A stretch of DNA of 64,000 nt from positions 11,712,698 to 11,776,697 of the forward strand of contig OZ037765.1 of assembly GCA_964035545.1 (NCBI GenBank). The letters are read 5' to 3'. This DNA is from Bugula neritina. Its lineage: Eukaryota > Bryozoa > Gymnolaemata > Cheilostomatida > Bugulidae. A program made the translations under genes and the position numbers. The number at the start of each line of letters is the position of its first letter. Position 1 is the first letter of the stretch. The notes below the pieces were generated by a model. That model had not been told where the DNA came from and made no database searches. It saw nothing but the letters and a program-made list of their open reading frames with translations. Below are positions 1-64,000 of this stretch, piece by piece.

Positions 1-251
1 TTCTTTTTCCATTTGAATAATCCTAGTGAGCAAACCAGACATACAATGACATCAGAAATTTTCCTTTTCAAATCCAACACCAATTTGTGCAGTTTCAGCC
101 GCCTTACATATTCTTTCGTTAAACTGAATCGCATTTTATGGCCATAGTTCTATAATTTGGCATTAATTGTTGCTAATATAAATGGAACCAGCAACATGAA
201 ACATTGAATATGTATCAGAGAGCAAGTGTAAACCCTAATGCAATATGTTAC

Positions 252-1502
252 TGTATCTTATAAACCTGGCAATACATTGATCTCTTTGGGTGATGTACTG
301 AGTACCAAGTCTGTTATATGCCAAAGCAGCCACTGCCAACGGACCACAGTCTCCACACAGGAAGGTACAATCTTTATGTTTACCTCGCAAATGTTTAAGC
401 GATGCTTGTACTAAATCTAAAGCTTTCTGGGAGTTTCCTAACTTTAGGCAAAGCAATGCTACACCTGTAAATATAAGAACATAATAATTACAAAACACTA
501 TAAATGAATAACATTACTCTACATTCGAGACAGTGCTTATTAATGCTGAACAAAGGGCATAATGATGGCAACAGCTGGATTTGTCTTCTCATTCTCAGCT
601 GCAAAAGCTTTTATAATAATTACTTATTGACTGTTGCTCTCGAAAGTTTAAACTTCGATTCTATTGGTTAGTAGTGTTTTAGAGATATGAGTATGTCTAG
701 CAACTCATGTTGATAACATTACACTAACAAACTGATTAAACTGATGATGGTATTCAGAATTCTCATCTATCAATTGAGTCTAAAGAACCTTACTCTATTA
801 CTCAATAAACTGTACAATTATAACTTAAAATACTTCAAAGCTACAGCAGTCAGGGATTAGAACACCCTTGATTAATTAAATATATCCAGCAAAACTATTT
901 TAGCTTCTGCATTCTACTGAATACTAGTTAATAGTATAAACCTGACAAGTTTATTCAACTGCATATTAGTATTACACTAGTGGAAGCATAAATTTATGAA
1001 TTGAGTGTAAACTATCTTTAACGAAAATTTTAGCCTGCATGCATGTCTCTGATTTATGAGGATACAACACATACTGTAACTTGGACAATTGATCAGACAA
1101 ACCTGAGTAGCCAGTATACACGCTGTAGTCATTTCCATCAACAATAGAGGGATTAGAATAAGCTGCCATAACTTCATTCAGCATCTTGTCTGCAAACGAT
1201 CTTAACTTTGCACTGTAGTTTTCACTCAGACACTAAAATTGTAAAATTTAAACATTGTGAAAATAAATATTTATTATCTAATATTTTTCTTAAAATTGCG
1301 AGCAAATTTGTCACAATAGTTTAAATTTGCAATTTAAAATAGTAATAGCATTTTTATTGCAAAACCACTGAAACATAAGTACGCAATAATATAGAAAGTA
1401 AAACTATTTGCATACTTCACCAGAACTGTCCAACAGGCTATCCACAATACTGCCATAATCAGGTAAATGATTTACAAAAGCTTTTTCATCTATGTTCTCC
1501 AT
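252..1502 (-). CDS. LanC-like protein (LANCL family), N-terminal exons, partial
   Basis: Three coding exons on the minus strand join in phase: 1416-1502 (start ATG at 1502), 1103-1232 and 252-464. They give about 143 residues, roughly the first third of a LanC-like protein; the rest lies beyond the window edge. Recognition rests on the YTGYSG segment entering the alpha-alpha toroid, followed by GVALLCLKLG, and on the FLCGDCGPLAVAALAY block, which matches the first helical repeats of eukaryotic LANCL proteins. These are cytosolic zinc and glutathione binding homologues of bacterial lanthionine cyclases. The Zn-ligand Cys/Cys/His residues are C-terminal and therefore not visible. Exon 3 probably ends at a GTAAC donor at 251. 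A further short exon may lie at about 82-125, but that is weak. The family call is firm; the paralogue is not decided. Confidence 0.78.
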
Positions 1503-1529
1503 TATTTTTTCTTTTCTACTATTCTAAAA

Positions 1530-3919
1530 CTTGTACAAACTGATGAAAATCTAAAATATAAATCCCAAAGTTAATTTTAATTTCATACACCTAGAATTTG
1601 CCATCAACAAAATAACATAAATATTAGGCAACATGAAAGATGTTTATGCCACTAGATAATAGCAGCTTATTAGCAAAAAATCTGTTTAATGAACTTCAAA
1701 CAAATATCTTTATGATAATAGTATAAATGTAAATTTTTCATATTATTTAATTACTATCAGTAAAACTTTGAAATATAGACCGAGACAAGCCCTGTAGAGC
1801 CAGGACTAAGAAACAAGTGAACCACAACTCTAACACTTATGTCATTGGGTGCACAACAATTCAATATTTGTTAGAGCAATTTATTAATTATTGTAGAGAT
1901 GAATTCCTGCAGCTGTAATTCCATTGATTTAACATTAAAATAGAATCTACGGAACTCCAATTTCAGTGTTTGGTTAACTATGGTCTGCTTTTTGTACCAC
2001 AGCTACTGCTAGCAAACAGAAATGTAATTTATGGTGTTTCGTTATCAAAGCTAGGGGCTGACAGTAACACAGCTATGATTTGCCAATTCAGATTATAACT
2101 GCTGTTGGCAGAGACAGTGACAGAAATTTCATAAAAAAATCGTTAGCAATAGAGTTTAACTAAACTTAATCGCCACTATAGTCAATCCTCAAATAATATT
2201 CAGTGATTACTTCGCAAAAAGTGATTCACAAATAATGAGCAAAATTTTTGTCTAAAATAATCGACTACATTCAAAGCATGTTAATAATAGACAAGTCTTA
2301 TCAGAGAAATGGCAGTATTTATGTTTGAAGGCAATAAAACATTATTCAAGAAAAACTCATATTTTCACCAGATAGGTGCCTTCAAATGAGTTAAACTGTA
2401 TGGTCAATAATAACCGGTACATAAACATAACAAAAACAATGAAACTATTTACTAATTACTATATACATTAAATACTAATTCTTTTATACATTAAATACCT
2501 ATAAATTTCCTATTTTTACGAATAATATTTGTGAAAAACTCAGAAATAACAAAACCAAATAAAACCTGAAATTAATTTTAAAATTTGTAATAACAAATTA
2601 CGATCTAGGTCCTAGGAGCATTATTAGTTAGTTTTGATTTGTCAAGTCTCTGTTTATCGCAGGCAGTTCAACACAAAGCCCTCCCTAAGGTCACCACAAC
2701 TTTTCAAAAATATTGTTTTATGTCTACAGTAACTAAAAACAATATTTATATAAATATATTAGCAGTGTTATTAATAATAGTGGTTGAAATGCTTTATTGA
2801 AAAATCTCACTATGGCTATTAGTATTATAACTATTGACTATTGTCTGTACACTGAATAAAGTAACCATACCAGTCTGATCAAATGACCAAATTCAACCAA
2901 TATATATAAAATACTATTTACTACTAATTAATAATTACATACTGATTTAGTCATTCACATTGCAGAGTGATAAACAAGTTTTAAATTAGCATAGACCTAG
3001 TCATTAAGCGATTATCATTAAGGTTTTCTGAATCATAAATATCATTAATTATTTTATATAATAATAATAGTAATATTCACATTTCGTGATTTCTATCTCA
3101 ACCTTCAAAATTAAATTTAAAATTACAACTAAATTAATATTAACCAAACCACAAAATGGTTAAATTTCATCTATTAGTATTGATACTCATGGATAAAAAT
3201 TGACCAAATCTAATTTAATTTTAACTTATGGTTTCAAGTAAATCTGAATCTCATTTAGGTACACTCATCAGTGTTCTTTCGATTCTCTGATTCAATGAGT
3301 AATTCTACAAGATGAAAATGATCAATAAATGATCATGATATTGATTATCATAATCCTTATGATTATAACTTAAATTATTCAGCAAATGTAACACTAATAG
3401 TAATTTTAAAAATAAATCTGATATCAATATGAATTATGAATATGAATACAGAACATCAATGTGGAACTACAAAATTACTTGCATCATTATCATATTGATA
3501 CTCATTCAATCATTGTAAATAAAACCAAACCCTAATATTAATACTAATACTAATAGAGTAATAGTAATACTAATAGTAATACTAATACTAAAAGTAATAC
3601 TAATACTAATACTAATAGTAATACTAAGTCTAATACTAATATTAATAGTAATACTACTTATACAGTATAACTTATAGTAATTACTAATTTATAATTAGTA
3701 ATTAATATAAGTGTGTACAATAATTATTAATTTGGTCATACAAAATTACAAAAAATATAATACGACAGATGAAATAATAATTATTAAATAATTTTACTGA
3801 CATAAAGTTAAACAACCGTCATTCTGCTTCTAACAAACTCAGCATTCTAACAAAATACTTAAACTTAAAACTTGAACTTAAACTTAGACTTGAAATACAA
3901 AATTTAAAAATAAACTTAC
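1530..3919. other. AT-rich probable first intron of the LANCL-like gene
   Basis: No coding exon is recognisable on either strand. The stretch is strongly AT-rich and contains a TAATAC/TAATAG microsatellite at about 3534-3650 and an AACTTA-type repeat at about 3845-3895. Confidence 0.4.
3534..3650. repeat. TAATAC/TAATAG hexanucleotide microsatellite
   Basis: Runs of TAATAC and TAATAG units with interruptions. The same unit, or its complement, reappears near 4.95-5.1 kb and 54.2-55.1 kb, so it is a recurrent microsatellite family in this genome. Confidence 0.85.
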
Positions 3920-4050
3920 TTGCATTGCTTTTGCACAGACCAAGATTCTTAGCAACTAGTATATCGGAATTCAAGCATGTTTGCCAAGTTACCCTGGTCT
4001 TCTATTATCCTATCATTGGAGATAAGAAAGCTGCTATGAATTTGAGAAAA
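3920..4050 (-). other. Putative 5' UTR exon and promoter side of the LANCL-like gene
   Basis: A consensus donor (GTAAGT read on the minus strand, at 3919-3914) follows a non-repetitive patch. A plausible acceptor lies just upstream of the LANCL start codon near 1520. This suggests a non-coding first exon here and a ~2.4-kb first intron. The upstream edge is a guess. No cDNA evidence is available, so this is inference from splice signals only. Confidence 0.35.
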
Positions 4051-4392
4051 TAACTCTCCGCAAATAAACAAAATGCGCAAAATTTCATGTATGGCAAATG
4101 ATATTATTATTGCTCAAGTGTTCTGGCTTGGACACGAGTCTAGGCTTATTATATTGCCTTAAATATTTCGTGCTTTATTCATAATGTGCACGATACTTCA
4201 ACGAAGTATATTATTAATAATAATAATGTGCTTGTATAAGGAACTTTTCTAGCTTTCAATATCACTGTGGCTGCGTTACTCCACAGTGGATGTGATGACT
4301 GTTGCAATCACAAATTAATTATAATAAAATAAATATAATTATAGAGTTGTAACTAAGTACGCGTAAAACCAGTGACCATTATGATTATTCAC

Positions 4393-4920
4393 TATGATTA
4401 TTGCGATAATCATTATCATTATGATTATGACTCATCGTTATACTTGTCTTGTACTAATACTTATAGTTATAGTTATACTTATACTTATAGTTATACTTAT
4501 AGTGATTATTATTATGATTATCCGTATTGTTCAATTTTAATTTTATCATTGTGATTGTGTAGTTCAGACTAAGTTACCGTTTTAGTTTAACTTAAAGTTA
4601 ATAGTTGAAATTAAAAACTAAGCTAATGAATAATTTTAAGTTGAACTTAATAACTTTAACTTTAAGTTAATGTTGTAGTTATTGATTATTGCGATAATCA
4701 TTATGATTATGATGATGACTCTGTCTCATCGTTATAGTGGTTATGATTATCCGTATCGTTCAATTTTAATTTTATCATTGTGATTGTGTAGTTCAGTGTA
4801 GTTCAGACTAAGTTACTGTTTTAGTTCAACTTAAAGTTAATAGTTAAAATTAATAACTAAGCTAGTGAATAATTTTAAGTTGAGCTTAATAGCTTTATGT
4901 TAAACTTAATGTTGTGGTTA
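4393..4920. repeat. Diverged tandem duplication, two units of roughly 240-290 bp
   Basis: Unit 1 (about 4393-4680) and unit 2 (about 4683-4920) share the same order of landmarks: an ATTGCGATAATCATTAT palindrome, a CTCATCGTTATA block, TTATGATTATCCGTAT, TTCAATTTTAATTTTATC, a GTGTAGTTCAGACTAAGTTAC block, and AACTTAAAGTTAATAGTT. Unit 1 contains an extra TTATAG/TTATAC microsatellite (about 4445-4510), and unit 2 repeats GTGTAGTTCA internally. No protein is encoded; the open frame through it is low complexity. Confidence 0.75.
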
Positions 4921-6543
4921 TTCACAATCACGTGGATATTCATATTGTAATACTGTTACTATTAGTATTGTATTACTATTGTATTAGTATTAGTATTACT
5001 GTTAGTATTACTAATGCTATTACTATTCGAAATTAGTATTACTATTAGTATTAGTATTACTATTACTCTTGAGATTACTAATACTATAACTAATTTAGTA
5101 GTACTAGTAATAGTTCAGTAATCATTCTACTTGAAGTTCATTGGCATTATGATTATGATTATAATAGGTTGATTGTGATTATCATGATTGTGACTCACTT
5201 AATAAATGAGGTTTAGTCATCATTAAGAATATGATTATGTTTGTTATTATTCTATAAGTATAAACCATATTAAATTGATGACTGCCACCTAAGGGCTAAG
5301 GCTAAACCGCTACCTATGACTATGAGTAAGACCTTTATTTATCCTTGAATTGCATGTTACTTAAGTTTAACTTTAAAATTACTCAATGAATATGACGATT
5401 AGTAAGAATTATAATAATTACTGTATTTATAAAATTAAACCACAAGCTCAGGTTGATGCTGTGATCATCTCATTATGATCATGGCTGTAAAATATAACTA
5501 AAATAAATTATTCAAGTATTGTTATTAGAATTACTTTTATTTATGATAATAATCAATTATTATTTTTGTTACAAATACTATTATATTTATATATTTAGTT
5601 ATTATATTTATTAAATTTCATATTTGTTAATATAAGTATTATTTTATAAATTGATTGGCAACTATTGTGACCTTGTTTTCATTTATTTTAAATCATTAAC
5701 TTAAATGGTAAGGGTTAAACTAATTTGGATTATATTTATAAGATTAAGTAGTCTCAACATACACTCACACACAGGGAATCACTAAAAGGTAAAGTAGATG
5801 TAATGATTAGTCTTATTCGTATGCTCTATTCTTATTAGATTTAGTTTTATTCTTTAATTCTTAGTCTATCTAGTTAAAAACAACTACATTTTTTAAAGGA
5901 TTGTGCTTCTACTTCTAGAGCATACTAAGAATGTTGAAGTAAATGTAAGTAAATGTATTCATATCTCCATGCTCACATTGACTTTGAGCTTTGATTAATC
6001 AATTCGAATTTAAGCTTTCTTTAACTCATAGCCATTACTGTACTCATAGTGTAAGACTAATTTAAACTATACTGTTAGCAATATTGAAGCTATAATTCAC
6101 TAAGATTTTAGGTGAAAAGGTAGTTATAAGAAAACATAACTTCTAAAATGGTCAAACTAGATCAGCAATCAGTCAAGAAGAAACAATAAAGATCTTAATA
6201 CATTTACTAAACTTTGAAATATTAATATTGAGATCCGAAATTTTTTTTAGTGTATTGATGTCTGTCAGGGTATGATATAATAAAGAATCTTGCATGCTAG
6301 TCTATATAATGTTATGCTTACAAGGCACACCAATTGCTTTGTGTTTTAGACTGATCTAAATGAATTTACCACCAACACAGATTCTGGTAGACAAATAAAA
6401 CAGGTATCTTTTCATCAATAAAGTCAAGTCTTATGTATGAATTGTAATGGTTGTTATTAAAGTGGTGTTTCGTAGTGCTGAGCTGTTATATTGAATTATA
6501 AGTTATATACTTAAATATTGTATTTTAGAGACAACAGCTCAGA
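4921..6543. other. Intergenic DNA and 5' flank of the convertase gene
   Basis: AT-rich. It includes a TAGTAT/TAATAC microsatellite at about 4950-5110. I see no coding exon. A TTTTAG acceptor-like site at about 6528 just before the convertase start codon suggests a spliced 5' UTR whose first exon lies somewhere in this stretch. Confidence 0.4.
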
Positions 6544-9500
6544 ATGTATACTTACCCAATCCTGCCTAGACAATCCAGCCTATCACTTCTAACACTATTT
6601 ATTTTTACCCTCACCATATTTTACACACACGCTTTGGATGAGGGGGCTCATTACACAGACACTTGGGCTGTAGAGTTTGATGCAGATCTCAGTGAAAAAG
6701 AAGTTGATGAAGTTGCTCATCAGTTTGGATTTGAAAACAAGAGAAAGGTACTCGTATATTTAAAGGGTTTAACTCATGTTTGTTTGCTGTTGAAGTATTT
6801 ATATATCAATGAGCTGCAAATCAATATTAATGCTCGTTTAATTTACTGAATGTGTGGCTGTTAAAACCAAGTTCTGTATAAGCTTAGCTCCCTAATTAGG
6901 AAATAGTCTGAGCTAAGCACAACTTAACGAATATTTCAGCTTCTTTTCATTCTTGTAACTTAACTTCTATATTGAAAGTGTTAACGGTTGAAGCACAGGT
7001 CATCAAACAGTTGTTTTATATAATACTTATGGCATATATATAGTTCAATATCACCTAACATATGGTTGAATGCTACAAACAGTTCTGTTGAATTTCATAT
7101 CTAATAGTAAAGGCAGTTGATATAATCTTTAGTAAGCTGAATATTAAATATATATTTTTAAACTAGTATAAAACTTCTTGCACTTTAAAGTCTACCATCA
7201 TTTCAAAGTTCTATTAAAGATTCAATTAATTTGTCATCACACTTTTGTTACATATTAGCGTAATATAGCTTTACGCAGAAGTTTAATATCGAGCTTTAAA
7301 GATTCAAGTGACTTATAACAAGTTTTTTTGCATTCCCATAATGAGACTGCTATTGAAGGGTCTATGTCCTTTGTATTTGAATACATTATTGCCTTTCAAG
7401 CACATATTGATTGTATACCATTGTATTGCATAATTAACATCAGTAGACACAAGGATTTTATAATGCTATAGAAATGAAGTTTTGATACTTTTCTATGATT
7501 TTTGTAAGCTTGTTGTAAATGAATTACATTTGATTTGTGAATTAATGTATTATATAAATTAATTTGCTTAGGTTTATAACGGTTCTGCAGAAAATAGGTA
7601 TAGGCCTTATAATTTGCTAAACACATTTAAGTCAGTACTAAGTACTTATAGCAACTATGGCGAGATAATAGCACTATTTTCTTGAAACTGTGTTTATAAT
7701 CATTCTCGTGTAACAATAGTGATATGGTATTTATGCAATCATGATTTGAGGGTCTTATTATTTTGTCACACCATTTTCATAAGAATGTTTGCGCTTTCAG
7801 TTGTTTGAAGACTTGAATATTTATGAGTTTTATCACCCAAGAGTATCGAAAAGATCTCTGAGCAGTTCTGATGAGCACACTGGACTCCTTTCTAACCACA
7901 ACGCCGTAAGTCTGCCTCTATACTGATTTTATCATCACTCACAACACAAGTGTTTACTGAAGCTAACTGAGACATTGTTTTATTTTATATAGTGATTTGA
8001 TATTTTAGGTGATATCAGCAGAGCAGCAGATTGGTAAAATAAGAAAAAAGCGAGACTACAACTCTGAACAGAGCATTACATTAAATGATAAATATTGGAA
8101 ACAAACGTGGTATTTGGTATGTTCTTTTAGCTTTATTTTACCTGCTAATGTAGCATTAATGTTATGTTTTTAAATTGATAAAATATACACATTTTATTTA
8201 ATTGTTTGTTATGGCATGTTCTGTGGAAGTTGCAACAATTTTGTATTTTTCTTCCTGGTAATTTAGAATAGAGGCGCCGATGGCCACTCGTTTGATATGA
8301 ATGTGATACCAGCCTGGCTGAATGGTTTTACTGGTAAAAATGTTGTCGTCACCATTTTGGATGACGGAATTGAAAAAAATCACCCTGATTTGAAAAGGAA
8401 TTATGTAAGTCAGATCAATATAATTAAATGAACAAATATAGTTTAACTGACGAATTATTTTATTACTATTACTTTTTCAGCAGTCACTTGAAAATGTTTG
8501 TCTTGAGTTTTTCTCAAAAATATGTTCAGTTTCGCTATAAATTTATTCAAATCTCAGTGTGTTGTCTGTTATTGATGTTTAAAAATGATATTTATTGAAG
8601 AAGATTGCAGTGTTAATTGGTTTATAACTGCTAATCTTAGAATATTATCGCTGGATCCCCCAATTACAGCAGAATATTCTGTAGGATCCTCAAGCTAGTA
8701 CTGATATCAATGGCAATGATGATGATCCCCAGCCAAGATATGACTTCAGCAATGAGAACAGACATGGCACGAGGTGTGCTGGTGAAGTAGCCGCTGAAGC
8801 CAACAATTCTATATGCAGTGTCGGTGTAGCCTACGATGCTAGTATTGGAGGTTAGTGTGCGCAATACAGACGCTTGATTTCATTATCAAGTAAAAACACT
8901 TGGGTATACTTTTTAGCTAGATGTGAATAAGTGTAACTTAAGTTGAAGTCTTGAGCAGTCCAAAGCAACTATAGACTATATTTCAAATAGTATGGTTATA
9001 GAACTGTAGCCCCTACTGCCATAATCCATGTAGGTAGTAGTAGTTTGTGTTCAGCTCTATTCATGCGGGTGTTGTTTACTGAGACTTCCATTAGATTATT
9101 GATCAATATTGATTTGAAGTGTCAGATTAATAGACATTTATTTGTCATCTTCAAGGAATTCGAATGCTGGATGGCAGTGTAACGGATGTAGTCGAAGCAC
9201 GCTCTCTCAAGTTTAACCGAAATCATGTCGATATATACTCAGCAAGTTGGGGACCGGACGATAACGGCCGTACCGTAGATGGCCCTGGAAAGCTGGCTAC
9301 CAAAGCTTTTGAAGACGGTGTGGCACAGGTTAGTATTTTATATGCACTTGAAGGACCCTGCAGTAGATATTATGTATAACACATCATAATTAGTATCTAA
9401 TTCAATATGATGATTATGTATAGGGCCGGAATGGCAAAGGCAATATATTCTTGTGGGCATCGGGAAACGGTGGAAACCATCACGATTCATGCGCATGTGA

Positions 9501-12500
9501 TGGCTACACGAACAGTATCTACACTCTGTCAGTGAGCAGTGCCTCTGAGAGTGACACCAAGCCTTGGTATCTGGAACCATGTGCCTCTACATTGGCTACA
9601 ACTTACAGCAGCGGCGCCACTGGAAGGGAAAAACAAGTAGGCCAAGTTATAGGGCTTTTGTTTTATACACGTGTACATTTAAAAAGGTTTTTTAAATACA
9701 GACTTTCTGTCACTATCCTACAATAATTTAAAATATCTTTATATATTGATGTCAAATATCATTTCCACATATTATATTTCCATTTTGTATTTTAGATAGT
9801 TACGACGGATTTAAGAAAAATGTGCACAACCAGTCATACAGGCACCTCAGCATCTGCACCTCTGGCAGCTGGTCTCGTCGCTGTTATGCTTCAAGCCAAG
9901 TATGTTGGCCATTCAATAAAACTTGTTGCTAATAACTTGCAGGTAGTAATTCCTTAAAATCTAGTCTCACATATTAACATATATTTCTGTTGCCAGTACA
10001 AATCTGACGTGGAGGGATGTTCAATATGTTACAATGGCTGCTGCGAACCCGGAACCACTTCTCAGAGCTGGGGATTTCAAAACTAATGGAGCTGGTAGAA
10101 AATGTGAGTACTGGTGTCTACTGGTTGCTGTGAAATGCTTTGCTTGTCAAACCTCGTGTACTGCATAGGCTATATTAACTTGAATTTTCAACATTTTTTT
10201 GCAGAAATGATTTTGAATATAGCATACATATACATATTACTGAGTTTGGTTGAGTGAAGCTGTTTATTCATACCAGCTTTTTTGTTGTCCTGTAGTTTTA
10301 GTTACAATATTTTTTCGTAAAAATATTTCATTTTCAAAATTTCGAATTTTTTTCTGGTTTATTATTCTGTATAAACATTGTATTTTAATGGCTATGCTTT
10401 TTTAGTTTTTATCAGATTATTAGCAGTTTAAAGATTTGTCCAACCATAATTTGTGACGACATTCAATATCCGTTAATTTTTTGCAGCATAAGTACTGTCA
10501 GCAGCATCTCATTCAGTGTTGTTACTGCGTTGTTCTAGTTAGCCACAAGTTTGGATATGGACTAATGGATCTAGGAGAAATGGTGGTTCTAGCTCAGTCC
10601 TGGAGAAGAGCTCCAATTCAACTAATAAAGCGCTTGCCGAAAGTAAATCCAGACGCGTATGTTAAATCTACTCTTGCAACATTTTAAAACTTAGAATTAT
10701 CAAAATTTTATCAAGAACATAAAACATAGTACTATCTGATTTTCACAGTTTCAAATTGTAGCTAACTCATACGTGATTGTTGGATTTTTTAGCAATTTGA
10801 GGAAGAAATATACAAAAACACTGCATGTGCCATCTTGCTCAAAGAATGATATGGGTTGTATCAGGTATCTAGAACATGTTCAGCTGGTGCTCACGATGAA
10901 ATCGATCAAAAGAGGTCATTTGACAGTAAGTGTTTTGGGATAACAAGCCAGCTCTGCTATTGGATATTACCTACATGTAAACTTGAGGGTGGCGGTTAGA
11001 CCAGCCACACTAGCTTCCTTCTATGTACACCCTTTTGTGTAATAACTTTTATTTGTAGTGTTCTAGCTTTGCTTTATATGATAGTCAAATTTGTTGAAGT
11101 CAAATCTTCTACTAACCTACAGACTAGATGTGAAATATGATCAACTGTTAGCTAATCAGTGTGCACACTTTAATACATACAATCATTGAATACCCAGGTC
11201 AAGATTAAAAGTCCAAGAAATACAGTGTCGACATTACTGCCTGTGCGAAGTTCAGATATCTTGTCTGCTGGATTCACCGATTGGCCATTCATGTCTGTAC
11301 ATTTCTGGGGAGAAAACCCATCTGGAGATTGGGAATTTGAAGTAGACAATGGGAATATGAATGGCATGTATAGGATTTAGATTTTATATACCTTTAGATA
11401 ACTTAGTTGTGACAAGTAACGCTTTTTGTGAAATCTTTTGAGTTGATACACTGGCACTCCTGCAGTCTATTATTACTTCATGTGATCATGGTAACAAACT
11501 GTTTGAACATGTTACACGCAGCATTTTTAATGCAAGGATATTTCTGCCATTTCGAAGTGACATGTGGCTGTAGTAATTACTTGTGAAGTACAGCTATCGC
11601 TAATGCTGGAAGTAATGATGTTACAGGAGAACTCAAGTCTTACCAACTTGTACTTTATGGCGTCTCGGTTGATCCGTTTGACAAGAATAGACCAGAGTTA
11701 CCGGATGAGATCAGCTGCCACCGGACATGCGCTGCCTCCACTGACTCCAATCTGGCTTGCTTTGGCTCTGGACCTGATCAGTGTAAGAAATGCAAGAGTG
11801 AGCTGTATCAAGTGGAGGACACAAAGTAAGATATGGTTTTATTATCCCCTACCTTATGTAAAGGAATGTAATTTATGAATAGGATAAGAAACCTCTTTCA
11901 CTGTTTGCTTTTGTATTATTTGCTTTTTGTTTTCTTCGAGATTCAGGTTTAGTAAAAACTCATGATGCATAAAATTTCTTCAACTTACTTCCCTGTTTGC
12001 ACTTTTATTATCTTGCACCTATTGATGATATATTCCTTCAACGATCTTAAAGTTAATTTATTTTTTTGAAAGTATTTCAAGCTTTACGCTAATATATAAC
12101 TTGTTGAATTTAAAATAAAAATAAAATATCATATATAATATATCTAATAATGTTGATTAAAGTTACATGAACTTTGCAATCACTACTCCAAATTTTGCAT
12201 GAGTTTATAACACATTGAGAACTGTTTTCAGTGTAATTACAAGGTAAATAATGTTTTGTTGATAGTTGTGCTGCTTCCAGTTAAACCTTGTTTTCTTAGT
12301 TTTCGTTTTGTTGAATTGTTCTTTTTCTATCAAGTATTTTGATTATTCTATTTTATACGCAAAGACTACATTGCTTGCTTTTTATTAAAAAGGCCCAAGC
12401 AGTTTTCGATTTCTGCCAAAATCATGTGAATATCTTAGAATAGTTATGTTATTTCTAGTTATTTGAAGCTTATTTCCGAAACTGTTGTTAGAGAAAAGAA

Positions 12501-15500
12501 CTATTTCAATATAAATTGAGCTCAAGTCTAAATTGTTGAATATAACACTATTGTTTTGCATCTTATTTGATTATTCTAGTATGTGTGTCGAGGATTGTGG
12601 CAAGGGCTATTATAAGAAAGTTTCTGAAAAACTATGCGCACTGTGCGACAAGTCGTGTGCCACTTGCTCTGCTGGAGGTGCGACATCGTGCACTTCCTGT
12701 GAAGGTGAACTGCTGTTAGACAGTGAAGGTCATTGTTCTGATGAGTGTCCCACTGGATTCTTTCCTGGTTAGTAGTGTTGGCTGTTGTACAGCTATGCAA
12801 CTTTAATCTGGAGGCTTGAAACGTGATTTAAATTGTTGAAAAGTTTGTCTTCCATTTTGTACGAAAATTATTCTAATATATTTTGTACCTTTTTTGCTGT
12901 GAGTAGAATTTTTTAAAACTGTGCCTGCCGTAAATAATATGTGTGATGCCATTAAATTATGCATATCGAAATTATAATCTATATTTATACTATATTTAAA
13001 ATGATACTGGGAAGTTTGCACCGCTCTAACTGTAAATAATCAACCTGAATGTTATCATCTGCAACCAATATTTGACCAAATATAATCTCAAAGTTTTGCT
13101 GTTTAATCTGCTGTTTCAATCGGTCATATGTTTTGAATAAAAATATTGGATTTTTGTTTTGTTTTTAGGCCCTTAGTAGCGAATATTCTAAAAAGTGCTT
13201 TGTTCAGTAAATGATTATTTAATGATTGAAAACACATGATGCTTTTAATAAATTGAATCTAAATACACTGTGTATTAGGAGCAGTTCATGTTATAAATTA
13301 TATCATACCATATCATATTTTACACTAAAATTATTTTTTATATTTCAAACAAATATCATTTCTAGTATTTTAGATTAAAGAAAATGGTTATAGTCACTTT
13401 TGACATTAGCTTTTGTATTTTTGCTGCATCTTAATTTGGCTAAAATAATAAATACAAGTTTTAATGTTTTGAAACATGTCAAATGTTACATCATTTCAAT
13501 CAATATAGACAGAAATGTGATGTTTCAGTTATGTTATATAAATGTTGTGAACACCTTCTGTAGCAAGTATGTTATGTTTACAGCACCAGATGCCAATGCT
13601 TGCCACGCTTGCAGTGATAAATGTACGAACTGCGTGTCGCTACACGATTGTTTAAACTGTGGCGCTGGGTTTGAAGTTGTGAAAGGAGAGTGTAAGGAGC
13701 TGTGTAAAGACAGGTATGATACATATTCACACCAGCAGGTGCTATATGGTGCTTTATCTCAACCATATACTTGCCGTTTACACTATGAATATTTTCTTGC
13801 AGCTTTTTTTCAATTTCTCTAACTCCATATTTTGTGACAATGAATTTAAAATTCAAAATAAGCTGCATGTGCTTATCTGCTATTACACAATAATGCCTGG
13901 TTGGTGCTGTAAGTGCTATGCTACTATCAGTATGATTGTTCTAAACACGCTGTTGTTTGTTGACACTGGTGAAATTGTATGTAGCAACTATATATAATAT
14001 ATTAATTTCATTTGCTGTAGTGATTTTTCTTCTGTCCTGTTAACAGAGCAATTACTAAGCAACTTTCTAAGGTAGTCTCAGATTTCTAGAATTTAAGACA
14101 AGTTGGAAACTAAGTGAAGATTACTCCTCATTCTTACTGGGATACCCAGTTTATCAGTAACTGTCTCTTATTTTATCACTCTGTAGCATTAGCTCTATAA
14201 AATAATGCCTAGTTCTAAATGTCAGGAACTGCAGCATTAGCTTTGATATTGTATAAAATAATGCCCAGTTATAAATGATATATAATAATTGCAAACTTAT
14301 TGGCATTTAATGTACAAGACATAAGTGTTGGCATTATTATTGTCTACTATTTCCACATGCTTCACTTCTTTTGCAGTGAATACAGAAATGATGAAGATGA
14401 ATGTGTGTCATGTGAGAATACCAACTGTCTAGTGTGCACTGGGCCACACACCTGCGTAGGCTGTAATATCGGTTACTTCCTCTACCACGGTAACTGCACT
14501 CAGAAGTGTCCTCAACAAACATACATCAAGAAGACTGGCCGTGACAGTGGACAAGATGAATGTCACGAGTTTGTTATATGCAATAATTCTTTGTGGATAA
14601 ACCTTTATTACTGACCTGTGTTGTGTATAATAGTGCAGATTTTTGTTTCTGCTTTTCAATTTATATTAGAGCTATTTTCTATACTAATCGTTCATGATAG
14701 GTCAACTGCAGTTACAATCTATTTAAGTTTGTTAACATAGATTGTGATGAAATCGATTTGGTTCACACATAGTGTCTGTGTATGTTACAGTTGCCACGAG
14801 AGCTGTGAAACATGTAATGATGGTCTGGATAACAATTGTCTGTCTTGTTATGATCTGTACCAGCTGAGTTCCTCCCACAAATGCATACGCAACTCTACGT
14901 GTGAAGTGGGGAAGTTCAGGGAATTGGATATCGGTGACTGCGAACCCTGCCATTCCTCGTGTCAGACATGTCACGGGGCGGGGTCTCTCGACTGTACTTC
15001 CTGTCATAATGAAACGTAATTTAAGTCTTGAATTTCGTTTACACTTTCACAGTTTTTTGTCCGAAATTCAATTTGACCGAGTTAAAATTCCGCCGAGTTG
15101 CATTGCTTTGTAAAAGCCACTTGAGTCTCTGCTGTTCCACACACCCTGGCAACTTGTGTTTCTTTTCTTGATTTTTTTTAGTCTTTTAGTTTTTGAACTT
15201 GCATTTACAAAACCACCATCTCTTTCACTTTAATCTGTAGACTTTCTATAAATTACAGTTATTTAAAAGATGGCTCATGTGTGAAGGAGTGTGGTGACGG
15301 AATGTTTAATTACGTCGATGGGCATGACAATCACGCTTCTTGCCAACATTGTCATCCATCTTGCCTTAGCTGCTTTGGTGAGAAAGATAATCAATGTCTG
15401 AAGTGTCCTGAATTTATGGAATTAGTTGATGGGAAATGTAATTCAACCTGTCCCACAGGGTAAGAAAGCACATTACACTACCTTACCAGTTATACTAGGG

Positions 15501-18248
15501 TGCAATGCAACACTTAACTGAGAGTTGTATCACACTGTATGTGTATAGGAACTTAAACGTGTGATGTAAAGTTTTTGCTGCTTATGGAATAAACAAGTTT
15601 GTAATGCACTGGATACTTATAGCAAACGTGTATTGATAATAAATTGGTAACCCACATGTGCTATTACTCACTCAGTCATATTTAGTTCTACATAAGGTTA
15701 AAAGTAGTGATTTCAACCTTTTTTTAGGACATACATTTATAAGAATAATGATAAAAAGGAATGTCGAAATTGTTCGAGGACATGTTCAACCTGCAGTGGT
15801 CCATCTGAAGCAGACTGTATAAGCTGTGAGGGTGAAAAATCACTAACACAAGGTATAGTATATGCCTCTGACTGCTTGAAATAAATGTTTGGTATGCAGT
15901 GTAGACACTTGGTCAATGTGCATGCACAAAGCTGTCTGGCAAACGGAAAGTTCTGCAACATCTTTAGTTGTTTCTATACCAACAAAACTATTTTGCATTT
16001 TAGAAGGAAAGTGTGTGACCAAATGTGAGGATGGTTACTTCAAGAAAGGCTTGTCTATGGAAGGAATGCAAACTGATTACGTTTGCCATCCTTGCAATCT
16101 CCGCTGTGCTACATGTAAAGGTGATTTTATAATTTTAATATGCAGTCTAGTTGTAGCAGTTATAGTAGGAGTTCTCATTGTTAAGAAGCTGATGTCTGTA
16201 AGAGTAGATTTTGTCGTAATACAGTTACTTATCTTTTGATCCGAGTTGTTGGGACTCTTTATTAAGTTTACAAATTTACAAAAGTTTGCAAATTCTAATT
16301 GATAGAAGCAATTTTTTATCTCCAATAAATGTTGCTGTTGTGTTATGTGTCTGAATATTAAATGTATGTGTAAATTGGAAATCATTATCTTTAATCCCTT
16401 TAATATTTCGTGTAAAGCAGGTGTGGAGGGATTTGTTCTTTGGTTGTATTTGCTAGTTTATAAATAATACCTGCACCTACGCAGAGTTTATTGTATTTGT
16501 TGTATAATTGTGAAGTTGCATGAGTAAGGTGGTTTATTCCCATGTCCAGGAGAGCTTTCTTCAGAGTGTCTCTCGTGTCGTGATGGTGATGTGTTGTTCC
16601 AAGGTCATTGTAAAGAGAGAACTCAATGTTACGACAGTCAGTACTACAATGCCACAGCCAATGTGAGTTATAGCTATTCCTGGCTTACAACAGCCATTAT
16701 TCAGAGTTTGTAGGCCATAACAGGGCTGCTTTATGAAATATAGTATGTGAATGTTGTAGACACAAATAACTTTATTCACTTCTCTGACTATGAATTGGGT
16801 TATCTAATTATCCACTTCATACAGTTGCAGGTGAGGGTTAAGTATGAATACAATGGATACTGTTACTCATTTATTATCATATTTGTTTATTAATTTATGT
16901 AAAATGGGGGTTTTGCTATTGAAAAGGAAAATAAAATGCATGTTTTTGTTGGAGCTATAGTAGCTAGCATACCAGTTACTACAGTTTTCTGGTTGGCTTT
17001 CACTAATAGGAGTGTCTAAGTTGCAACAGCATGTGTGTCAGCTGTGTTGGACCAAGTGAGCATGAGTGTACCTCGTGTGCACCTGGACAAGAGCTCTACC
17101 CAGATACCAAAACCACTTCTTCATCGCCTACAACTCAACGTCCAGTTGGAAAATGTGTTTTGTGCTGCTCTAGTGACCAAACTGACCCTTCTCTTTGCTG
17201 TGATTGCAGTCAACATGGTAAGAACTTGTCACATCTCCACATATACATTTATTCTACAGTATATAAACTAATAGAACTGCTCTTTGATGGACAACAACGC
17301 TATAGTGTATTGCAGTATTTTAAGCATTTTCCAACTACTAAATCCTAAGTAGGCCTAATGGTTACTTACATAGCAACTTACACTGGCATTTTACTGCTGG
17401 CCATTTGACTATCATGTGGAATTTACTCATACAAATATGTGTCAGGTTTCCATAAATTTATTGAATACGCTTGGAGTAGAGTTGCAAGTTTGTAATTTGT
17501 ATTCCACTTTTTGCAATAGAAGTTATTGTGATACATTTAACTTGGTAGGTCGTCTTGCTTTTTTAGAAACTACTTTTATGATTTATTATTTTCATTGAGT
17601 ACTCATAAGTTTTTTACAATGTAAGCACTAATATATTGTGGTATATTTTCGAAATTGCATAAAGTCTCAGGCCTAAATATGTTTTTCTAAGTCGATTTAA
17701 TTCAAAGTGAAGACAGTTTGAAATATATTTTTCTACAGGTGATCACCCATCTCAACTTAGTCAGCTAAAATCTGTACTTGAGAAATGGTAACAGTTGTTC
17801 GTATAATACTCTAAACTCATCCACATTCTTTCTATTATAGCTTCACTGCACTCTTTTCATAACAGTGACGTCTATTTCTTTCATAATAATCTTCTAATTT
17901 CTAGGTTCTCCAGTCTGCGGAAGCATCGATCAAAAGAAAGCCACTACTAAAAGTGTTGAATCTTTGACAATAGAACAACATAGACCTTTCATATCTATTG
18001 TTGTACTTGGAATACTAACATGTGTAGTTTTATATTTCGTTGTATTTTTAATATTGCAATATAGAAGCAATGGGCGCTGTATTTGGCAGTCGTCTTCTTC
18101 TGCACTTCTAGTTGATGGAAATGGGGTTATTGAATATTCTGCATTATCTGACAAAGATAGAGATTATGATACACTATTTGTTGCTGATGATGGCTATTAC
18201 GGAACTTCTAAATCTGATGCACTAAAGCTTAATTATGGCTCAGATTGA
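6544..18248 (+). CDS. Furin/PC5-type proprotein convertase with Cys-rich repeats and membrane anchor
   Basis: A kexin-family subtilase that cleaves precursors after paired basic residues in the secretory pathway. Exons: 6544-6747, 7801-7905, 8009-8116, 8267-8404, 8685-8850, 9156-9328, 9424-9636, 9796-9899, 9997-10103, 10539-10656, 10793-10925, 11198-11367, 11613(or 11627)-11825, 12580-12767, 13584-13713, 14377-14568, 14791-15015, 15259-15459, 15728-15852, 16004-16120, 16550-16662, 17010-17217 and 17905-18248; all phases agree, giving 1264 aa. Order: signal peptide (about 1-31), prodomain with RVSKR (82-86) and the autocleavage site RKKR (115-118), catalytic domain with Asp171 ([13 protein letters not shown]), His212 (HGTRCAGEV), oxyanion Asn313 (ASGNGG) and Ser387 (HTGTSAS), P domain ending near LVLYG, about ten furin-like Cys repeats, a TM segment (about 1179-1202), and an acidic Tyr-containing tail resembling trafficking tails of furin and PC5B. 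The architecture is PC5/PC6-like. Exon 13's start is uncertain. Orthology to PCSK5 versus furin needs a tree. Confidence 0.93.
16121..16352 (+). other. Possible alternative terminal exon: second TM anchor plus poly(A) signal
   Basis: Exon 20 of the convertase reads in frame past its donor (16121) into 39 further codons ending at TGA 16237-16239. They encode one long hydrophobic run ([20 protein letters not shown]) followed by KK and a short tail, which is what a type I membrane anchor looks like. An AATAAA lies at 16324-16329, followed at once by a GT-rich tract (16330-16352), the expected arrangement for 3' end formation. This could yield a shorter membrane-anchored isoform lacking the last Cys-rich repeats. 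AT-rich introns can give hydrophobic translations by chance, so this remains a hypothesis. Confidence 0.45.
17739..17787 (+). other. Possible 49-nt cassette exon giving a soluble convertase
   Basis: Between exons 22 and 23 a stretch has a good acceptor (TTTTCTACAG) and a donor (GTAACA), and enters in the right phase (encoding [16 protein letters not shown]). Because 49 is not a multiple of 3, inclusion shifts exon 23 into a frame that stops at TAA 17948-17950 after a short basic tail, removing the TM segment and cytoplasmic tail. Its inclusion is unproven. Confidence 0.35.
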
Positions 18249-18701
18249 TTTTAATTTTATTTTTCATAGCATTTTATTATAGAATGTCCAATATATTATA
18301 TATCCTGAAAATTATTAACTATATAGAAACATTATGATATAATTCATGTGAAATTTGCAAATTGTTTCAAGATAAATTTGCCAAATGAGCCGTTGAACAA
18401 AGTTGAAATAATTAAACATGCTCGAAATCATTCATTTCAGCCAAAACGCGTTTTTCCACCCCACATTCTAATTGGCCTACCTACCTATTAAATTTATAGC
18501 AGTAAAAATGTATATTAATTGTTATGATAATAGCTATGCAAATTGTTTGACATTTATTTTTGAAAGTGTAATAATATCCTATTTTTGATATTTTTCAGGT
18601 CAGCGGTTTTCTTGTAAGAATTTCATAAAATGTTTTACGACTTCATTTATTTTTCTGCTGCTAACACCTTGTGGTGATTTCAATTTCGAATATTATTTTC
18701 A

Positions 18702-18707
18702 AATAAA
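18702..18707 (+). terminator. Poly(A) signal of the convertase gene
   Basis: AATAAA on the plus strand 454 bp after the convertase stop codon. The convergent gene's candidate signal lies at 18761-18766, so the two transcripts probably end within a few tens of bases of each other. Confidence 0.6.
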
Positions 18708-18760
18708 GTTATGGCAAGTCAAATTGTTTTTAGAACAGTTTAATTTTGATGTTTTACCAT

Positions 18761-18766
18761 TTTATT
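18761..18766 (-). terminator. Candidate poly(A) signal of the beta-lactamase-like gene
   Basis: AATAAA on the minus strand, giving a 3' UTR of about 580 nt after the stop at 19346. I noticed no closer perfect hexamer. Confidence 0.45.
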
Positions 18767-19345
18767 ATTAATTATGAATTTTTACAAAGCAACTAATAAC
18801 AAATTCAACGTTTCTTATAAAAAATCTTTTTGGTAACCTTGAAAATTCTTACATAGCTAAGATTTATCTTATACAAGAAGCCCTAAATAGAAAATCAGTT
18901 TGATAAACAGGTAAATATTGCAAAATCAATAGCTTGGATCAGCGTAAAAAGTGAAGTACAATTTAAAGCAAATTACATACCGTTGCTGTTTACTGTAGCT
19001 AGATGTAATAAATATGAGCCTCGATAATGCCTGCAATTTAGGAAATCACATCAACTACAAAGTTAACCTAGATTAAATGTGTTACAATTTATGTACAATC
19101 AATTTGATGCATGATGCAATATACTAAATGACAAAAACCAATGCAAAAATATTTGGACTTCTTTAAATTAATAAAAACAAATATAGAAAAGAAAACTCCT
19201 TGACCAATTTTTAACAACAATTTTTGTACAGCTTAAATTTAGATTTTGAAAAAATTGCAGGCAGAGCATATAAAATGTAACATAAACAAAATACATAATT
19301 ATAAGATTTCTGTAACAAATAGAGTACAAAAGTGTAAATCTTTGC

Positions 19346-22300
19346 TTAAATGCTGTCATAAAGGGCCCTCAGCAGCGACTCAAACCTGGGGTCAAGTCCA
19401 GATCTGTATATACTGTTATAGTTGGTCAGGTAGGCTAAACTGATATTCAATTCTTTGTCAACAAAGACATATTGTCCACCAAAGCCTGAATATCCTATTA
19501 TCTTAGTGCCCTGCAATAGCAAAAGTAAAGTTCTCCGTAAAGATATCTCCAACATTAAATGTGCACGGGTTCAGCAATGCAAATTGATAGCAAATGTTGT
19601 TTGTAAAAAATAGAGCTGAGCTGTGAATGAAGAACACAAAAAGCATCCAGAATAAATGAACAGCTACTAAGTTCATTGAACTGGGCTACTTTTCCAAGAC
19701 AGTTGTTTAATCTGCAATTACAGGTTTTTCATACCAGGTAAATGATTACAGTTTGAAAGACAGGTTGTTAATTTAAAGTGTTTCAAAGCATTCATCACCA
19801 TAAGTAAATGTAGATTCAAAATTAATGACCATACCACAAGTCATTGGCTGTTTGAAATGAGTAGTATTTAGAATTCTTTGCAAAACTTCCTAGTTGCTAT
19901 TACTGGAATCCCACTAACGTACTATATAGGACAGCCCAGCCATCATAAACACTGCACTCATTTTATTGTTTATATTTCTTTTATACAAAAGGTAATCTGC
20001 TTTGGACTTCTCCAGTTTCTGAGATCCAGAGTATGAGCTAACAGTCAACTTGCCAAAACATTATTTTCTGGCAAATAGCATTGGACATTACATCATAACA
20101 ATAATATATAATGCAATTCCACCAGGAAGTGAGCTGGTGGCACATTATCACATACATTTTAACTATTTATAGCTAAAACTCGTGATGTTTTTTGCATCCC
20201 AGTTCAAAGCATGTAGTAAACAAACTGTTAACTCCAAATGATGATAGCTAAGAGAGCCTATCTCTTACCTTAGGAGAATTGCGAACTTGCCCAGCCGCAC
20301 TCATCGTCCAATCACCAATAATTCCTAGCTTTCGGGCCCAACTAGTGTCATGGCTTTGAATTGGTACCTCAGTCATATGACTCCATGTTTGGTGAGATAT
20401 TATTGGTGGAGAGAGATTGTCCTGTCCAACCAGCAGAGCATCATTATACAGCTGAGCTAAAGACCTGGCTGACACGAACCCACTGACGGATCCAACAGAG
20501 GAAGATCTGATTCCTGGGTCATTCAGACGTTTTATCTGTAAAATATCACAATACCCATGTATACATGGTATAATTACTTAGTATACAGCATCTAAAAGTT
20601 TTTATCAATTTTAGTTATATTTTTCCGATTTACATTTTTCAATATGGCATATGGGTCATTTTACTTAATTTAGTACACGTTGGAAATCTCCAGTTTTTAG
20701 CTATTTTTCACAATTTAGCTGCTAATTAACAAGGGATTTTGCCCAAAACTAGTAAAATATCAATAAATACACCTAAATAATCAAGGTTATTTTTAATTTT
20801 GCTTGATTTCCCATGCTTTTCCTAATTTTTCAGCTACTTTTGATTGCGGACCTTTACGGTTTTTTCCGTAACGGTACGCAATCAAAAGTAGCTGAAAAGT
20901 TAGGAAAAGCATGGGAAATCAAGCAAAATTAAAAATAACCTTGATTATTTAGGTGTATTTATTGATATTTTACTAGTTTTGGGCAAAATCCCTTGTTAAT
21001 TAGCAGCTAAATTGTGAAAAATAGCGAAAAACTGGAGATTTCCAGTGTGTGTACTGTGTACTAAATTAAGTAAAACGGCTCACATGCAAAGACAGACATA
21101 AACTGCATTAACTATGAGCACGATATTAGATTTCAGCAGCATGACCTCTGTTGACTAAGAGCATAGTAGACTGAGAGCGTAGTAGACTGAGAGCGTAGTA
21201 GACTGAGAGCATAGTATACTGAGAGCGTAGTAGACTGAGAGTGTAGTAGACTGAGAGCGTAGTAGACTGAGAGTGTAATAGACTGAGAGCGTAGTATACT
21301 GATAGTGTAGTAGACTGAGAGCGTAGTATACTGATAGTGTAGTAGACTAAGAGCATAGTAGACTAAGAGCATAGTAGACTAAGAGCATAGTAGACTGAGA
21401 GCGTAGTATACTGATAGTGTAGTAGACTAAGAGCATAGTAGACTAAGAGCATAGTAGACTGAGAGTGTAGTAGACTGAGAGTGTAGTAGACTAAGAGCAT
21501 AGTAGACTAAGAGCGTAGTAGACTAAGAGCATAGTAGACTAAGAGCGTAGTAGACTAAGAGCGTAGTAGACTGAGAGCATAGTATACTGATAGTGTAGTA
21601 GACTGATAGCGTAGTAGACTGAGAGCATAGTAGACTGAGAGCGTAGTAAACTGACAGAGGACAGCTCGCTTAACTCACCGAATTCATTTCGGTGAACGTA
21701 GAAAATCTCATATAGGATAATAGTGTGTGTATTATTTCCATCGGAGCGAATATTACTTCAAATATGATGGAAAAGCCATGACCACGAACTCGGGCAGCTC
21801 TATGCTGCTCGTGCAATGGAAGTCCAACAAAGAAATCCAAACCTGCAAAATTATTGAGAACCTTTTGTAAACTATTGTAGCCTGAATAATACTACATGCA
21901 TCTTCATAAAGTCAAATACTAAATATACTCTAGAAACTGGTATATTATAGACCACATACTTCATATATTCAGCATACAGTGCAAACATATGATATTTCTA
22001 ATAATTAAATTAAAATGTCCTTTATATGAATTTTATTGAACGAAAAATGACCAGTTTCTGATAATTTACTGGTGGTGAACTTAGTAGTTATATAAAAATT
22101 CAAAGATAAAAGTTGTCATTATTCAGGAAGCAAACTGGTGGAAATGTATGAGTCACAGTAAGTGATACTAAGCAACCGACTACCAAAGCAATAGGTTTGT
22201 ACACAACTGTTGGCACCAGTACAAATAATTATGCAATAGTTATAAAAACATGTGTACCAAGCTTAGATGAAAACTCTTCCTCAAAGAACTGCTTCAGTGA

Positions 22301-25300
22301 TCTATGACTGGGATCCACTCTCTGCACCAGTTGATCTGCATACAACTCCAAAATTCCTTGATCGCTATCCAGTTGTATGAAACCTGAAACACATTAACAG
22401 CTCGCCTGAAACCTGGTAAGTGCAGCACTTTTGGCTGAGTAAAAACAATTTAATCATAACACAGAAGTCTAACTTGTTATTGCATTCAACTTCCTGAAAC
22501 CGAGCGTCATTAACTGTGTGTGTGCCATAATAATTTCTAATACAGCATAATGAAGCAATATCTTTTGACATGATGCAGTATTTTTGCCATGGAAAATGTT
22601 GTGCAAAAAAATTTCAAGATATGTTCCTATCTTACCAGGTGAAGAGAGATACTGACTGGCCAATTCCTCAGATAGTTTATCTGTGTTACTCAGATTTTCT
22701 ATGGATATAGATCGGTTCAACCTTAGCAGTCCGGACTACAAAAGGTACTCTAGGTAGAATTCATCCATACATTGCTTAGTAAATAACATGGTGTATTCTT
22801 ATTTAATGTCACATATTTCCTGAAAATAATAGCTTAGTGTTTTACCAATGTGATTGCTTCTGTTTGATCTAACATTTTTCTTTTACATATCAATTAGATA
22901 CCTGTTACAACATTAGCCTTGTGTGATCATTTAGTGGCAAGTGTATTAGACATGTTATTGACATTATTAACAATAGTGTGTATGCATATATATAAAAAAA
23001 CATTTTCAGCAAAAAACCAATAAATAATTTTCAACTTGAAACATAATTATATGATGCTATAACTGTACAATACCTGTACTGTTTGTTGCATATTGTACTG
23101 TGTAGTGTATACTGCACTTGTGTAACTATGGCCTATTGCATCATATAATACTTTGAATTACTACAACTGAGACGTGCTTTTATAAATACCATGACATGCT
23201 AAATATAGAGAGAGCTCCGCATTGCTGAATAGCAGTTTATAGCTTACTCATGACCTAAAGTCTAAACAATTCAAGTGGAATGATTTTGAAGCTTCACTAA
23301 TCTGCCTGGCACAGACAGTACCTGTCTTGGAGCTATTTTTAGCTGACAGCATCCTAAACAAGAAAGACTGGTAATAATCACCAGCTGCAATTGGTCTTTC
23401 TCAATCATCTAACTTTGTAAACAAACTCAGGTTACATAACTCATCGCCAACTTATAGATAAATTCACAGATGGTTTACCCATATAATTCACAAAGAATGG
23501 AACAAGATAGGATAGCTGTTTATAGTGAACAAATTTTATTCAAAATGTAGCTTGTACTCCCAACATGTATTGAACTATTACCAATTCTCATATTCAACAT
23601 GGTATGCAAGTGCTAATGAAGCTCAGGGTACGACTAGAATCTAGATGTGGACTGTAGTACAAGTCAGTCTGCAGTGAAGTTATGCATACTTCAAGTGAAC
23701 AACTTTACCTGCTCTGACAATAGGTCACGGACTGTCACTTTATCTTTTCCATTAACTCCAAATTCAGGCCAATAAGCTGAGATTGTATTCTCGTAATCAA
23801 CAAACCCCCTTAAGAAACAAGCAATGCAAAGGTTACTGGAAAAAATTGTACTGAAACGAGAAAAAATGTTGAACTTCATGTACAAAATGCAGGCAATAAG
23901 TCTGTAATATTGGTTGGTGCTGCATAAACTTTGGAAGGAACAGTGATCAAGTTAATAACATTCCTTTAATTTGTTCCCAACATCTGTCTTTGCAAACCCT
24001 TATATAATTGCATACTTTGAAGGAAAAAAGTTACTGCATAACTAGAGAATAGACACAACTTTAGAAGCAAAGATACTACATAGTTTTGTATTACATCACT
24101 TTGTGCTTTGATCAAGTAAATAATGCTGGCACCATCAATAAATAACAGATTAATTATCATTTCATGTATTTGAAACAAGATTATCTGGTGGTGCCACTTA
24201 GTTGGTATAGATACAAGATCAGGAGACAGCATGGTTAGCACTACCAGCTAATTGTACAGTTTCAGATGTGAATATCAAGACAGAAAACACATGAAACAGA
24301 GGAATATAATGATATTCAGAATAGGCTGCTTCCAAATAACTCAACTGAGTAACCATAACATTTCTCTCTCGGTAATTTTCAGAAAACCTTAACAAACAAA
24401 TAATAAGGACAGAAATTATACAAAAAAATTTCTTGTCAATTATTCTATTAAAATACCGATTGACTATCATCGCCAATTTCTAAGATTTTTCAAGGCCAGT
24501 GACTGCTTAGAAATTTGTTGTAATTAGAAATCTTTAATGAAGAGTAAATTACTAAATTCTATCTCTGTCACCTGATTTCAAAAAAAATGACTAGCACAAC
24601 TTGAAGTCGCAAGATTCTTCAAGATCTAAAGTAAATGAAGAGAAATGACATTCACAATAAACTGTATATTTTAGACATGACATTAGTATTGGATATAGCT
24701 ACCCACCTTTCATATAGCAATCCAAGGCTTAACGAGATAGCGATGTTATAAAGAGAAAATGTGTTTGCAACAGTTGACTTTTTCCAGGGCTGCCACGCTT
24801 CTATGTCTGCATACCCACCCCACAGATCAACCACAGTCTCTCCGTCTTTAAACACAGCAAATGCAGCTCCTTTTTCTTCTTCTGATAATAGGTGAAGACT
24901 GAAAATATTGAACATATTGTATATATGGTATAGTTTGTGTGTATTTAATGTGCATTAATAAATATCTCTAGCCTTGGAACAAAATTTTTAAACAAAAAAT
25001 AAACAGAAAATGAGGACTTTAAAATAAATTTCTTTACAACATGTGCTTTATTGATAATTGCAACAGGTTAGTCAGTTGGCATTGCGATAAACATGCATGC
25101 AGCACACAATTAAAATTCTGTGAAATATCGCAGGTAGAAATTTACTTGTTACAACTTCGATACTATGACAAGTCATTTTACTATTCTCGAAGCTCACCGA
25201 AATATTTCAGACACTTTTTTTAGTTTTGGTATTACATGGCCATCAATATTTCCTTTTGGTGGATCAGGAGACAAAAGATTTGGTATCCACGCAACGAGAA

Positions 25301-25454
25301 TGGCTGTGGCAAGCACCGTTAGACAACTAGTCCACCAAAAACTCATGTATTTATTGTTTGTCATCTTTGGTTGTCGGACAACAGGCTGTCCAGGTAATAA
25401 AGCCACCGCACTCTTTTTAGGATAATTCGGCTCCTCCAGCTTGCCTTCGCACAT
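19346..25454 (-). CDS. Membrane-anchored beta-lactamase/esterase-fold protein, probably inactive
   Basis: Eight minus-strand exons join with matching phases: 25198-25454, 24707-24898, 23709-23808, 22636-22735, 22258-22383, 21679-21842, 20269-20535 and 19346-19510, giving 456 aa. After a short cytosolic segment a TM anchor spans about residues 39-61. The rest matches animal and bacterial serine beta-lactamase-like hydrolases (class C/EstB type): GAAFAVFKDGETVVDLWGGYAD, then AYWPEFGVNGKDKVTVRDLLS, a block ending LVQRVDPSHRSLKQFFEEE, GLDFFVGLP, and a C-terminal GYSGFGGQYVFVDKE block. Three usual active-site positions are altered: the SxxK motif reads S134-L-Y-N137, the HGYHA-type tyrosine region reads DSDQGI, and the late His-x-Gly is Tyr-Ser-Gly. 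The fold assignment is firm; loss of activity is inference, and the natural substrate of the family in animals is unclear. Confidence 0.85.
20647..21088. mobile_element. ~440-bp near-perfect palindrome (fold-back element) in an intron
   Basis: The left arm (from about 20647) and right arm (to about 21088) are reverse complements over roughly 200 bp each with few differences. They meet at a small central hairpin (TTACGG, six T, CCGTAA, about 20860-20877). It lies in the intron between exons 6 and 7 of the beta-lactamase-like gene. No ORF and no clear target duplication are visible. It may be a fold-back MITE; a recent inverted duplication is the alternative. Confidence 0.8.
21150..21655. repeat. 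16-bp minisatellite, about 31 copies
   Basis: Tandem units close to GTAGTAGACTGAGAGC, with variants at a few positions (GAGAGC/TAAGAGC, GTAGTA/ATAGTA, GACTGA/TACTGA). Variant blocks such as TACTGATAGTGTAG recur at irregular spacing, as expected from unequal exchange. It sits next to the palindrome in the same intron. Because 16 is not divisible by 3 and units lack stops in some frames, long spurious open frames run through it. Confidence 0.95.
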
Positions 25455-27040
25455 TTTTCAGCTGACACTCTAAGGACATGTCCGTTGCTACAACAGCCAC
25501 AAGCAAAAATTATAACTATAATCACAAGCAGGTTAATAATTATGTTACATAACATAATTTTGCATCAGATAAAAAAATCTCGAAAACTTTCTTTCCCGTC
25601 TAAATCATTAGATGTCAAGCAAATTGAAAGTTTGATTAAAACAAAAATTGTAGTATAATATAATACGTTACAAAATGTAATAAATTCATCAAAATTTGTA
25701 TACTGTTGAGGAATGAGGCTTTTGGTACAGGCTATATACTTTTTGCTTTAAACCATGCAGGCAACAAGGCTTGAAATATTTTTATGTAAGGTACCAGTAT
25801 GTGCAGTTGAATGCCTTTCCTGACATACATACATTCTCACTATAATCTAATCCACTAGCTTAGCATAACATATGTCATGCTAGGCCTGCACATACAAAGT
25901 TTTGAAACTGCAAACTTCTTCTGCGACTATCATTGTGAAATTTAAATAATGTTATTATTTATGAAATCCAATTGCTTTTCTGTTACAGATAACCAAGAAC
26001 CTATTACTAGACTTACTTGATATTAAGGAGGAACTATCCATTATAAGTCATAACTAAGAAATGAATATGACGCAGGTTTCATTGAACGCTTCTATTCAGA
26101 AAAATGCAGATATCAAGAATGGCACTACAGTACAGTTACCTACAAAATAATATACAGTTTTATATTAACATTTAACTTTAATTGGTCTATTTTACAAGGT
26201 CGAGTTAAAATCAAGGTAAATCAAATAAATTCAGAAGCAAACCAAGTCATGGGTACAAAATGTTTCGAAAAAAGTTTCAAGCTAAACCCAGCAATAACTC
26301 AAGTTTAGGTCTAAGGGTATAAATAGGAAAATCCTCCCCCCCCCAATGCATTGTGAGATAGTTACTCATATAGACTAAAAGTTAAGGGTGAACGTGGTCA
26401 CAGGAAAATAAACTATTTAAACCTATGGAGTAATACAATATATAGAAAAAGCTTAATGCACGACTGGATTGGATGGCTAAGCTTGACGGGTCTCATCTAT
26501 CATTATGAATGTGGAGGATTAGACAAGTCACAGCTGTCGACCTAATACTAGAATAACTAGACAAAAGTATTCAAGAGAGGGCAACCATGCTTTTATGTAA
26601 TGTTATTTTAAAAGTAAGTCCCGGAACCTCAATTCATGACTTAATAGAATACCAGATTTGGCTATTTTGCCCCTACACATACATAAGACACAAAAAGGGG
26701 TCCAAGCCCTTCTCGTGAGCTATAAAATTCCATGAGAAATATAATCGTGAGATATGGAACCTTGAGATACAGAAGGAGCGCTATAATCAATATAATAGCA
26801 TCACTAATACTATAAGTATAGCATATCAAACAAATAATAAATATCAATAACAATATAAATGTTATATTTACTGTATATATTTGCAATACTGATAGTAATA
26901 CCAATAGTAACCAGTTGTATAAGAGCAAAATCATAAGCCATAACTCAGTAGACAACACTCCCAATTACAAGTTGAATAGATCAGTGATAAAACATCGACT
27001 CTATAAAATACCTGGATGTCACTCTGCAGTTTTAAAAAGC
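25455..27040. other. Intergenic, no gene recognised
   Basis: AT-rich DNA upstream of the beta-lactamase-like gene. A hydrophobic open frame at 26662-26964 (minus) looks like translated AT-rich sequence and is not called. A run of nine C lies at about 26336. Confidence 0.4.
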
Positions 27041-27350
27041 TTGTATAAAAAATACTAGATGCTAAAAGATAGTTGGGTATGGTTAAAAAAGCTGTTACTG
27101 AGCTCCTGGACCAGCATGGTGGATTGCATGCATTTACAGAGCGTTGAGTCTACCACACCTTGAGTATGATAGCACAGCTTGACACCTAACTTGCAAGAAG
27201 AATATTTCTGACTTTAAAAAAATACGAGTGGATGCTGTACACTTCATAGCCAATATGAAAGGTCACAAAGATGTTGAAAGCGTTATGAAGAAACTCGGCC
27301 TACAGCCCCTTGAGCAAAAAAAACCCAGTCCAGTGTGATGATCAATCCGA
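27041..27350 (+). pseudogene. Decayed non-LTR retrotransposon (LINE) reverse transcriptase, C-terminal remnant
   Basis: From about 27119 the plus strand reads IYRALSLPHLEYDSTA, then a stop, then KKNISDFKKIRVDAVHFIA and VMKKLGLQPLEQKK. The pattern 'RPHLEYaStvWdPh ... LEkvQrrAaRfi ... mlkqLgw.sLeqRR' is characteristic of the RT C-terminus of CR1/jockey-like LINEs. An in-frame stop replaces the usual Trp-Asp, and the upstream part is broken by stops and shifts. The clade cannot be decided from this fragment. Confidence 0.65.
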
Positions 27351-29781
27351 GCGAGTTCGAGTTAGTAGTAGCACTAATGGTAGTCATTAAAGTTGACATT
27401 ATGCAGTACATTTTGATTTAGTTATCAAACTGTGCTCTAATAACTATACGTAAATATACATATACTAACTTTATTAACTAAAACTAGTAGTAGTAGTGGC
27501 TGTCCTGCAAGTGCAAGTTGGTATAACTACAAGCGAAACTAATAATTATACTTGAACTTATACTAGCACTATAACATATTATTAAGTTCAACTGCCAAGA
27601 GTAACTGCAAGTATTAGTATAACACTAACAGCACCAGACTGAGTACAAGTACAACTACAAATTTAAGATTACGTTAAAGTAGAATGTTTAGTAAAAGTAA
27701 AACTGCAACTCCGACAGTCAAACATATAAGCTCTAACTGATATTTTATAATTACAACTATAAGTTATGCTTATAGTTATAGTTAAATTAGTTATAACTTA
27801 CAGGTCAATACTTGATACTTATTATTATTTTATATTCATACTTATTATATTTATAATAATGTTATTATAAATATTTTTATTTATTATTATAATTAATATT
27901 ACAATTGAAAGTTATACTTATAACCTTAAACTTAAAGTTAAAACTTCATAATAATCTAAGTTAAATATTAAATTTAAGACCAGATTAACTTTCAGTTTAA
28001 CTTCAGTTATAATTATAATAATAATTATAGTATTAATTGTAATAATCATAAAATTAATTATAATAATTTTAATAATATCAATAATAAATAAATAATCATG
28101 ATCATCATTATGATTATGAAGTATTTATATTTTATATTAAAAATAAATGACTAATGTAGTAATGATTAATTTCATTTTCAACACGAATATTTATTTATAT
28201 TTTAAAATGATAATTATTATGATTATCATAATGACAATCATCATCAATAAGCGTAATCACTAATCATAATGATAATCATTAAATGATTAATGATAGTCAT
28301 AATCACAATGATTAAATTTAAAATTAATGATAATCAGTAAATCACTATCATAACGCCAGCGGTAACCATAATGATGCAAAGCAAAAAGTGAAAATATGAA
28401 ATGAGCAACTTGAATCACAATAATTAAGTCTTAAGCCTTAAGCTGATACCTATTTGCAACAATAAATTAATGCCTACGGCCTCAGTAACCTTGGTTCAAG
28501 TGAGCAGCCCGTGACCAGTCACACTTGAACATGAATGGTTATAAATCATTCTCGCTGCTGTACGAATTTGAAGAAAACATCGACAACCACGTTGGGTAAA
28601 CAACTCCATAATCATATAACAAACGAGTCTTTAGTTAACTTTACAATCATAATTTGGAAGTTTCTCTGTACACAATGCGGAGTCTAGACTTTAGCTAGAG
28701 TATAGACTATATTTTCACATAATATTGCAACTATGGAAGAATTTGAAAAATAGTTTGCATAGGTTTACCTCATTCTGCAAAATTTTGAGTTTCAGCAAAA
28801 TGGGAATACCTGTGCTGGTGGATGCCAAAAACATACTTTATAGCAAAAAGTTGAAATACAAAATCAGCACTAGTGTTGTTGCTGTGATGGAAAGACATAC
28901 TACAACCTAGATAGTCAATGGCTAACAAACATGTTTTATTACACCACTTTAGTCAAGATTTTGTCTTCTCTACTCATGCCCAGCTGACTGTGAACAAATG
29001 CGAATTTTCAACAAGCTGAAAAATACACTCCACCAGGCTTTTAGATCCTAGTAAGAAAAGAACAATAGCAGCGTTGGCATCATGCTCTTCTTCTCAAAAA
29101 TTCAGGAATTTGAACCCACATCTTCTGAACTGAGACAGCACATACTTTTCTATTAGATTTCATACAACTCATATGTACTTGCAGGCTGCAGTTTCATTGT
29201 TGGAAAATGCCATCATATAAGTTTCCATAAAACTACTAGACTTGCAACTTTGTTAGAAATTATAATGCAAACACATACTTCTAAGCATAAAGCAGAAAGT
29301 TTGATTTAGCAGTTTGGTCAATTATACACTAAGACTTTGGCTTTAGCAGATAACTGACCCAGAACTAGAAATGAGAAACTGCACTTTTGCATGTACAGCT
29401 TAAAATGAGGAGGTGATGCTAGCCAATACAGAGGCACAAAATAATTGGTACTGCACTAAAATACCTTAAGTGTCATAATAATATAAGTTTTATCGAATAG
29501 TGTTTTCTGGCTTGACATTTGAGTTTTGACAATCATAGCTACCAGCTGCTACTAGTTAGACTAAATCATATTTTAAGCATCTCATTACATTTTATTATGT
29601 ACAGTAAAAAAAAAACAAATTATTCAAGTAAAACAAATGGTAAAAATATGCACTTCAGAAAACAATTGGTCTAAAAAAAAATTATTTACCAAATAGAATA
29701 AATTTAAAATAACATTCCTTTTTACAGCATTGCACAGTGCTTTTTATGCACCTGCAGACAATAAAAACCTGCAGTCAGTAA
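27351..29781. other. Intergenic: AT microsatellites, then 3' flank of the BCD1-like gene
   Basis: From 27360 to about 28370 the sequence is dominated by degenerate TAGTAC-, AACTTA- and ATGATTATCAT-like repeats with many small dyads. From 28400 to 29780 I recognise no gene. TTTATT at about 29590 (AATAAA on the minus strand) could be the poly(A) signal of the gene at 29782-30663. Confidence 0.45.
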
Positions 29782-30663
29782 TCAAATAAGTTTGTATTCC
29801 TCTACAGCAGAAGAAGGTATCAGCAAAAGAATTGGATGCTCTATTACTACCTTTCCATCAAGATTGTCTCGTAATGTTTTATTTTGATCAAAAAGATAAA
29901 TGGCTTTGGGTTGATTTAAATGTTCTGCGAGCATGCCAATACACATTGACGCTAATGTAGCACCTCCTGCTTCAAATTGGCCACCAAAAGCTCGTTCAAA
30001 CTCTGACCGGAATAATAGTCGACTAGTGAGCTCTGAGACACAATCATCCTTCTCAATTAGAGTTTTTGATTGCAATGAACCGCTAAGTGGTTTTGTACAA
30101 GACAAAGTCTTGTTTGATTCCGTTCCATTTTGATGTTGAGTCATCAAGTTCTCCAACATTTCCTTAATCTTGAGATCTTCATCAACTTTCCGGTCTTCAA
30201 CTTTACGATTATTGAGAACCCACCGAACATGCCAAAACATTTTAGTGCTGCTGTTCACCTTTCTAGGAAGGTTGCAATTACAGAAGGTGCTGTTGGATTT
30301 CCTACGAGCGGTGAGAAAAGGGGCAAGGCGGTATTCGATGTTTCTTAGAGAGGCAGCTTTGCTGAGCTTAGCCAATACCATTTTATTACAATTTAAATGT
30401 TCTGCAGGTTTATTCAGCACACTGTATGCAACACTATCATCCCATTTAGCTCTTTTTGCCGTACGCTCTAGAAAGTTAATGTCATCTTTTAAATTCGCTT
30501 CATTAAATTCTTGAAGAGATATGTAGGACGTAACATTACGTTTTCCGTTGCATTCAGTGTTTTTCTTGTGCATTGTCACACACTGTAGTGAGCAGGTTCG
30601 TATGGAGCACCTCGGGCAACAGTATATTGCTTCTTTGTCACCACAAACTTTACAAATTTGCAT
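29782..30663 (-). CDS. HIT-type zinc finger protein, BCD1/ZNHIT6-like (box C/D snoRNP assembly)
   Basis: Intronless 293-residue frame. The N-terminus is a zf-HIT domain with all eight ligands in family spacing: C4, C7, C15, C19, C24, C28, H32 and C38. Downstream, a conserved block (about residues 100-150, LRNIEYRLAPFL...FWHVRWVL) and a C-terminal IEHPILLLIPS segment match BCD1/ZNHIT6, a nuclear factor that stabilises NOP58/snoRNA intermediates in box C/D snoRNP biogenesis. It is shorter than the vertebrate protein. The ATG at 30663 immediately precedes the first Cys pair. An upstream ATG followed by GTAAGT at 30742-30724 could belong to an alternative first exon but does not splice cleanly into this frame. 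The family is firm; orthology is likely. Confidence 0.82.
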   Translation of the reverse strand: MQICKVCGDKEAIYCCPRCSIRTCSLQCVTMHKKNTECNGKRNVTSYISLQEFNEANLKDDINFLERTAKRAKWDDSVAYSVLNKPAEHLNCNKMVLAKLSKAASLRNIEYRLAPFLTARRKSNSTFCNCNLPRKVNSSTKMFWHVRWVLNNRKVEDRKVDEDLKIKEMLENLMTQHQNGTESNKTLSCTKPLSGSLQSKTLIEKDDCVSELTSRLLFRSEFERAFGGQFEAGGATLASMCIGMLAEHLNQPKAIYLFDQNKTLRDNLDGKVVIEHPILLLIPSSAVEEYKLI

Positions 30664-31138
30664 TTTGAAATGTTAGTCTAGTCAAATTTCTAATTAATAA
30701 GAATTATTATCAAATTCAGACTTACTTACGACTATCAGCCATGCTTTTTATTTGTTCGATGAGCTCTCGAGTACAATGCGTGTTATGACAACAGGTCAAT
30801 TACACCTTAATTTATTCTACAGTTTTCTATTTTAGAAAAGATTACTCCTGATTATTACAAAACAAACTTACGCCGAAAAGACAATTCTTAATTATTTAGC
30901 TCAACATTTCGAATATAGTAGCCATCCATTGATTAATAAAGCAGAAAGTGGTCAATAACCAGAATGAACCACTTACAGTTGTAGAGAATTTAACCTGAAG
31001 AATAAATCCATACCAGCTGATCAAGCTCTCTTAAGATTTTCAAATCCATTTCAAACCTAAACTTATAGACAGTTAGAAAACTTGGGCTATTGAAAGTTCT
31101 TTGTTACTGCCCTCAGTGTAGGGTAAATTTTAAGATAC

Positions 31139-31286
31139 TGTTATGCTTTTCAGAATTAGGGTCGATGTGCAACCAAGAGAGTCTATTTATTACTAGAGAA
31201 ACTTCACCGTGATGAGTCGAGTAGATATCGTTATATTTGAATACAAGAATACATAATAAAATCTAATACACAACAGTTAATAATAC
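31139..31286 (-). repeat. Outer 3' LTR, distal half
   Basis: 148 bp. It is the part of the outer LTR cut off by the inner insertion and continues at 38772 after the ATAC duplication. Confidence 0.92.
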
Positions 31287-31591
31287 TGTTATGATTTTCA
31301 GATTTAGGGTTGATGTGCTATCCAGAGAGTCTATTTATTTACTATAGAACTGCACCAGGATAAGTCGAGTGAACGAGTATATTTTACCCACAATTATACA
31401 TCATAAAAACGATACATTATTTCCAAACAAGTTACACATCTAATCTATTTCACACTCTAGCTTCGACTGAGTTAGCAGCGGGAAACTACAATTGCTGCTA
31501 ACTATCAACTACGCTAATTGGCTATTCATTGTTCCGGGTCAATTACGCGACCCTACATGTTGTGCTGCTGGTAGTTCCACGAACCACCACA
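31287..31591 (-). repeat. 3' LTR of the inner retrotransposon
   Basis: 305 bp with TG...CA ends, identical by eye to the copy at 38463-38767. It lies downstream of ORF3 in element orientation. Confidence 0.95.
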
Positions 31592-31877
31592 CCGCCCCCA
31601 CCAGCAGAAAGCCATCTTTCTGATATATATAAAAAAACATTCATTAATAACTACATACATCAGTGGACAAAAATAACACATAATATACAGAAAGAGACAT
31701 AATAATAATACAGAGTCATCGTAACGATCCGTTGCATACAATTGGCCAGCTGTAGATAGACGAGGAATACTAGCTAGCTGTGGTGTTAGACAGGGGATAA
31801 CCTGTTAAGCAGTCAAACATTTACATGACCTCTTGGCTTCTCCCAAGAGGCGGAGTTGGAGTACTCCGGGTAGTCAA

Positions 31878-32955
31878 CTAGAGTCCTTGTTGGGCACGCC
31901 GGTGCTTGGCTTGGCATGTACGCAGTTTCCGTTTCATACGGCATACGGATCCCTTCAGCTGGAAGAGTCCTGTTGTAGTGTTAAGTAGATCTGGTGCCAG
32001 CTGGGTGAATTCTTCTTGTAATCGCAGAAGGCGTTCTTCTACTGTGGCTAGGCGTACTGGGTCTGGGGACGGTGTCCGTCTGCGGCGCAAGGGTGGACTG
32101 GGGGACCTGGTCCGTCTCTTCGTCGGGGTAGGGGAGATCTCTCCTTCTTCTGGATATGTAATTTCCTCGGGGGTGTATGTAATTTGAGGGCGGTCAGACA
32201 CCAACGGGGATTGTTGGCGGGCGTTGTCTAACACACGTTGGAACCCCGAGGACAGAACGGCTAACAGCATGGCCTTCTTCACCAGAGGTCGTATAAGTGT
32301 GAGGAACTCCGGGTATAGCTTAGCGTCGACCACGTAGTTTTCTCCAGGGAAACAGCCCGCCGCTCTGTGTCTGGTGACGGGGTAGGGATACACATCATTG
32401 TACCCGCAGGGGCAGAATGTCAGTAGGAGATGAGCATTGACGTGTAGTTTAAGGGAGCGGTGAGAGGCGCAATCTTCACCACAGATCTGGCATCTCGTCC
32501 GTCCTCTGGACCCCCAGGCTGTTTCTATTTCTTCTTCTGTTTGTGGAGACACCCACCGCCAACGGCGGTGTAGTGGCTCAGGCCGGTCACCGCTAGCAAA
32601 CTCCTCTGGATACGGAGCGGGAAGTGTTCTATCCCGTACCCTGGTTGTAGCGGGTCGAGTGTAATCTGAAAAAGTTTCAACAGTGTTAATACAGTACACT
32701 GCTGTGTTGTCAGCTTGAACAGCTTGGCAACTCCTAATTCAGTTACCTCGTAGAGATTTATGGTAGTGAATAGTCAGATAGAACACGTATTGCAATGAGA
32801 TTATAAAAATCTCTAAGTCAAATTGAGTTCTTACTACGGTATTTCACTAACCTATCTCCAGCTCGATTGACTCAGTGAGTCAGAGCTGAGCGATGCACTC
32901 TAGTTTCGTATTAAGATATAGTTAACTCACCCCACGATCTGTTGTCGTAAGACAT
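31878..32955 (-). CDS. ORF3 of the inner element: spliced zinc-finger accessory protein
   Basis: Modelled as two exons: a 25-nt first exon 32931-32955 (ATG plus eight codons and one base, donor GTGAGT) and 31878-32665 (acceptor TTTTTCAG), joined in phase 1, giving 270 aa. It contains a classical finger C-X2-C-X12-H-X3-H (CQICGE...HVNAH) directly followed by C-X-C-X12-H-X4-C (FCPCG...HRAAGC), then a YPEFLTLIRPL helix block, a Ser/Pro/Arg-rich stretch and a basic C-terminal helix. There is no signal peptide or TM segment, so it is not an envelope gene despite its position after pol. A frame through exon 2 is also open upstream within the intron. The function is unknown; binding to nucleic acid or to integrase/chromatin is plausible. 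Confidence 0.7.
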
Positions 32956-32979
32956 ACTGAATGTGTGAAATGGTTTGAA

Positions 32980-35244
32980 CTACTGCTTAGAAACACGTCT
33001 ACTCCTGACTGCATCAGCGTATGAAAAGATCGAGCAACGTGGTTGGGGTGCGTGATTAAGACTTTGTGCACCCGGCGGATGAATTTTATTTCTATTTCCG
33101 CCGATGCAAAAGTTGATATTTCCGTGGTGTTGACAACTCCCACATTTGCTCGATTCTTTTCTCGTACGGTTTTCCCCTAGACTTTCATGCGTGCCGCTTT
33201 TAACGCAGTCACATATGAAGTCCTTCAAGTATGCGGGGGGTTGCCTCGTACGCTGTCCCCTTTCTAGGGGGGGTGACACGCTTGCCGGTTCGTTAGTAGG
33301 GGCCTCTAATGGCGTCTCTACTTCACCGTCAGCAGTCACCTCTTCTTGTTCTCCGGATGGAGCCCCTCCCTCCGTGGGGGTTTGCACTTCCGGAACCGGC
33401 TCGGTTTCTGGAAGTGATGGAATTAGACTTGGCGGTGGCGGACACGCTTCTGTTGACAAAAGCTGCCGCTCTTCTCTCACCAAGTTTTCCTCCCGCGGTA
33501 TGACCACTTCGTATTCAGGTCCATGCCGCCGTCGCCCGCGCGTTGTTGTCTGCCTCCTGGGCTCCAACAACGGGGGGGCTTCTCCCACTGCGTCGGGGCT
33601 AGCCCAATACGGTTTCAAGCGAGACTCATTCTGGATAGATACCTGTCCTGAGCGCTCAATCTTGTACGTGTGATTGGGCATAGCCTCGACAACCACGTAG
33701 GGGCCTACGAACTTAGGCTTCAGCTTATCAGCCTGTCCGCGGTGCCTACGGTAATTGACCATCCACACCTTATCTCCCCTTTGATAGAGGGGTGGTTCAT
33801 CGGAATCTTCGTGCCGCACCTTCAACTGCTGTTGGCGCAGTATATCGTGTGCGGCCTTCATCCGTTCCACTAGTTCACTGGCATACTCGTGGACTGAGTT
33901 ATCTTGCTCTGGAACGTGATAGGTGAGATGGTCGGGGACACGAGTCTCTCTCCCGAGCATCAAGAGGTTTGGGGTCTCACCAGTACTGGTGTGTGGGGTG
34001 CTACGGTATGCACGCATGACTTGCGGCAACACCGTATCCCATTCCTCTTGACCTCGTCCAAGGAGGAGACTCCGGAGCGCATCACCTAGCATCCGGTTGT
34101 TGCGCTCCACCACCCCGTTACCTTGAGGGTGGTAGGGGGTGGTCCTGCTCTGATTTACTCCCCAGAGGCGGCAAAGGTCGCTCATCAGTTGAGACTGGAA
34201 TTGAGCGCCTTGATCAGAGTGTATCTGTTCGGGGAGCCCAAAATAACAGAATACATGTTGGTCTAGTGCCCTGGCCACTGTTGGGGCTGACGCATCTGGG
34301 ATAGCCAGAGCATCCGCCCACCTAGTAAAGTGGTCGGTTAGTACTAGGATCCAATTATTGCCTCTGGGGGTCAGGGGCATGGGTCCGACCAGGTCTACAG
34401 CGACTACTTGCCAGGGTCTACCAGCGTATAGCCTCCGCCGTCCTGCTTCACCAGGGGGGCGGCTATGCTTACTGGCCTGGCAGATTTCACACTGTTTGAC
34501 TCTGAGCCGGACATCACGCTCCATTTGTGGCCAATACCACCGGAGTCGTAATTTGGACATCACTCGCTTGACCCCTGCGTGGGCCTGCTTGTGAGTATCC
34601 CAAATCAACTCACGGCGGATGGCTGTGGGGCAGACTACCCTCTTCCTTTCTGGGTGTCTGCCGCTGGCAGCTAGAGAGATGGTTAGCAGCCCATCCTGCC
34701 CGATCCGCAGCGAGTCCCAACGCTGACAGTATAGCCGGAACTCGGCGCATCCCTGTCGTATGCGTTCCTCGCTGGGTCGTCGCCCTTCCCTTTTGGCCCG
34801 GTATATGTCTGCCACGACTCCAGGCAGCTCTTCTTGGAGCTTCTTCAGCTCTCGAACATTACCGGCCAGTACAGGGTTGGCGCGGAGGTTTTGTACATCC
34901 TCCGGGGATTCATCAACTCTTTGCCTGAGTTGACCTTGATCCCAGTCAAACGGTGCTCCGTGATGAGCCAGCGTCTCCAACTCGCATCGTGGGGGACCTC
35001 CATCCCTCCTCTCGATGTTGAGACACTGTTTGCAACCTCCGTCAGGTCGACGACTCAAACCATCCGCATTGCTGTGTCTCTTGCCCGGTCGATGTTCGAT
35101 CCGGTATGAGAATTCAGCTAGGATTTCGAGCCACCGGGCGACCTGACTAGAGGGCTCTGCTCTCCTGCACAACCAGATCAGCGAGGCATGATCCGTACGC
35201 AGCCGGAACTTCCTGCCATATAGGTATGGTCTGAAGTGCTTCAC
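32980..35244 (-). pseudogene. Inner element pol, part 2: RNase H end, integrase, GPY/F domain
   Basis: Continuation of pol after the frame break. It holds the end of RNase H, the HHCC zinc module of integrase, the D,D35E core (VAVDLVGPMP, HSDQGAQF, ERNNR), a GPY/F-type domain (KFVGPYVVVEAM), a proline-rich linker and a conserved CDCVKSGTHESLGENR block. It ends with a stop at 32980-32982, 25 nt before the ATG of ORF3. Confidence 0.88.
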
Positions 35245-35252
35245 TGACTTGA

Positions 35253-37589
35253 TTACTGCCAGCAGCTCCTTGCGGGTAGTGAGAGAGACTTGCTGTAGTA
35301 GGCTACTACTACCTCTCGGCCTTCCTGCACTTGTGACAGCACAGCGCCAACATTCTGGTCACTGGCGTCCGTGTCTAGGATGTACTCCAGAGTGGGGTCT
35401 GGGTAGGCCAAGATGGGCGCCGTTAGGAGGCAGCCCTTGAGGCGGTCGAACGCTTCTTGTTCGACTGGAGTCCACTGCCACGTCACTCCCTTTGCGGTGA
35501 GCCGGTTTAACGGCTGGGCTATGCCCGCAAAGTCTGGTATGTATTGCCTGTAATACCCTACCAGCCCCAAGAAAGCCCGGAGTCCGGTCAAGTCTTGGGG
35601 GGTGACCCAGTCTTCTACTGCCCGTACCTTTTCGGGATCCGTTGCCACGCCGTTCCGACCGACAACGTGCCCCAGGTACTTGACCTCCGGCTGCAATAGA
35701 GCGCACTTGGAAGGTTTGAGCTTAAGACCGGCACCTCGGAGTCTCTCGAAAACCTCCTGCAGACGACTGACATGTGTCTCGAAGTCTGGAGAGATTACGA
35801 TGACATCATCGAGGTAGACCAGCAGTGTCTTCCAATGGAGTCCGCTAAGGACTTGTTCCATCAGCCTCTGGAAGGTGGCTGGGGCGGAGGTTAACCCGAA
35901 GGGCAGCACCTTCCACTTCCACAAACCGTCCCGTGTGATAAACGCCGCTTTCTCTTGGGCGTCGGGACTCAGAGGAACCTGCCAATAGCCGCTTAGCAAG
36001 TCTAACGTACTGAAGTACTTGCTGCCGGCTAGGGCGTCCAATGACTCGTCAATACGAGGTAGAGGGTAGGCGTCCTGTATGGTTACGCTATTGAGTTTGC
36101 GGTAGTCCACACAGAACCGCCAACTGCCGTCTTTCTTCCGGACCAGTACGACTGGCGAGCTCCACGCACTATGGGCGGGCTCTATCAGTCCCCGGTCCAG
36201 AAGATCCCGTACTTGTCGGCTAACCTCCTTCTCTTTCTCCGGCCCCAGCCTGCGCGTGGGCTGCCGGACAGGGACTGTCCCTGCAGTCAGCGGTATTTTG
36301 TGTCTGACAATTCCAGTCAGTCTCACGTCATGCTCTCCGCTGCTGAACACATCTCCGTAGTCGCGTAGTAACTTAGCCATAGCTTGGCGTTCCTTGTTAC
36401 TCGCGCAGCCGCCACTGGCTGTTTCATATAACTCCCGGAGATGTGTTGGGACTGCCCCTCGTCCCTGAATAGGGTGTCGAGGGAGTGCCTCCGTCGCATC
36501 ATCCAGCGACGGGCCTACGTCTCCCTCCTGAACAGAGTGAAAACGGCCCAGCATCGACCCAGCCGGGAGCTTGATAGGCTCGGTAAAAAGGTTGACGCAC
36601 TGCACTAAGATCTCCCCTTGCTCAGTCAGCTGATTCAGACTGCTGGCAAGTTGGATCTTTTCGTGCGCGCCTTCAACCACCCCGAGTCCAGAGATCCGGC
36701 TACTATTCACCCTGCAGTGAATGGTAGCCCGGGAGCGGCCTGGTATGGTACGGTTGCGTACCACTTGCACACCTCCCACTAAAGGGCGGCCGAACTTGTC
36801 GACGCAGGCGAGTTCCCGCCCGGACATCATCATTGCAGATCTGCTAAAATCTATGTGACATCCGTGCCGTTTAAGGAACGGCATCCCGAGGATAGCATCC
36901 TCCTTGAGCTGACTGACGATGAACGTCTCTTGGATCGTTTGATCGCGGACTCGTCCCGTCAGCTCAATTATACCATAGAAGGGAAGGCACGACCCGTCAG
37001 CTAGGGTGCCGTATTCCCCTTCGTATGCTTCCATCTCGCCCCTGACCCTAGCACTGAGGGTGTCGAAGAGTTGGTGGCTTAAGAGGTTTGTGGTACAGCC
37101 CGAATCAATGAGAAAAGTAACAGCTTTGCCTTCCAGTTTACCGGGCAAGAAATAGCTGTTCCCATGGGGCTGCACCTGAACTCTCCCTTCAGGCCTTACT
37201 CTCGCAGGGAGTACCTCCCTCGCTTTGGGTCGCGAAGGAGGTCTTTTGGGGCGGTGGTAGGTAGGCCTCGGGGGTGCCGAGGCTAGATTCTCAGCTACCT
37301 TTGTGTGCTCCCATCCAGATTCTTGGACTTGTAGCCCTGTGAATCTGTTGTGAAGGGGCATAGAAAAGGCAGCTGCGGGGCGAAGCCCCTTGCTGGTCCG
37401 TCGTGGCTGTTGCCACTGTTGGTTGCCAGTACGCGGTACCCGTCTGGGTGACCTGCGTTTCTTCTTCCCTGGAGGTTTCATCGTCGGCCCGCGGAAGGTG
37501 GGAACATCTGCGGGCCGCGGTAGTTTAACCCCTGATTTAGGAAGGGGCAATATCGGCGGAAATGTCCTTGATTTCCGCACTCCCAGCAA
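35253..37589 (-). pseudogene. Inner element pol, part 1: protease, RT, start of RNase H (broken)
   Basis: Open frame containing the aspartic protease motif (IDSGCTTNLLS), a full Ty3-type RT with YLDD, and the first part of RNase H (DTDASDQNVGAVLSQ). It terminates early because, compared with the sister element, about 22 bp are missing near 35287, shifting the frame. The break has short direct repeats (GGGT/GT) at its edges. Everything upstream is intact. The first Met shown in this frame is not a true start, since pol would be made from gag by frameshifting. Confidence 0.88.
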
Positions 37590-38431
37590 AAACTGACTGT
37601 TTCTCCCTGTGGCGGCGCCGATGGCCGCATGGGCTCAGGGGCGGTACTCACTGGGGTTTGTGGTGTCAGTGTTGCTATCAGCTTGGCTAGCATGTCTGTC
37701 AGTTGAGTGACTTTCGATGCCGTCGCCAACTGGGACACGGCAGCCGCGGCGGGGGTTTCCTCCCCTTGTCCTGCGGCCGTGTCTGCGCGGTCTATCTCCA
37801 CTTGACGGGAGCTTCCGCGACTTTTATGCATTTGATTAGCTAGGAGGTAAGCTTCCCCCTCAGTCAGAGCATCTTCAACGGTGGTGACTCCCCTAGCTAG
37901 AAACTGGTGGTGGAGACCCAGATCGTCGACAGATGCTATGAAAGCGTCGAGGGTATACCTCTCGCGGTTGACTGGGGGCAAGTCGTTGTACGCGATCTGT
38001 GCCAGCTTCATGACCGCGGCGGCGTGCTCCCGCAGCGGGGTGCGGGGATCACGCCGCAACCTCTGCAATCGGGCCCTGGCATCTGTAGCAGAGAGGCCGA
38101 AGCGGGCCCGCAGAGAAGCAAAGATATTATCAATGTCTACGCCCAGCCCATAAGGCTTGGCTTTGTCCATCAATGCCATTCTAAGCTTCAGCAAGGCCAC
38201 CCTAGGGGGCCACTGGGCGACGTCCATTACGTCGCTAAGCTCTTGGATAAATTGTTCCACCTCCTCTTCACCCGTGAAGGTGGGCGCTTTTAACCTGTAG
38301 CGGTCCTCAGCTAGTTCTCGCGGAACTCTTCGCTCTTCTACTACATGGTTAACAGGCATTGTCTCTACAGCATTGTCTCTACGCTCACCTTCGATTGCCG
38401 GTGGTTGAGTTCCAGCATTTTCAGTCTCCAT
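37478..38431 (-). CDS. Gag of the inner retrotransposon
   Basis: 317 residues, starting METEN. A retrotransposon gag domain (about residues 45-200, with APTFTGEEEVEQFIQEL and LQRLRRDPRTPLREHAAAV) is followed by a CCHC zinc knuckle CWECGNQGHFRRYC near residue 285, which binds genomic RNA in the particle. The pol frame is -1 relative to gag and overlaps its 3' end (37478-37589), so Gag-Pol would need -1 frameshifting or an equivalent. Confidence 0.9.
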   Translation of the reverse strand: METENAGTQPPAIEGERRDNAVETMPVNHVVEERRVPRELAEDRYRLKAPTFTGEEEVEQFIQELSDVMDVAQWPPRVALLKLRMALMDKAKPYGLGVDIDNIFASLRARFGLSATDARARLQRLRRDPRTPLREHAAAVMKLAQIAYNDLPPVNRERYTLDAFIASVDDLGLHHQFLARGVTTVEDALTEGEAYLLANQMHKSRGSSRQVEIDRADTAAGQGEETPAAAAVSQLATASKVTQLTDMLAKLIATLTPQTPVSTAPEPMRPSAPPQGETVSFCWECGNQGHFRRYCPFLNQGLNYRGPQMFPPSAGRR

Positions 38432-38462
38432 CTTGGATGCACTATCTCACCGCTGCCACCAC

Positions 38463-38767
38463 TGTTATGATTTTCAGATTTAGGGTTGATGTGCTATCCA
38501 GAGAGTCTATTTATTTACTATAGAACTGCACCAGGATAAGTCGAGTGAACGAGTATATTTTACCCACAATTATACATCATAAAAACGATACATTATTTCC
38601 AAACAAGTTACACATCTAATCTATTTCACACTCTAGCTTCGACTGAGTTAGCAGCGGGAAACTACAATTGCTGCTAACTATCAACTACGCTAATTGGCTA
38701 TTCATTGTTCCGGGTCAATTACGCGACCCTACATGTTGTGCTGCTGGTAGTTCCACGAACCACCACA
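38463..38767 (-). repeat. 5' LTR of the inner retrotransposon
   Basis: 305 bp, identical by eye to the 3' copy. The gag ATG lies only about 31 nt inside it, so the untranslated leader outside the LTR is very short. Confidence 0.95.
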
Positions 38768-38771
38768 ATAC

Positions 38772-38929
38772 ACACGTCTATTTAATTTACAGCACTATCC
38801 TCAACTGGGCTAGTAGCGCGAAGCTGCTACTATTATTTATAAGCAGCTTAGCTAATTGGCTAATACATCGTTCCGGGTCAATACGCAACCTTGCGTATTG
38901 TGTTGCTGGTAGCTCCACGAGCCACCACA
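38772..38929 (-). repeat. Outer 3' LTR, proximal half
   Basis: 158 bp ending CCACCACA. It adjoins a purine tract (GGAGGGGGCAG on the minus strand) that would prime plus-strand synthesis. Confidence 0.92.
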
Positions 38930-39206
38930 CTGCCCCCTCCAGCAGAAAGCCCTCTTTCTGATAAAAATATAATTCACATAAAAAAACGTATACATCGGTG
39001 GGCAGATAGAGAACAGTACAAAAGTATATACAAGAGCCAACTGATTAGAGATACAGGTATATATATATAAAAAAAATATGTACAATGAATGATGCAAGTA
39101 TGTAAAAGAAAGTCTTATTTACATGTAGAGTACGTGCCACCGTAACGGAAGGAAATGCCACAGAAAGGTAGGGGAAGAGTAGTATGGAGTTGGAGATGGA
39201 CTCAGG

Positions 39207-40337
39207 TTAATCGTGGGCCGCCCGCTTCATGCGTTTAATAGACTCCTGTAGATACTTGAGTTCGCTGGATGCAGCATGCACGCGCGGGGCCAGTCTATAC
39301 ACTTCTTGCTCCAGGTCGTGTGCCCTAGCTTCTACTTCACGTAAGTTGCGGGCCAGAGGGGATGAACGAGAGAAAGCCTGCTGTCTGTGCCTTTTTCGTT
39401 CTGAAGATGGAAGTGGGGAAGGGAGCGTATATGCCTTCGTGTCTACCCTCTGTAGTACGACACGGGGGAGTGTATGCGGTTGGCGTATAGGACTGAGAGG
39501 TGGGGAGTTAGCTGATTTTGTAGGCTTATCCATGATTTCAGAGATGATGGGTCGAGGGGAGGGAAAGCCTTGCTCCAGGCGAGACAGCCGAGCCGAGTCG
39601 GTGATGAGGGGTCTGATGGCGTTAAGGAATGCGGGATATGATGATTTGTCTACTTCATAGATGTGTCCTTGAAAGCACTGCATAGTGCGTTGGTGACGCA
39701 GTAGATAATCACGATTGTAACTATATTCTCCGCAGGGGCAGAACGTTGTGTTGTAATGCTGCGGCAAGTGGACTCTCAGCCTACGATGGGTTGTAAACCG
39801 CTGCTGACATAGGCGGCATTCGCGGTTACTGTCATCTCCTCTATGAGTCTTAATCTCCTTCTCTGTGGCAGGGGTAGTCCAGTTAGAGGTTGCTTCCAAC
39901 TGGGGTGGTAGTTGTCTGGTTGTGGAAGTTGGTGGGGCCGGCTCTGGGTCCCACGCCATCTCTAGAGAAGGCATGCCCGGAGAGACGGACGCGAGTGTGT
40001 CTGCAAAAGTAGAATTATTGTTAGATCGCGGTGGATCTTTACAACATAATTCTAGTGACTGTCGACTGTTACTAGCCTGAGAGTCACAACTTTTGGAATG
40101 CACTCGAAGAACCAGTGAATCATGTGTGGACTGACCAAGAACAGTGTCTAGCTCCAGGTCTAACAGACCGTCGGCCATTACAGTGTCTTCATCGTCATTC
40201 ACGTGAAACGTGGTTCCCAGTAATTCTGATTCAATCTGGTGAATTAGTTCAGAATTTACTGGCATCGAGCCCGTTTCCATGGATAGGAATACAAGACTTA
40301 TACTGGCCTTACCTGTGAACTCGGTATTAATGTCCAT
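39207..40337 (-). CDS. ORF3 of the outer element: spliced zinc-finger accessory protein
   Basis: A 25-nt first exon 40313-40337 (ATG plus eight codons and one base, donor GTAAGG) and a second exon 39207-40000 (acceptor TTTTGCAG), joined in phase 1, give 272 aa. The intron (40001-40312, 312 bp) is a multiple of three. Fingers: CRLC-X12-H-X3-H, then CPC-X12-H-X4-C, the same spacing as in the inner copy although most other residues differ. A YPAFLNAIRPL block and a basic C-terminus (IKRMKR) follow. It overlaps the end of the long pol frame. Confidence 0.7.
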   Translation of the reverse strand: MDINTEFTGKASISLVFLSMETGSMPVNSELIHQIESELLGTTFHVNDDEDTVMADGLLDLELDTVLGQSTHDSLVLRVHSKSCDSQASNSRQSLELCCKDPPRSNNNSTFADTLASVSPGMPSLEMAWDPEPAPPTSTTRQLPPQLEATSNWTTPATEKEIKTHRGDDSNRECRLCQQRFTTHRRLRVHLPQHYNTTFCPCGEYSYNRDYLLRHQRTMQCFQGHIYEVDKSSYPAFLNAIRPLITDSARLSRLEQGFPSPRPIISEIMDKPTKSANSPPLSPIRQPHTLPRVVLQRVDTKAYTLPSPLPSSERKRHRQQAFSRSSPLARNLREVEARAHDLEQEVYRLAPRVHAASSELKYLQESIKRMKRAAHD

Positions 40338-43300
40338 ACTCAACGTTCTTGGTAAGATTGGAGCTGGTTGTGAGATACGTCTGCCTTTGGCGATGTCAGC
40401 GTAAGAAAAGGCTGAGCATCGTTTCTGAGGCACGAGGTCGGAACTATTTGCTTTACGCGCATTAATTCCTCCCACTATTCCGCCCTCGCAAAAGTTGATA
40501 TTTGCGTGGGGTTCACAACTCCAACATTTTATCGTACGGTTTTCCCCTAGACTTTCATGCGTGCCGCTTTTAATGCAGTCACATACGAAGTCTTTTAAAT
40601 ATGGTGGGGGTTTCCTCGTACGCTGTCCCCGTTCTAGGGGGGGTGATACGCTCGCCGGTTTATTAGTAGGGGCCTCTAATGGCATCTCTACTTCACCGTT
40701 AGCGGTCACCTCTTCTTGTTCTCCGGATGGAGCCCCTCCCTCCGTGGGGGTTTGCACTTCCGGAACCGGCTCGGTTTCTGGAAGTGATGGAATTAGACTT
40801 GGCGGTGGCGGACACGCTTCTGTTGACAAAAGCTGTCGCTCCTCTCTCACCAAGTTTTCCTCCCGCGGTATGACTACTTCGTATTCAGGTCCATGCCGCC
40901 GTCGCCCGCGTGTTGTTGTCTGCCTCCTGGGCTCCAACAACGGGGGGGCTTCTCCCACTGCGTCGGGGCTAGCCCAATACGGCTTCAAGCGAGACTCATT
41001 CTGGATAGACACCTGTCCTGAGCGCTCAATCTTGTACGTATGGTTGGGCATAGCCTCGACGATCACGTAGGGTCCCATGAACTTAGGCTTTAATTTGTCA
41101 GCTTGCCCGCGACGCCTACGGTAATTGACCATCCACACCTTATCTCCCGTTTGGTAGAGAGGTGGTTCCTCGGAATCTTTGTGCCGCACCTTCCACTGCT
41201 GTTGGCGCAGTATATCGTGTGCGGCCTTCATCCGTTCCACTAGTTCACTGGCATACTCGTGAACCGAGTTGTCTTGCTCTGGAACGTGGTAGGTAAGATG
41301 GTCAGGGACACGAGTCTCTCTCCTGAGCATCAAGAGGTTTGGGGTCTCACCAGTACTGGTGTGTGGGGTGCTACGGTATGCACGCATGACTTGCGGCAAC
41401 ACTGTATCCCATTCCTCTTGGCCGCGTCCAAGGAGGAGACTCCGGAGCGCATCACCTAGCATCCGGTTGTTGCGCTCCACCACCCCGTTACCTTGAGGGT
41501 GGTAGGGGGTGGTCCGGCTCTGATTTACTCCCCAGAGGTGGCAAAGGTCGCTCATCAGTTGAGACTGGAACTGAGCGCCTTGATCAGAGTGTATCTGTTC
41601 GGGGAGACCAAAATAACAGAATACATGTTGGTCTAATGCCCTGGCCACTGTTGGGGCTGACGCATCTGGGATTGCCAGAGCATCCGCCCACCTAGTAAAG
41701 TGGTCGGTCAGTACTAAGATCCAACTATTGCCTCTGGGGGTCAGGGGCATGGGTCCGACCAGGTCTACAGCGACTACTTGCCAGGGCCTTCCAGCATATA
41801 GCCTCCGCCGTCTCGCTTCACCAGGGGGACGGCTATGCTTACTGGCCTGGCAGATCTCACACTGTTTGACTCTGAGTCGGGCGTCACGCTCCATTTGTGG
41901 CCAATACCACCGGAGCCGTAATTTGGAGATCACTCTCTTGACCCCTGCGTGGGCCTGTTTGTGAGTGTCCCAAATCAGCTCACGGCGGATGGCAGTGGGA
42001 CAGACCACCCTCTTCCTTTCCGGGTGTCTGCCGCTGGCAGCTAGAGAAATGGTTAGTAACCCATCCTGCCCGATCCGCAGCGAGTCCCAACGCTGGCAGT
42101 ATAGCCGGAACTCGGCGCATCCCTGTTTTATGCGTTCCTCGCTGGGTCGTCGCCCTTCCTTTTTGGCCCGATATATGTCTGCCACTACTCCAGGCAGCTC
42201 TTCTTGGAGCTTCTTCAGCTCTCGGACATTATCGGCCAGTACAGGGTTGGCGCGGAGGTTTTGTACAACCTCCGGGGACTCGTCAATCTCCTGTCTGAGT
42301 TGACCCTGGTCCCAGTCAAACGGTGCTCCGTGGTGAGCCAGCGTCTCCAACTCACATCGCGGGGGACCTCCGTCCCTTCTCTCGATGTTGAGACACTGTT
42401 TGCAACCTCCATCAGGTCGGCGGCTCAAGCCATCCGCATTGCTGTGTCTCCTGTCCGGTCGATGTTCGATCCGGTAGGAGAATTCAGCTAGGATTTCGAG
42501 CCACCGGGCGACCTGACTGGAGGGCTCTGCTCTCTTGCACAACCAGATCAGCGAGGCATGATCCGTACGCAGCCAGAACTTCCTGCCGTATAAGTATGGT
42601 CTGAAGTGCTTCACTGACTTGATTACCGCCAGCAGCTCCTTGCGGGTAGTGCAGTAATTTCGTTCAGCGGGTGAGAGAGACTTGCTGTAGTGGGCTACTA
42701 CTACCTCTCGGCCTTCCTGCACTTGAGACAGCACAGTGCCAACATTTTGGTCACTGGCGTCCGTGTCGAGGATGTACTCCAGAGTGGGGTCTGGGTAGGC
42801 CAAGATGGGCGCCGTTAGTAGGCAGCCCTTGAGGCGGTCGAACGCTTCTTGTTCGACTGGGGTCCACTGCCACATCACTCCCTTTGCGGTGAGCCGGTTT
42901 AACGGCTGCGCTATGCCCGCAAAGTCTGGTATGTATTGCCTGTAATACCCTACCAGCCCCAAGAAAGCCCGGAGTCCGGTCAAGTCTTGGGGGGTGACCC
43001 AGTCTTTTATCGCCCGTACCTTTTCGGGATCCGTTGCCACACCGTTTCGACCGACAACGTGCCCCAGGTACTTGACCTCCGGCTGCAATAGAGCGCACTT
43101 GGAAGGTTTGAGCTTAAGACCGGCACCTCGGAGTCTCTTGAAAACCTCCTGCAGACGACTGACATGCGTCTCGAAGTCTGGGGAGATCACGATGACATCA
43201 TCGAGGTAGACCAGCAGTGTCTTCCAATGGAGCCCGCTAAGAACTTGCTCCATCAGCCTCTGGAAGGTGGCTGGGGCGGAGGTTAACGCGAAGGGCAGCA

Positions 43301-43991
43301 CCTTCCACTTCCACAACCCGTCCCCTGTGATAAACGCCGCTTTCTCTCGGGCGTCGGGACTCAGACGGACTTGCCAGTAGCCACTCAGCAAGTCTAACGT
43401 ACTGAAGTACTTGCTGCCGGCTAGGGCGTCCAATGACTCGTCAATACGAGGTAGAGGGTAGGCGTCCTGTATGGTTACGTTATTGAGTTTGCAGTAATCC
43501 ACACAGAACCGCCAACTGCCGTCTTTCTTCCGGACCAGTACGACCGGCGAGCTCCACGCACTATGGGCGGGCTCTATCAGTCCCCGGTCCAGAAGATCCC
43601 GTACTTGTCGGCTAACCTCCTTCTCTTTCTCCGGCCCCAGCCTATGTGTGGGTTGGCGGACAGGGACTGTCCCTGCAGTCAGCGGTATTTCGTGTCTGAC
43701 AACTCCAGTCAGCCCCACGTCATGATCTCCGCTGCTAAACACATCACCGTAGTCGCGTAGCAACTTCGCCATCGCTTGGCGTTCCTTGTTGCTCGCGCAG
43801 CCGCCACAGGCTGTTTCATATAACTCCCGGAGATGTGCTGGGACTGCCCCTCGTCCCTGAATAGGGTGTCGAGGGGGCGTCTCCGTCGCGTCACCCAGCG
43901 ACGGGCCCACGTCCTCTTCCTGGACGGAGTGGAACCGGCCCAGCATTGACCCAGCTGGGAGCTCAATGGGCTCGGTAAAGGGGTTGACACA
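39207..43991 (-). CDS. Outer element pol (RT, RNase H, integrase) read through into zinc-finger ORF3
   Basis: One uninterrupted frame of about 1,590 codons. In order: RT with YLDD, RNase H (DTDASDQNVG), integrase HHCC and D,D35E core, GPY/F domain (KFMGPYVIVEAM), a CDCIKSGTHESLGENR block, a Ser/Asp-rich linker and the zinc-finger ORF3. The first Met in the frame (43946) is internal to pol. Unlike the inner copy, there is no stop between pol and ORF3, so unspliced RNA would give a fusion. Apart from the nonsense codon just upstream, this part of pol looks capable of coding. Confidence 0.88.
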   Translation of the reverse strand, partial: CVNPFTEPIELPAGSMLGRFHSVQEEDVGPSLGDATETPPRHPIQGRGAVPAHLRELYETACGGCASNKERQAMAKLLRDYGDVFSSGDHDVGLTGVVRHEIPLTAGTVPVRQPTHRLGPEKEKEVSRQVRDLLDRGLIEPAHSAWSSPVVLVRKKDGSWRFCVDYCKLNNVTIQDAYPLPRIDESLDALAGSKYFSTLDLLSGYWQVRLSPDAREKAAFITGDGLWKWKVLPFALTSAPATFQRLMEQVLSGLHWKTLLVYLDDVIVISPDFETHVSRLQEVFKRLRGAGLKLKPSKCALLQPEVKYLGHVVGRNGVATDPEKVRAIKDWVTPQDLTGLRAFLGLVGYYRQYIPDFAGIAQPLNRLTAKGVMWQWTPVEQEAFDRLKGCLLTAPILAYPDPTLEYILDTDASDQNVGTVLSQVQEGREVVVAHYSKSLSPAERNYCTTRKELLAVIKSVKHFRPYLYGRKFWLRTDHASLIWLCKRAEPSSQVARWLEILAEFSYRIEHRPDRRHSNADGLSRRPDGGCKQCLNIERRDGGPPRCELETLAHHGAPFDWDQGQLRQEIDESPEVVQNLRANPVLADNVRELKKLQEELPGVVADIYRAKKEGRRPSEERIKQGCAEFRLYCQRWDSLRIGQDGLLTISLAASGRHPERKRVVCPTAIRRELIWDTHKQAHAGVKRVISKLRLRWYWPQMERDARLRVKQCEICQASKHSRPPGEARRRRLYAGRPWQVVAVDLVGPMPLTPRGNSWILVLTDHFTRWADALAIPDASAPTVARALDQHVFCYFGLPEQIHSDQGAQFQSQLMSDLCHLWGVNQSRTTPYHPQGNGVVERNNRMLGDALRSLLLGRGQEEWDTVLPQVMRAYRSTPHTSTGETPNLLMLRRETRVPDHLTYHVPEQDNSVHEYASELVERMKAAHDILRQQQWKVRHKDSEEPPLYQTGDKVWMVNYRRRRGQADKLKPKFMGPYVIVEAMPNHTYKIERSGQVSIQNESRLKPYWASPDAVGEAPPLLEPRRQTTTRGRRRHGPEYEVVIPREENLVREERQLLSTEACPPPPSLIPSLPETEPVPEVQTPTEGGAPSGEQEEVTANGEVEMPLEAPTNKPASVSPPLERGQRTRKPPPYLKDFVCDCIKSGTHESLGENRTIKCWSCEPHANINFCEGGIVGGINARKANSSDLVPQKRCSAFSYADIAKGRRISQPAPILPRTLSMDINTEFTGKASISLVFLSMETGSMPVNSELIHQIESELLGTTFHVNDDEDTVMADGLLDLELDTVLGQSTHDSLVLRVHSKSCDSQASNSRQSLELCCKDPPRSNNNSTFADTLASVSPGMPSLEMAWDPEPAPPTSTTRQLPPQLEATSNWTTPATEKEIKTHRGDDSNRECRLCQQRFTTHRRLRVHLPQHYNTTFCPCGEYSYNRDYLLRHQRTMQCFQGHIYEVDKSSYPAFLNAIRPLITDSARLSRLEQGFPSPRPIISEIMDKPTKSANSPPLSPIRQPHTLPRVVLQRVDTKAYTLPSPLPSSERKRHRQQAFSRSSPLARNLREVEARAHDLEQEVYRLAPRVHAASSELKYLQESIKRMKRAAHD

Positions 43992-44870
43992 CTACACTAA
44001 GACCTCCCCTCGTTCAGTTAGTCGGTTTAAACTACTAGCGAGTTGGATCCTTTCGTGCGCGCCTTCAACGACCCCGAGCCTGGCTATCCGGTTGCTGTTC
44101 ACTCGGCAGTGGATAGTAGCTCTGGAGCGTCCGGGCACGGTGCAGTTTCGCACTACCTGAACACCGCCCACCAGAGGACGCCCAAACTTATCCACACAGG
44201 CGAGTTCTCGCCCGCCCATCAGCACCACCGACTTGCTGAAGTCTATTCGGCACTGGTGTTGCTTCAAGAAGGGCATTCCGAGGATAGCATCTTCCTCCAG
44301 TTGGCTTATGAGAAAAGTCTCCTGTACAGCCTGGTCTCGGACACGCCCAGGGAGCTCGATAATACCGTAGAATGGAATACATGACCCGTCTGCCAGGGTG
44401 CCATGTTCCCCCGTATACGGTCGTACTCTATCCCTGTCCCGGCGGGGCAGTGCCTCAAAGACTCTACGACTGAGAAGATTAGTAGTACAACCGGAGTCGA
44501 GCAGGAAAGTGACGGCGTTGCCGGCCACCTTTCCGGGTAGGAAATAGCTCTCTCCATGTGGTTGTACTTTCACCCCCCCCGCATGTGCTGTCCTAGATTG
44601 GTAGGACGGCGGGGGTTTCACCCGTGGTTTACGAGGTTTCCGGCGGCAAGGTTGGTGCCGGCGGGGTTTGGGGCTCTCCACTGGGCCTTCCGGCTCCATT
44701 TCAGTGGCGGGCTCCTCCTCCTGAGGTAACCGGTTCCACCGGTTGGCGAGTGGCAGGGAGAAGGTACTTGGCCGTTGTGAGGGCCTGCTAGTCCTGCGTG
44801 GTACCTGCCACTCGGGGGGAGTGTTCCGTCGTGTCCGTACGGACAGACGACGGCGTGTCCCACCAGACTC
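43992..44870 (-). pseudogene. Outer element pol, protease segment, ended by a nonsense codon
   Basis: The pol frame is open from the gag overlap through the aspartic protease (LDSGCTTNLLS) to TAG at 43992-43994. The inner copy has a glutamine codon there, so this is a single C-to-T type change on the coding strand. The frame continues without other breaks into the large frame downstream. Confidence 0.85.
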
Positions 44871-44872
44871 TT

Positions 44873-45742
44873 TCAGTTGCGGCCCGCGGGGAGGGAGAGC
44901 GTCCGCGGGCCGTGACAGTTTAACGCCCCCTGGTATTGGGGTCGTCCTTTCTGTCCATGGTCCTGACCAGCACTACTCCAGCCCTGCCTCACAGGTGTTG
45001 GGGGCAACCGCAGGGCCTGACCGGGGCCAGCGCCGGCCAGAATTGTTACCAGCTGTCCCAGCATCTCTACCATACGGTCCACTTCGGCTTCCAGCGGGGG
45101 GGGGGCTTTGGGGCCTGTCGTGGCCCTGGCAGCACTGACTCCAACTACTGGTGGGTTCCGTTGTGCTCGATGCATTTGGGTAGCCAACAGGTAAGCTTCT
45201 CCAGCCTTCAGGGCATCCTCTATTCTGGTTATCCCTTTAGCTCGAAGTTGATGGTGTAGGCCCAGGTCGTTTAGTGACTGGACAAAGGCGTCGTATGTGT
45301 AACGCTCTTGGGGTGGCACTGGTAGGTCACCATACGCAATCTGTGCCAGCTTCTTCACCGTCGCGGCATGTTCTTGCAGCGAGGTCCGCGGGGTGCGGCA
45401 CAATCTCTGTAGCTTGGTCCTAGCGTCTATTGCGGAGATGCCAAAACGGGCCCGCAGCGCAGCCAGTATCCCGTTTACGTCCGTTCCCACTCCGTACGGC
45501 TTGGCTTGCTCCGTCAACGCTCTCCGCAATTGGATAAGGGCCACTCTATGCGGCCATTGAGCAATATCCATTACCTCACTAAACTCTTGTATAAACTGTT
45601 CGACATCTTCTGACCCAGTAAAGGTGGGAGCTTTCAAGCAATATCTATAAGCTTCTTCTCCCTCACGATTCACAGGATTAACATCATTTCTACGCTCACC
45701 TTCTACTGGGGGTGGTTGCATTCTAGCATTTTCAGTCTCCAT
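44873..45742 (-). CDS. Gag of the outer retrotransposon
   Basis: 289 residues from the METEN start. The capsid-like region is homologous to the inner gag (APTFTGSEDVEQFIQEFSEVMDIAQWP) but clearly diverged. The CCHC knuckle expected near the C-terminus is not recognisable in this frame; the region reads GWSSAGQDHGQKGRPQ, consistent with local insertions or deletions. Pol is again in the -1 frame relative to gag. Confidence 0.82.
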   Translation of the reverse strand: METENARMQPPPVEGERRNDVNPVNREGEEAYRYCLKAPTFTGSEDVEQFIQEFSEVMDIAQWPHRVALIQLRRALTEQAKPYGVGTDVNGILAALRARFGISAIDARTKLQRLCRTPRTSLQEHAATVKKLAQIAYGDLPVPPQERYTYDAFVQSLNDLGLHHQLRAKGITRIEDALKAGEAYLLATQMHRAQRNPPVVGVSAARATTGPKAPPPLEAEVDRMVEMLGQLVTILAGAGPGQALRLPPTPVRQGWSSAGQDHGQKGRPQYQGALNCHGPRTLSLPAGRN

Positions 45743-45776
45743 CTTTGATGTACACAAATCCCACCGCTGCCACCAC

Positions 45777-46075
45777 TGTTATGCTTTTCAGAATTAGGGT
45801 CGATGTGCAATCAAGAGAGTCTATTTATTACTAGAGAAACTTCACCGTGATGAGTCGAGTAGATATCGTTATATTTGAATACAAGATTACATAATAAAAT
45901 CTAATACACAACAGTTAATAATACACACGTCTATTTAATTTACAGCAATATCCTCAACTGGGCTAGTAGCGCGAAGCTGCTACTATTATTTATAAGCAGC
46001 TTAGCTAATTGGCTAATACATCGTTCCGGGTCAATACGCAACCTTGCGTATTGTGTTGCTGGTAGCTCCACCACA
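45777..46075 (-). repeat. 5' LTR of the outer retrotransposon
   Basis: 299 bp. It matches the two halves of the split 3' LTR except for a few substitutions and a 7-bp deletion near 46070. It shows the uninterrupted target site of the inner insertion. Confidence 0.93.
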
Positions 46076-46079
46076 ATAC

Positions 46080-46887
46080 TAAACTAATAGCTAATGCTTA
46101 TGCAGTCTTAAGATTTTTGCAAAGTTGCACAATGTAAAAATTTAATTAAATGGAAAAAAGATGTTATGCAATATTATATATTTTTTGCTGATATTAATGC
46201 AGCACTATTAAATTTTGCACAATTAGTCAAGTTTGAACAAATAGATTGGAAAAAATTGACGAAATTCATGATTTTGAATTGAAAAGATCTTATTAAATGT
46301 TGCCATAAATCTGTAATCATATATAATGAGTGTTTAAATTTATATTTTGTTTTAGAAGAGCTTGCATGTAGCAAAAATACATTATATCATAAGTCTGTTA
46401 AACTATGATATAATGTATTATAGTTTTATTCAATCAGCAATTGGTTTAGTCTTAAAGCTGCTTAGGAGAAAAAGGCAAAATGGGCGAAATTTTTGTTATG
46501 AAACATCAGCAAGAAGTGATAGACTGGTCAAACCAGTGTTCTCATATTGAGTTGCAACTTAACAAATAAATTTGCATAAATTAAAATACACAATATATTG
46601 AAACTATGCAAAAATAACAAAATTTTAACCACCATTCAAGTTATTTTGATTATTAAAAGTTTTTGCAAGACAGTGATAACATGGTGTTTACCTTGTATAT
46701 AAAATACTTGTCAGCTGGTCTCTTTGATATTTAATTCTTGCGACGTTTGTATATGAGAGATTTTTGTTTTGTGGGTAAAGCTTTATTTTAGTGAAAACAC
46801 TCAGCGTCTGCTGTGCATGGTCAGAAGTTTCTAAGCAGCCATAAAGCTAGGTTGTAAAATCTTTTTAACCTAATTATGCATTTGTCT
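46080..46887. other. Non-coding AT-rich DNA between mobile elements
   Basis: No gene, repeat unit or splice pattern is recognised between the outer 5' LTR and the TA microsatellite. Confidence 0.4.
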
Positions 46888-46889
46888 GT

Positions 46890-47030
<141 letters not shown>

Positions 47031-48319
47031 AGATATCCACCTCAACCTCACAAACGAGATATACCAACCATATAACAAACCAAGGCCACAAAGAAGGACA
47101 TATGCAACATTTTCAAGCAATATGGATTAGGAATCACAATTGAGGCAAATAAAAAGACAGTAAATTTTTTAGATATCCACCTCAACCTCACAAACGGGAT
47201 ATACCAACCATATAACAAGCCAAACAATATCCCCACATATGTTCATGCAAAATCCAACCACCCACCATCTATTACTCGCAACATTCCAGAATCCATAAAT
47301 AGACGACTCTCATCCATCTCATCCAACTCCACCACATTCAACAACAACACAGCAATCTACCAACAAGCACTCATTAAAAGCGGATACAATCATAAGCTAA
47401 ATTTTCACACACCCGCAGAGGTCACAAAGAAACCAAATCGTAGAAGGAAGGTAACATGGTTTAACCCTCCTTTTAGTAAAAACGTAACTAATAACATCGG
47501 AAAAGAGTTTATCAAAATCATCAGCGAGGAGTTTCCTCCAAGCCATGAACTCTACAGAATTTTTAATAGGAAAACATTAAAACTGTCATATAGCTGCATG
47601 CCCAACATAGCAGCAATCATAAATGGTCACAATAAGAAAGTATTGAAATCAGAAGAACATGAACACCACACAAAGCCATGTAACTGCAAAACTAAAAACA
47701 ATTGCCCACTGAGTGGCCAGTGCTGCACTGAGGCTGTCGTTTACCAGGCAACAGTCACAAACAACAACAACACAGCAGTAGAGACATACGTGGGACTAAC
47801 CCAGAACCAGTTCAAGTATCGATACAATAACCACACAGCCAGCTTCAAAAACACCAGTAAACAAAACTCTACTGAGCTGAGCAAATATATCTGGAAATTA
47901 AAGAACAATAATATAGCTTATGAGATAAAGGGGAAAATTCTAGCCAGAGCACAACCATGCAACAAGCAGTCACCACTCTGCAAGCTGTGCCTGCTAGAAA
48001 AATACTTTATAATTTGCAAGCCACATCTATCCTCACTCGACAGCCGTAATGAGATCATAACAACATGCAGGCACGCTAGAAATCTCCTCCTAGAGAATGT
48101 GACTTGACATTTTAATCTCTTAATTACTTTTATTCCATCTATTTATGTATTTTAATCCATTGGCTTTATAGCTTTTACACACATTTCTCATACATATATA
48201 TAGTATGTTTTTATTCTTGTTACACTACATCTTAACATTTTATCTGAAGATTGTGTACATTCAATGCACATGAAACTAGTAGTAATAAAGTGTTTTAAAT
48301 CAAATTTTATCGTTCATTA

Positions 48320-48352
<33 letters not shown>
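47031..48352 (+). mobile_element. 5'-truncated Penelope-like element with RT end and GIY-YIG domain
   Basis: The plus strand encodes the RT C-terminus ([40 protein letters not shown]), a linker with a CxC...C..CC zinc-binding cluster (KPCNCKTKNNCPLSGQCC), and a GIY-YIG endonuclease domain (VVYQATV...YVGLTQNQFKYRYNNH). The order RT then C-terminal GIY-YIG is diagnostic of Penelope-like retroelements. The reading frame is intact from 47105 to the stop at 48105-48107. About 53 bp at 47032-47084 repeat 47173-47225, consistent with the partial head-to-tail (pseudo-LTR) copies such elements leave. It is flanked on both sides by TA repeats, possibly its target. Confidence 0.9.
48318..48352. repeat. 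(TA)n microsatellite at the 3' end of the Penelope-like element
   Basis: Short TA run just after the element's 3' sequence, mirroring the longer run at its 5' side. Confidence 0.9.
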
Positions 48353-48356
<4 letters not shown>

Positions 48357-49754
48357 GAAATGAAGCTTGGTCAACCCACACCTGTCATCAGTGAATTCTA
48401 CAAACAATCTATCAATTCATCATAACTTGCTAAATTCTGCCTAATTGTTAACACAGCATTTTTTGTAAGTAAAACCAATTTCACTTTGACATCAACTTAT
48501 TAACCAGCTTAAAATATTTGTGAAGCATTTATTGATTAGTCAGGTCACTCAGGTTGGTAAACTGTCAATGATGTTAATTAAATTGATTTTTATATTTCAT
48601 TTGGATTCTGCTCAGTTCATAACTGTTCAAAAATAACACAAGAATTAACAAAATGCAAGCGTTAGGAAGTCAAAACAAAAAGCTAGTAAGACTATTTGTT
48701 ACTGCAAAAGATTCAAAAGCCGTTTTTCCGTTGAGGCTATGTAGTATTGTAAGTGTGACAATAACTTAATCAAGTTTTCTAACTAATACACCTTCTTGAT
48801 AAGTTTTATGAACCACCAAATAGGGCAAATTTAAAATATACAACTTAAATTTCCAGTACCCATCTAAAGATGAAAAGTGAACATGATGGCATGCCTAATT
48901 ATTTGACTTTAAACTATTTTATGGTTAAAAAGGACAGCAATTGTTGCCATCTATAGTTTGTAAAACAAATTTTAAGGACCTTAGCCATAAAAATTCTGGA
49001 AAATTTTAATCTTAATGCTTACAACTTAGTATGTGGTTAATAAGAGTGATGAAGTCAAGCAGAGTAGGTGACACAAAACTATTTATTGTTACAAATACAA
49101 TGTTGAAAATAAAGATGGACTACATGAACCAAAGTGCTATGAAAATAATTATATAAACAAAATGATTTGTGCAAAACTTTCACAAAGTAAGATTGTCAAT
49201 ATTATATTGCTTCAAAAATGTAACATTACATGTTGTTAATAATTGTTGCAGAAAAATAATTATAAGTGCATATATATTTAAAAACTTAAGTTTTAGTTAA
49301 TAAAGCTATTTGAAAATCAAGAGAGAAAACCATTCATTCAAGTATAGAATAGTATGATTAATTAGTCATAATGGACCAAGTTATTATTATACTTTACATT
49401 AAAATGTATGGGGTGTATTATAAAAGTTATCATATGCTAATAAAATAAAATGTCAACAAAAACTAGCTATTATTGTAGTACATTTCTAATACTAATGAAT
49501 TTAGCAAATGACTTGGCAAAAATGCTAACATTTGCTATGAAAGTTGATGTCATAAAGTAAATGAAGATTAACAAATTGCGTTCCATATTAAATACTACAG
49601 TTGCTAACTAGGACATGTTATATCTAGGATAGGCCGAGTGAAAAATCATTCTGAATGTGGATTGTGCTGAAGAGATACGGCTTGGTATAGCTTATGGACG
49701 GATAGAACTTAAAGTAAACCAATAGTTATTAATGGAACTAAAATAAATGTCATG
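48353..49754. other. 3' flank of the Tubby gene, no other gene recognised
   Basis: AT-rich. TTTATT at about 49080 (AATAAA on the minus strand) may end the Tubby transcript. Confidence 0.4.
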
Positions 49755-52700
49755 CTACTCACATGCTAATTTACTATCAAAACTGCTCAAGGCTATAGCA
49801 AATGCTTGCAAAGCACACATTGGATATCTATAATCCATAGTGAACACATCTTCTGCAACTCGGCCAAATTGCATGACAATATAATCCACGTCATTGTCGT
49901 GAACAATTTGAAAATTTTTAACAGAAGCATGAGTGACCCGGCCATGAAAATTAAGCACGTATGATTGAGTTTCCTCATTCCACACAGGCGTTTTGTTGTG
50001 TAGTTCAATAAGATTTTCCATTTGCTTGCGTTTCCATCGGTTCACAATACCTTCATTTTCATTGCTAGGCTGAACTTCCACCCGATCTTGATCCAGGTTC
50101 ATGCCAGGAATTATGCAACTCATTTTTCTGGGACCTTTAAATCCTAAGACATTTGTGTCATACACAATGGCAGCCAACTCCTTCCTAAGACTTTGTCCGG
50201 AGCCTTTGCCGGGAGCCTCACCATTATCAAACACGGTGAACTGAGTGCCCAGCCTATTAGAGCGTAGTTTCCCTACGTAGGTGTCGCTCTCTCTCCCTAA
50301 ATCAGTGGGATCAATAGAGATAAGGTAGTTACTAGTAGCACTCTTTTTACGCTTTCTTCCAGCCAATAGAAAGATTTTTCGGTTATCTTCTCTCTCCATG
50401 TGAAGGTAGTACGTTGGGTACATGGTCCTATCCACTCCCTTCTTATCTCTGGTTATTCTGCATTTAATTTGCGTATGTTGTGCAGCAGGCCGCAATACAA
50501 ATGCTTCCAAGCTGTCAGTTGGATCAAAAGTAGTGTTGAATGCTTCATCCCCTCCACCAGAGGCTAATTCTCTACAAAATTTTTAACAAAAAATTAAACT
50601 TAGCAAAATTTGAGCCTTTTTATCTACGTTAGTTTACATTTTTAAGCTACACTTACTTTTTAAAATGCATTTTATTAATTATAAAACAAAAGTATATAAA
50701 AATTATTAATAATTGAATAACGATTTAGTCAACAATAAAACAAAATTAAATTGAGTTTTATTTTGTAAAAAGTATTGCAGTGTAAGAACTGTTCTGTTTG
50801 TACTTATAGCATATATGAATGCACAGAGCCTCCCTGCAACTTTTCGTTAAAATATATGATTTGCAATGAAAAATAAAATAATAGAACAAAAGTGTAAAAA
50901 CCGAATGTTTACCAGAAATGTATACTAACCGTTTGTTGTTGACTGCAGAAATATCCCGAGTGTTTGTGAATACATCTGGTGGACTACTAGGCTGTGCCTC
51001 CTGAAATTATCACAAAATTAGGGCCATAAAACTTAAGCACATAACATAATAACCTCATAATGAGGCCATTTGTCAAGGTTAATTGATTAACTAGGCTATT
51101 TATGGTTAACTAAGGACTGTGAATTACAGCTAGCTTTCAGATTTTCTAATCTGATCAAAACATCTAGTACACTAGAACTAGACATATAAAAACAAAACCT
51201 CACAGGGGTAACAATTGCTGCTATTCATTTATGCAAGTGTATAATATTACTTCAAACCAAAACCGGTATTGTCTAAGCTGATGTTTATTTAAGGCATTCT
51301 ATAAGATTCTAACATACAATGGTTATACAGCATTTGGCCTACAAATAGTACAAGCAACGTTAACTTTTTATAAGATCTGTTGTATTCCACCCTGTTGATA
51401 ATGGGTAATTAACTGATAACTGATAACAATTTACATCTCCTGACCTCATGTGTAACTGGCACAACCACCTGGCATTTTTACCACCACAATAAAAATCTTA
51501 ATTATAACTGATTCAAACAAAAATTGGCCCAAATTTTAACCTGAGCCATCAAATTTTCTTTATGAAAAAGGCACTGAGACACTGGGCACTAGTTGCTATT
51601 ACTAGTTAACTGGTAACTCTTTTATTAACTCAATTTATAGCTTGCAGCTACTCTAAATATTACATCTACTATGGGAAATGAATTACCACAGGCACAGGTG
51701 TTCACAGCCCTACAATTGAAAATTTTCGAGACACCCCAGAGCTCAGTTGATACTGTAGCTTTTACTGCACAAGTAATCATCTCTTCAATTACTGGCAACG
51801 CAAATCAGCTGAGTAGGGGGCATGTAACAAAATACGACATTGAAAACTAGATGCATAAACATGCAGGAACTTTCATCATAAAAACAATAACATTTTACTG
51901 AGCTGTAGCTGCAGGGCTGAGACTAATATATTTAGTGACTGTGTGTCACCATACTGCTAGTGAAGAGATATGTGAAAATCAATATACTCTATCATATTCA
52001 TCACTCATATTCAGCTTAATTTCCATAAAAACTGATTACTTTAACAACCAGGCAACTAATGACTAAAATCTAAAATAGCTGATGAAAACTTAACATGTCT
52101 TATATACCTAATGACTGAAACGTACCTGAGTAATGTTAGAGTCAGGTATAACTGCTGTCTCCAACTCATCTTCATCTTCAGACCCAAAAGCTTGCTTCTG
52201 TTCGACTACTTGCGCTTTGGGAGGCACAACTTCCTCGGCTTCGCGCCGATTTTTTTTCTTTGATTTCTTTTGCTTTTGTGGTGGAGGCTGTTGCACTGGC
52301 TGCTCTACGGGTTTTGGTGGAGTTTGCATTTGGTTAGTGGATAGATTGCTAGCCTGGCTCTGGGATTTCTTGGGAAGAGAAATATTTGAACTCACAATGT
52401 CACTTTCGGATAGGGATCCATCAGATTCATCTATGACATCAGGTGGAGCCACATTCACTACTTTTACACTTGTACCAACCGGTTCCGCAGTTTCCCCATT
52501 ATCATTGTAAGCTTCCGGATTATCATAGGCATATCTACTTGCACCTTCCGAGGGTTCAGACGAATTATTTACCAGTGGAGTTTTTCCATCTCTCTTTCTA
52601 GCACTTGACACTTCATTTCGCTCAATTTTTCCTAACTGGTGTCTCCGCTTCTTTTTTTCTTGTTGCTCCCTGAGCCTTCGTTGTCTTTCAAGTTGAGCCA

Positions 52701-52776
52701 TCCTCATGTCATTGGCAGGGGAGTCCGATCGGATTTCATTGTCTACCAAGCCAGGAGGTGTTCCCCACTCAGACAT
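49755..52776 (-). CDS. Tubby-like protein (TUB/TULP3 family)
   Basis: Three exons, 52126-52776, 50930-51000 and 49755-50571, join in phase to a 512-residue protein. The C-terminal half is a complete tubby beta-barrel: the PIP2-binding basic patch GRKRKK (about 312-317), [54 protein letters not shown], and the invariant end [10 protein letters not shown]. Near the N-terminus a basic amphipathic helix (about residues 26-47, [18 protein letters not shown]) corresponds to the IFT-A-binding segment of TULP3 and TUB, so it is expected to link phosphoinositides to intraflagellar transport and carry receptors into cilia. A charged, low-complexity linker separates the two. An acceptor-like TGTGTAG just upstream of the ATG implies a spliced 5' UTR. 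Identification is secure; TUB versus TULP3 is not resolved. Confidence 0.95.
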
Positions 52777-53059
52777 AGTAGCACAGGTTTTGCCCTACAC
52801 AATGATTGATATAACAATAATATTTAAGCATATTTAAATATATTTGTTGTTCATGACTTTTAATTTTAAAAATTCAAGTTTACAAATCATAGTAGCCAAC
52901 TATTACATTAAATAATAAATATAAGTAAACAAAGATCTTAAACAGACCAACACCCAGCCTAATTCCAGAGCTATTAACGAGTATTATTGGTAAACATAAA
53001 TTTCTTTGTTGTGTATATATATATACCATATACGGCAACATTAGCAACCACAACCAGAG

Positions 53060-53310
53060 AATTCTCAAATGAGTCACCTCAAAAATTTAACTGTAAAAAC
53101 AGCAAATATATCAAACCACAATGTCAACCAAAAATAGCTGCCACACCCAACACCAAAAATATGTAGAGACAATACAGACTGAGTCTAAATCTAGTCTATA
53201 CAATCACAGGACACCATTCAACAATCACAATGCTGCAACAAAAAAATGCACTGAACTGAGTAACCGAATGTAGCAATTACAAAATAAGAGCACAGAATTT
53301 GATACAACAT
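53060..53310 (+). pseudogene. Decayed Penelope-like GIY-YIG remnant
   Basis: From about 53158 the plus strand reads YVETIQTESKSSLYNHRTPF, then CTELSNRM, a stop, and QLQNKSTEFD. This aligns with the YVGLTQNQFKYRYNNHTASF ... STELSKYIWKLKNN segment of the intact element at 47-48 kb, with stops and substitutions. It is an old copy upstream of the Tubby gene. Confidence 0.7.
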
Positions 53311-53829
53311 AAAAAAATCCTTCAAAAAACTTCATTTAATACGTAAAACAAACGATGCAACTTATGAGTATCAGTATGTAAAACCATTATTCAAATTATT
53401 AAATCAGTTTGAGTTATGAGTTACTGGCCGAAATTTAAAAAGTTGTAATTTTACTACTAGTGTGGCAATAACTACAATTAAAGCTACAGAGCATATAATT
53501 TCATCAATATCAATATGAAGATGGAATCAAAATTAAATCCTAAATTACTATCACTACCAGTATGGGTATCGGCACAAGTATGAGTATCAGTATCACTTCA
53601 AGCGTGAGACGAGTATAACTTAAACTACGAGCCTAAGACTATCACCATTGCTATGAGTACTACATTTCATATCATCGTAACTGAAAGTTTTCACATCAAT
53701 ATTACACATTCACTTTTGTCATACACGGGTATAGCAAAATTTATCGCTCTTACCAAATTTTGCAGAAAGCAGTATTCAATTATTTATGACTATCCAGTGG
53801 AACTGGTAAAAAAAATTGAAGGAATTATA

Positions 53830-53885
53830 ATCGTAGTACGCATGCGTGGGCTACATATTCCGCAGCTGCGCCATAGCAACGTATA
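53830..53885. promoter_or_regulatory. GC-rich promoter-like patch with NRF1-like and half X-box motifs
   Basis: In otherwise AT-rich DNA this patch holds the palindrome ACGCATGCGT (about 53838-53847), resembling an NRF1 site, and CCATAGCAAC (53871-53880), whose AGCAAC is a perfect right half of an RFX X-box. It lies about 1.1 kb upstream of the Tubby ATG, where a spliced 5' UTR would begin. RFX control of ciliary genes is well established; use of this site is inference. Confidence 0.35.
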
Positions 53886-54264
53886 AACTTTAATAAGCTC
53901 TACGCATAATCTCATAAAAAATTATTTTTTTATTTTTAGTTATAAACATTTGTTTAATAATTTTTATATTACATTGTAAAAATTTAAAATTCAAAATTTG
54001 TTTTATTGTTTTATGTGTGCAAAGTTTCGAAGCTTTTGCAAAATTGTAGCGATCAAAGCGACTTTCGCAAGTAAATTACTTCCTATGTATCACGCGTCAA
54101 CTATAACCAAGTAATTTCAATTTGAATTTATTAATTGTAATGATTATTCATCATTCAATTTCCTCAATATGATTAGAATAACAATCAATGAATAAAATGG
54201 TTGTACTATTCAATTATTGATTTTAAAATAGTTGTTGTCAATCTCAATTCTCACCATATCAATT

Positions 54265-54660
54265 ACTAGTAGTATTACTTATACTTATACTTATACTAAT
54301 ACTTATACTAATACTTATAGTTATAGTAATACTAATAGTAATACTAATACTAATAGTAATACTAATAGTAATACTAATAGTTTAAGTTAATCACTAAATC
54401 TTAATGTTATTATTTATTTACTATTACTATTAGTATTACTATTACTATGTATTACTAATACTAATACTATTAGTATTACTTATAGTTATAGTATTAGTTA
54501 TACTTATACTTTAACTTATAGTTATAGTTATTAGTTATTGCTATTACTATTAGTATTACTATTACTATTAGTATTAGTATTACTATGTATATTACTATTA
54601 CTATTAGTATTAGTAAATTACAATAACAATAAGTATAACATTAACTATAACTTATAGTAT
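54265..54660. repeat. TAGTAT/TTATAC microsatellite cluster
   Basis: Alternating blocks of TTATAC, TAATAG and their complements, in both orientations, so parts can fold into AT hairpins. Confidence 0.85.
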
Positions 54661-54924
54661 AAGTATAACATGATCATTATGATTATGATTAACTTTAAGT
54701 TTAACAACTAACAAATGACATGAAATGTGAATGATGAATTTGAAACAAGAAAAAGAAAAATGAGAAAAGTTATAATATTAATCATAATGTCAATCATAAT
54801 CATAATCAATATTATTATCATTAATATTATTCAATAATCAATATGAAATTGAATACTTGCTAGTTGCTACAAATTGAAATTGAAATACAATATCAAATTC
54901 AATTACAATATGAAATGGAATATG

Positions 54925-55140
54925 AATTACTGTTACTATTACTATTAGTATAGTAATAAAATACAATATAGACTATAGACATAGTCTTACTTTACTCCTT
55001 AGTATTACTATTACTATTAGTATTAGTAATACTAATAGTAATACTTATGGACATGCCACATGGCACATAGGTAATAAGTTTAAGTTTTACTAATAGTAAT
55101 ACTAATAGTCATACTGTTAATATTATCAGTATTACTATTA
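54925..55140. repeat. Second TACTAT/TAATAG microsatellite cluster
   Basis: Same unit family as the neighbouring cluster, interrupted by short unique sequence. Confidence 0.75.
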
Positions 55141-55740
55141 AAATATCACATTCAAAATGACAGTTAATTTCAATTTGAATGACAATAACTATAAATGAAT
55201 ATCAATATCAAATTTAAAAAGCAAGGTGCTGCTAAGCATATATAAAAATTAAAAACAATAGATTAATACTTATATTGTAGTTTAAATATAATTATATTAA
55301 AATTAAATATAAGCGAATTTAATTTAATATAAATTAAAATATTGAAATGAAAAGGAATTTAGTTTTATAATGACAATATTATAATTAATAGTATACTACA
55401 AGTTAAAGTAAAAATTAAAATACTTATGATTGGATTTTTTATATATCATTTAAATGTAATATTTATAGTGATATTCATATTTTGCTTGTAGTTGTAGTTA
55501 TTTCTATAACTATAATAATAAACACAAGTCTTACTAATAGTATAAAATCAACCTTTGAACACTAGTATTACTATTAGTAAGTTTAAAATTATACTTGATA
55601 AGAGATAACTTATACTATCGGATAACAATCAAATGGGCATAATCACTTCATAATTATTATTATTATAGTTGTCTTTACCTGTAAAACACGTTGTCATGTT
55701 CGTGATATTGTTATTGTTGTTGCTTGTAAGTAACCGGGTT

Positions 55741-56168
55741 ACTGTCATTTCGTATACAAAATGGTCGTTTCTTACATAAACTACTGTCCATTTTGTACAC
55801 GAAATGAATAATAGATTACTCCACTAGATAAACACTTGAATGATACTAGTTTACTTGTTTATTGCATTCCAGCATATTTTTCATTTTGAATCAAAAAATA
55901 TATTCAATAACCATTACTATGCGCTGCCATCTACTAATAACAATATCTAAACCAAAAGAGCAGTTTCCCCCTAACAACTACATTTCACAATAATGTGCAA
56001 GTTACTTGTAAGTATTACTGTATGACTCATGCATCAAATAACAAATAAATATAAAAAAGTATGTACTTTAGTTAATTTACATTGATGTGTACGCAACGAC
56101 CTATTAGATGTGTACGGAATGACCCGAAAATGTGGGTACGAAATTACTTGTGTATGAAATGACCTGCA
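55741..56168. mobile_element. Small inverted-repeat element (MITE candidate)
   Basis: The left end has TGTCATTTCGTATAC (55743-55757). The right end, reverse-complemented, has GGTCATTTCATACAC. A 19-nt hairpin stem (55746-55764 with 55788-55806, one mismatch) sits at the left end, and three more degenerate GTGTACGAAATGACC copies lie in 56089-56165. No ORF is present and no target duplication could be fixed. Confidence 0.45.
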
Positions 56169-56861
56169 CCTACTAATACCCATACCAAAGAATATCAATA
56201 TGTTTTTTTAAACTGTGAATAAAACACATTTTAGTTGTATTCTTGTTATACACCATCCATATAAAAGAGTAGTTCATTAGTTGTCACTTGTTATTTGTTG
56301 GCATTTCTTTCCATAACCTTTTATCACAATGTAAATAGAAATAAAGCATTTTTCTTGTTATTATTGTTAATGATCATAATTTGCTACTGGTAAATTAAAA
56401 AGATAAACTTTCAAATTAGAATAAGACATTTAGCTGCCATTACAGGATCTATAATGAGATTCTTTTTGTGAGTTTCAACTTATCATGCTACTTCACCATT
56501 TTAAAGCTATAAATTAACTAATACTTTTTGAGATTTTTTTCAACTTCAACTAATCACTAATAATTAGTCTTAGCAACCATTTTATATATTCAGACTTATT
56601 AGCAGTTTAATAATTTTTGTCAGCTACTGGAAGTTTTACAGAGTGGGCTAATAGTGTTCTAGGACTATTTTAGGAGGTTGTAAAAGGTCTTGTCTTTTTT
56701 AGTTTTAAGGGGTCTTTTATATTTTTACATTCTTTTTATATACATTTCAAGTGGGTAGTATATTTTTATAAACAGTTTTTAACAGTCTGGTGTTAAATTT
56801 GCTTGTAAAAGTTTGTTTTATTTTTTTGTAGAAAACGAAAATAAAATTTTGTTCTAAAGTT

Positions 56862-59844
56862 ATGCCACAAGATTCACGAAGAAACTGTCACACAGATGAG
56901 TCTTATCATCCTGATAGATTTCTGAGCATTAGTAAATTCAACACTCAGAATAAAACTACAGTTGTTAGTTCTATTATTATGTCTGTAGATCTTGTTATGC
57001 TCTTAAAAAGTATCCAGTAATACTCCAAAATTGATACTCTAGGAATGTAATCAAACTTATAAGTAAAAATAATTTTAATGTTGATGAAATAATTGTCCAT
57101 TTGAATAACACTTTCTGACTATTATTTAAAAGTTTTATTGTTGTTCATTGTTTGAAATTTTAGATAAATGATAATGGTCTAAGAATTGATGGACGGAGTC
57201 CATCTGATTCCAGGCCTATATGTAAGTAAAAACAATTATTTCTTTTTACCTTGAAAAGTTTTCAGCTTACATCAAAATACCATATTAGAATATGTAAAAT
57301 ATTTCTTTGTTCTCTTCTTTTATTTTTAGTTCTAGAAACTGGTTTTGTCACAAGAAGTAAAGGATCTTCTTACATTGAAATTGGCAACACTAAAGTGATT
57401 TGCGCATGGTGTGTACTAACTAAAGCTACTGTTATTAGCAGTCGAGTTTTCGTGATGATTCTTTTGGCGGTTATTTATTTAGTGTGTTTTAAGCTCTTAC
57501 TGTATTTTTATTTGTTATCAGCTATGGGCCAAAACAATTGCAGAGCAAAGACACTGGCTTAAGAAAAGGAGTGCTGTCCTGTGAGCTGAAGTATGCCAGT
57601 TTCGCTTCTGCAGTGCACAAAACTGACCAAGCCAACATGTTGGAAAAGGAATATTCAGTACTAATGGTGGATGCCCTGAGTCCCTGTATAATACTGGTAT
57701 ATGTCTACGAATCAGTGAATGGTTTTAAATGAATAGATGATGCAGTTACCTAATTATTTTTTTATTGTAATGAAATGTAATTTTATTGTTTTGTGCATAT
57801 AAAAACCTGCATAGAAGGGATATTTCTTCAAATCGTCGAATTGATTTTATTTCTTGTTTATTTTTAGGATCGATTCCCTAAGGCACAAGTGGATATCTTT
57901 GTAACTATTTTAGAAGATGGTGGAAGTGGTATGTAAATTTGTATTTTAGCTGTAGATGAAAATTTATTTATAATGCGATATTTAATATATATTCTTATAA
58001 TTATATTTTAGGATTATTTAGCATAACTTTAAAAGCTCTCATCTCTACTGGCATAGATATCTGTTGAAAATTGCTGTAAATACCTTTTTTATAAGTTAGA
58101 AAACAGGGTGCATTTGTAATTGACAGTTAGAAATGATTCACATGTAACTAGGGTTTCACCAGTCTCACTACTTTATGGATACTTTTGGCTGTGCAATATA
58201 GAGTTTCATTATAACTCAGAAAAATGCTTCAAGTTTTTCATAAAATGACTCCTTTCAACGACTTACCAATAGTGAGAACAGCTGCGTACAATGAGTTATG
58301 GCTAAAATCTCAAACTTTCTATCTGTTGCTGAAGAGCAGTGTAAGCTGCTTACTAAAATGTGTTAATATAATTGTCTATGAGTTCAAGTGTTGAAAATAT
58401 TTGAAAATCTTTTGTACAAACTTTCTTTTTAGCCTCATTTTGTAAATCTAAATTTTTAACCCAACAATTTTTATTTATTGTGCAACACATTGTCAAAGTA
58501 TAATGCTGAAATGTTAAATTAGGTGCTACAAATTCAAATACACACACAATGCCTAATGTTGCCCTCACAATAATATATCCAAGTGCAAAAATAGGCAGCT
58601 AATTTTCAAGAGCATGTCAAGACTGAACACAACTTCAACAGTTATGTGATCTAATGAATATTTTACGCATTTCATTGTTAATTGCACTAAAGTATACTTG
58701 TGTATAACTATCTAATCAAAAAACTAAGTTTGTAGTGCTATAATTTCAATCTAATTAGTTCTGTTGACATAGTACATATTCTGTTTAATCTAATCAATTC
58801 TGGTGACATAATGCATGTTCTCTTTACTTTGTTTTTTAGCTTTCCCTGCTGCAATCACTGCAGCTTCACTTGCATTAGCAGATGCAGGTATTGAACTCTA
58901 CAGTTTGGCTATTGGTGCTTCACTGGTGAGTGAAAACTCTTTACTACTTTAAATTATTGTGCTCAGTTGAGATAGGCTAGTTTCCAACTACTTGTAATCT
59001 TTTAAGCTTTTACACTATTAAAGTTAACAATATATAGTGGTGTCAATTTTATATTAGCAGAACTAATTATTGTGGATTTAATATGTTAACATGATTTCAA
59101 GAGCTGAAAAATCCATATATAGGTTGAATATTTCCTGTGCAATAGCATATCTTGAAAAATCTATGTAGGTTTCCATTTTGGAGTTATCATTACTGGTACT
59201 AAAAATTTTATCAAGAAATGTATGCAACAATTACAACAGCATAATCAGGAAATTATTAACAAAATATGTTTTATTTTCAGCAACAACATAAAGAATGGGC
59301 TCTTTTGGACCCAACTCACGAAGAAGAAAACATGGTAAAATTCAAATTTCATTTTGCCTAATACGACTTTGAATTTTCTTATGCTCTGGTGCGTCCAAAA
59401 AATAACAATACATTTATTTATGCTCAAGGTTTGTTCAACTAAACTAAGACTATATACTTTATAAAGGTGGCGATGCTAGGTGAATGTACAGGATCACTAT
59501 GCATAGCATATATGCCAGGATTATCACAAGTAAGCATGGTGTCTCAACAAGGATATTTAACCCATCAGCGGTTAACACAGGTACAGCTCTCTAAAAGTTT
59601 ACATTATACTTTATTTTAATTTGAAAAATTACTAAAATTCAAGAAAATAATAAGGTCTCATTTTACACAAGGTCTCATCATTAAACATTTGAAAAATTAA
59701 TCTATACAATACAAAACTTGGTTCTTAATTCAGGGGATGGTGACATTGATCGAGTTGTGCAAGGATGTTTCAACACTGGTACGAAGATGTCTGATGAATT
59801 CAATTCAACGGAAAGGTCAACAAGAGAGCAGTGTTGGTGACTGA
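56862..59844 (+). CDS. Exosome RNase PH-like subunit, MTR3/EXOSC6-like
   Basis: Nine exons in phase: 56862-56963, 57164-57221, 57330-57408, 57522-57696, 57868-57928, 58840-58925, 59281-59334, 59467-59580 and 59734-59844, giving 279 aa (the human protein is 272). The RNase PH fold is recognised by GLRIDGRSPSDSRPI, TGFVTRSKGSSYIEIGNTKVI, LSCELKYASFAS, FPKAQVDIFVTILEDGGS and ITAASLALADAGI. The short form and the SKGSSYIE...YGP pattern match MTR3/EXOSC6 rather than the Rrp42/Rrp45 branch. This is a catalytically inert member of the six-subunit ring of the nuclear and cytoplasmic RNA exosome. The N-terminal exon boundary (56963) is the least certain junction. The gene is tail-to-tail with SNRNP25, the stop codons lying 38 bp apart. 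Confidence 0.87.
59610..59615 (-). terminator. Candidate poly(A) signal of SNRNP25
   Basis: AATAAA on the minus strand, beyond the stop at 59883 and past the last exon of the opposing gene. If used, the SNRNP25 3' UTR is antisense to that exon. Confidence 0.35.
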
Positions 59845-59882
59845 TAGCCTCTTACGTCTGCCTTACGAAGCCACTTCTGTAT

Positions 59883-61431
59883 TTATCTTTCTGACATGTC
59901 TGTAATGTTGGGCTTCAAACGCTTGCACAACTGAAGATGGTCTTTATTTTTAATTTGATAGCTATAAAAAATATAACATAAAATATAATCGTATGCATAT
60001 TAAGGATTGAATGCAAATATAGCCAAATATGGTGTTTCTGTCCAACAAATTGTTCATACATGTAAATAAATTTTATAGTATTGAAATCAAAATTAAAAAT
60101 TTACTCTTGAATAGTTTTGTTATTATCAGTCAACTTGTTCCTGTGGTGTACTATCCAATGTTTTCTCCAAAAGTACTTCCAACTAAGGTGTGTAGTGTGC
60201 TTTTTTTGTCTTTCCATGTATCTGCCAACTTGTTTCTCTAATAAAAACAACATAAGTAATCCAATACACTTAAAAAAGAAATAGTGCAACTTACTGTAAA
60301 TATACAAGTCAAACAGGGTACGAGCCTTAATGTTTCACTATTGCTGTTCTATTCATAGTTATTCAACTCAAAACTAATCCGTTAAAATGGCCGAAATATT
60401 AGTTTCAAATTAAGATGGCCATTAAGTTAAACCTAATAATACAGTAATGAAATGAACTGTAAGTTGAAGAAAGAAAGAAATTTTTTTTCATGTTAAAAGT
60501 TGGGAGCTATCCAAGAAAGTTAAAGTACATGGACAAAAAGTTATATGCATGTATATATTTCTCTGATGGCATCATTTAGCACAACCTACTTATTCCTTTT
60601 TGAAAGCAAATGTTTGGTGAGCATCAAAGGTTGCCATCTTCAGTCTAAATGAAGTGAGAACACAGGCGTAGGGAGTTTTCATTTATTGTTATAAGAGGGT
60701 AGAATCTTGTATATAGTTATCATAAGATCAATTTAACAACAAATATGCAGTATAAGAGGTTCAACATGCGCATGCTAACAATATTAAAATGTATTATTAC
60801 CATAGATTATCTGCAACAAGGAAAAAAGCTCTACACTAAAAATGTACCAAAATACCCTGAACTATATATGCTAGAGCCGGAAATCAATTAAAGCTCTACT
60901 ATAATTCAGTGTACCACAATGTTGCCTATCAGAACCAGGGGATATTGCTATCACTTTACCTATTGCAATCTTTAGGTCTTTAATAGTACTTTTATTGACA
61001 ACAGCAAGTTTAATTGTCTCCAGTGGAGGTCTATCAAGATAAAGACTTATGGATTGTCCATATTCTACAGCAATCTGAGACTGGATCTCAATCAGAGTAG
61101 AATCTGAAGGTAGATCAGATACTAGTGGGTCGTCCTATAGCACACACTTATTGCCAGCATACGTGCTTTCTTACAAGCATTCAATAACTGATTTGAACTA
61201 AATACATAGTAGTACTAAACACAAAGTAATATTCAGATGATATTATATTACAAACTAGCAAAGAGGTAACATGATTTAAATTAGCACACGCAAAACATTT
61301 TATGAATTTTAGTAATTTAGCTAATATTAAACTTGTATTTAGAATCATACCTTTATAAGTTCTGCTAATGATGCAGAAACAATGCTACAAATCTCTATAT
61401 GTGACAATTCTTCATCTTCAATTTGTTCCAT
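59883..61431 (-). CDS. SNRNP25: U11/U12 small nuclear ribonucleoprotein 25 kDa protein
   Basis: Four minus-strand exons, 61351-61431, 60960-61134, 60105-60237 and 59883-59961, join in phase to 155 aa. The match runs the full length: LIKDDPLVSDLPSDSTLIEI, QSQIAVEYGQSISLYL, KSTIKDLKIAI, HLSWKYFWRKHW, KLTDNNKTIQ, and a C-terminal DYQIKNKDHLQLCKRLK that mirrors the DYGIRNRDEVSFIKKL end of the animal protein. It has a ubiquitin-like fold and sits in the U11/U12 di-snRNP, which recognises minor-class (U12-type) introns. The ATG at 61431 is the first Met of an acidic N-terminus. The gene is convergent with the exosome gene. Confidence 0.9.
60065..60070 (+). terminator. Candidate poly(A) signal of the MTR3-like gene
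   Basis: First perfect AATAAA I see after the stop at 59844. If used, the mRNA covers the whole last coding exon of the opposing SNRNP25 gene. Confidence 0.4.
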
Positions 61432-62031
61432 GCCTTTAACCAAACTTTCTCTAATAGTTAAATATTAATTAGAAACATTTTAGGCCAACAATGTAAAAGT
61501 GTTAAAAAGATATCACGGTGTAATATTACTGCAAGATTATATGTCACAGCACACTTTTATATAAAAGTAAAATGTAGAAATAGCTTTTATGTGTTACAGT
61601 GCAAGTAATTAAATTTAAAAAAATTATCCCACATAAAAAGTCGAAACAATGTGTACAAGCAACCAGATAGTTTAATCTTTTTGTGAAATGTAAATCTGCA
61701 GATACAAACACTTTAATGAACAAAGGGTATATTTTAGTTTTTAGCTGCATACGAATCTTTAACTGCTTCAAAAGCTTTTAAAATTTGAAATTAATGTTAT
61801 TCTACACACAGCAGACCTATTTGCTAAAACTGATATTACATATTTGTTAAAAATAACAACTAACATTTTGTCATTTTACAAACAACTTCCCTAAAAACTT
61901 GATCAATACAAAGTTGCTCCTGTCCAAAATCACAAGAAATAAGTCAGTTTTTACATTTCTACTCTGAATACAAAATAAAAAGGAATCTACACATTAACTT
62001 TTACAAGGAAAACTTAAACTTTACATGATAA
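61432..62031. other. 5' flank of SNRNP25
   Basis: AT-rich; no coding exon recognised. Confidence 0.4.
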
Positions 62032-62040
62032 GTGCTGCAT

Positions 62041-63744
62041 GGGTGTGACTAAAATGAGTGGCCACCGGGTGTCGCGGTCCATGACACCCATTTTAGTCAT
62101 AAGGAGGGGTTTTGACTAGAATGGGTGTCACGAAAAATTTTCGTTTTATTTTCAGATTTTTAGACATTTGTGACTGCTGAAATTGTTATTAAATAAATCT
62201 TCAGTAAATAATTAACGTTTCACAATTGTTTAAACCAAAAAACATAAATAAATAATGATTAAATTAAATTAATTTCAACAAAAACTAAACTTATCGAGAG
62301 TTATCTTTCCTCATCAAAAATTTAATTTTTACTTAATTTTACTGTTATCGTTATGATCATAGACATGCTAACTTATGAAACATATACTTTAAACTAATAA
62401 AGATGTTTTGAGCAATATTAACAAACAAAAATGTCTACAAAATGTGAAAACAAAACTAAAAATCTTCGCGACACCCATTTTAGTCAAAACACCCACCAGT
62501 GACTAAAATGGGTGTCACGGTGATTTTTGCTTTACTTTTAGCTTTCTGGGCGGCTTTGGATACTATAAATTATGTCATGTTGAAACTTTTACTTGCTTTT
62601 ACTATTTAAATTATTAAAATCTCTAATACTCACAAATATTATAAAAAAAATCATAAAAACATAACTAAGAACTAAGGGAAGATAACTCTAGGCAGTGTCA
62701 CTGATAGTTTCGGTTTTTATTATATTTTATTATTATTGTAAATTATTATTTAATACTACTGTCATTTGGGGTGAAACAGTTATTATATATTAAAGTTTCT
62801 CTAAAACTTTGATCAACAACCAATTTAGCAACAAAAATTGCCAAAAAGCTAAAGAATAAAGCAAAAATCACTGTGACACCCATTTTATTCAAAGCACCCC
62901 CCAAATGACTAAAATGGGTGTCGCAAAGATTTTTAGTTTTATTTTCACATTTTGTGAACATTTTTTTTGTTAATATTCCTCTCGCTATTTTTACTAGTTT
63001 ATTGTATATGGTTCCATAGTCAGCATGTCTAGAAACTGAAAAATAACTATGAAATTAAGTTAAAATACATGTATTGAATTCTTTGCGACACCCCCTAGTT
63101 TTTGACCCCAAGGGTTTTCACAATGACTTTAATTTTATTTATTTTTATGTTGCAGTTTCATAACTTTTTAGTTAGCTAAGTAGGTGTGAAAATGCAAAAG
63201 CAGTTTAATGATGTCAATTGTAAAATTATATTTGTTCTCAATGCTAAATGCTGATCAAAAATTCTTGTGACACCCATTTTAGTCATTCTGGGTTATTTTA
63301 ACTAAAATGGGTGTCGCGAAGATTTTTAGTTTTGTTTTCACATTTTGTAGACATTTTTGTTTGTTAATATTGCTCAAAACGTTTTTAATAGTTCAAAGTA
63401 TATTTTTCATAAGTTAGCATGTCTATGATCATAATGATAACAGCAAAATTGAGTAAAAATTAAATTTTTGATGAGGAAAGATAACTCTCAATAAGTTTAG
63501 TTTTTGTTGAAATTAATTTAATTTAACCATTATTTATTTATGTTTTTTTGATTTAAACAATTGCAAAACGTTAATTATTCACTGAAGATTTATTTAATAA
63601 CAATTTCAGCAGTCACAAATGTCTAAAAATCTGAAAACAAAACGAAAATTTTTCGTGACACCCATTTTAGTCGAAACCCTCCTTATGACTAAAATGGGTG
63701 TCATGGACCGCGACACCCGGTGGCCACCCATTTTAGTCACATCC
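62041..63744. mobile_element. Non-autonomous DNA transposon with ~480-bp inverted ends and five hairpin modules
   Basis: Flanked by a perfect 9-bp direct repeat GTGCTGCAT (62032-62040 and 63745-63753). The ends begin GGGTGTGACTAAAATG on the left and GGATGTGACTAAAATG read inward from the right. Inverted arms of about 480 bp (62041-62520 and 63265-63744) match closely. The unit GACACCCATTTTAGTCA and its complement form hairpins near 62045-62130, 62470-62515, 62874-62924, 63268-63316 and 63656-63735. A 9-bp duplication with long inverted ends fits Mutator-like (MULE) elements, but no transposase is present, so the superfamily is inference. Confidence 0.85.
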
Positions 63745-64000
63745 GTGCTGCATCAATTACACAATTGATAAAAAATTTGAATGAGACAGTTAGCATTTAA
63801 AAAACCTCTGTCTTTAACATTAAGTTTAACACTTCCTATAAAACTAAGTGATTCTAATATAAATTAAATGACATTGCTCATGTCAACCCTACCAATAGAA
63901 ACGTAAAACTAAATACAAATATATGTTATTATTATTTCAATATTTTTCAGCTTCAAGTTCATATGCTAAAAGTCACCTATCAACACATTTACACCTTTAT

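Follow-up and report, generated by a model that had tools for sequence, protein, structure and literature searches.

Complex retroviruses have well-known regulatory genes for the splicing and export of their own RNA. To our knowledge, RNA-managing genes of this kind are known from few retrotransposons only, for example CERV.

A spliced accessory gene (CERV; PMC10309623) and partly spliced introns (Ogre, PMC6317226; BARE, PMC3735527; both as described in the available parts of these reports) are already on record. CERV, from the C. elegans LTR retrotransposon Cer1, is a 517-aa protein with H, M and G domains, translated from a five-exon mRNA whose exons 1–3 lie in the gag frame (PMC10309623). 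According to the accessible parts of further reports, the plant Ty3/gypsy element Ogre has a small intron, averaging 274 bp, that only some of its transcripts lose by splicing (PMC6317226); the copia-type element BARE1 of barley has a 104-nt alternative intron and both spliced and unspliced RNA pools (PMC3735527); bdelloid rotifer elements carry varied extra ORFs behind pol that undergo modular exchange (PMC5408684); and env-less LTR retrotransposons of the Drosophila MDG1 group carry the extra small genes sORF1 and sORF2 (PMC11952523).

The gene analyzed here, ORF3, occurs in two retrotransposon families (A and B) represented in a 64,000-nucleotide stretch of the Bugula neritina genome, hereafter the window. 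No description of it came up in searches of an open-licence literature library. It resembles CERV as an accessory protein from spliced LTR-retrotransposon RNA, the unspliced RNA being the genome, and, by description, in that CERV has a Cys-rich region that may form a zinc finger, as well as a potential leucine zipper; splicing is evidenced, by genomic copies, for family A only. In contrast, CERV shares its first exons with gag and has a C4-type loop, whereas ORF3 is a 3' gene that starts behind pol and has C2H2-like fingers (PMC10309623). The A intron is similar to those of Ogre and BARE1 in being partly spliced, but its removal assembles an additional gene downstream of pol, whereas Ogre splicing joins gag-protease to RT-RH-integrase in the part of that report available (PMC6317226). 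Spliced A RNA has been integrated four times, while DNA copies of spliced BARE RNA could not be amplified from barley DNA, according to the available part of the barley report (PMC3735527). The rotifer ORF3s described in the accessible text are esterase, exonuclease or env-like rather than zinc-finger proteins (PMC5408684), and the equivalent text on the MDG1 group describes LTR-to-LTR transcripts without splicing and sORF2 as a membrane protein (PMC11952523). If the reading favored below is true, a conserved zinc-finger family, present in 177 database proteins and carried by two families that are both high-copy in this genome, joins the few retrotransposon RNA regulators. Moreover, genomic copies record splicing directly, and an obligatory intron in A set against a readable one in B makes it testable why introns persist.

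Two nested elements and their ORF3 proteins

Both elements are of the Ty3/gypsy type, as seen from the order of RT, RNase H and integrase in pol of the outer element (Pfam RVT_1, RT_RNaseH, Integrase_H2C2, rve) and from the paired LTRs and target duplication of the inner element (Table 1). The LTRs of the inner element are identical, at 305 bp each (38767–38463 and 31591–31287), and the 4-bp duplication GTAT flanks it on both sides. It splits the 3' LTR of the outer element, which begins at 38929. The A pol frame is broken near 35250 in the window copy.

Table 1. Positions in the window of the two elements and their ORF3 genes.
Feature	Coordinates	Strand	Details or basis
Inner element, family A, Ty3/gypsy-type retrotransposon	31287..38767	-	Identical LTR pair, target duplication, pol domains
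A gag-like ORF, 317 aa	37478..38431	-	ORF listing; no significant Pfam family
A pol	32980..37589	-	Two listed ORFs, 37589-35253 and 35244-32980
A ORF3 gene, 270 aa spliced	31878..32955	-	Window sequence and intronless copies
A exon 1, 25 nt, ATG 32955	32931..32955	-	ATG 24 nt past pol stop TAG 32982-32980
A intron, 265 bp, GTGAGT...TTTTTCAG	32666..32930	-	Precisely missing from 4 genomic copies
A exon 2, 788 nt	31878..32665	-	Two Cys/His fingers, YPxFLxxIRPL block, basic SP-rich linker, long C-terminal helix
Outer element, family B	38772..46071	-	5' LTR near 46071-45758
B gag-like ORF, 294 aa in the ORF list	44873..45757	-	ORF listing
B protease ORF	43992..44699	-	Asp_protease_2 match
B pol and ORF3 in-frame fusion, window copy, 1579 aa	39207..43946	-	1-nt insertion after donor
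B ORF3 as first proposed, 272 aa if spliced, ATG 40337	39207..40337	-	Spliced form predicted
B ORF3 without splicing, 357 aa, start METGSMPVNS inside "intron"	39207..40280	-	Open frame; database relatives
B "intron", GTAAGG...TTTTGCAG	40001..40312	-	GT-AG and branch-like CTAAC/CTGAC kept; open frame
B exon 2, 794 nt	39207..40000	-	Two fingers, YPxFLxxIRPL block, basic linker, long C-terminal helix

Re-reading the sequence confirmed the gene structures of the initial annotation: in each element an ATG opens a 25-nt exon 1, followed by an intron of 265 (A) or 312 bp (B) in phase 1 (in B, as predicted) and an exon 2 of 788 or 794 nt, giving proteins of 270 and 272 aa. The exon-2 frame is closed within the A intron. 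The position of ORF3 after pol, also claimed there, holds for A; in the window copy of B, pol reads straight into ORF3 because of one extra G (GGTAAGGCC), which the other aligned B loci do not have. Among the 30 close B loci, 29 (all but the window copy) first reach a stop in the ATG frame 36 nt past the ORF3 ATG, within the intron; all seven diverged B loci have a stop 12–30 nt upstream of that ATG.

Read from its residues, and in B also from a structural model, ORF3 has two fingers, one C2H2-like and one C-X-C...H...C, then a small helical block, a linker rich in basic residues and a long C-terminal helix. The YPxFLxxIRPL block and finger 1 (C-X2-C-X12-H-X3-H) are present in both A and B, as first noted. 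The accompanying claim of identical finger spacing fails for finger 2, which is C-X-C-X12-H-X4-C in A and ends in H-X5-C in B. Among the 104 of 146 relatives in which this spacing was readable, all 66 B-type or newly found proteins have X5, and the 38 A-type proteins have X3 (31) or X4 (7). Alignment with hhalign (99.8 %, E 2.9e-28, 228 columns) shows that the A and B ORF3s are homologous. The supposed selection was upheld by exon 2 dN/dS values of ~0.08 (A) and ~0.11 (B, a rough ratio with dS near saturation), which indicate strong purifying selection and rule out chance or decay.

The best scores against C2H2 Pfam models (13.3 and 15.9 bits) fall under the cut-offs of 25–27; agreement with this class lies in the finger 1 spacing and the predicted fold. 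Structure prediction, recommended in the initial annotation, gave a confident core for B, with two fingers that superpose on DNA-binding C2H2 proteins, and a low-confidence model for A (mean pLDDT 56). A sequence search of solved structures returned no match for A and weak finger and coiled-coil matches for B, and no relative was found in viral contigs. The position after pol and the splicing of A would suit a worn env-like gene, but the zinc fingers, the basic linker and the lack of a match to any Pfam envelope family make this origin scarcely credible.

Removal of the A intron and status of the putative B intron

In two scans for copies of the families, 146 of 945 and 145 of 1011 candidates were scored. 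The exact A exon-exon junction occurs in four genomic copies, compared to 166 donor sites (≤3 mismatches). Each of the four intronless copies lies between LTRs. Three show matching 4-bp target duplications together with identical LTR pairs, and one is from a clearly separate lineage; the ORF3s of the four copies are 270 aa long in three cases and 268 aa in the other. This exact loss demonstrates that the 265-nt intron is removed from A RNA, in a fraction of the molecules. Repeated deletion was rejected, given four separate sites with the same ends and a junction that permits a one-base shift only. Copies that keep the intron far outnumber the intronless ones, and therefore mainly unspliced RNA is reverse transcribed. 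Without splicing, A has no in-frame ATG upstream of the fingers. Since A RNA is spliced and selection is strong, the sequence data identify ORF3 as a real accessory protein of two related Ty3/gypsy-type families.

The intronless copy L072 has no matching target duplication, its LTRs differ at nine sites and it may be a recombinant. L072 and another intronless copy, L070, are each nearer to the intron-bearing L010 (0.85 % and 0.67 %, respectively) than to each other (1.07 %), which suggests, short of proof, separate intron losses; their pairing in the pol tree is unsupported (81/0). In env genes of errantivirus type, a donor in the 5' leader is joined to the end of pol. Pairing of leader with ORF3 places, which succeeded for 39 of 40 leader places and used 66 of the 146 scored ORF3 places, gave spacings of 4.4–6.3 kb and no copy spliced from leader to ORF3.

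For B, the donor GT is present in 37/37 loci and the acceptor AG in 36/37, with seven diverged loci included; the interval is 312 bp in the window copy and 311 bp in most loci read. The initial annotation expected other copies to keep the splice sites, which holds for 36 of the 37 B loci and is qualified in A by L084, one of three diverged loci, where the acceptor AG is shifted by one base. A search with two junction patterns detected no spliced B copy. The proposal of an accessory protein made from spliced RNA is thus borne out in A, by the intronless copies and dN/dS, and conserved splice sites only suggest splicing in B.

The B interval may instead be plain coding sequence; ORF3 would then be a 357-aa product of unspliced RNA, and the GT-AG pair would be there as a relic or by chance, a reading that we consider possible although not the probable one. 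Unspliced B RNA can, by its sequence, encode this protein: the frame is open in 31 of the 34 loci that have its ATG (37 read), database relatives share its N-terminus, and the junction patterns retrieved no spliced copy. Against this, the splice sites persist even in diverged loci, and the intron frame carries a weak codon signal (dN/dS 0.41; the two alternative frames gave 0.57 and 0.84). The frame could well stay open by chance (0.13–0.51 for 80–20 random changes), and the difference in intronless copies (4/170 in A vs 0/162 in B) is not significant (p 0.12). In addition, the residue before the acceptor D/E, itself part of the search pattern, is L, S, V or I in 47/47 readable B-type relatives; all four are encodable as NYA, fitting a YAG acceptor. 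One relative, P0079 (N-terminus MAEEGTELPIPRNEDHTR), may be spliced.

Exchange of pol and the proposed role of ORF3

The divergence first noted holds for ORF3 (32 % identical), but the two elements are not uniformly diverged: RT is 94.5 % identical in protein (dS 0.15) and RNase H-integrase 96 % (dS 0.20). These values, compared with a gag dS of 2.05 and a protease and ORF3 at or near synonymous saturation, exclude slow pol change as the cause of the contrast. The tree of the integrase-end pol stretch needs at least two crossings between the families. ORF3 type follows LTR type, a match that may be plain linkage of neighbors.

It was originally proposed that ORF3 guides integration, which would involve binding integrase and a chromatin feature. 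The finger fold and the location of ORF3 directly past integrase would suit such a role, but integrase is recently related between the families where ORF3 is not; the pairing of ORF3 with LTR outlasted at least two pol crossings. This speaks against ORF3 being a dedicated partner of integrase and leaves this role improbable.

The best explanation, by analogy with CERV and with a probability of roughly 0.4, is that ORF3 is an accessory zinc-finger protein of the nucleus whose target is the RNA or LTR of its own element. The protein would enter the nucleus, oligomerize via its C-terminal helix and bind its own element RNA or LTR; this binding would control the share of RNA left unspliced and exported as genome, as in CERV/Cer1. 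Family B could also read its intron as an acidic N-terminal extension, such that two forms may arise. Several observations count against this explanation: a C2H2-like fold would serve binding to DNA no less than to RNA, most aligned A-type relatives lack the SP-rich basic linker of A, the acceptor is shifted in L084, CERV lies elsewhere in its own element, ORF3 would have to be translated from its position >5 kb from the RNA start, and the introns, as detailed below, show little special structure or covariation.

The superposition on DNA-binding proteins and the match of ORF3 type to LTR type are also consistent with ORF3 binding DNA to regulate the LTR promoter of its own element. The N-terminal 93 residues of B have a net charge of -11, with residues 22–107 predicted to be disordered, and might form an activation domain; an activator would then come from unspliced B RNA, and the spliced RNA would give a shorter protein that lacks the acidic domain. 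We consider the promoter role rather unlikely, and likewise its two-form version in B. The zinc-finger and long-helix make-up, together with the high copy number of both families, would be compatible with a protein that counters host silencing (piRNA or chromatin), a role that seems as improbable as integration guidance.

A further reading, which we regard as doubtful and less likely than promoter regulation, would be a splice-gated switch. Family A would have to splice, and B would have made its intron code for the acidic N-terminal domain; whether the intron stays in the B RNA would then decide which of two forms of the zinc-finger regulator, acting on its own element, is produced. The intron would persist because its loss, a step that reverse transcription of spliced RNA offers again and again, would break the switch.

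A special RNA structure of the introns was considered and rejected. Folding exon 1 together with the intron gave single-fold z scores of -3.4 (A) and -3.7 (B). In sliding windows, the mean was -2.85 for the inner element (50 windows) and -1.96 for the outer one (48 windows), and the introns scored -2.7 (A) and -3.4 (B) on this footing; the intron of A thus does not stand out, and that of B is only somewhat more stable than the outer element average. An Rfam search gave no family at gathering score. Covariation was slight, with 4/94 pairs changed on both sides among seven sequences, several of them shortened at the 3' end.

The nested elements and their ORF3

The window holds two nested elements of the Ty3/gypsy type, both on the minus strand, the inner one (family A) being inserted into the 3' LTR of its host element (family B). 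The initial annotation had reported an open reading frame behind pol in each (ORF3), and both were found in place. Copy number is high: at up to three mismatches, donor sites in the 216-Mb genome numbered 166 for the A type and 162 for the B type. The inner element has a pol frame broken at about 35250 despite its identical LTRs. A 169-aa ORF at 47598-48107 (plus strand) had no Pfam match; by eye, it looks similar to a GIY-YIG-like sequence or a retroelement fragment.

Features of the window, in window positions
Feature	Position	Strand	Evidence
Inner element, family A	38767-31287	minus	identical 305-bp LTRs and GTAT duplication
Outer element, family B	46071-38772	minus	
Host-type gene, BCD1/zf-HIT domain	29782-30663	minus	Pfam domain
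Host-type gene, Tub family domain	49755-50510	minus	Pfam domain

The selection supposed in the initial annotation was borne out by dN/dS between copies, which had a median in exon 2 of 0.08 (A) and 0.11 (B) when three young copies were compared with four (A) or seven (B) old ones. Differences by codon position in this exon numbered 35, 15, and 107 for A and 68, 35, and 143 for B, and the third-position excess was confined to the ORF3 frame. Profiles of the two ORF3 types align over 228 columns (E 2.9e-28). Separate searches retrieved 56 and 65 relatives and a joint profile 177; the 120 listed of these, drawn from the jgi, ena, and lgn databases, included none with a Pfam domain or given name. 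Most of the A-type relatives aligned are missing the SP-rich linker.

Evidence on splicing of ORF3 in the two families

The proposal that ORF3 is made from spliced RNA held for family A, in which four copies lack the intron; for family B, conserved splice sites suggest it, but two junction patterns detected no spliced copy in the genome. Splicing in family A is evident from the DNA itself, as genomic copies without the intron: a pattern joining the end of exon 1 to the start of exon 2 had four genome matches, every one exact, and its reversed control had none. The intron was present in 28 of the 30 A loci retrieved and absent in two (L013 and L017, which coincide with L072 and L070). LTRs flank all four intronless copies on both sides, and their ORF3 encodes 270 aa in three cases and 268 aa in one. 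Three have identical LTR pairs and matching 4-bp duplications (GTAC, CACG, ATAT); the intronless copy L072 (C6:6198887-6206123), with unlike LTRs and no matching target duplication, may be an inter-element recombinant. Copy L071 is at least 10% different from all A copies with which it was compared, and its pol groups elsewhere in the tree; spliced A RNA has therefore been reverse-copied into the genome on two or more occasions.

In unspliced A RNA the fingers are out of reach of an ATG: the frame of exon 2 is closed by a stop at 32741, and the first ATG in it, at 32270, comes only after the two fingers, of which finger 1 starts at 32492. Three diverged A loci (L084-L086) retain the intron and GTGAG, with the acceptor AG shifted by one base in the worn copy L084. 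That the intron persists though intronless copies arise can be offered as an argument, rather than a test, that it is needed.

Intronless copies numbered 4/170 in A versus 0/162 in B, a difference that was not significant (p = 0.12). Across 37 B loci, including seven diverged ones of about 70-84% DNA identity, GT was kept in all, and GTAAG and AG in 36 each. The B 'intron' is also readable without splicing, from a second ATG that in nearly all loci follows the first by 56-57 nt: it is open from there in 31 of the 34 loci in which that ATG was found by pattern, and the database relatives begin at the same place. Codon-position differences in this stretch (12.3, 10.0, 13.3) give weak evidence of coding. 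In 47 B-type relatives, the residue preceding the acceptor was L (24), S (13), V (9), or I (1), all compatible with a YAG acceptor, the search pattern itself having demanded D or E next. In the database protein P0079, with the N-terminus MAEEGTELPIPRNEDHTR, the residue normally preceding the acceptor D is missing, and its sequence may derive from a spliced relative. In 29 of 30 close B loci, the intron contains the first stop of the ATG frame, and splicing would therefore join pol to ORF3 in these; in the window's B copy, the two are already fused through one extra base. A long hairpin at 40262-40217 in the B intron, appears in the consensus fold of seven copies; pair changes in it are few, and it may be a sign of coding or of RNA structure.

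Exchange of pol between the families

Between the inner and outer elements, dS was 0.15 for RT and 0.20 for RNase H-integrase with the pol tail, compared with 2.05 for gag; protease and ORF3 were also at or near saturation. The two families thus have an RT-integrase of recent common origin, and gag, protease, ORF3, and the LTR that diverged anciently. A pol tree of a 1-kb integrase-end stretch from 62 loci placed A within B at two places, on supported branches. LTR type equalled ORF3 type in 60 of the 62; the exceptions were the outer element of the window, which contains A, and L062, a locus adjoining a family A match. Given the crossing of pol and this matching, ORF3 does not seem to require its own integrase. 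The agreement of LTR and ORF3 types may have a function or may simply be due to linkage.

Known systems and a possible role

The nearest precedent found was CERV of Cer1, a product of spliced RNA whose Cys loop is required for export (PMC10309623). Other LTR elements, Ogre (PMC6317226) and BARE (PMC3735527), are likewise known to have a small intron that is partly spliced; DNA copies of spliced BARE RNA were not amplifiable from barley DNA. An ORF3-type gene was not found described in the open-licence literature searched, and ORF3 can be placed with the known accessory genes expressed from spliced LTR-retrotransposon RNA.

Partial splicing in A, selection, the finger motifs, and pol exchange are the established parts of the mechanism that we propose, in which ORF3 would act in the nucleus, could bind self-RNA or the LTR, and might control unspliced RNA. 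ORF3 exon 2 (about 39836-39256; 32532) ranks with the least structured stretches of RNA in these otherwise strongly structured elements; its z in B is about 0 to +1.7, and the start of gag and the LTR are likewise near z 0.
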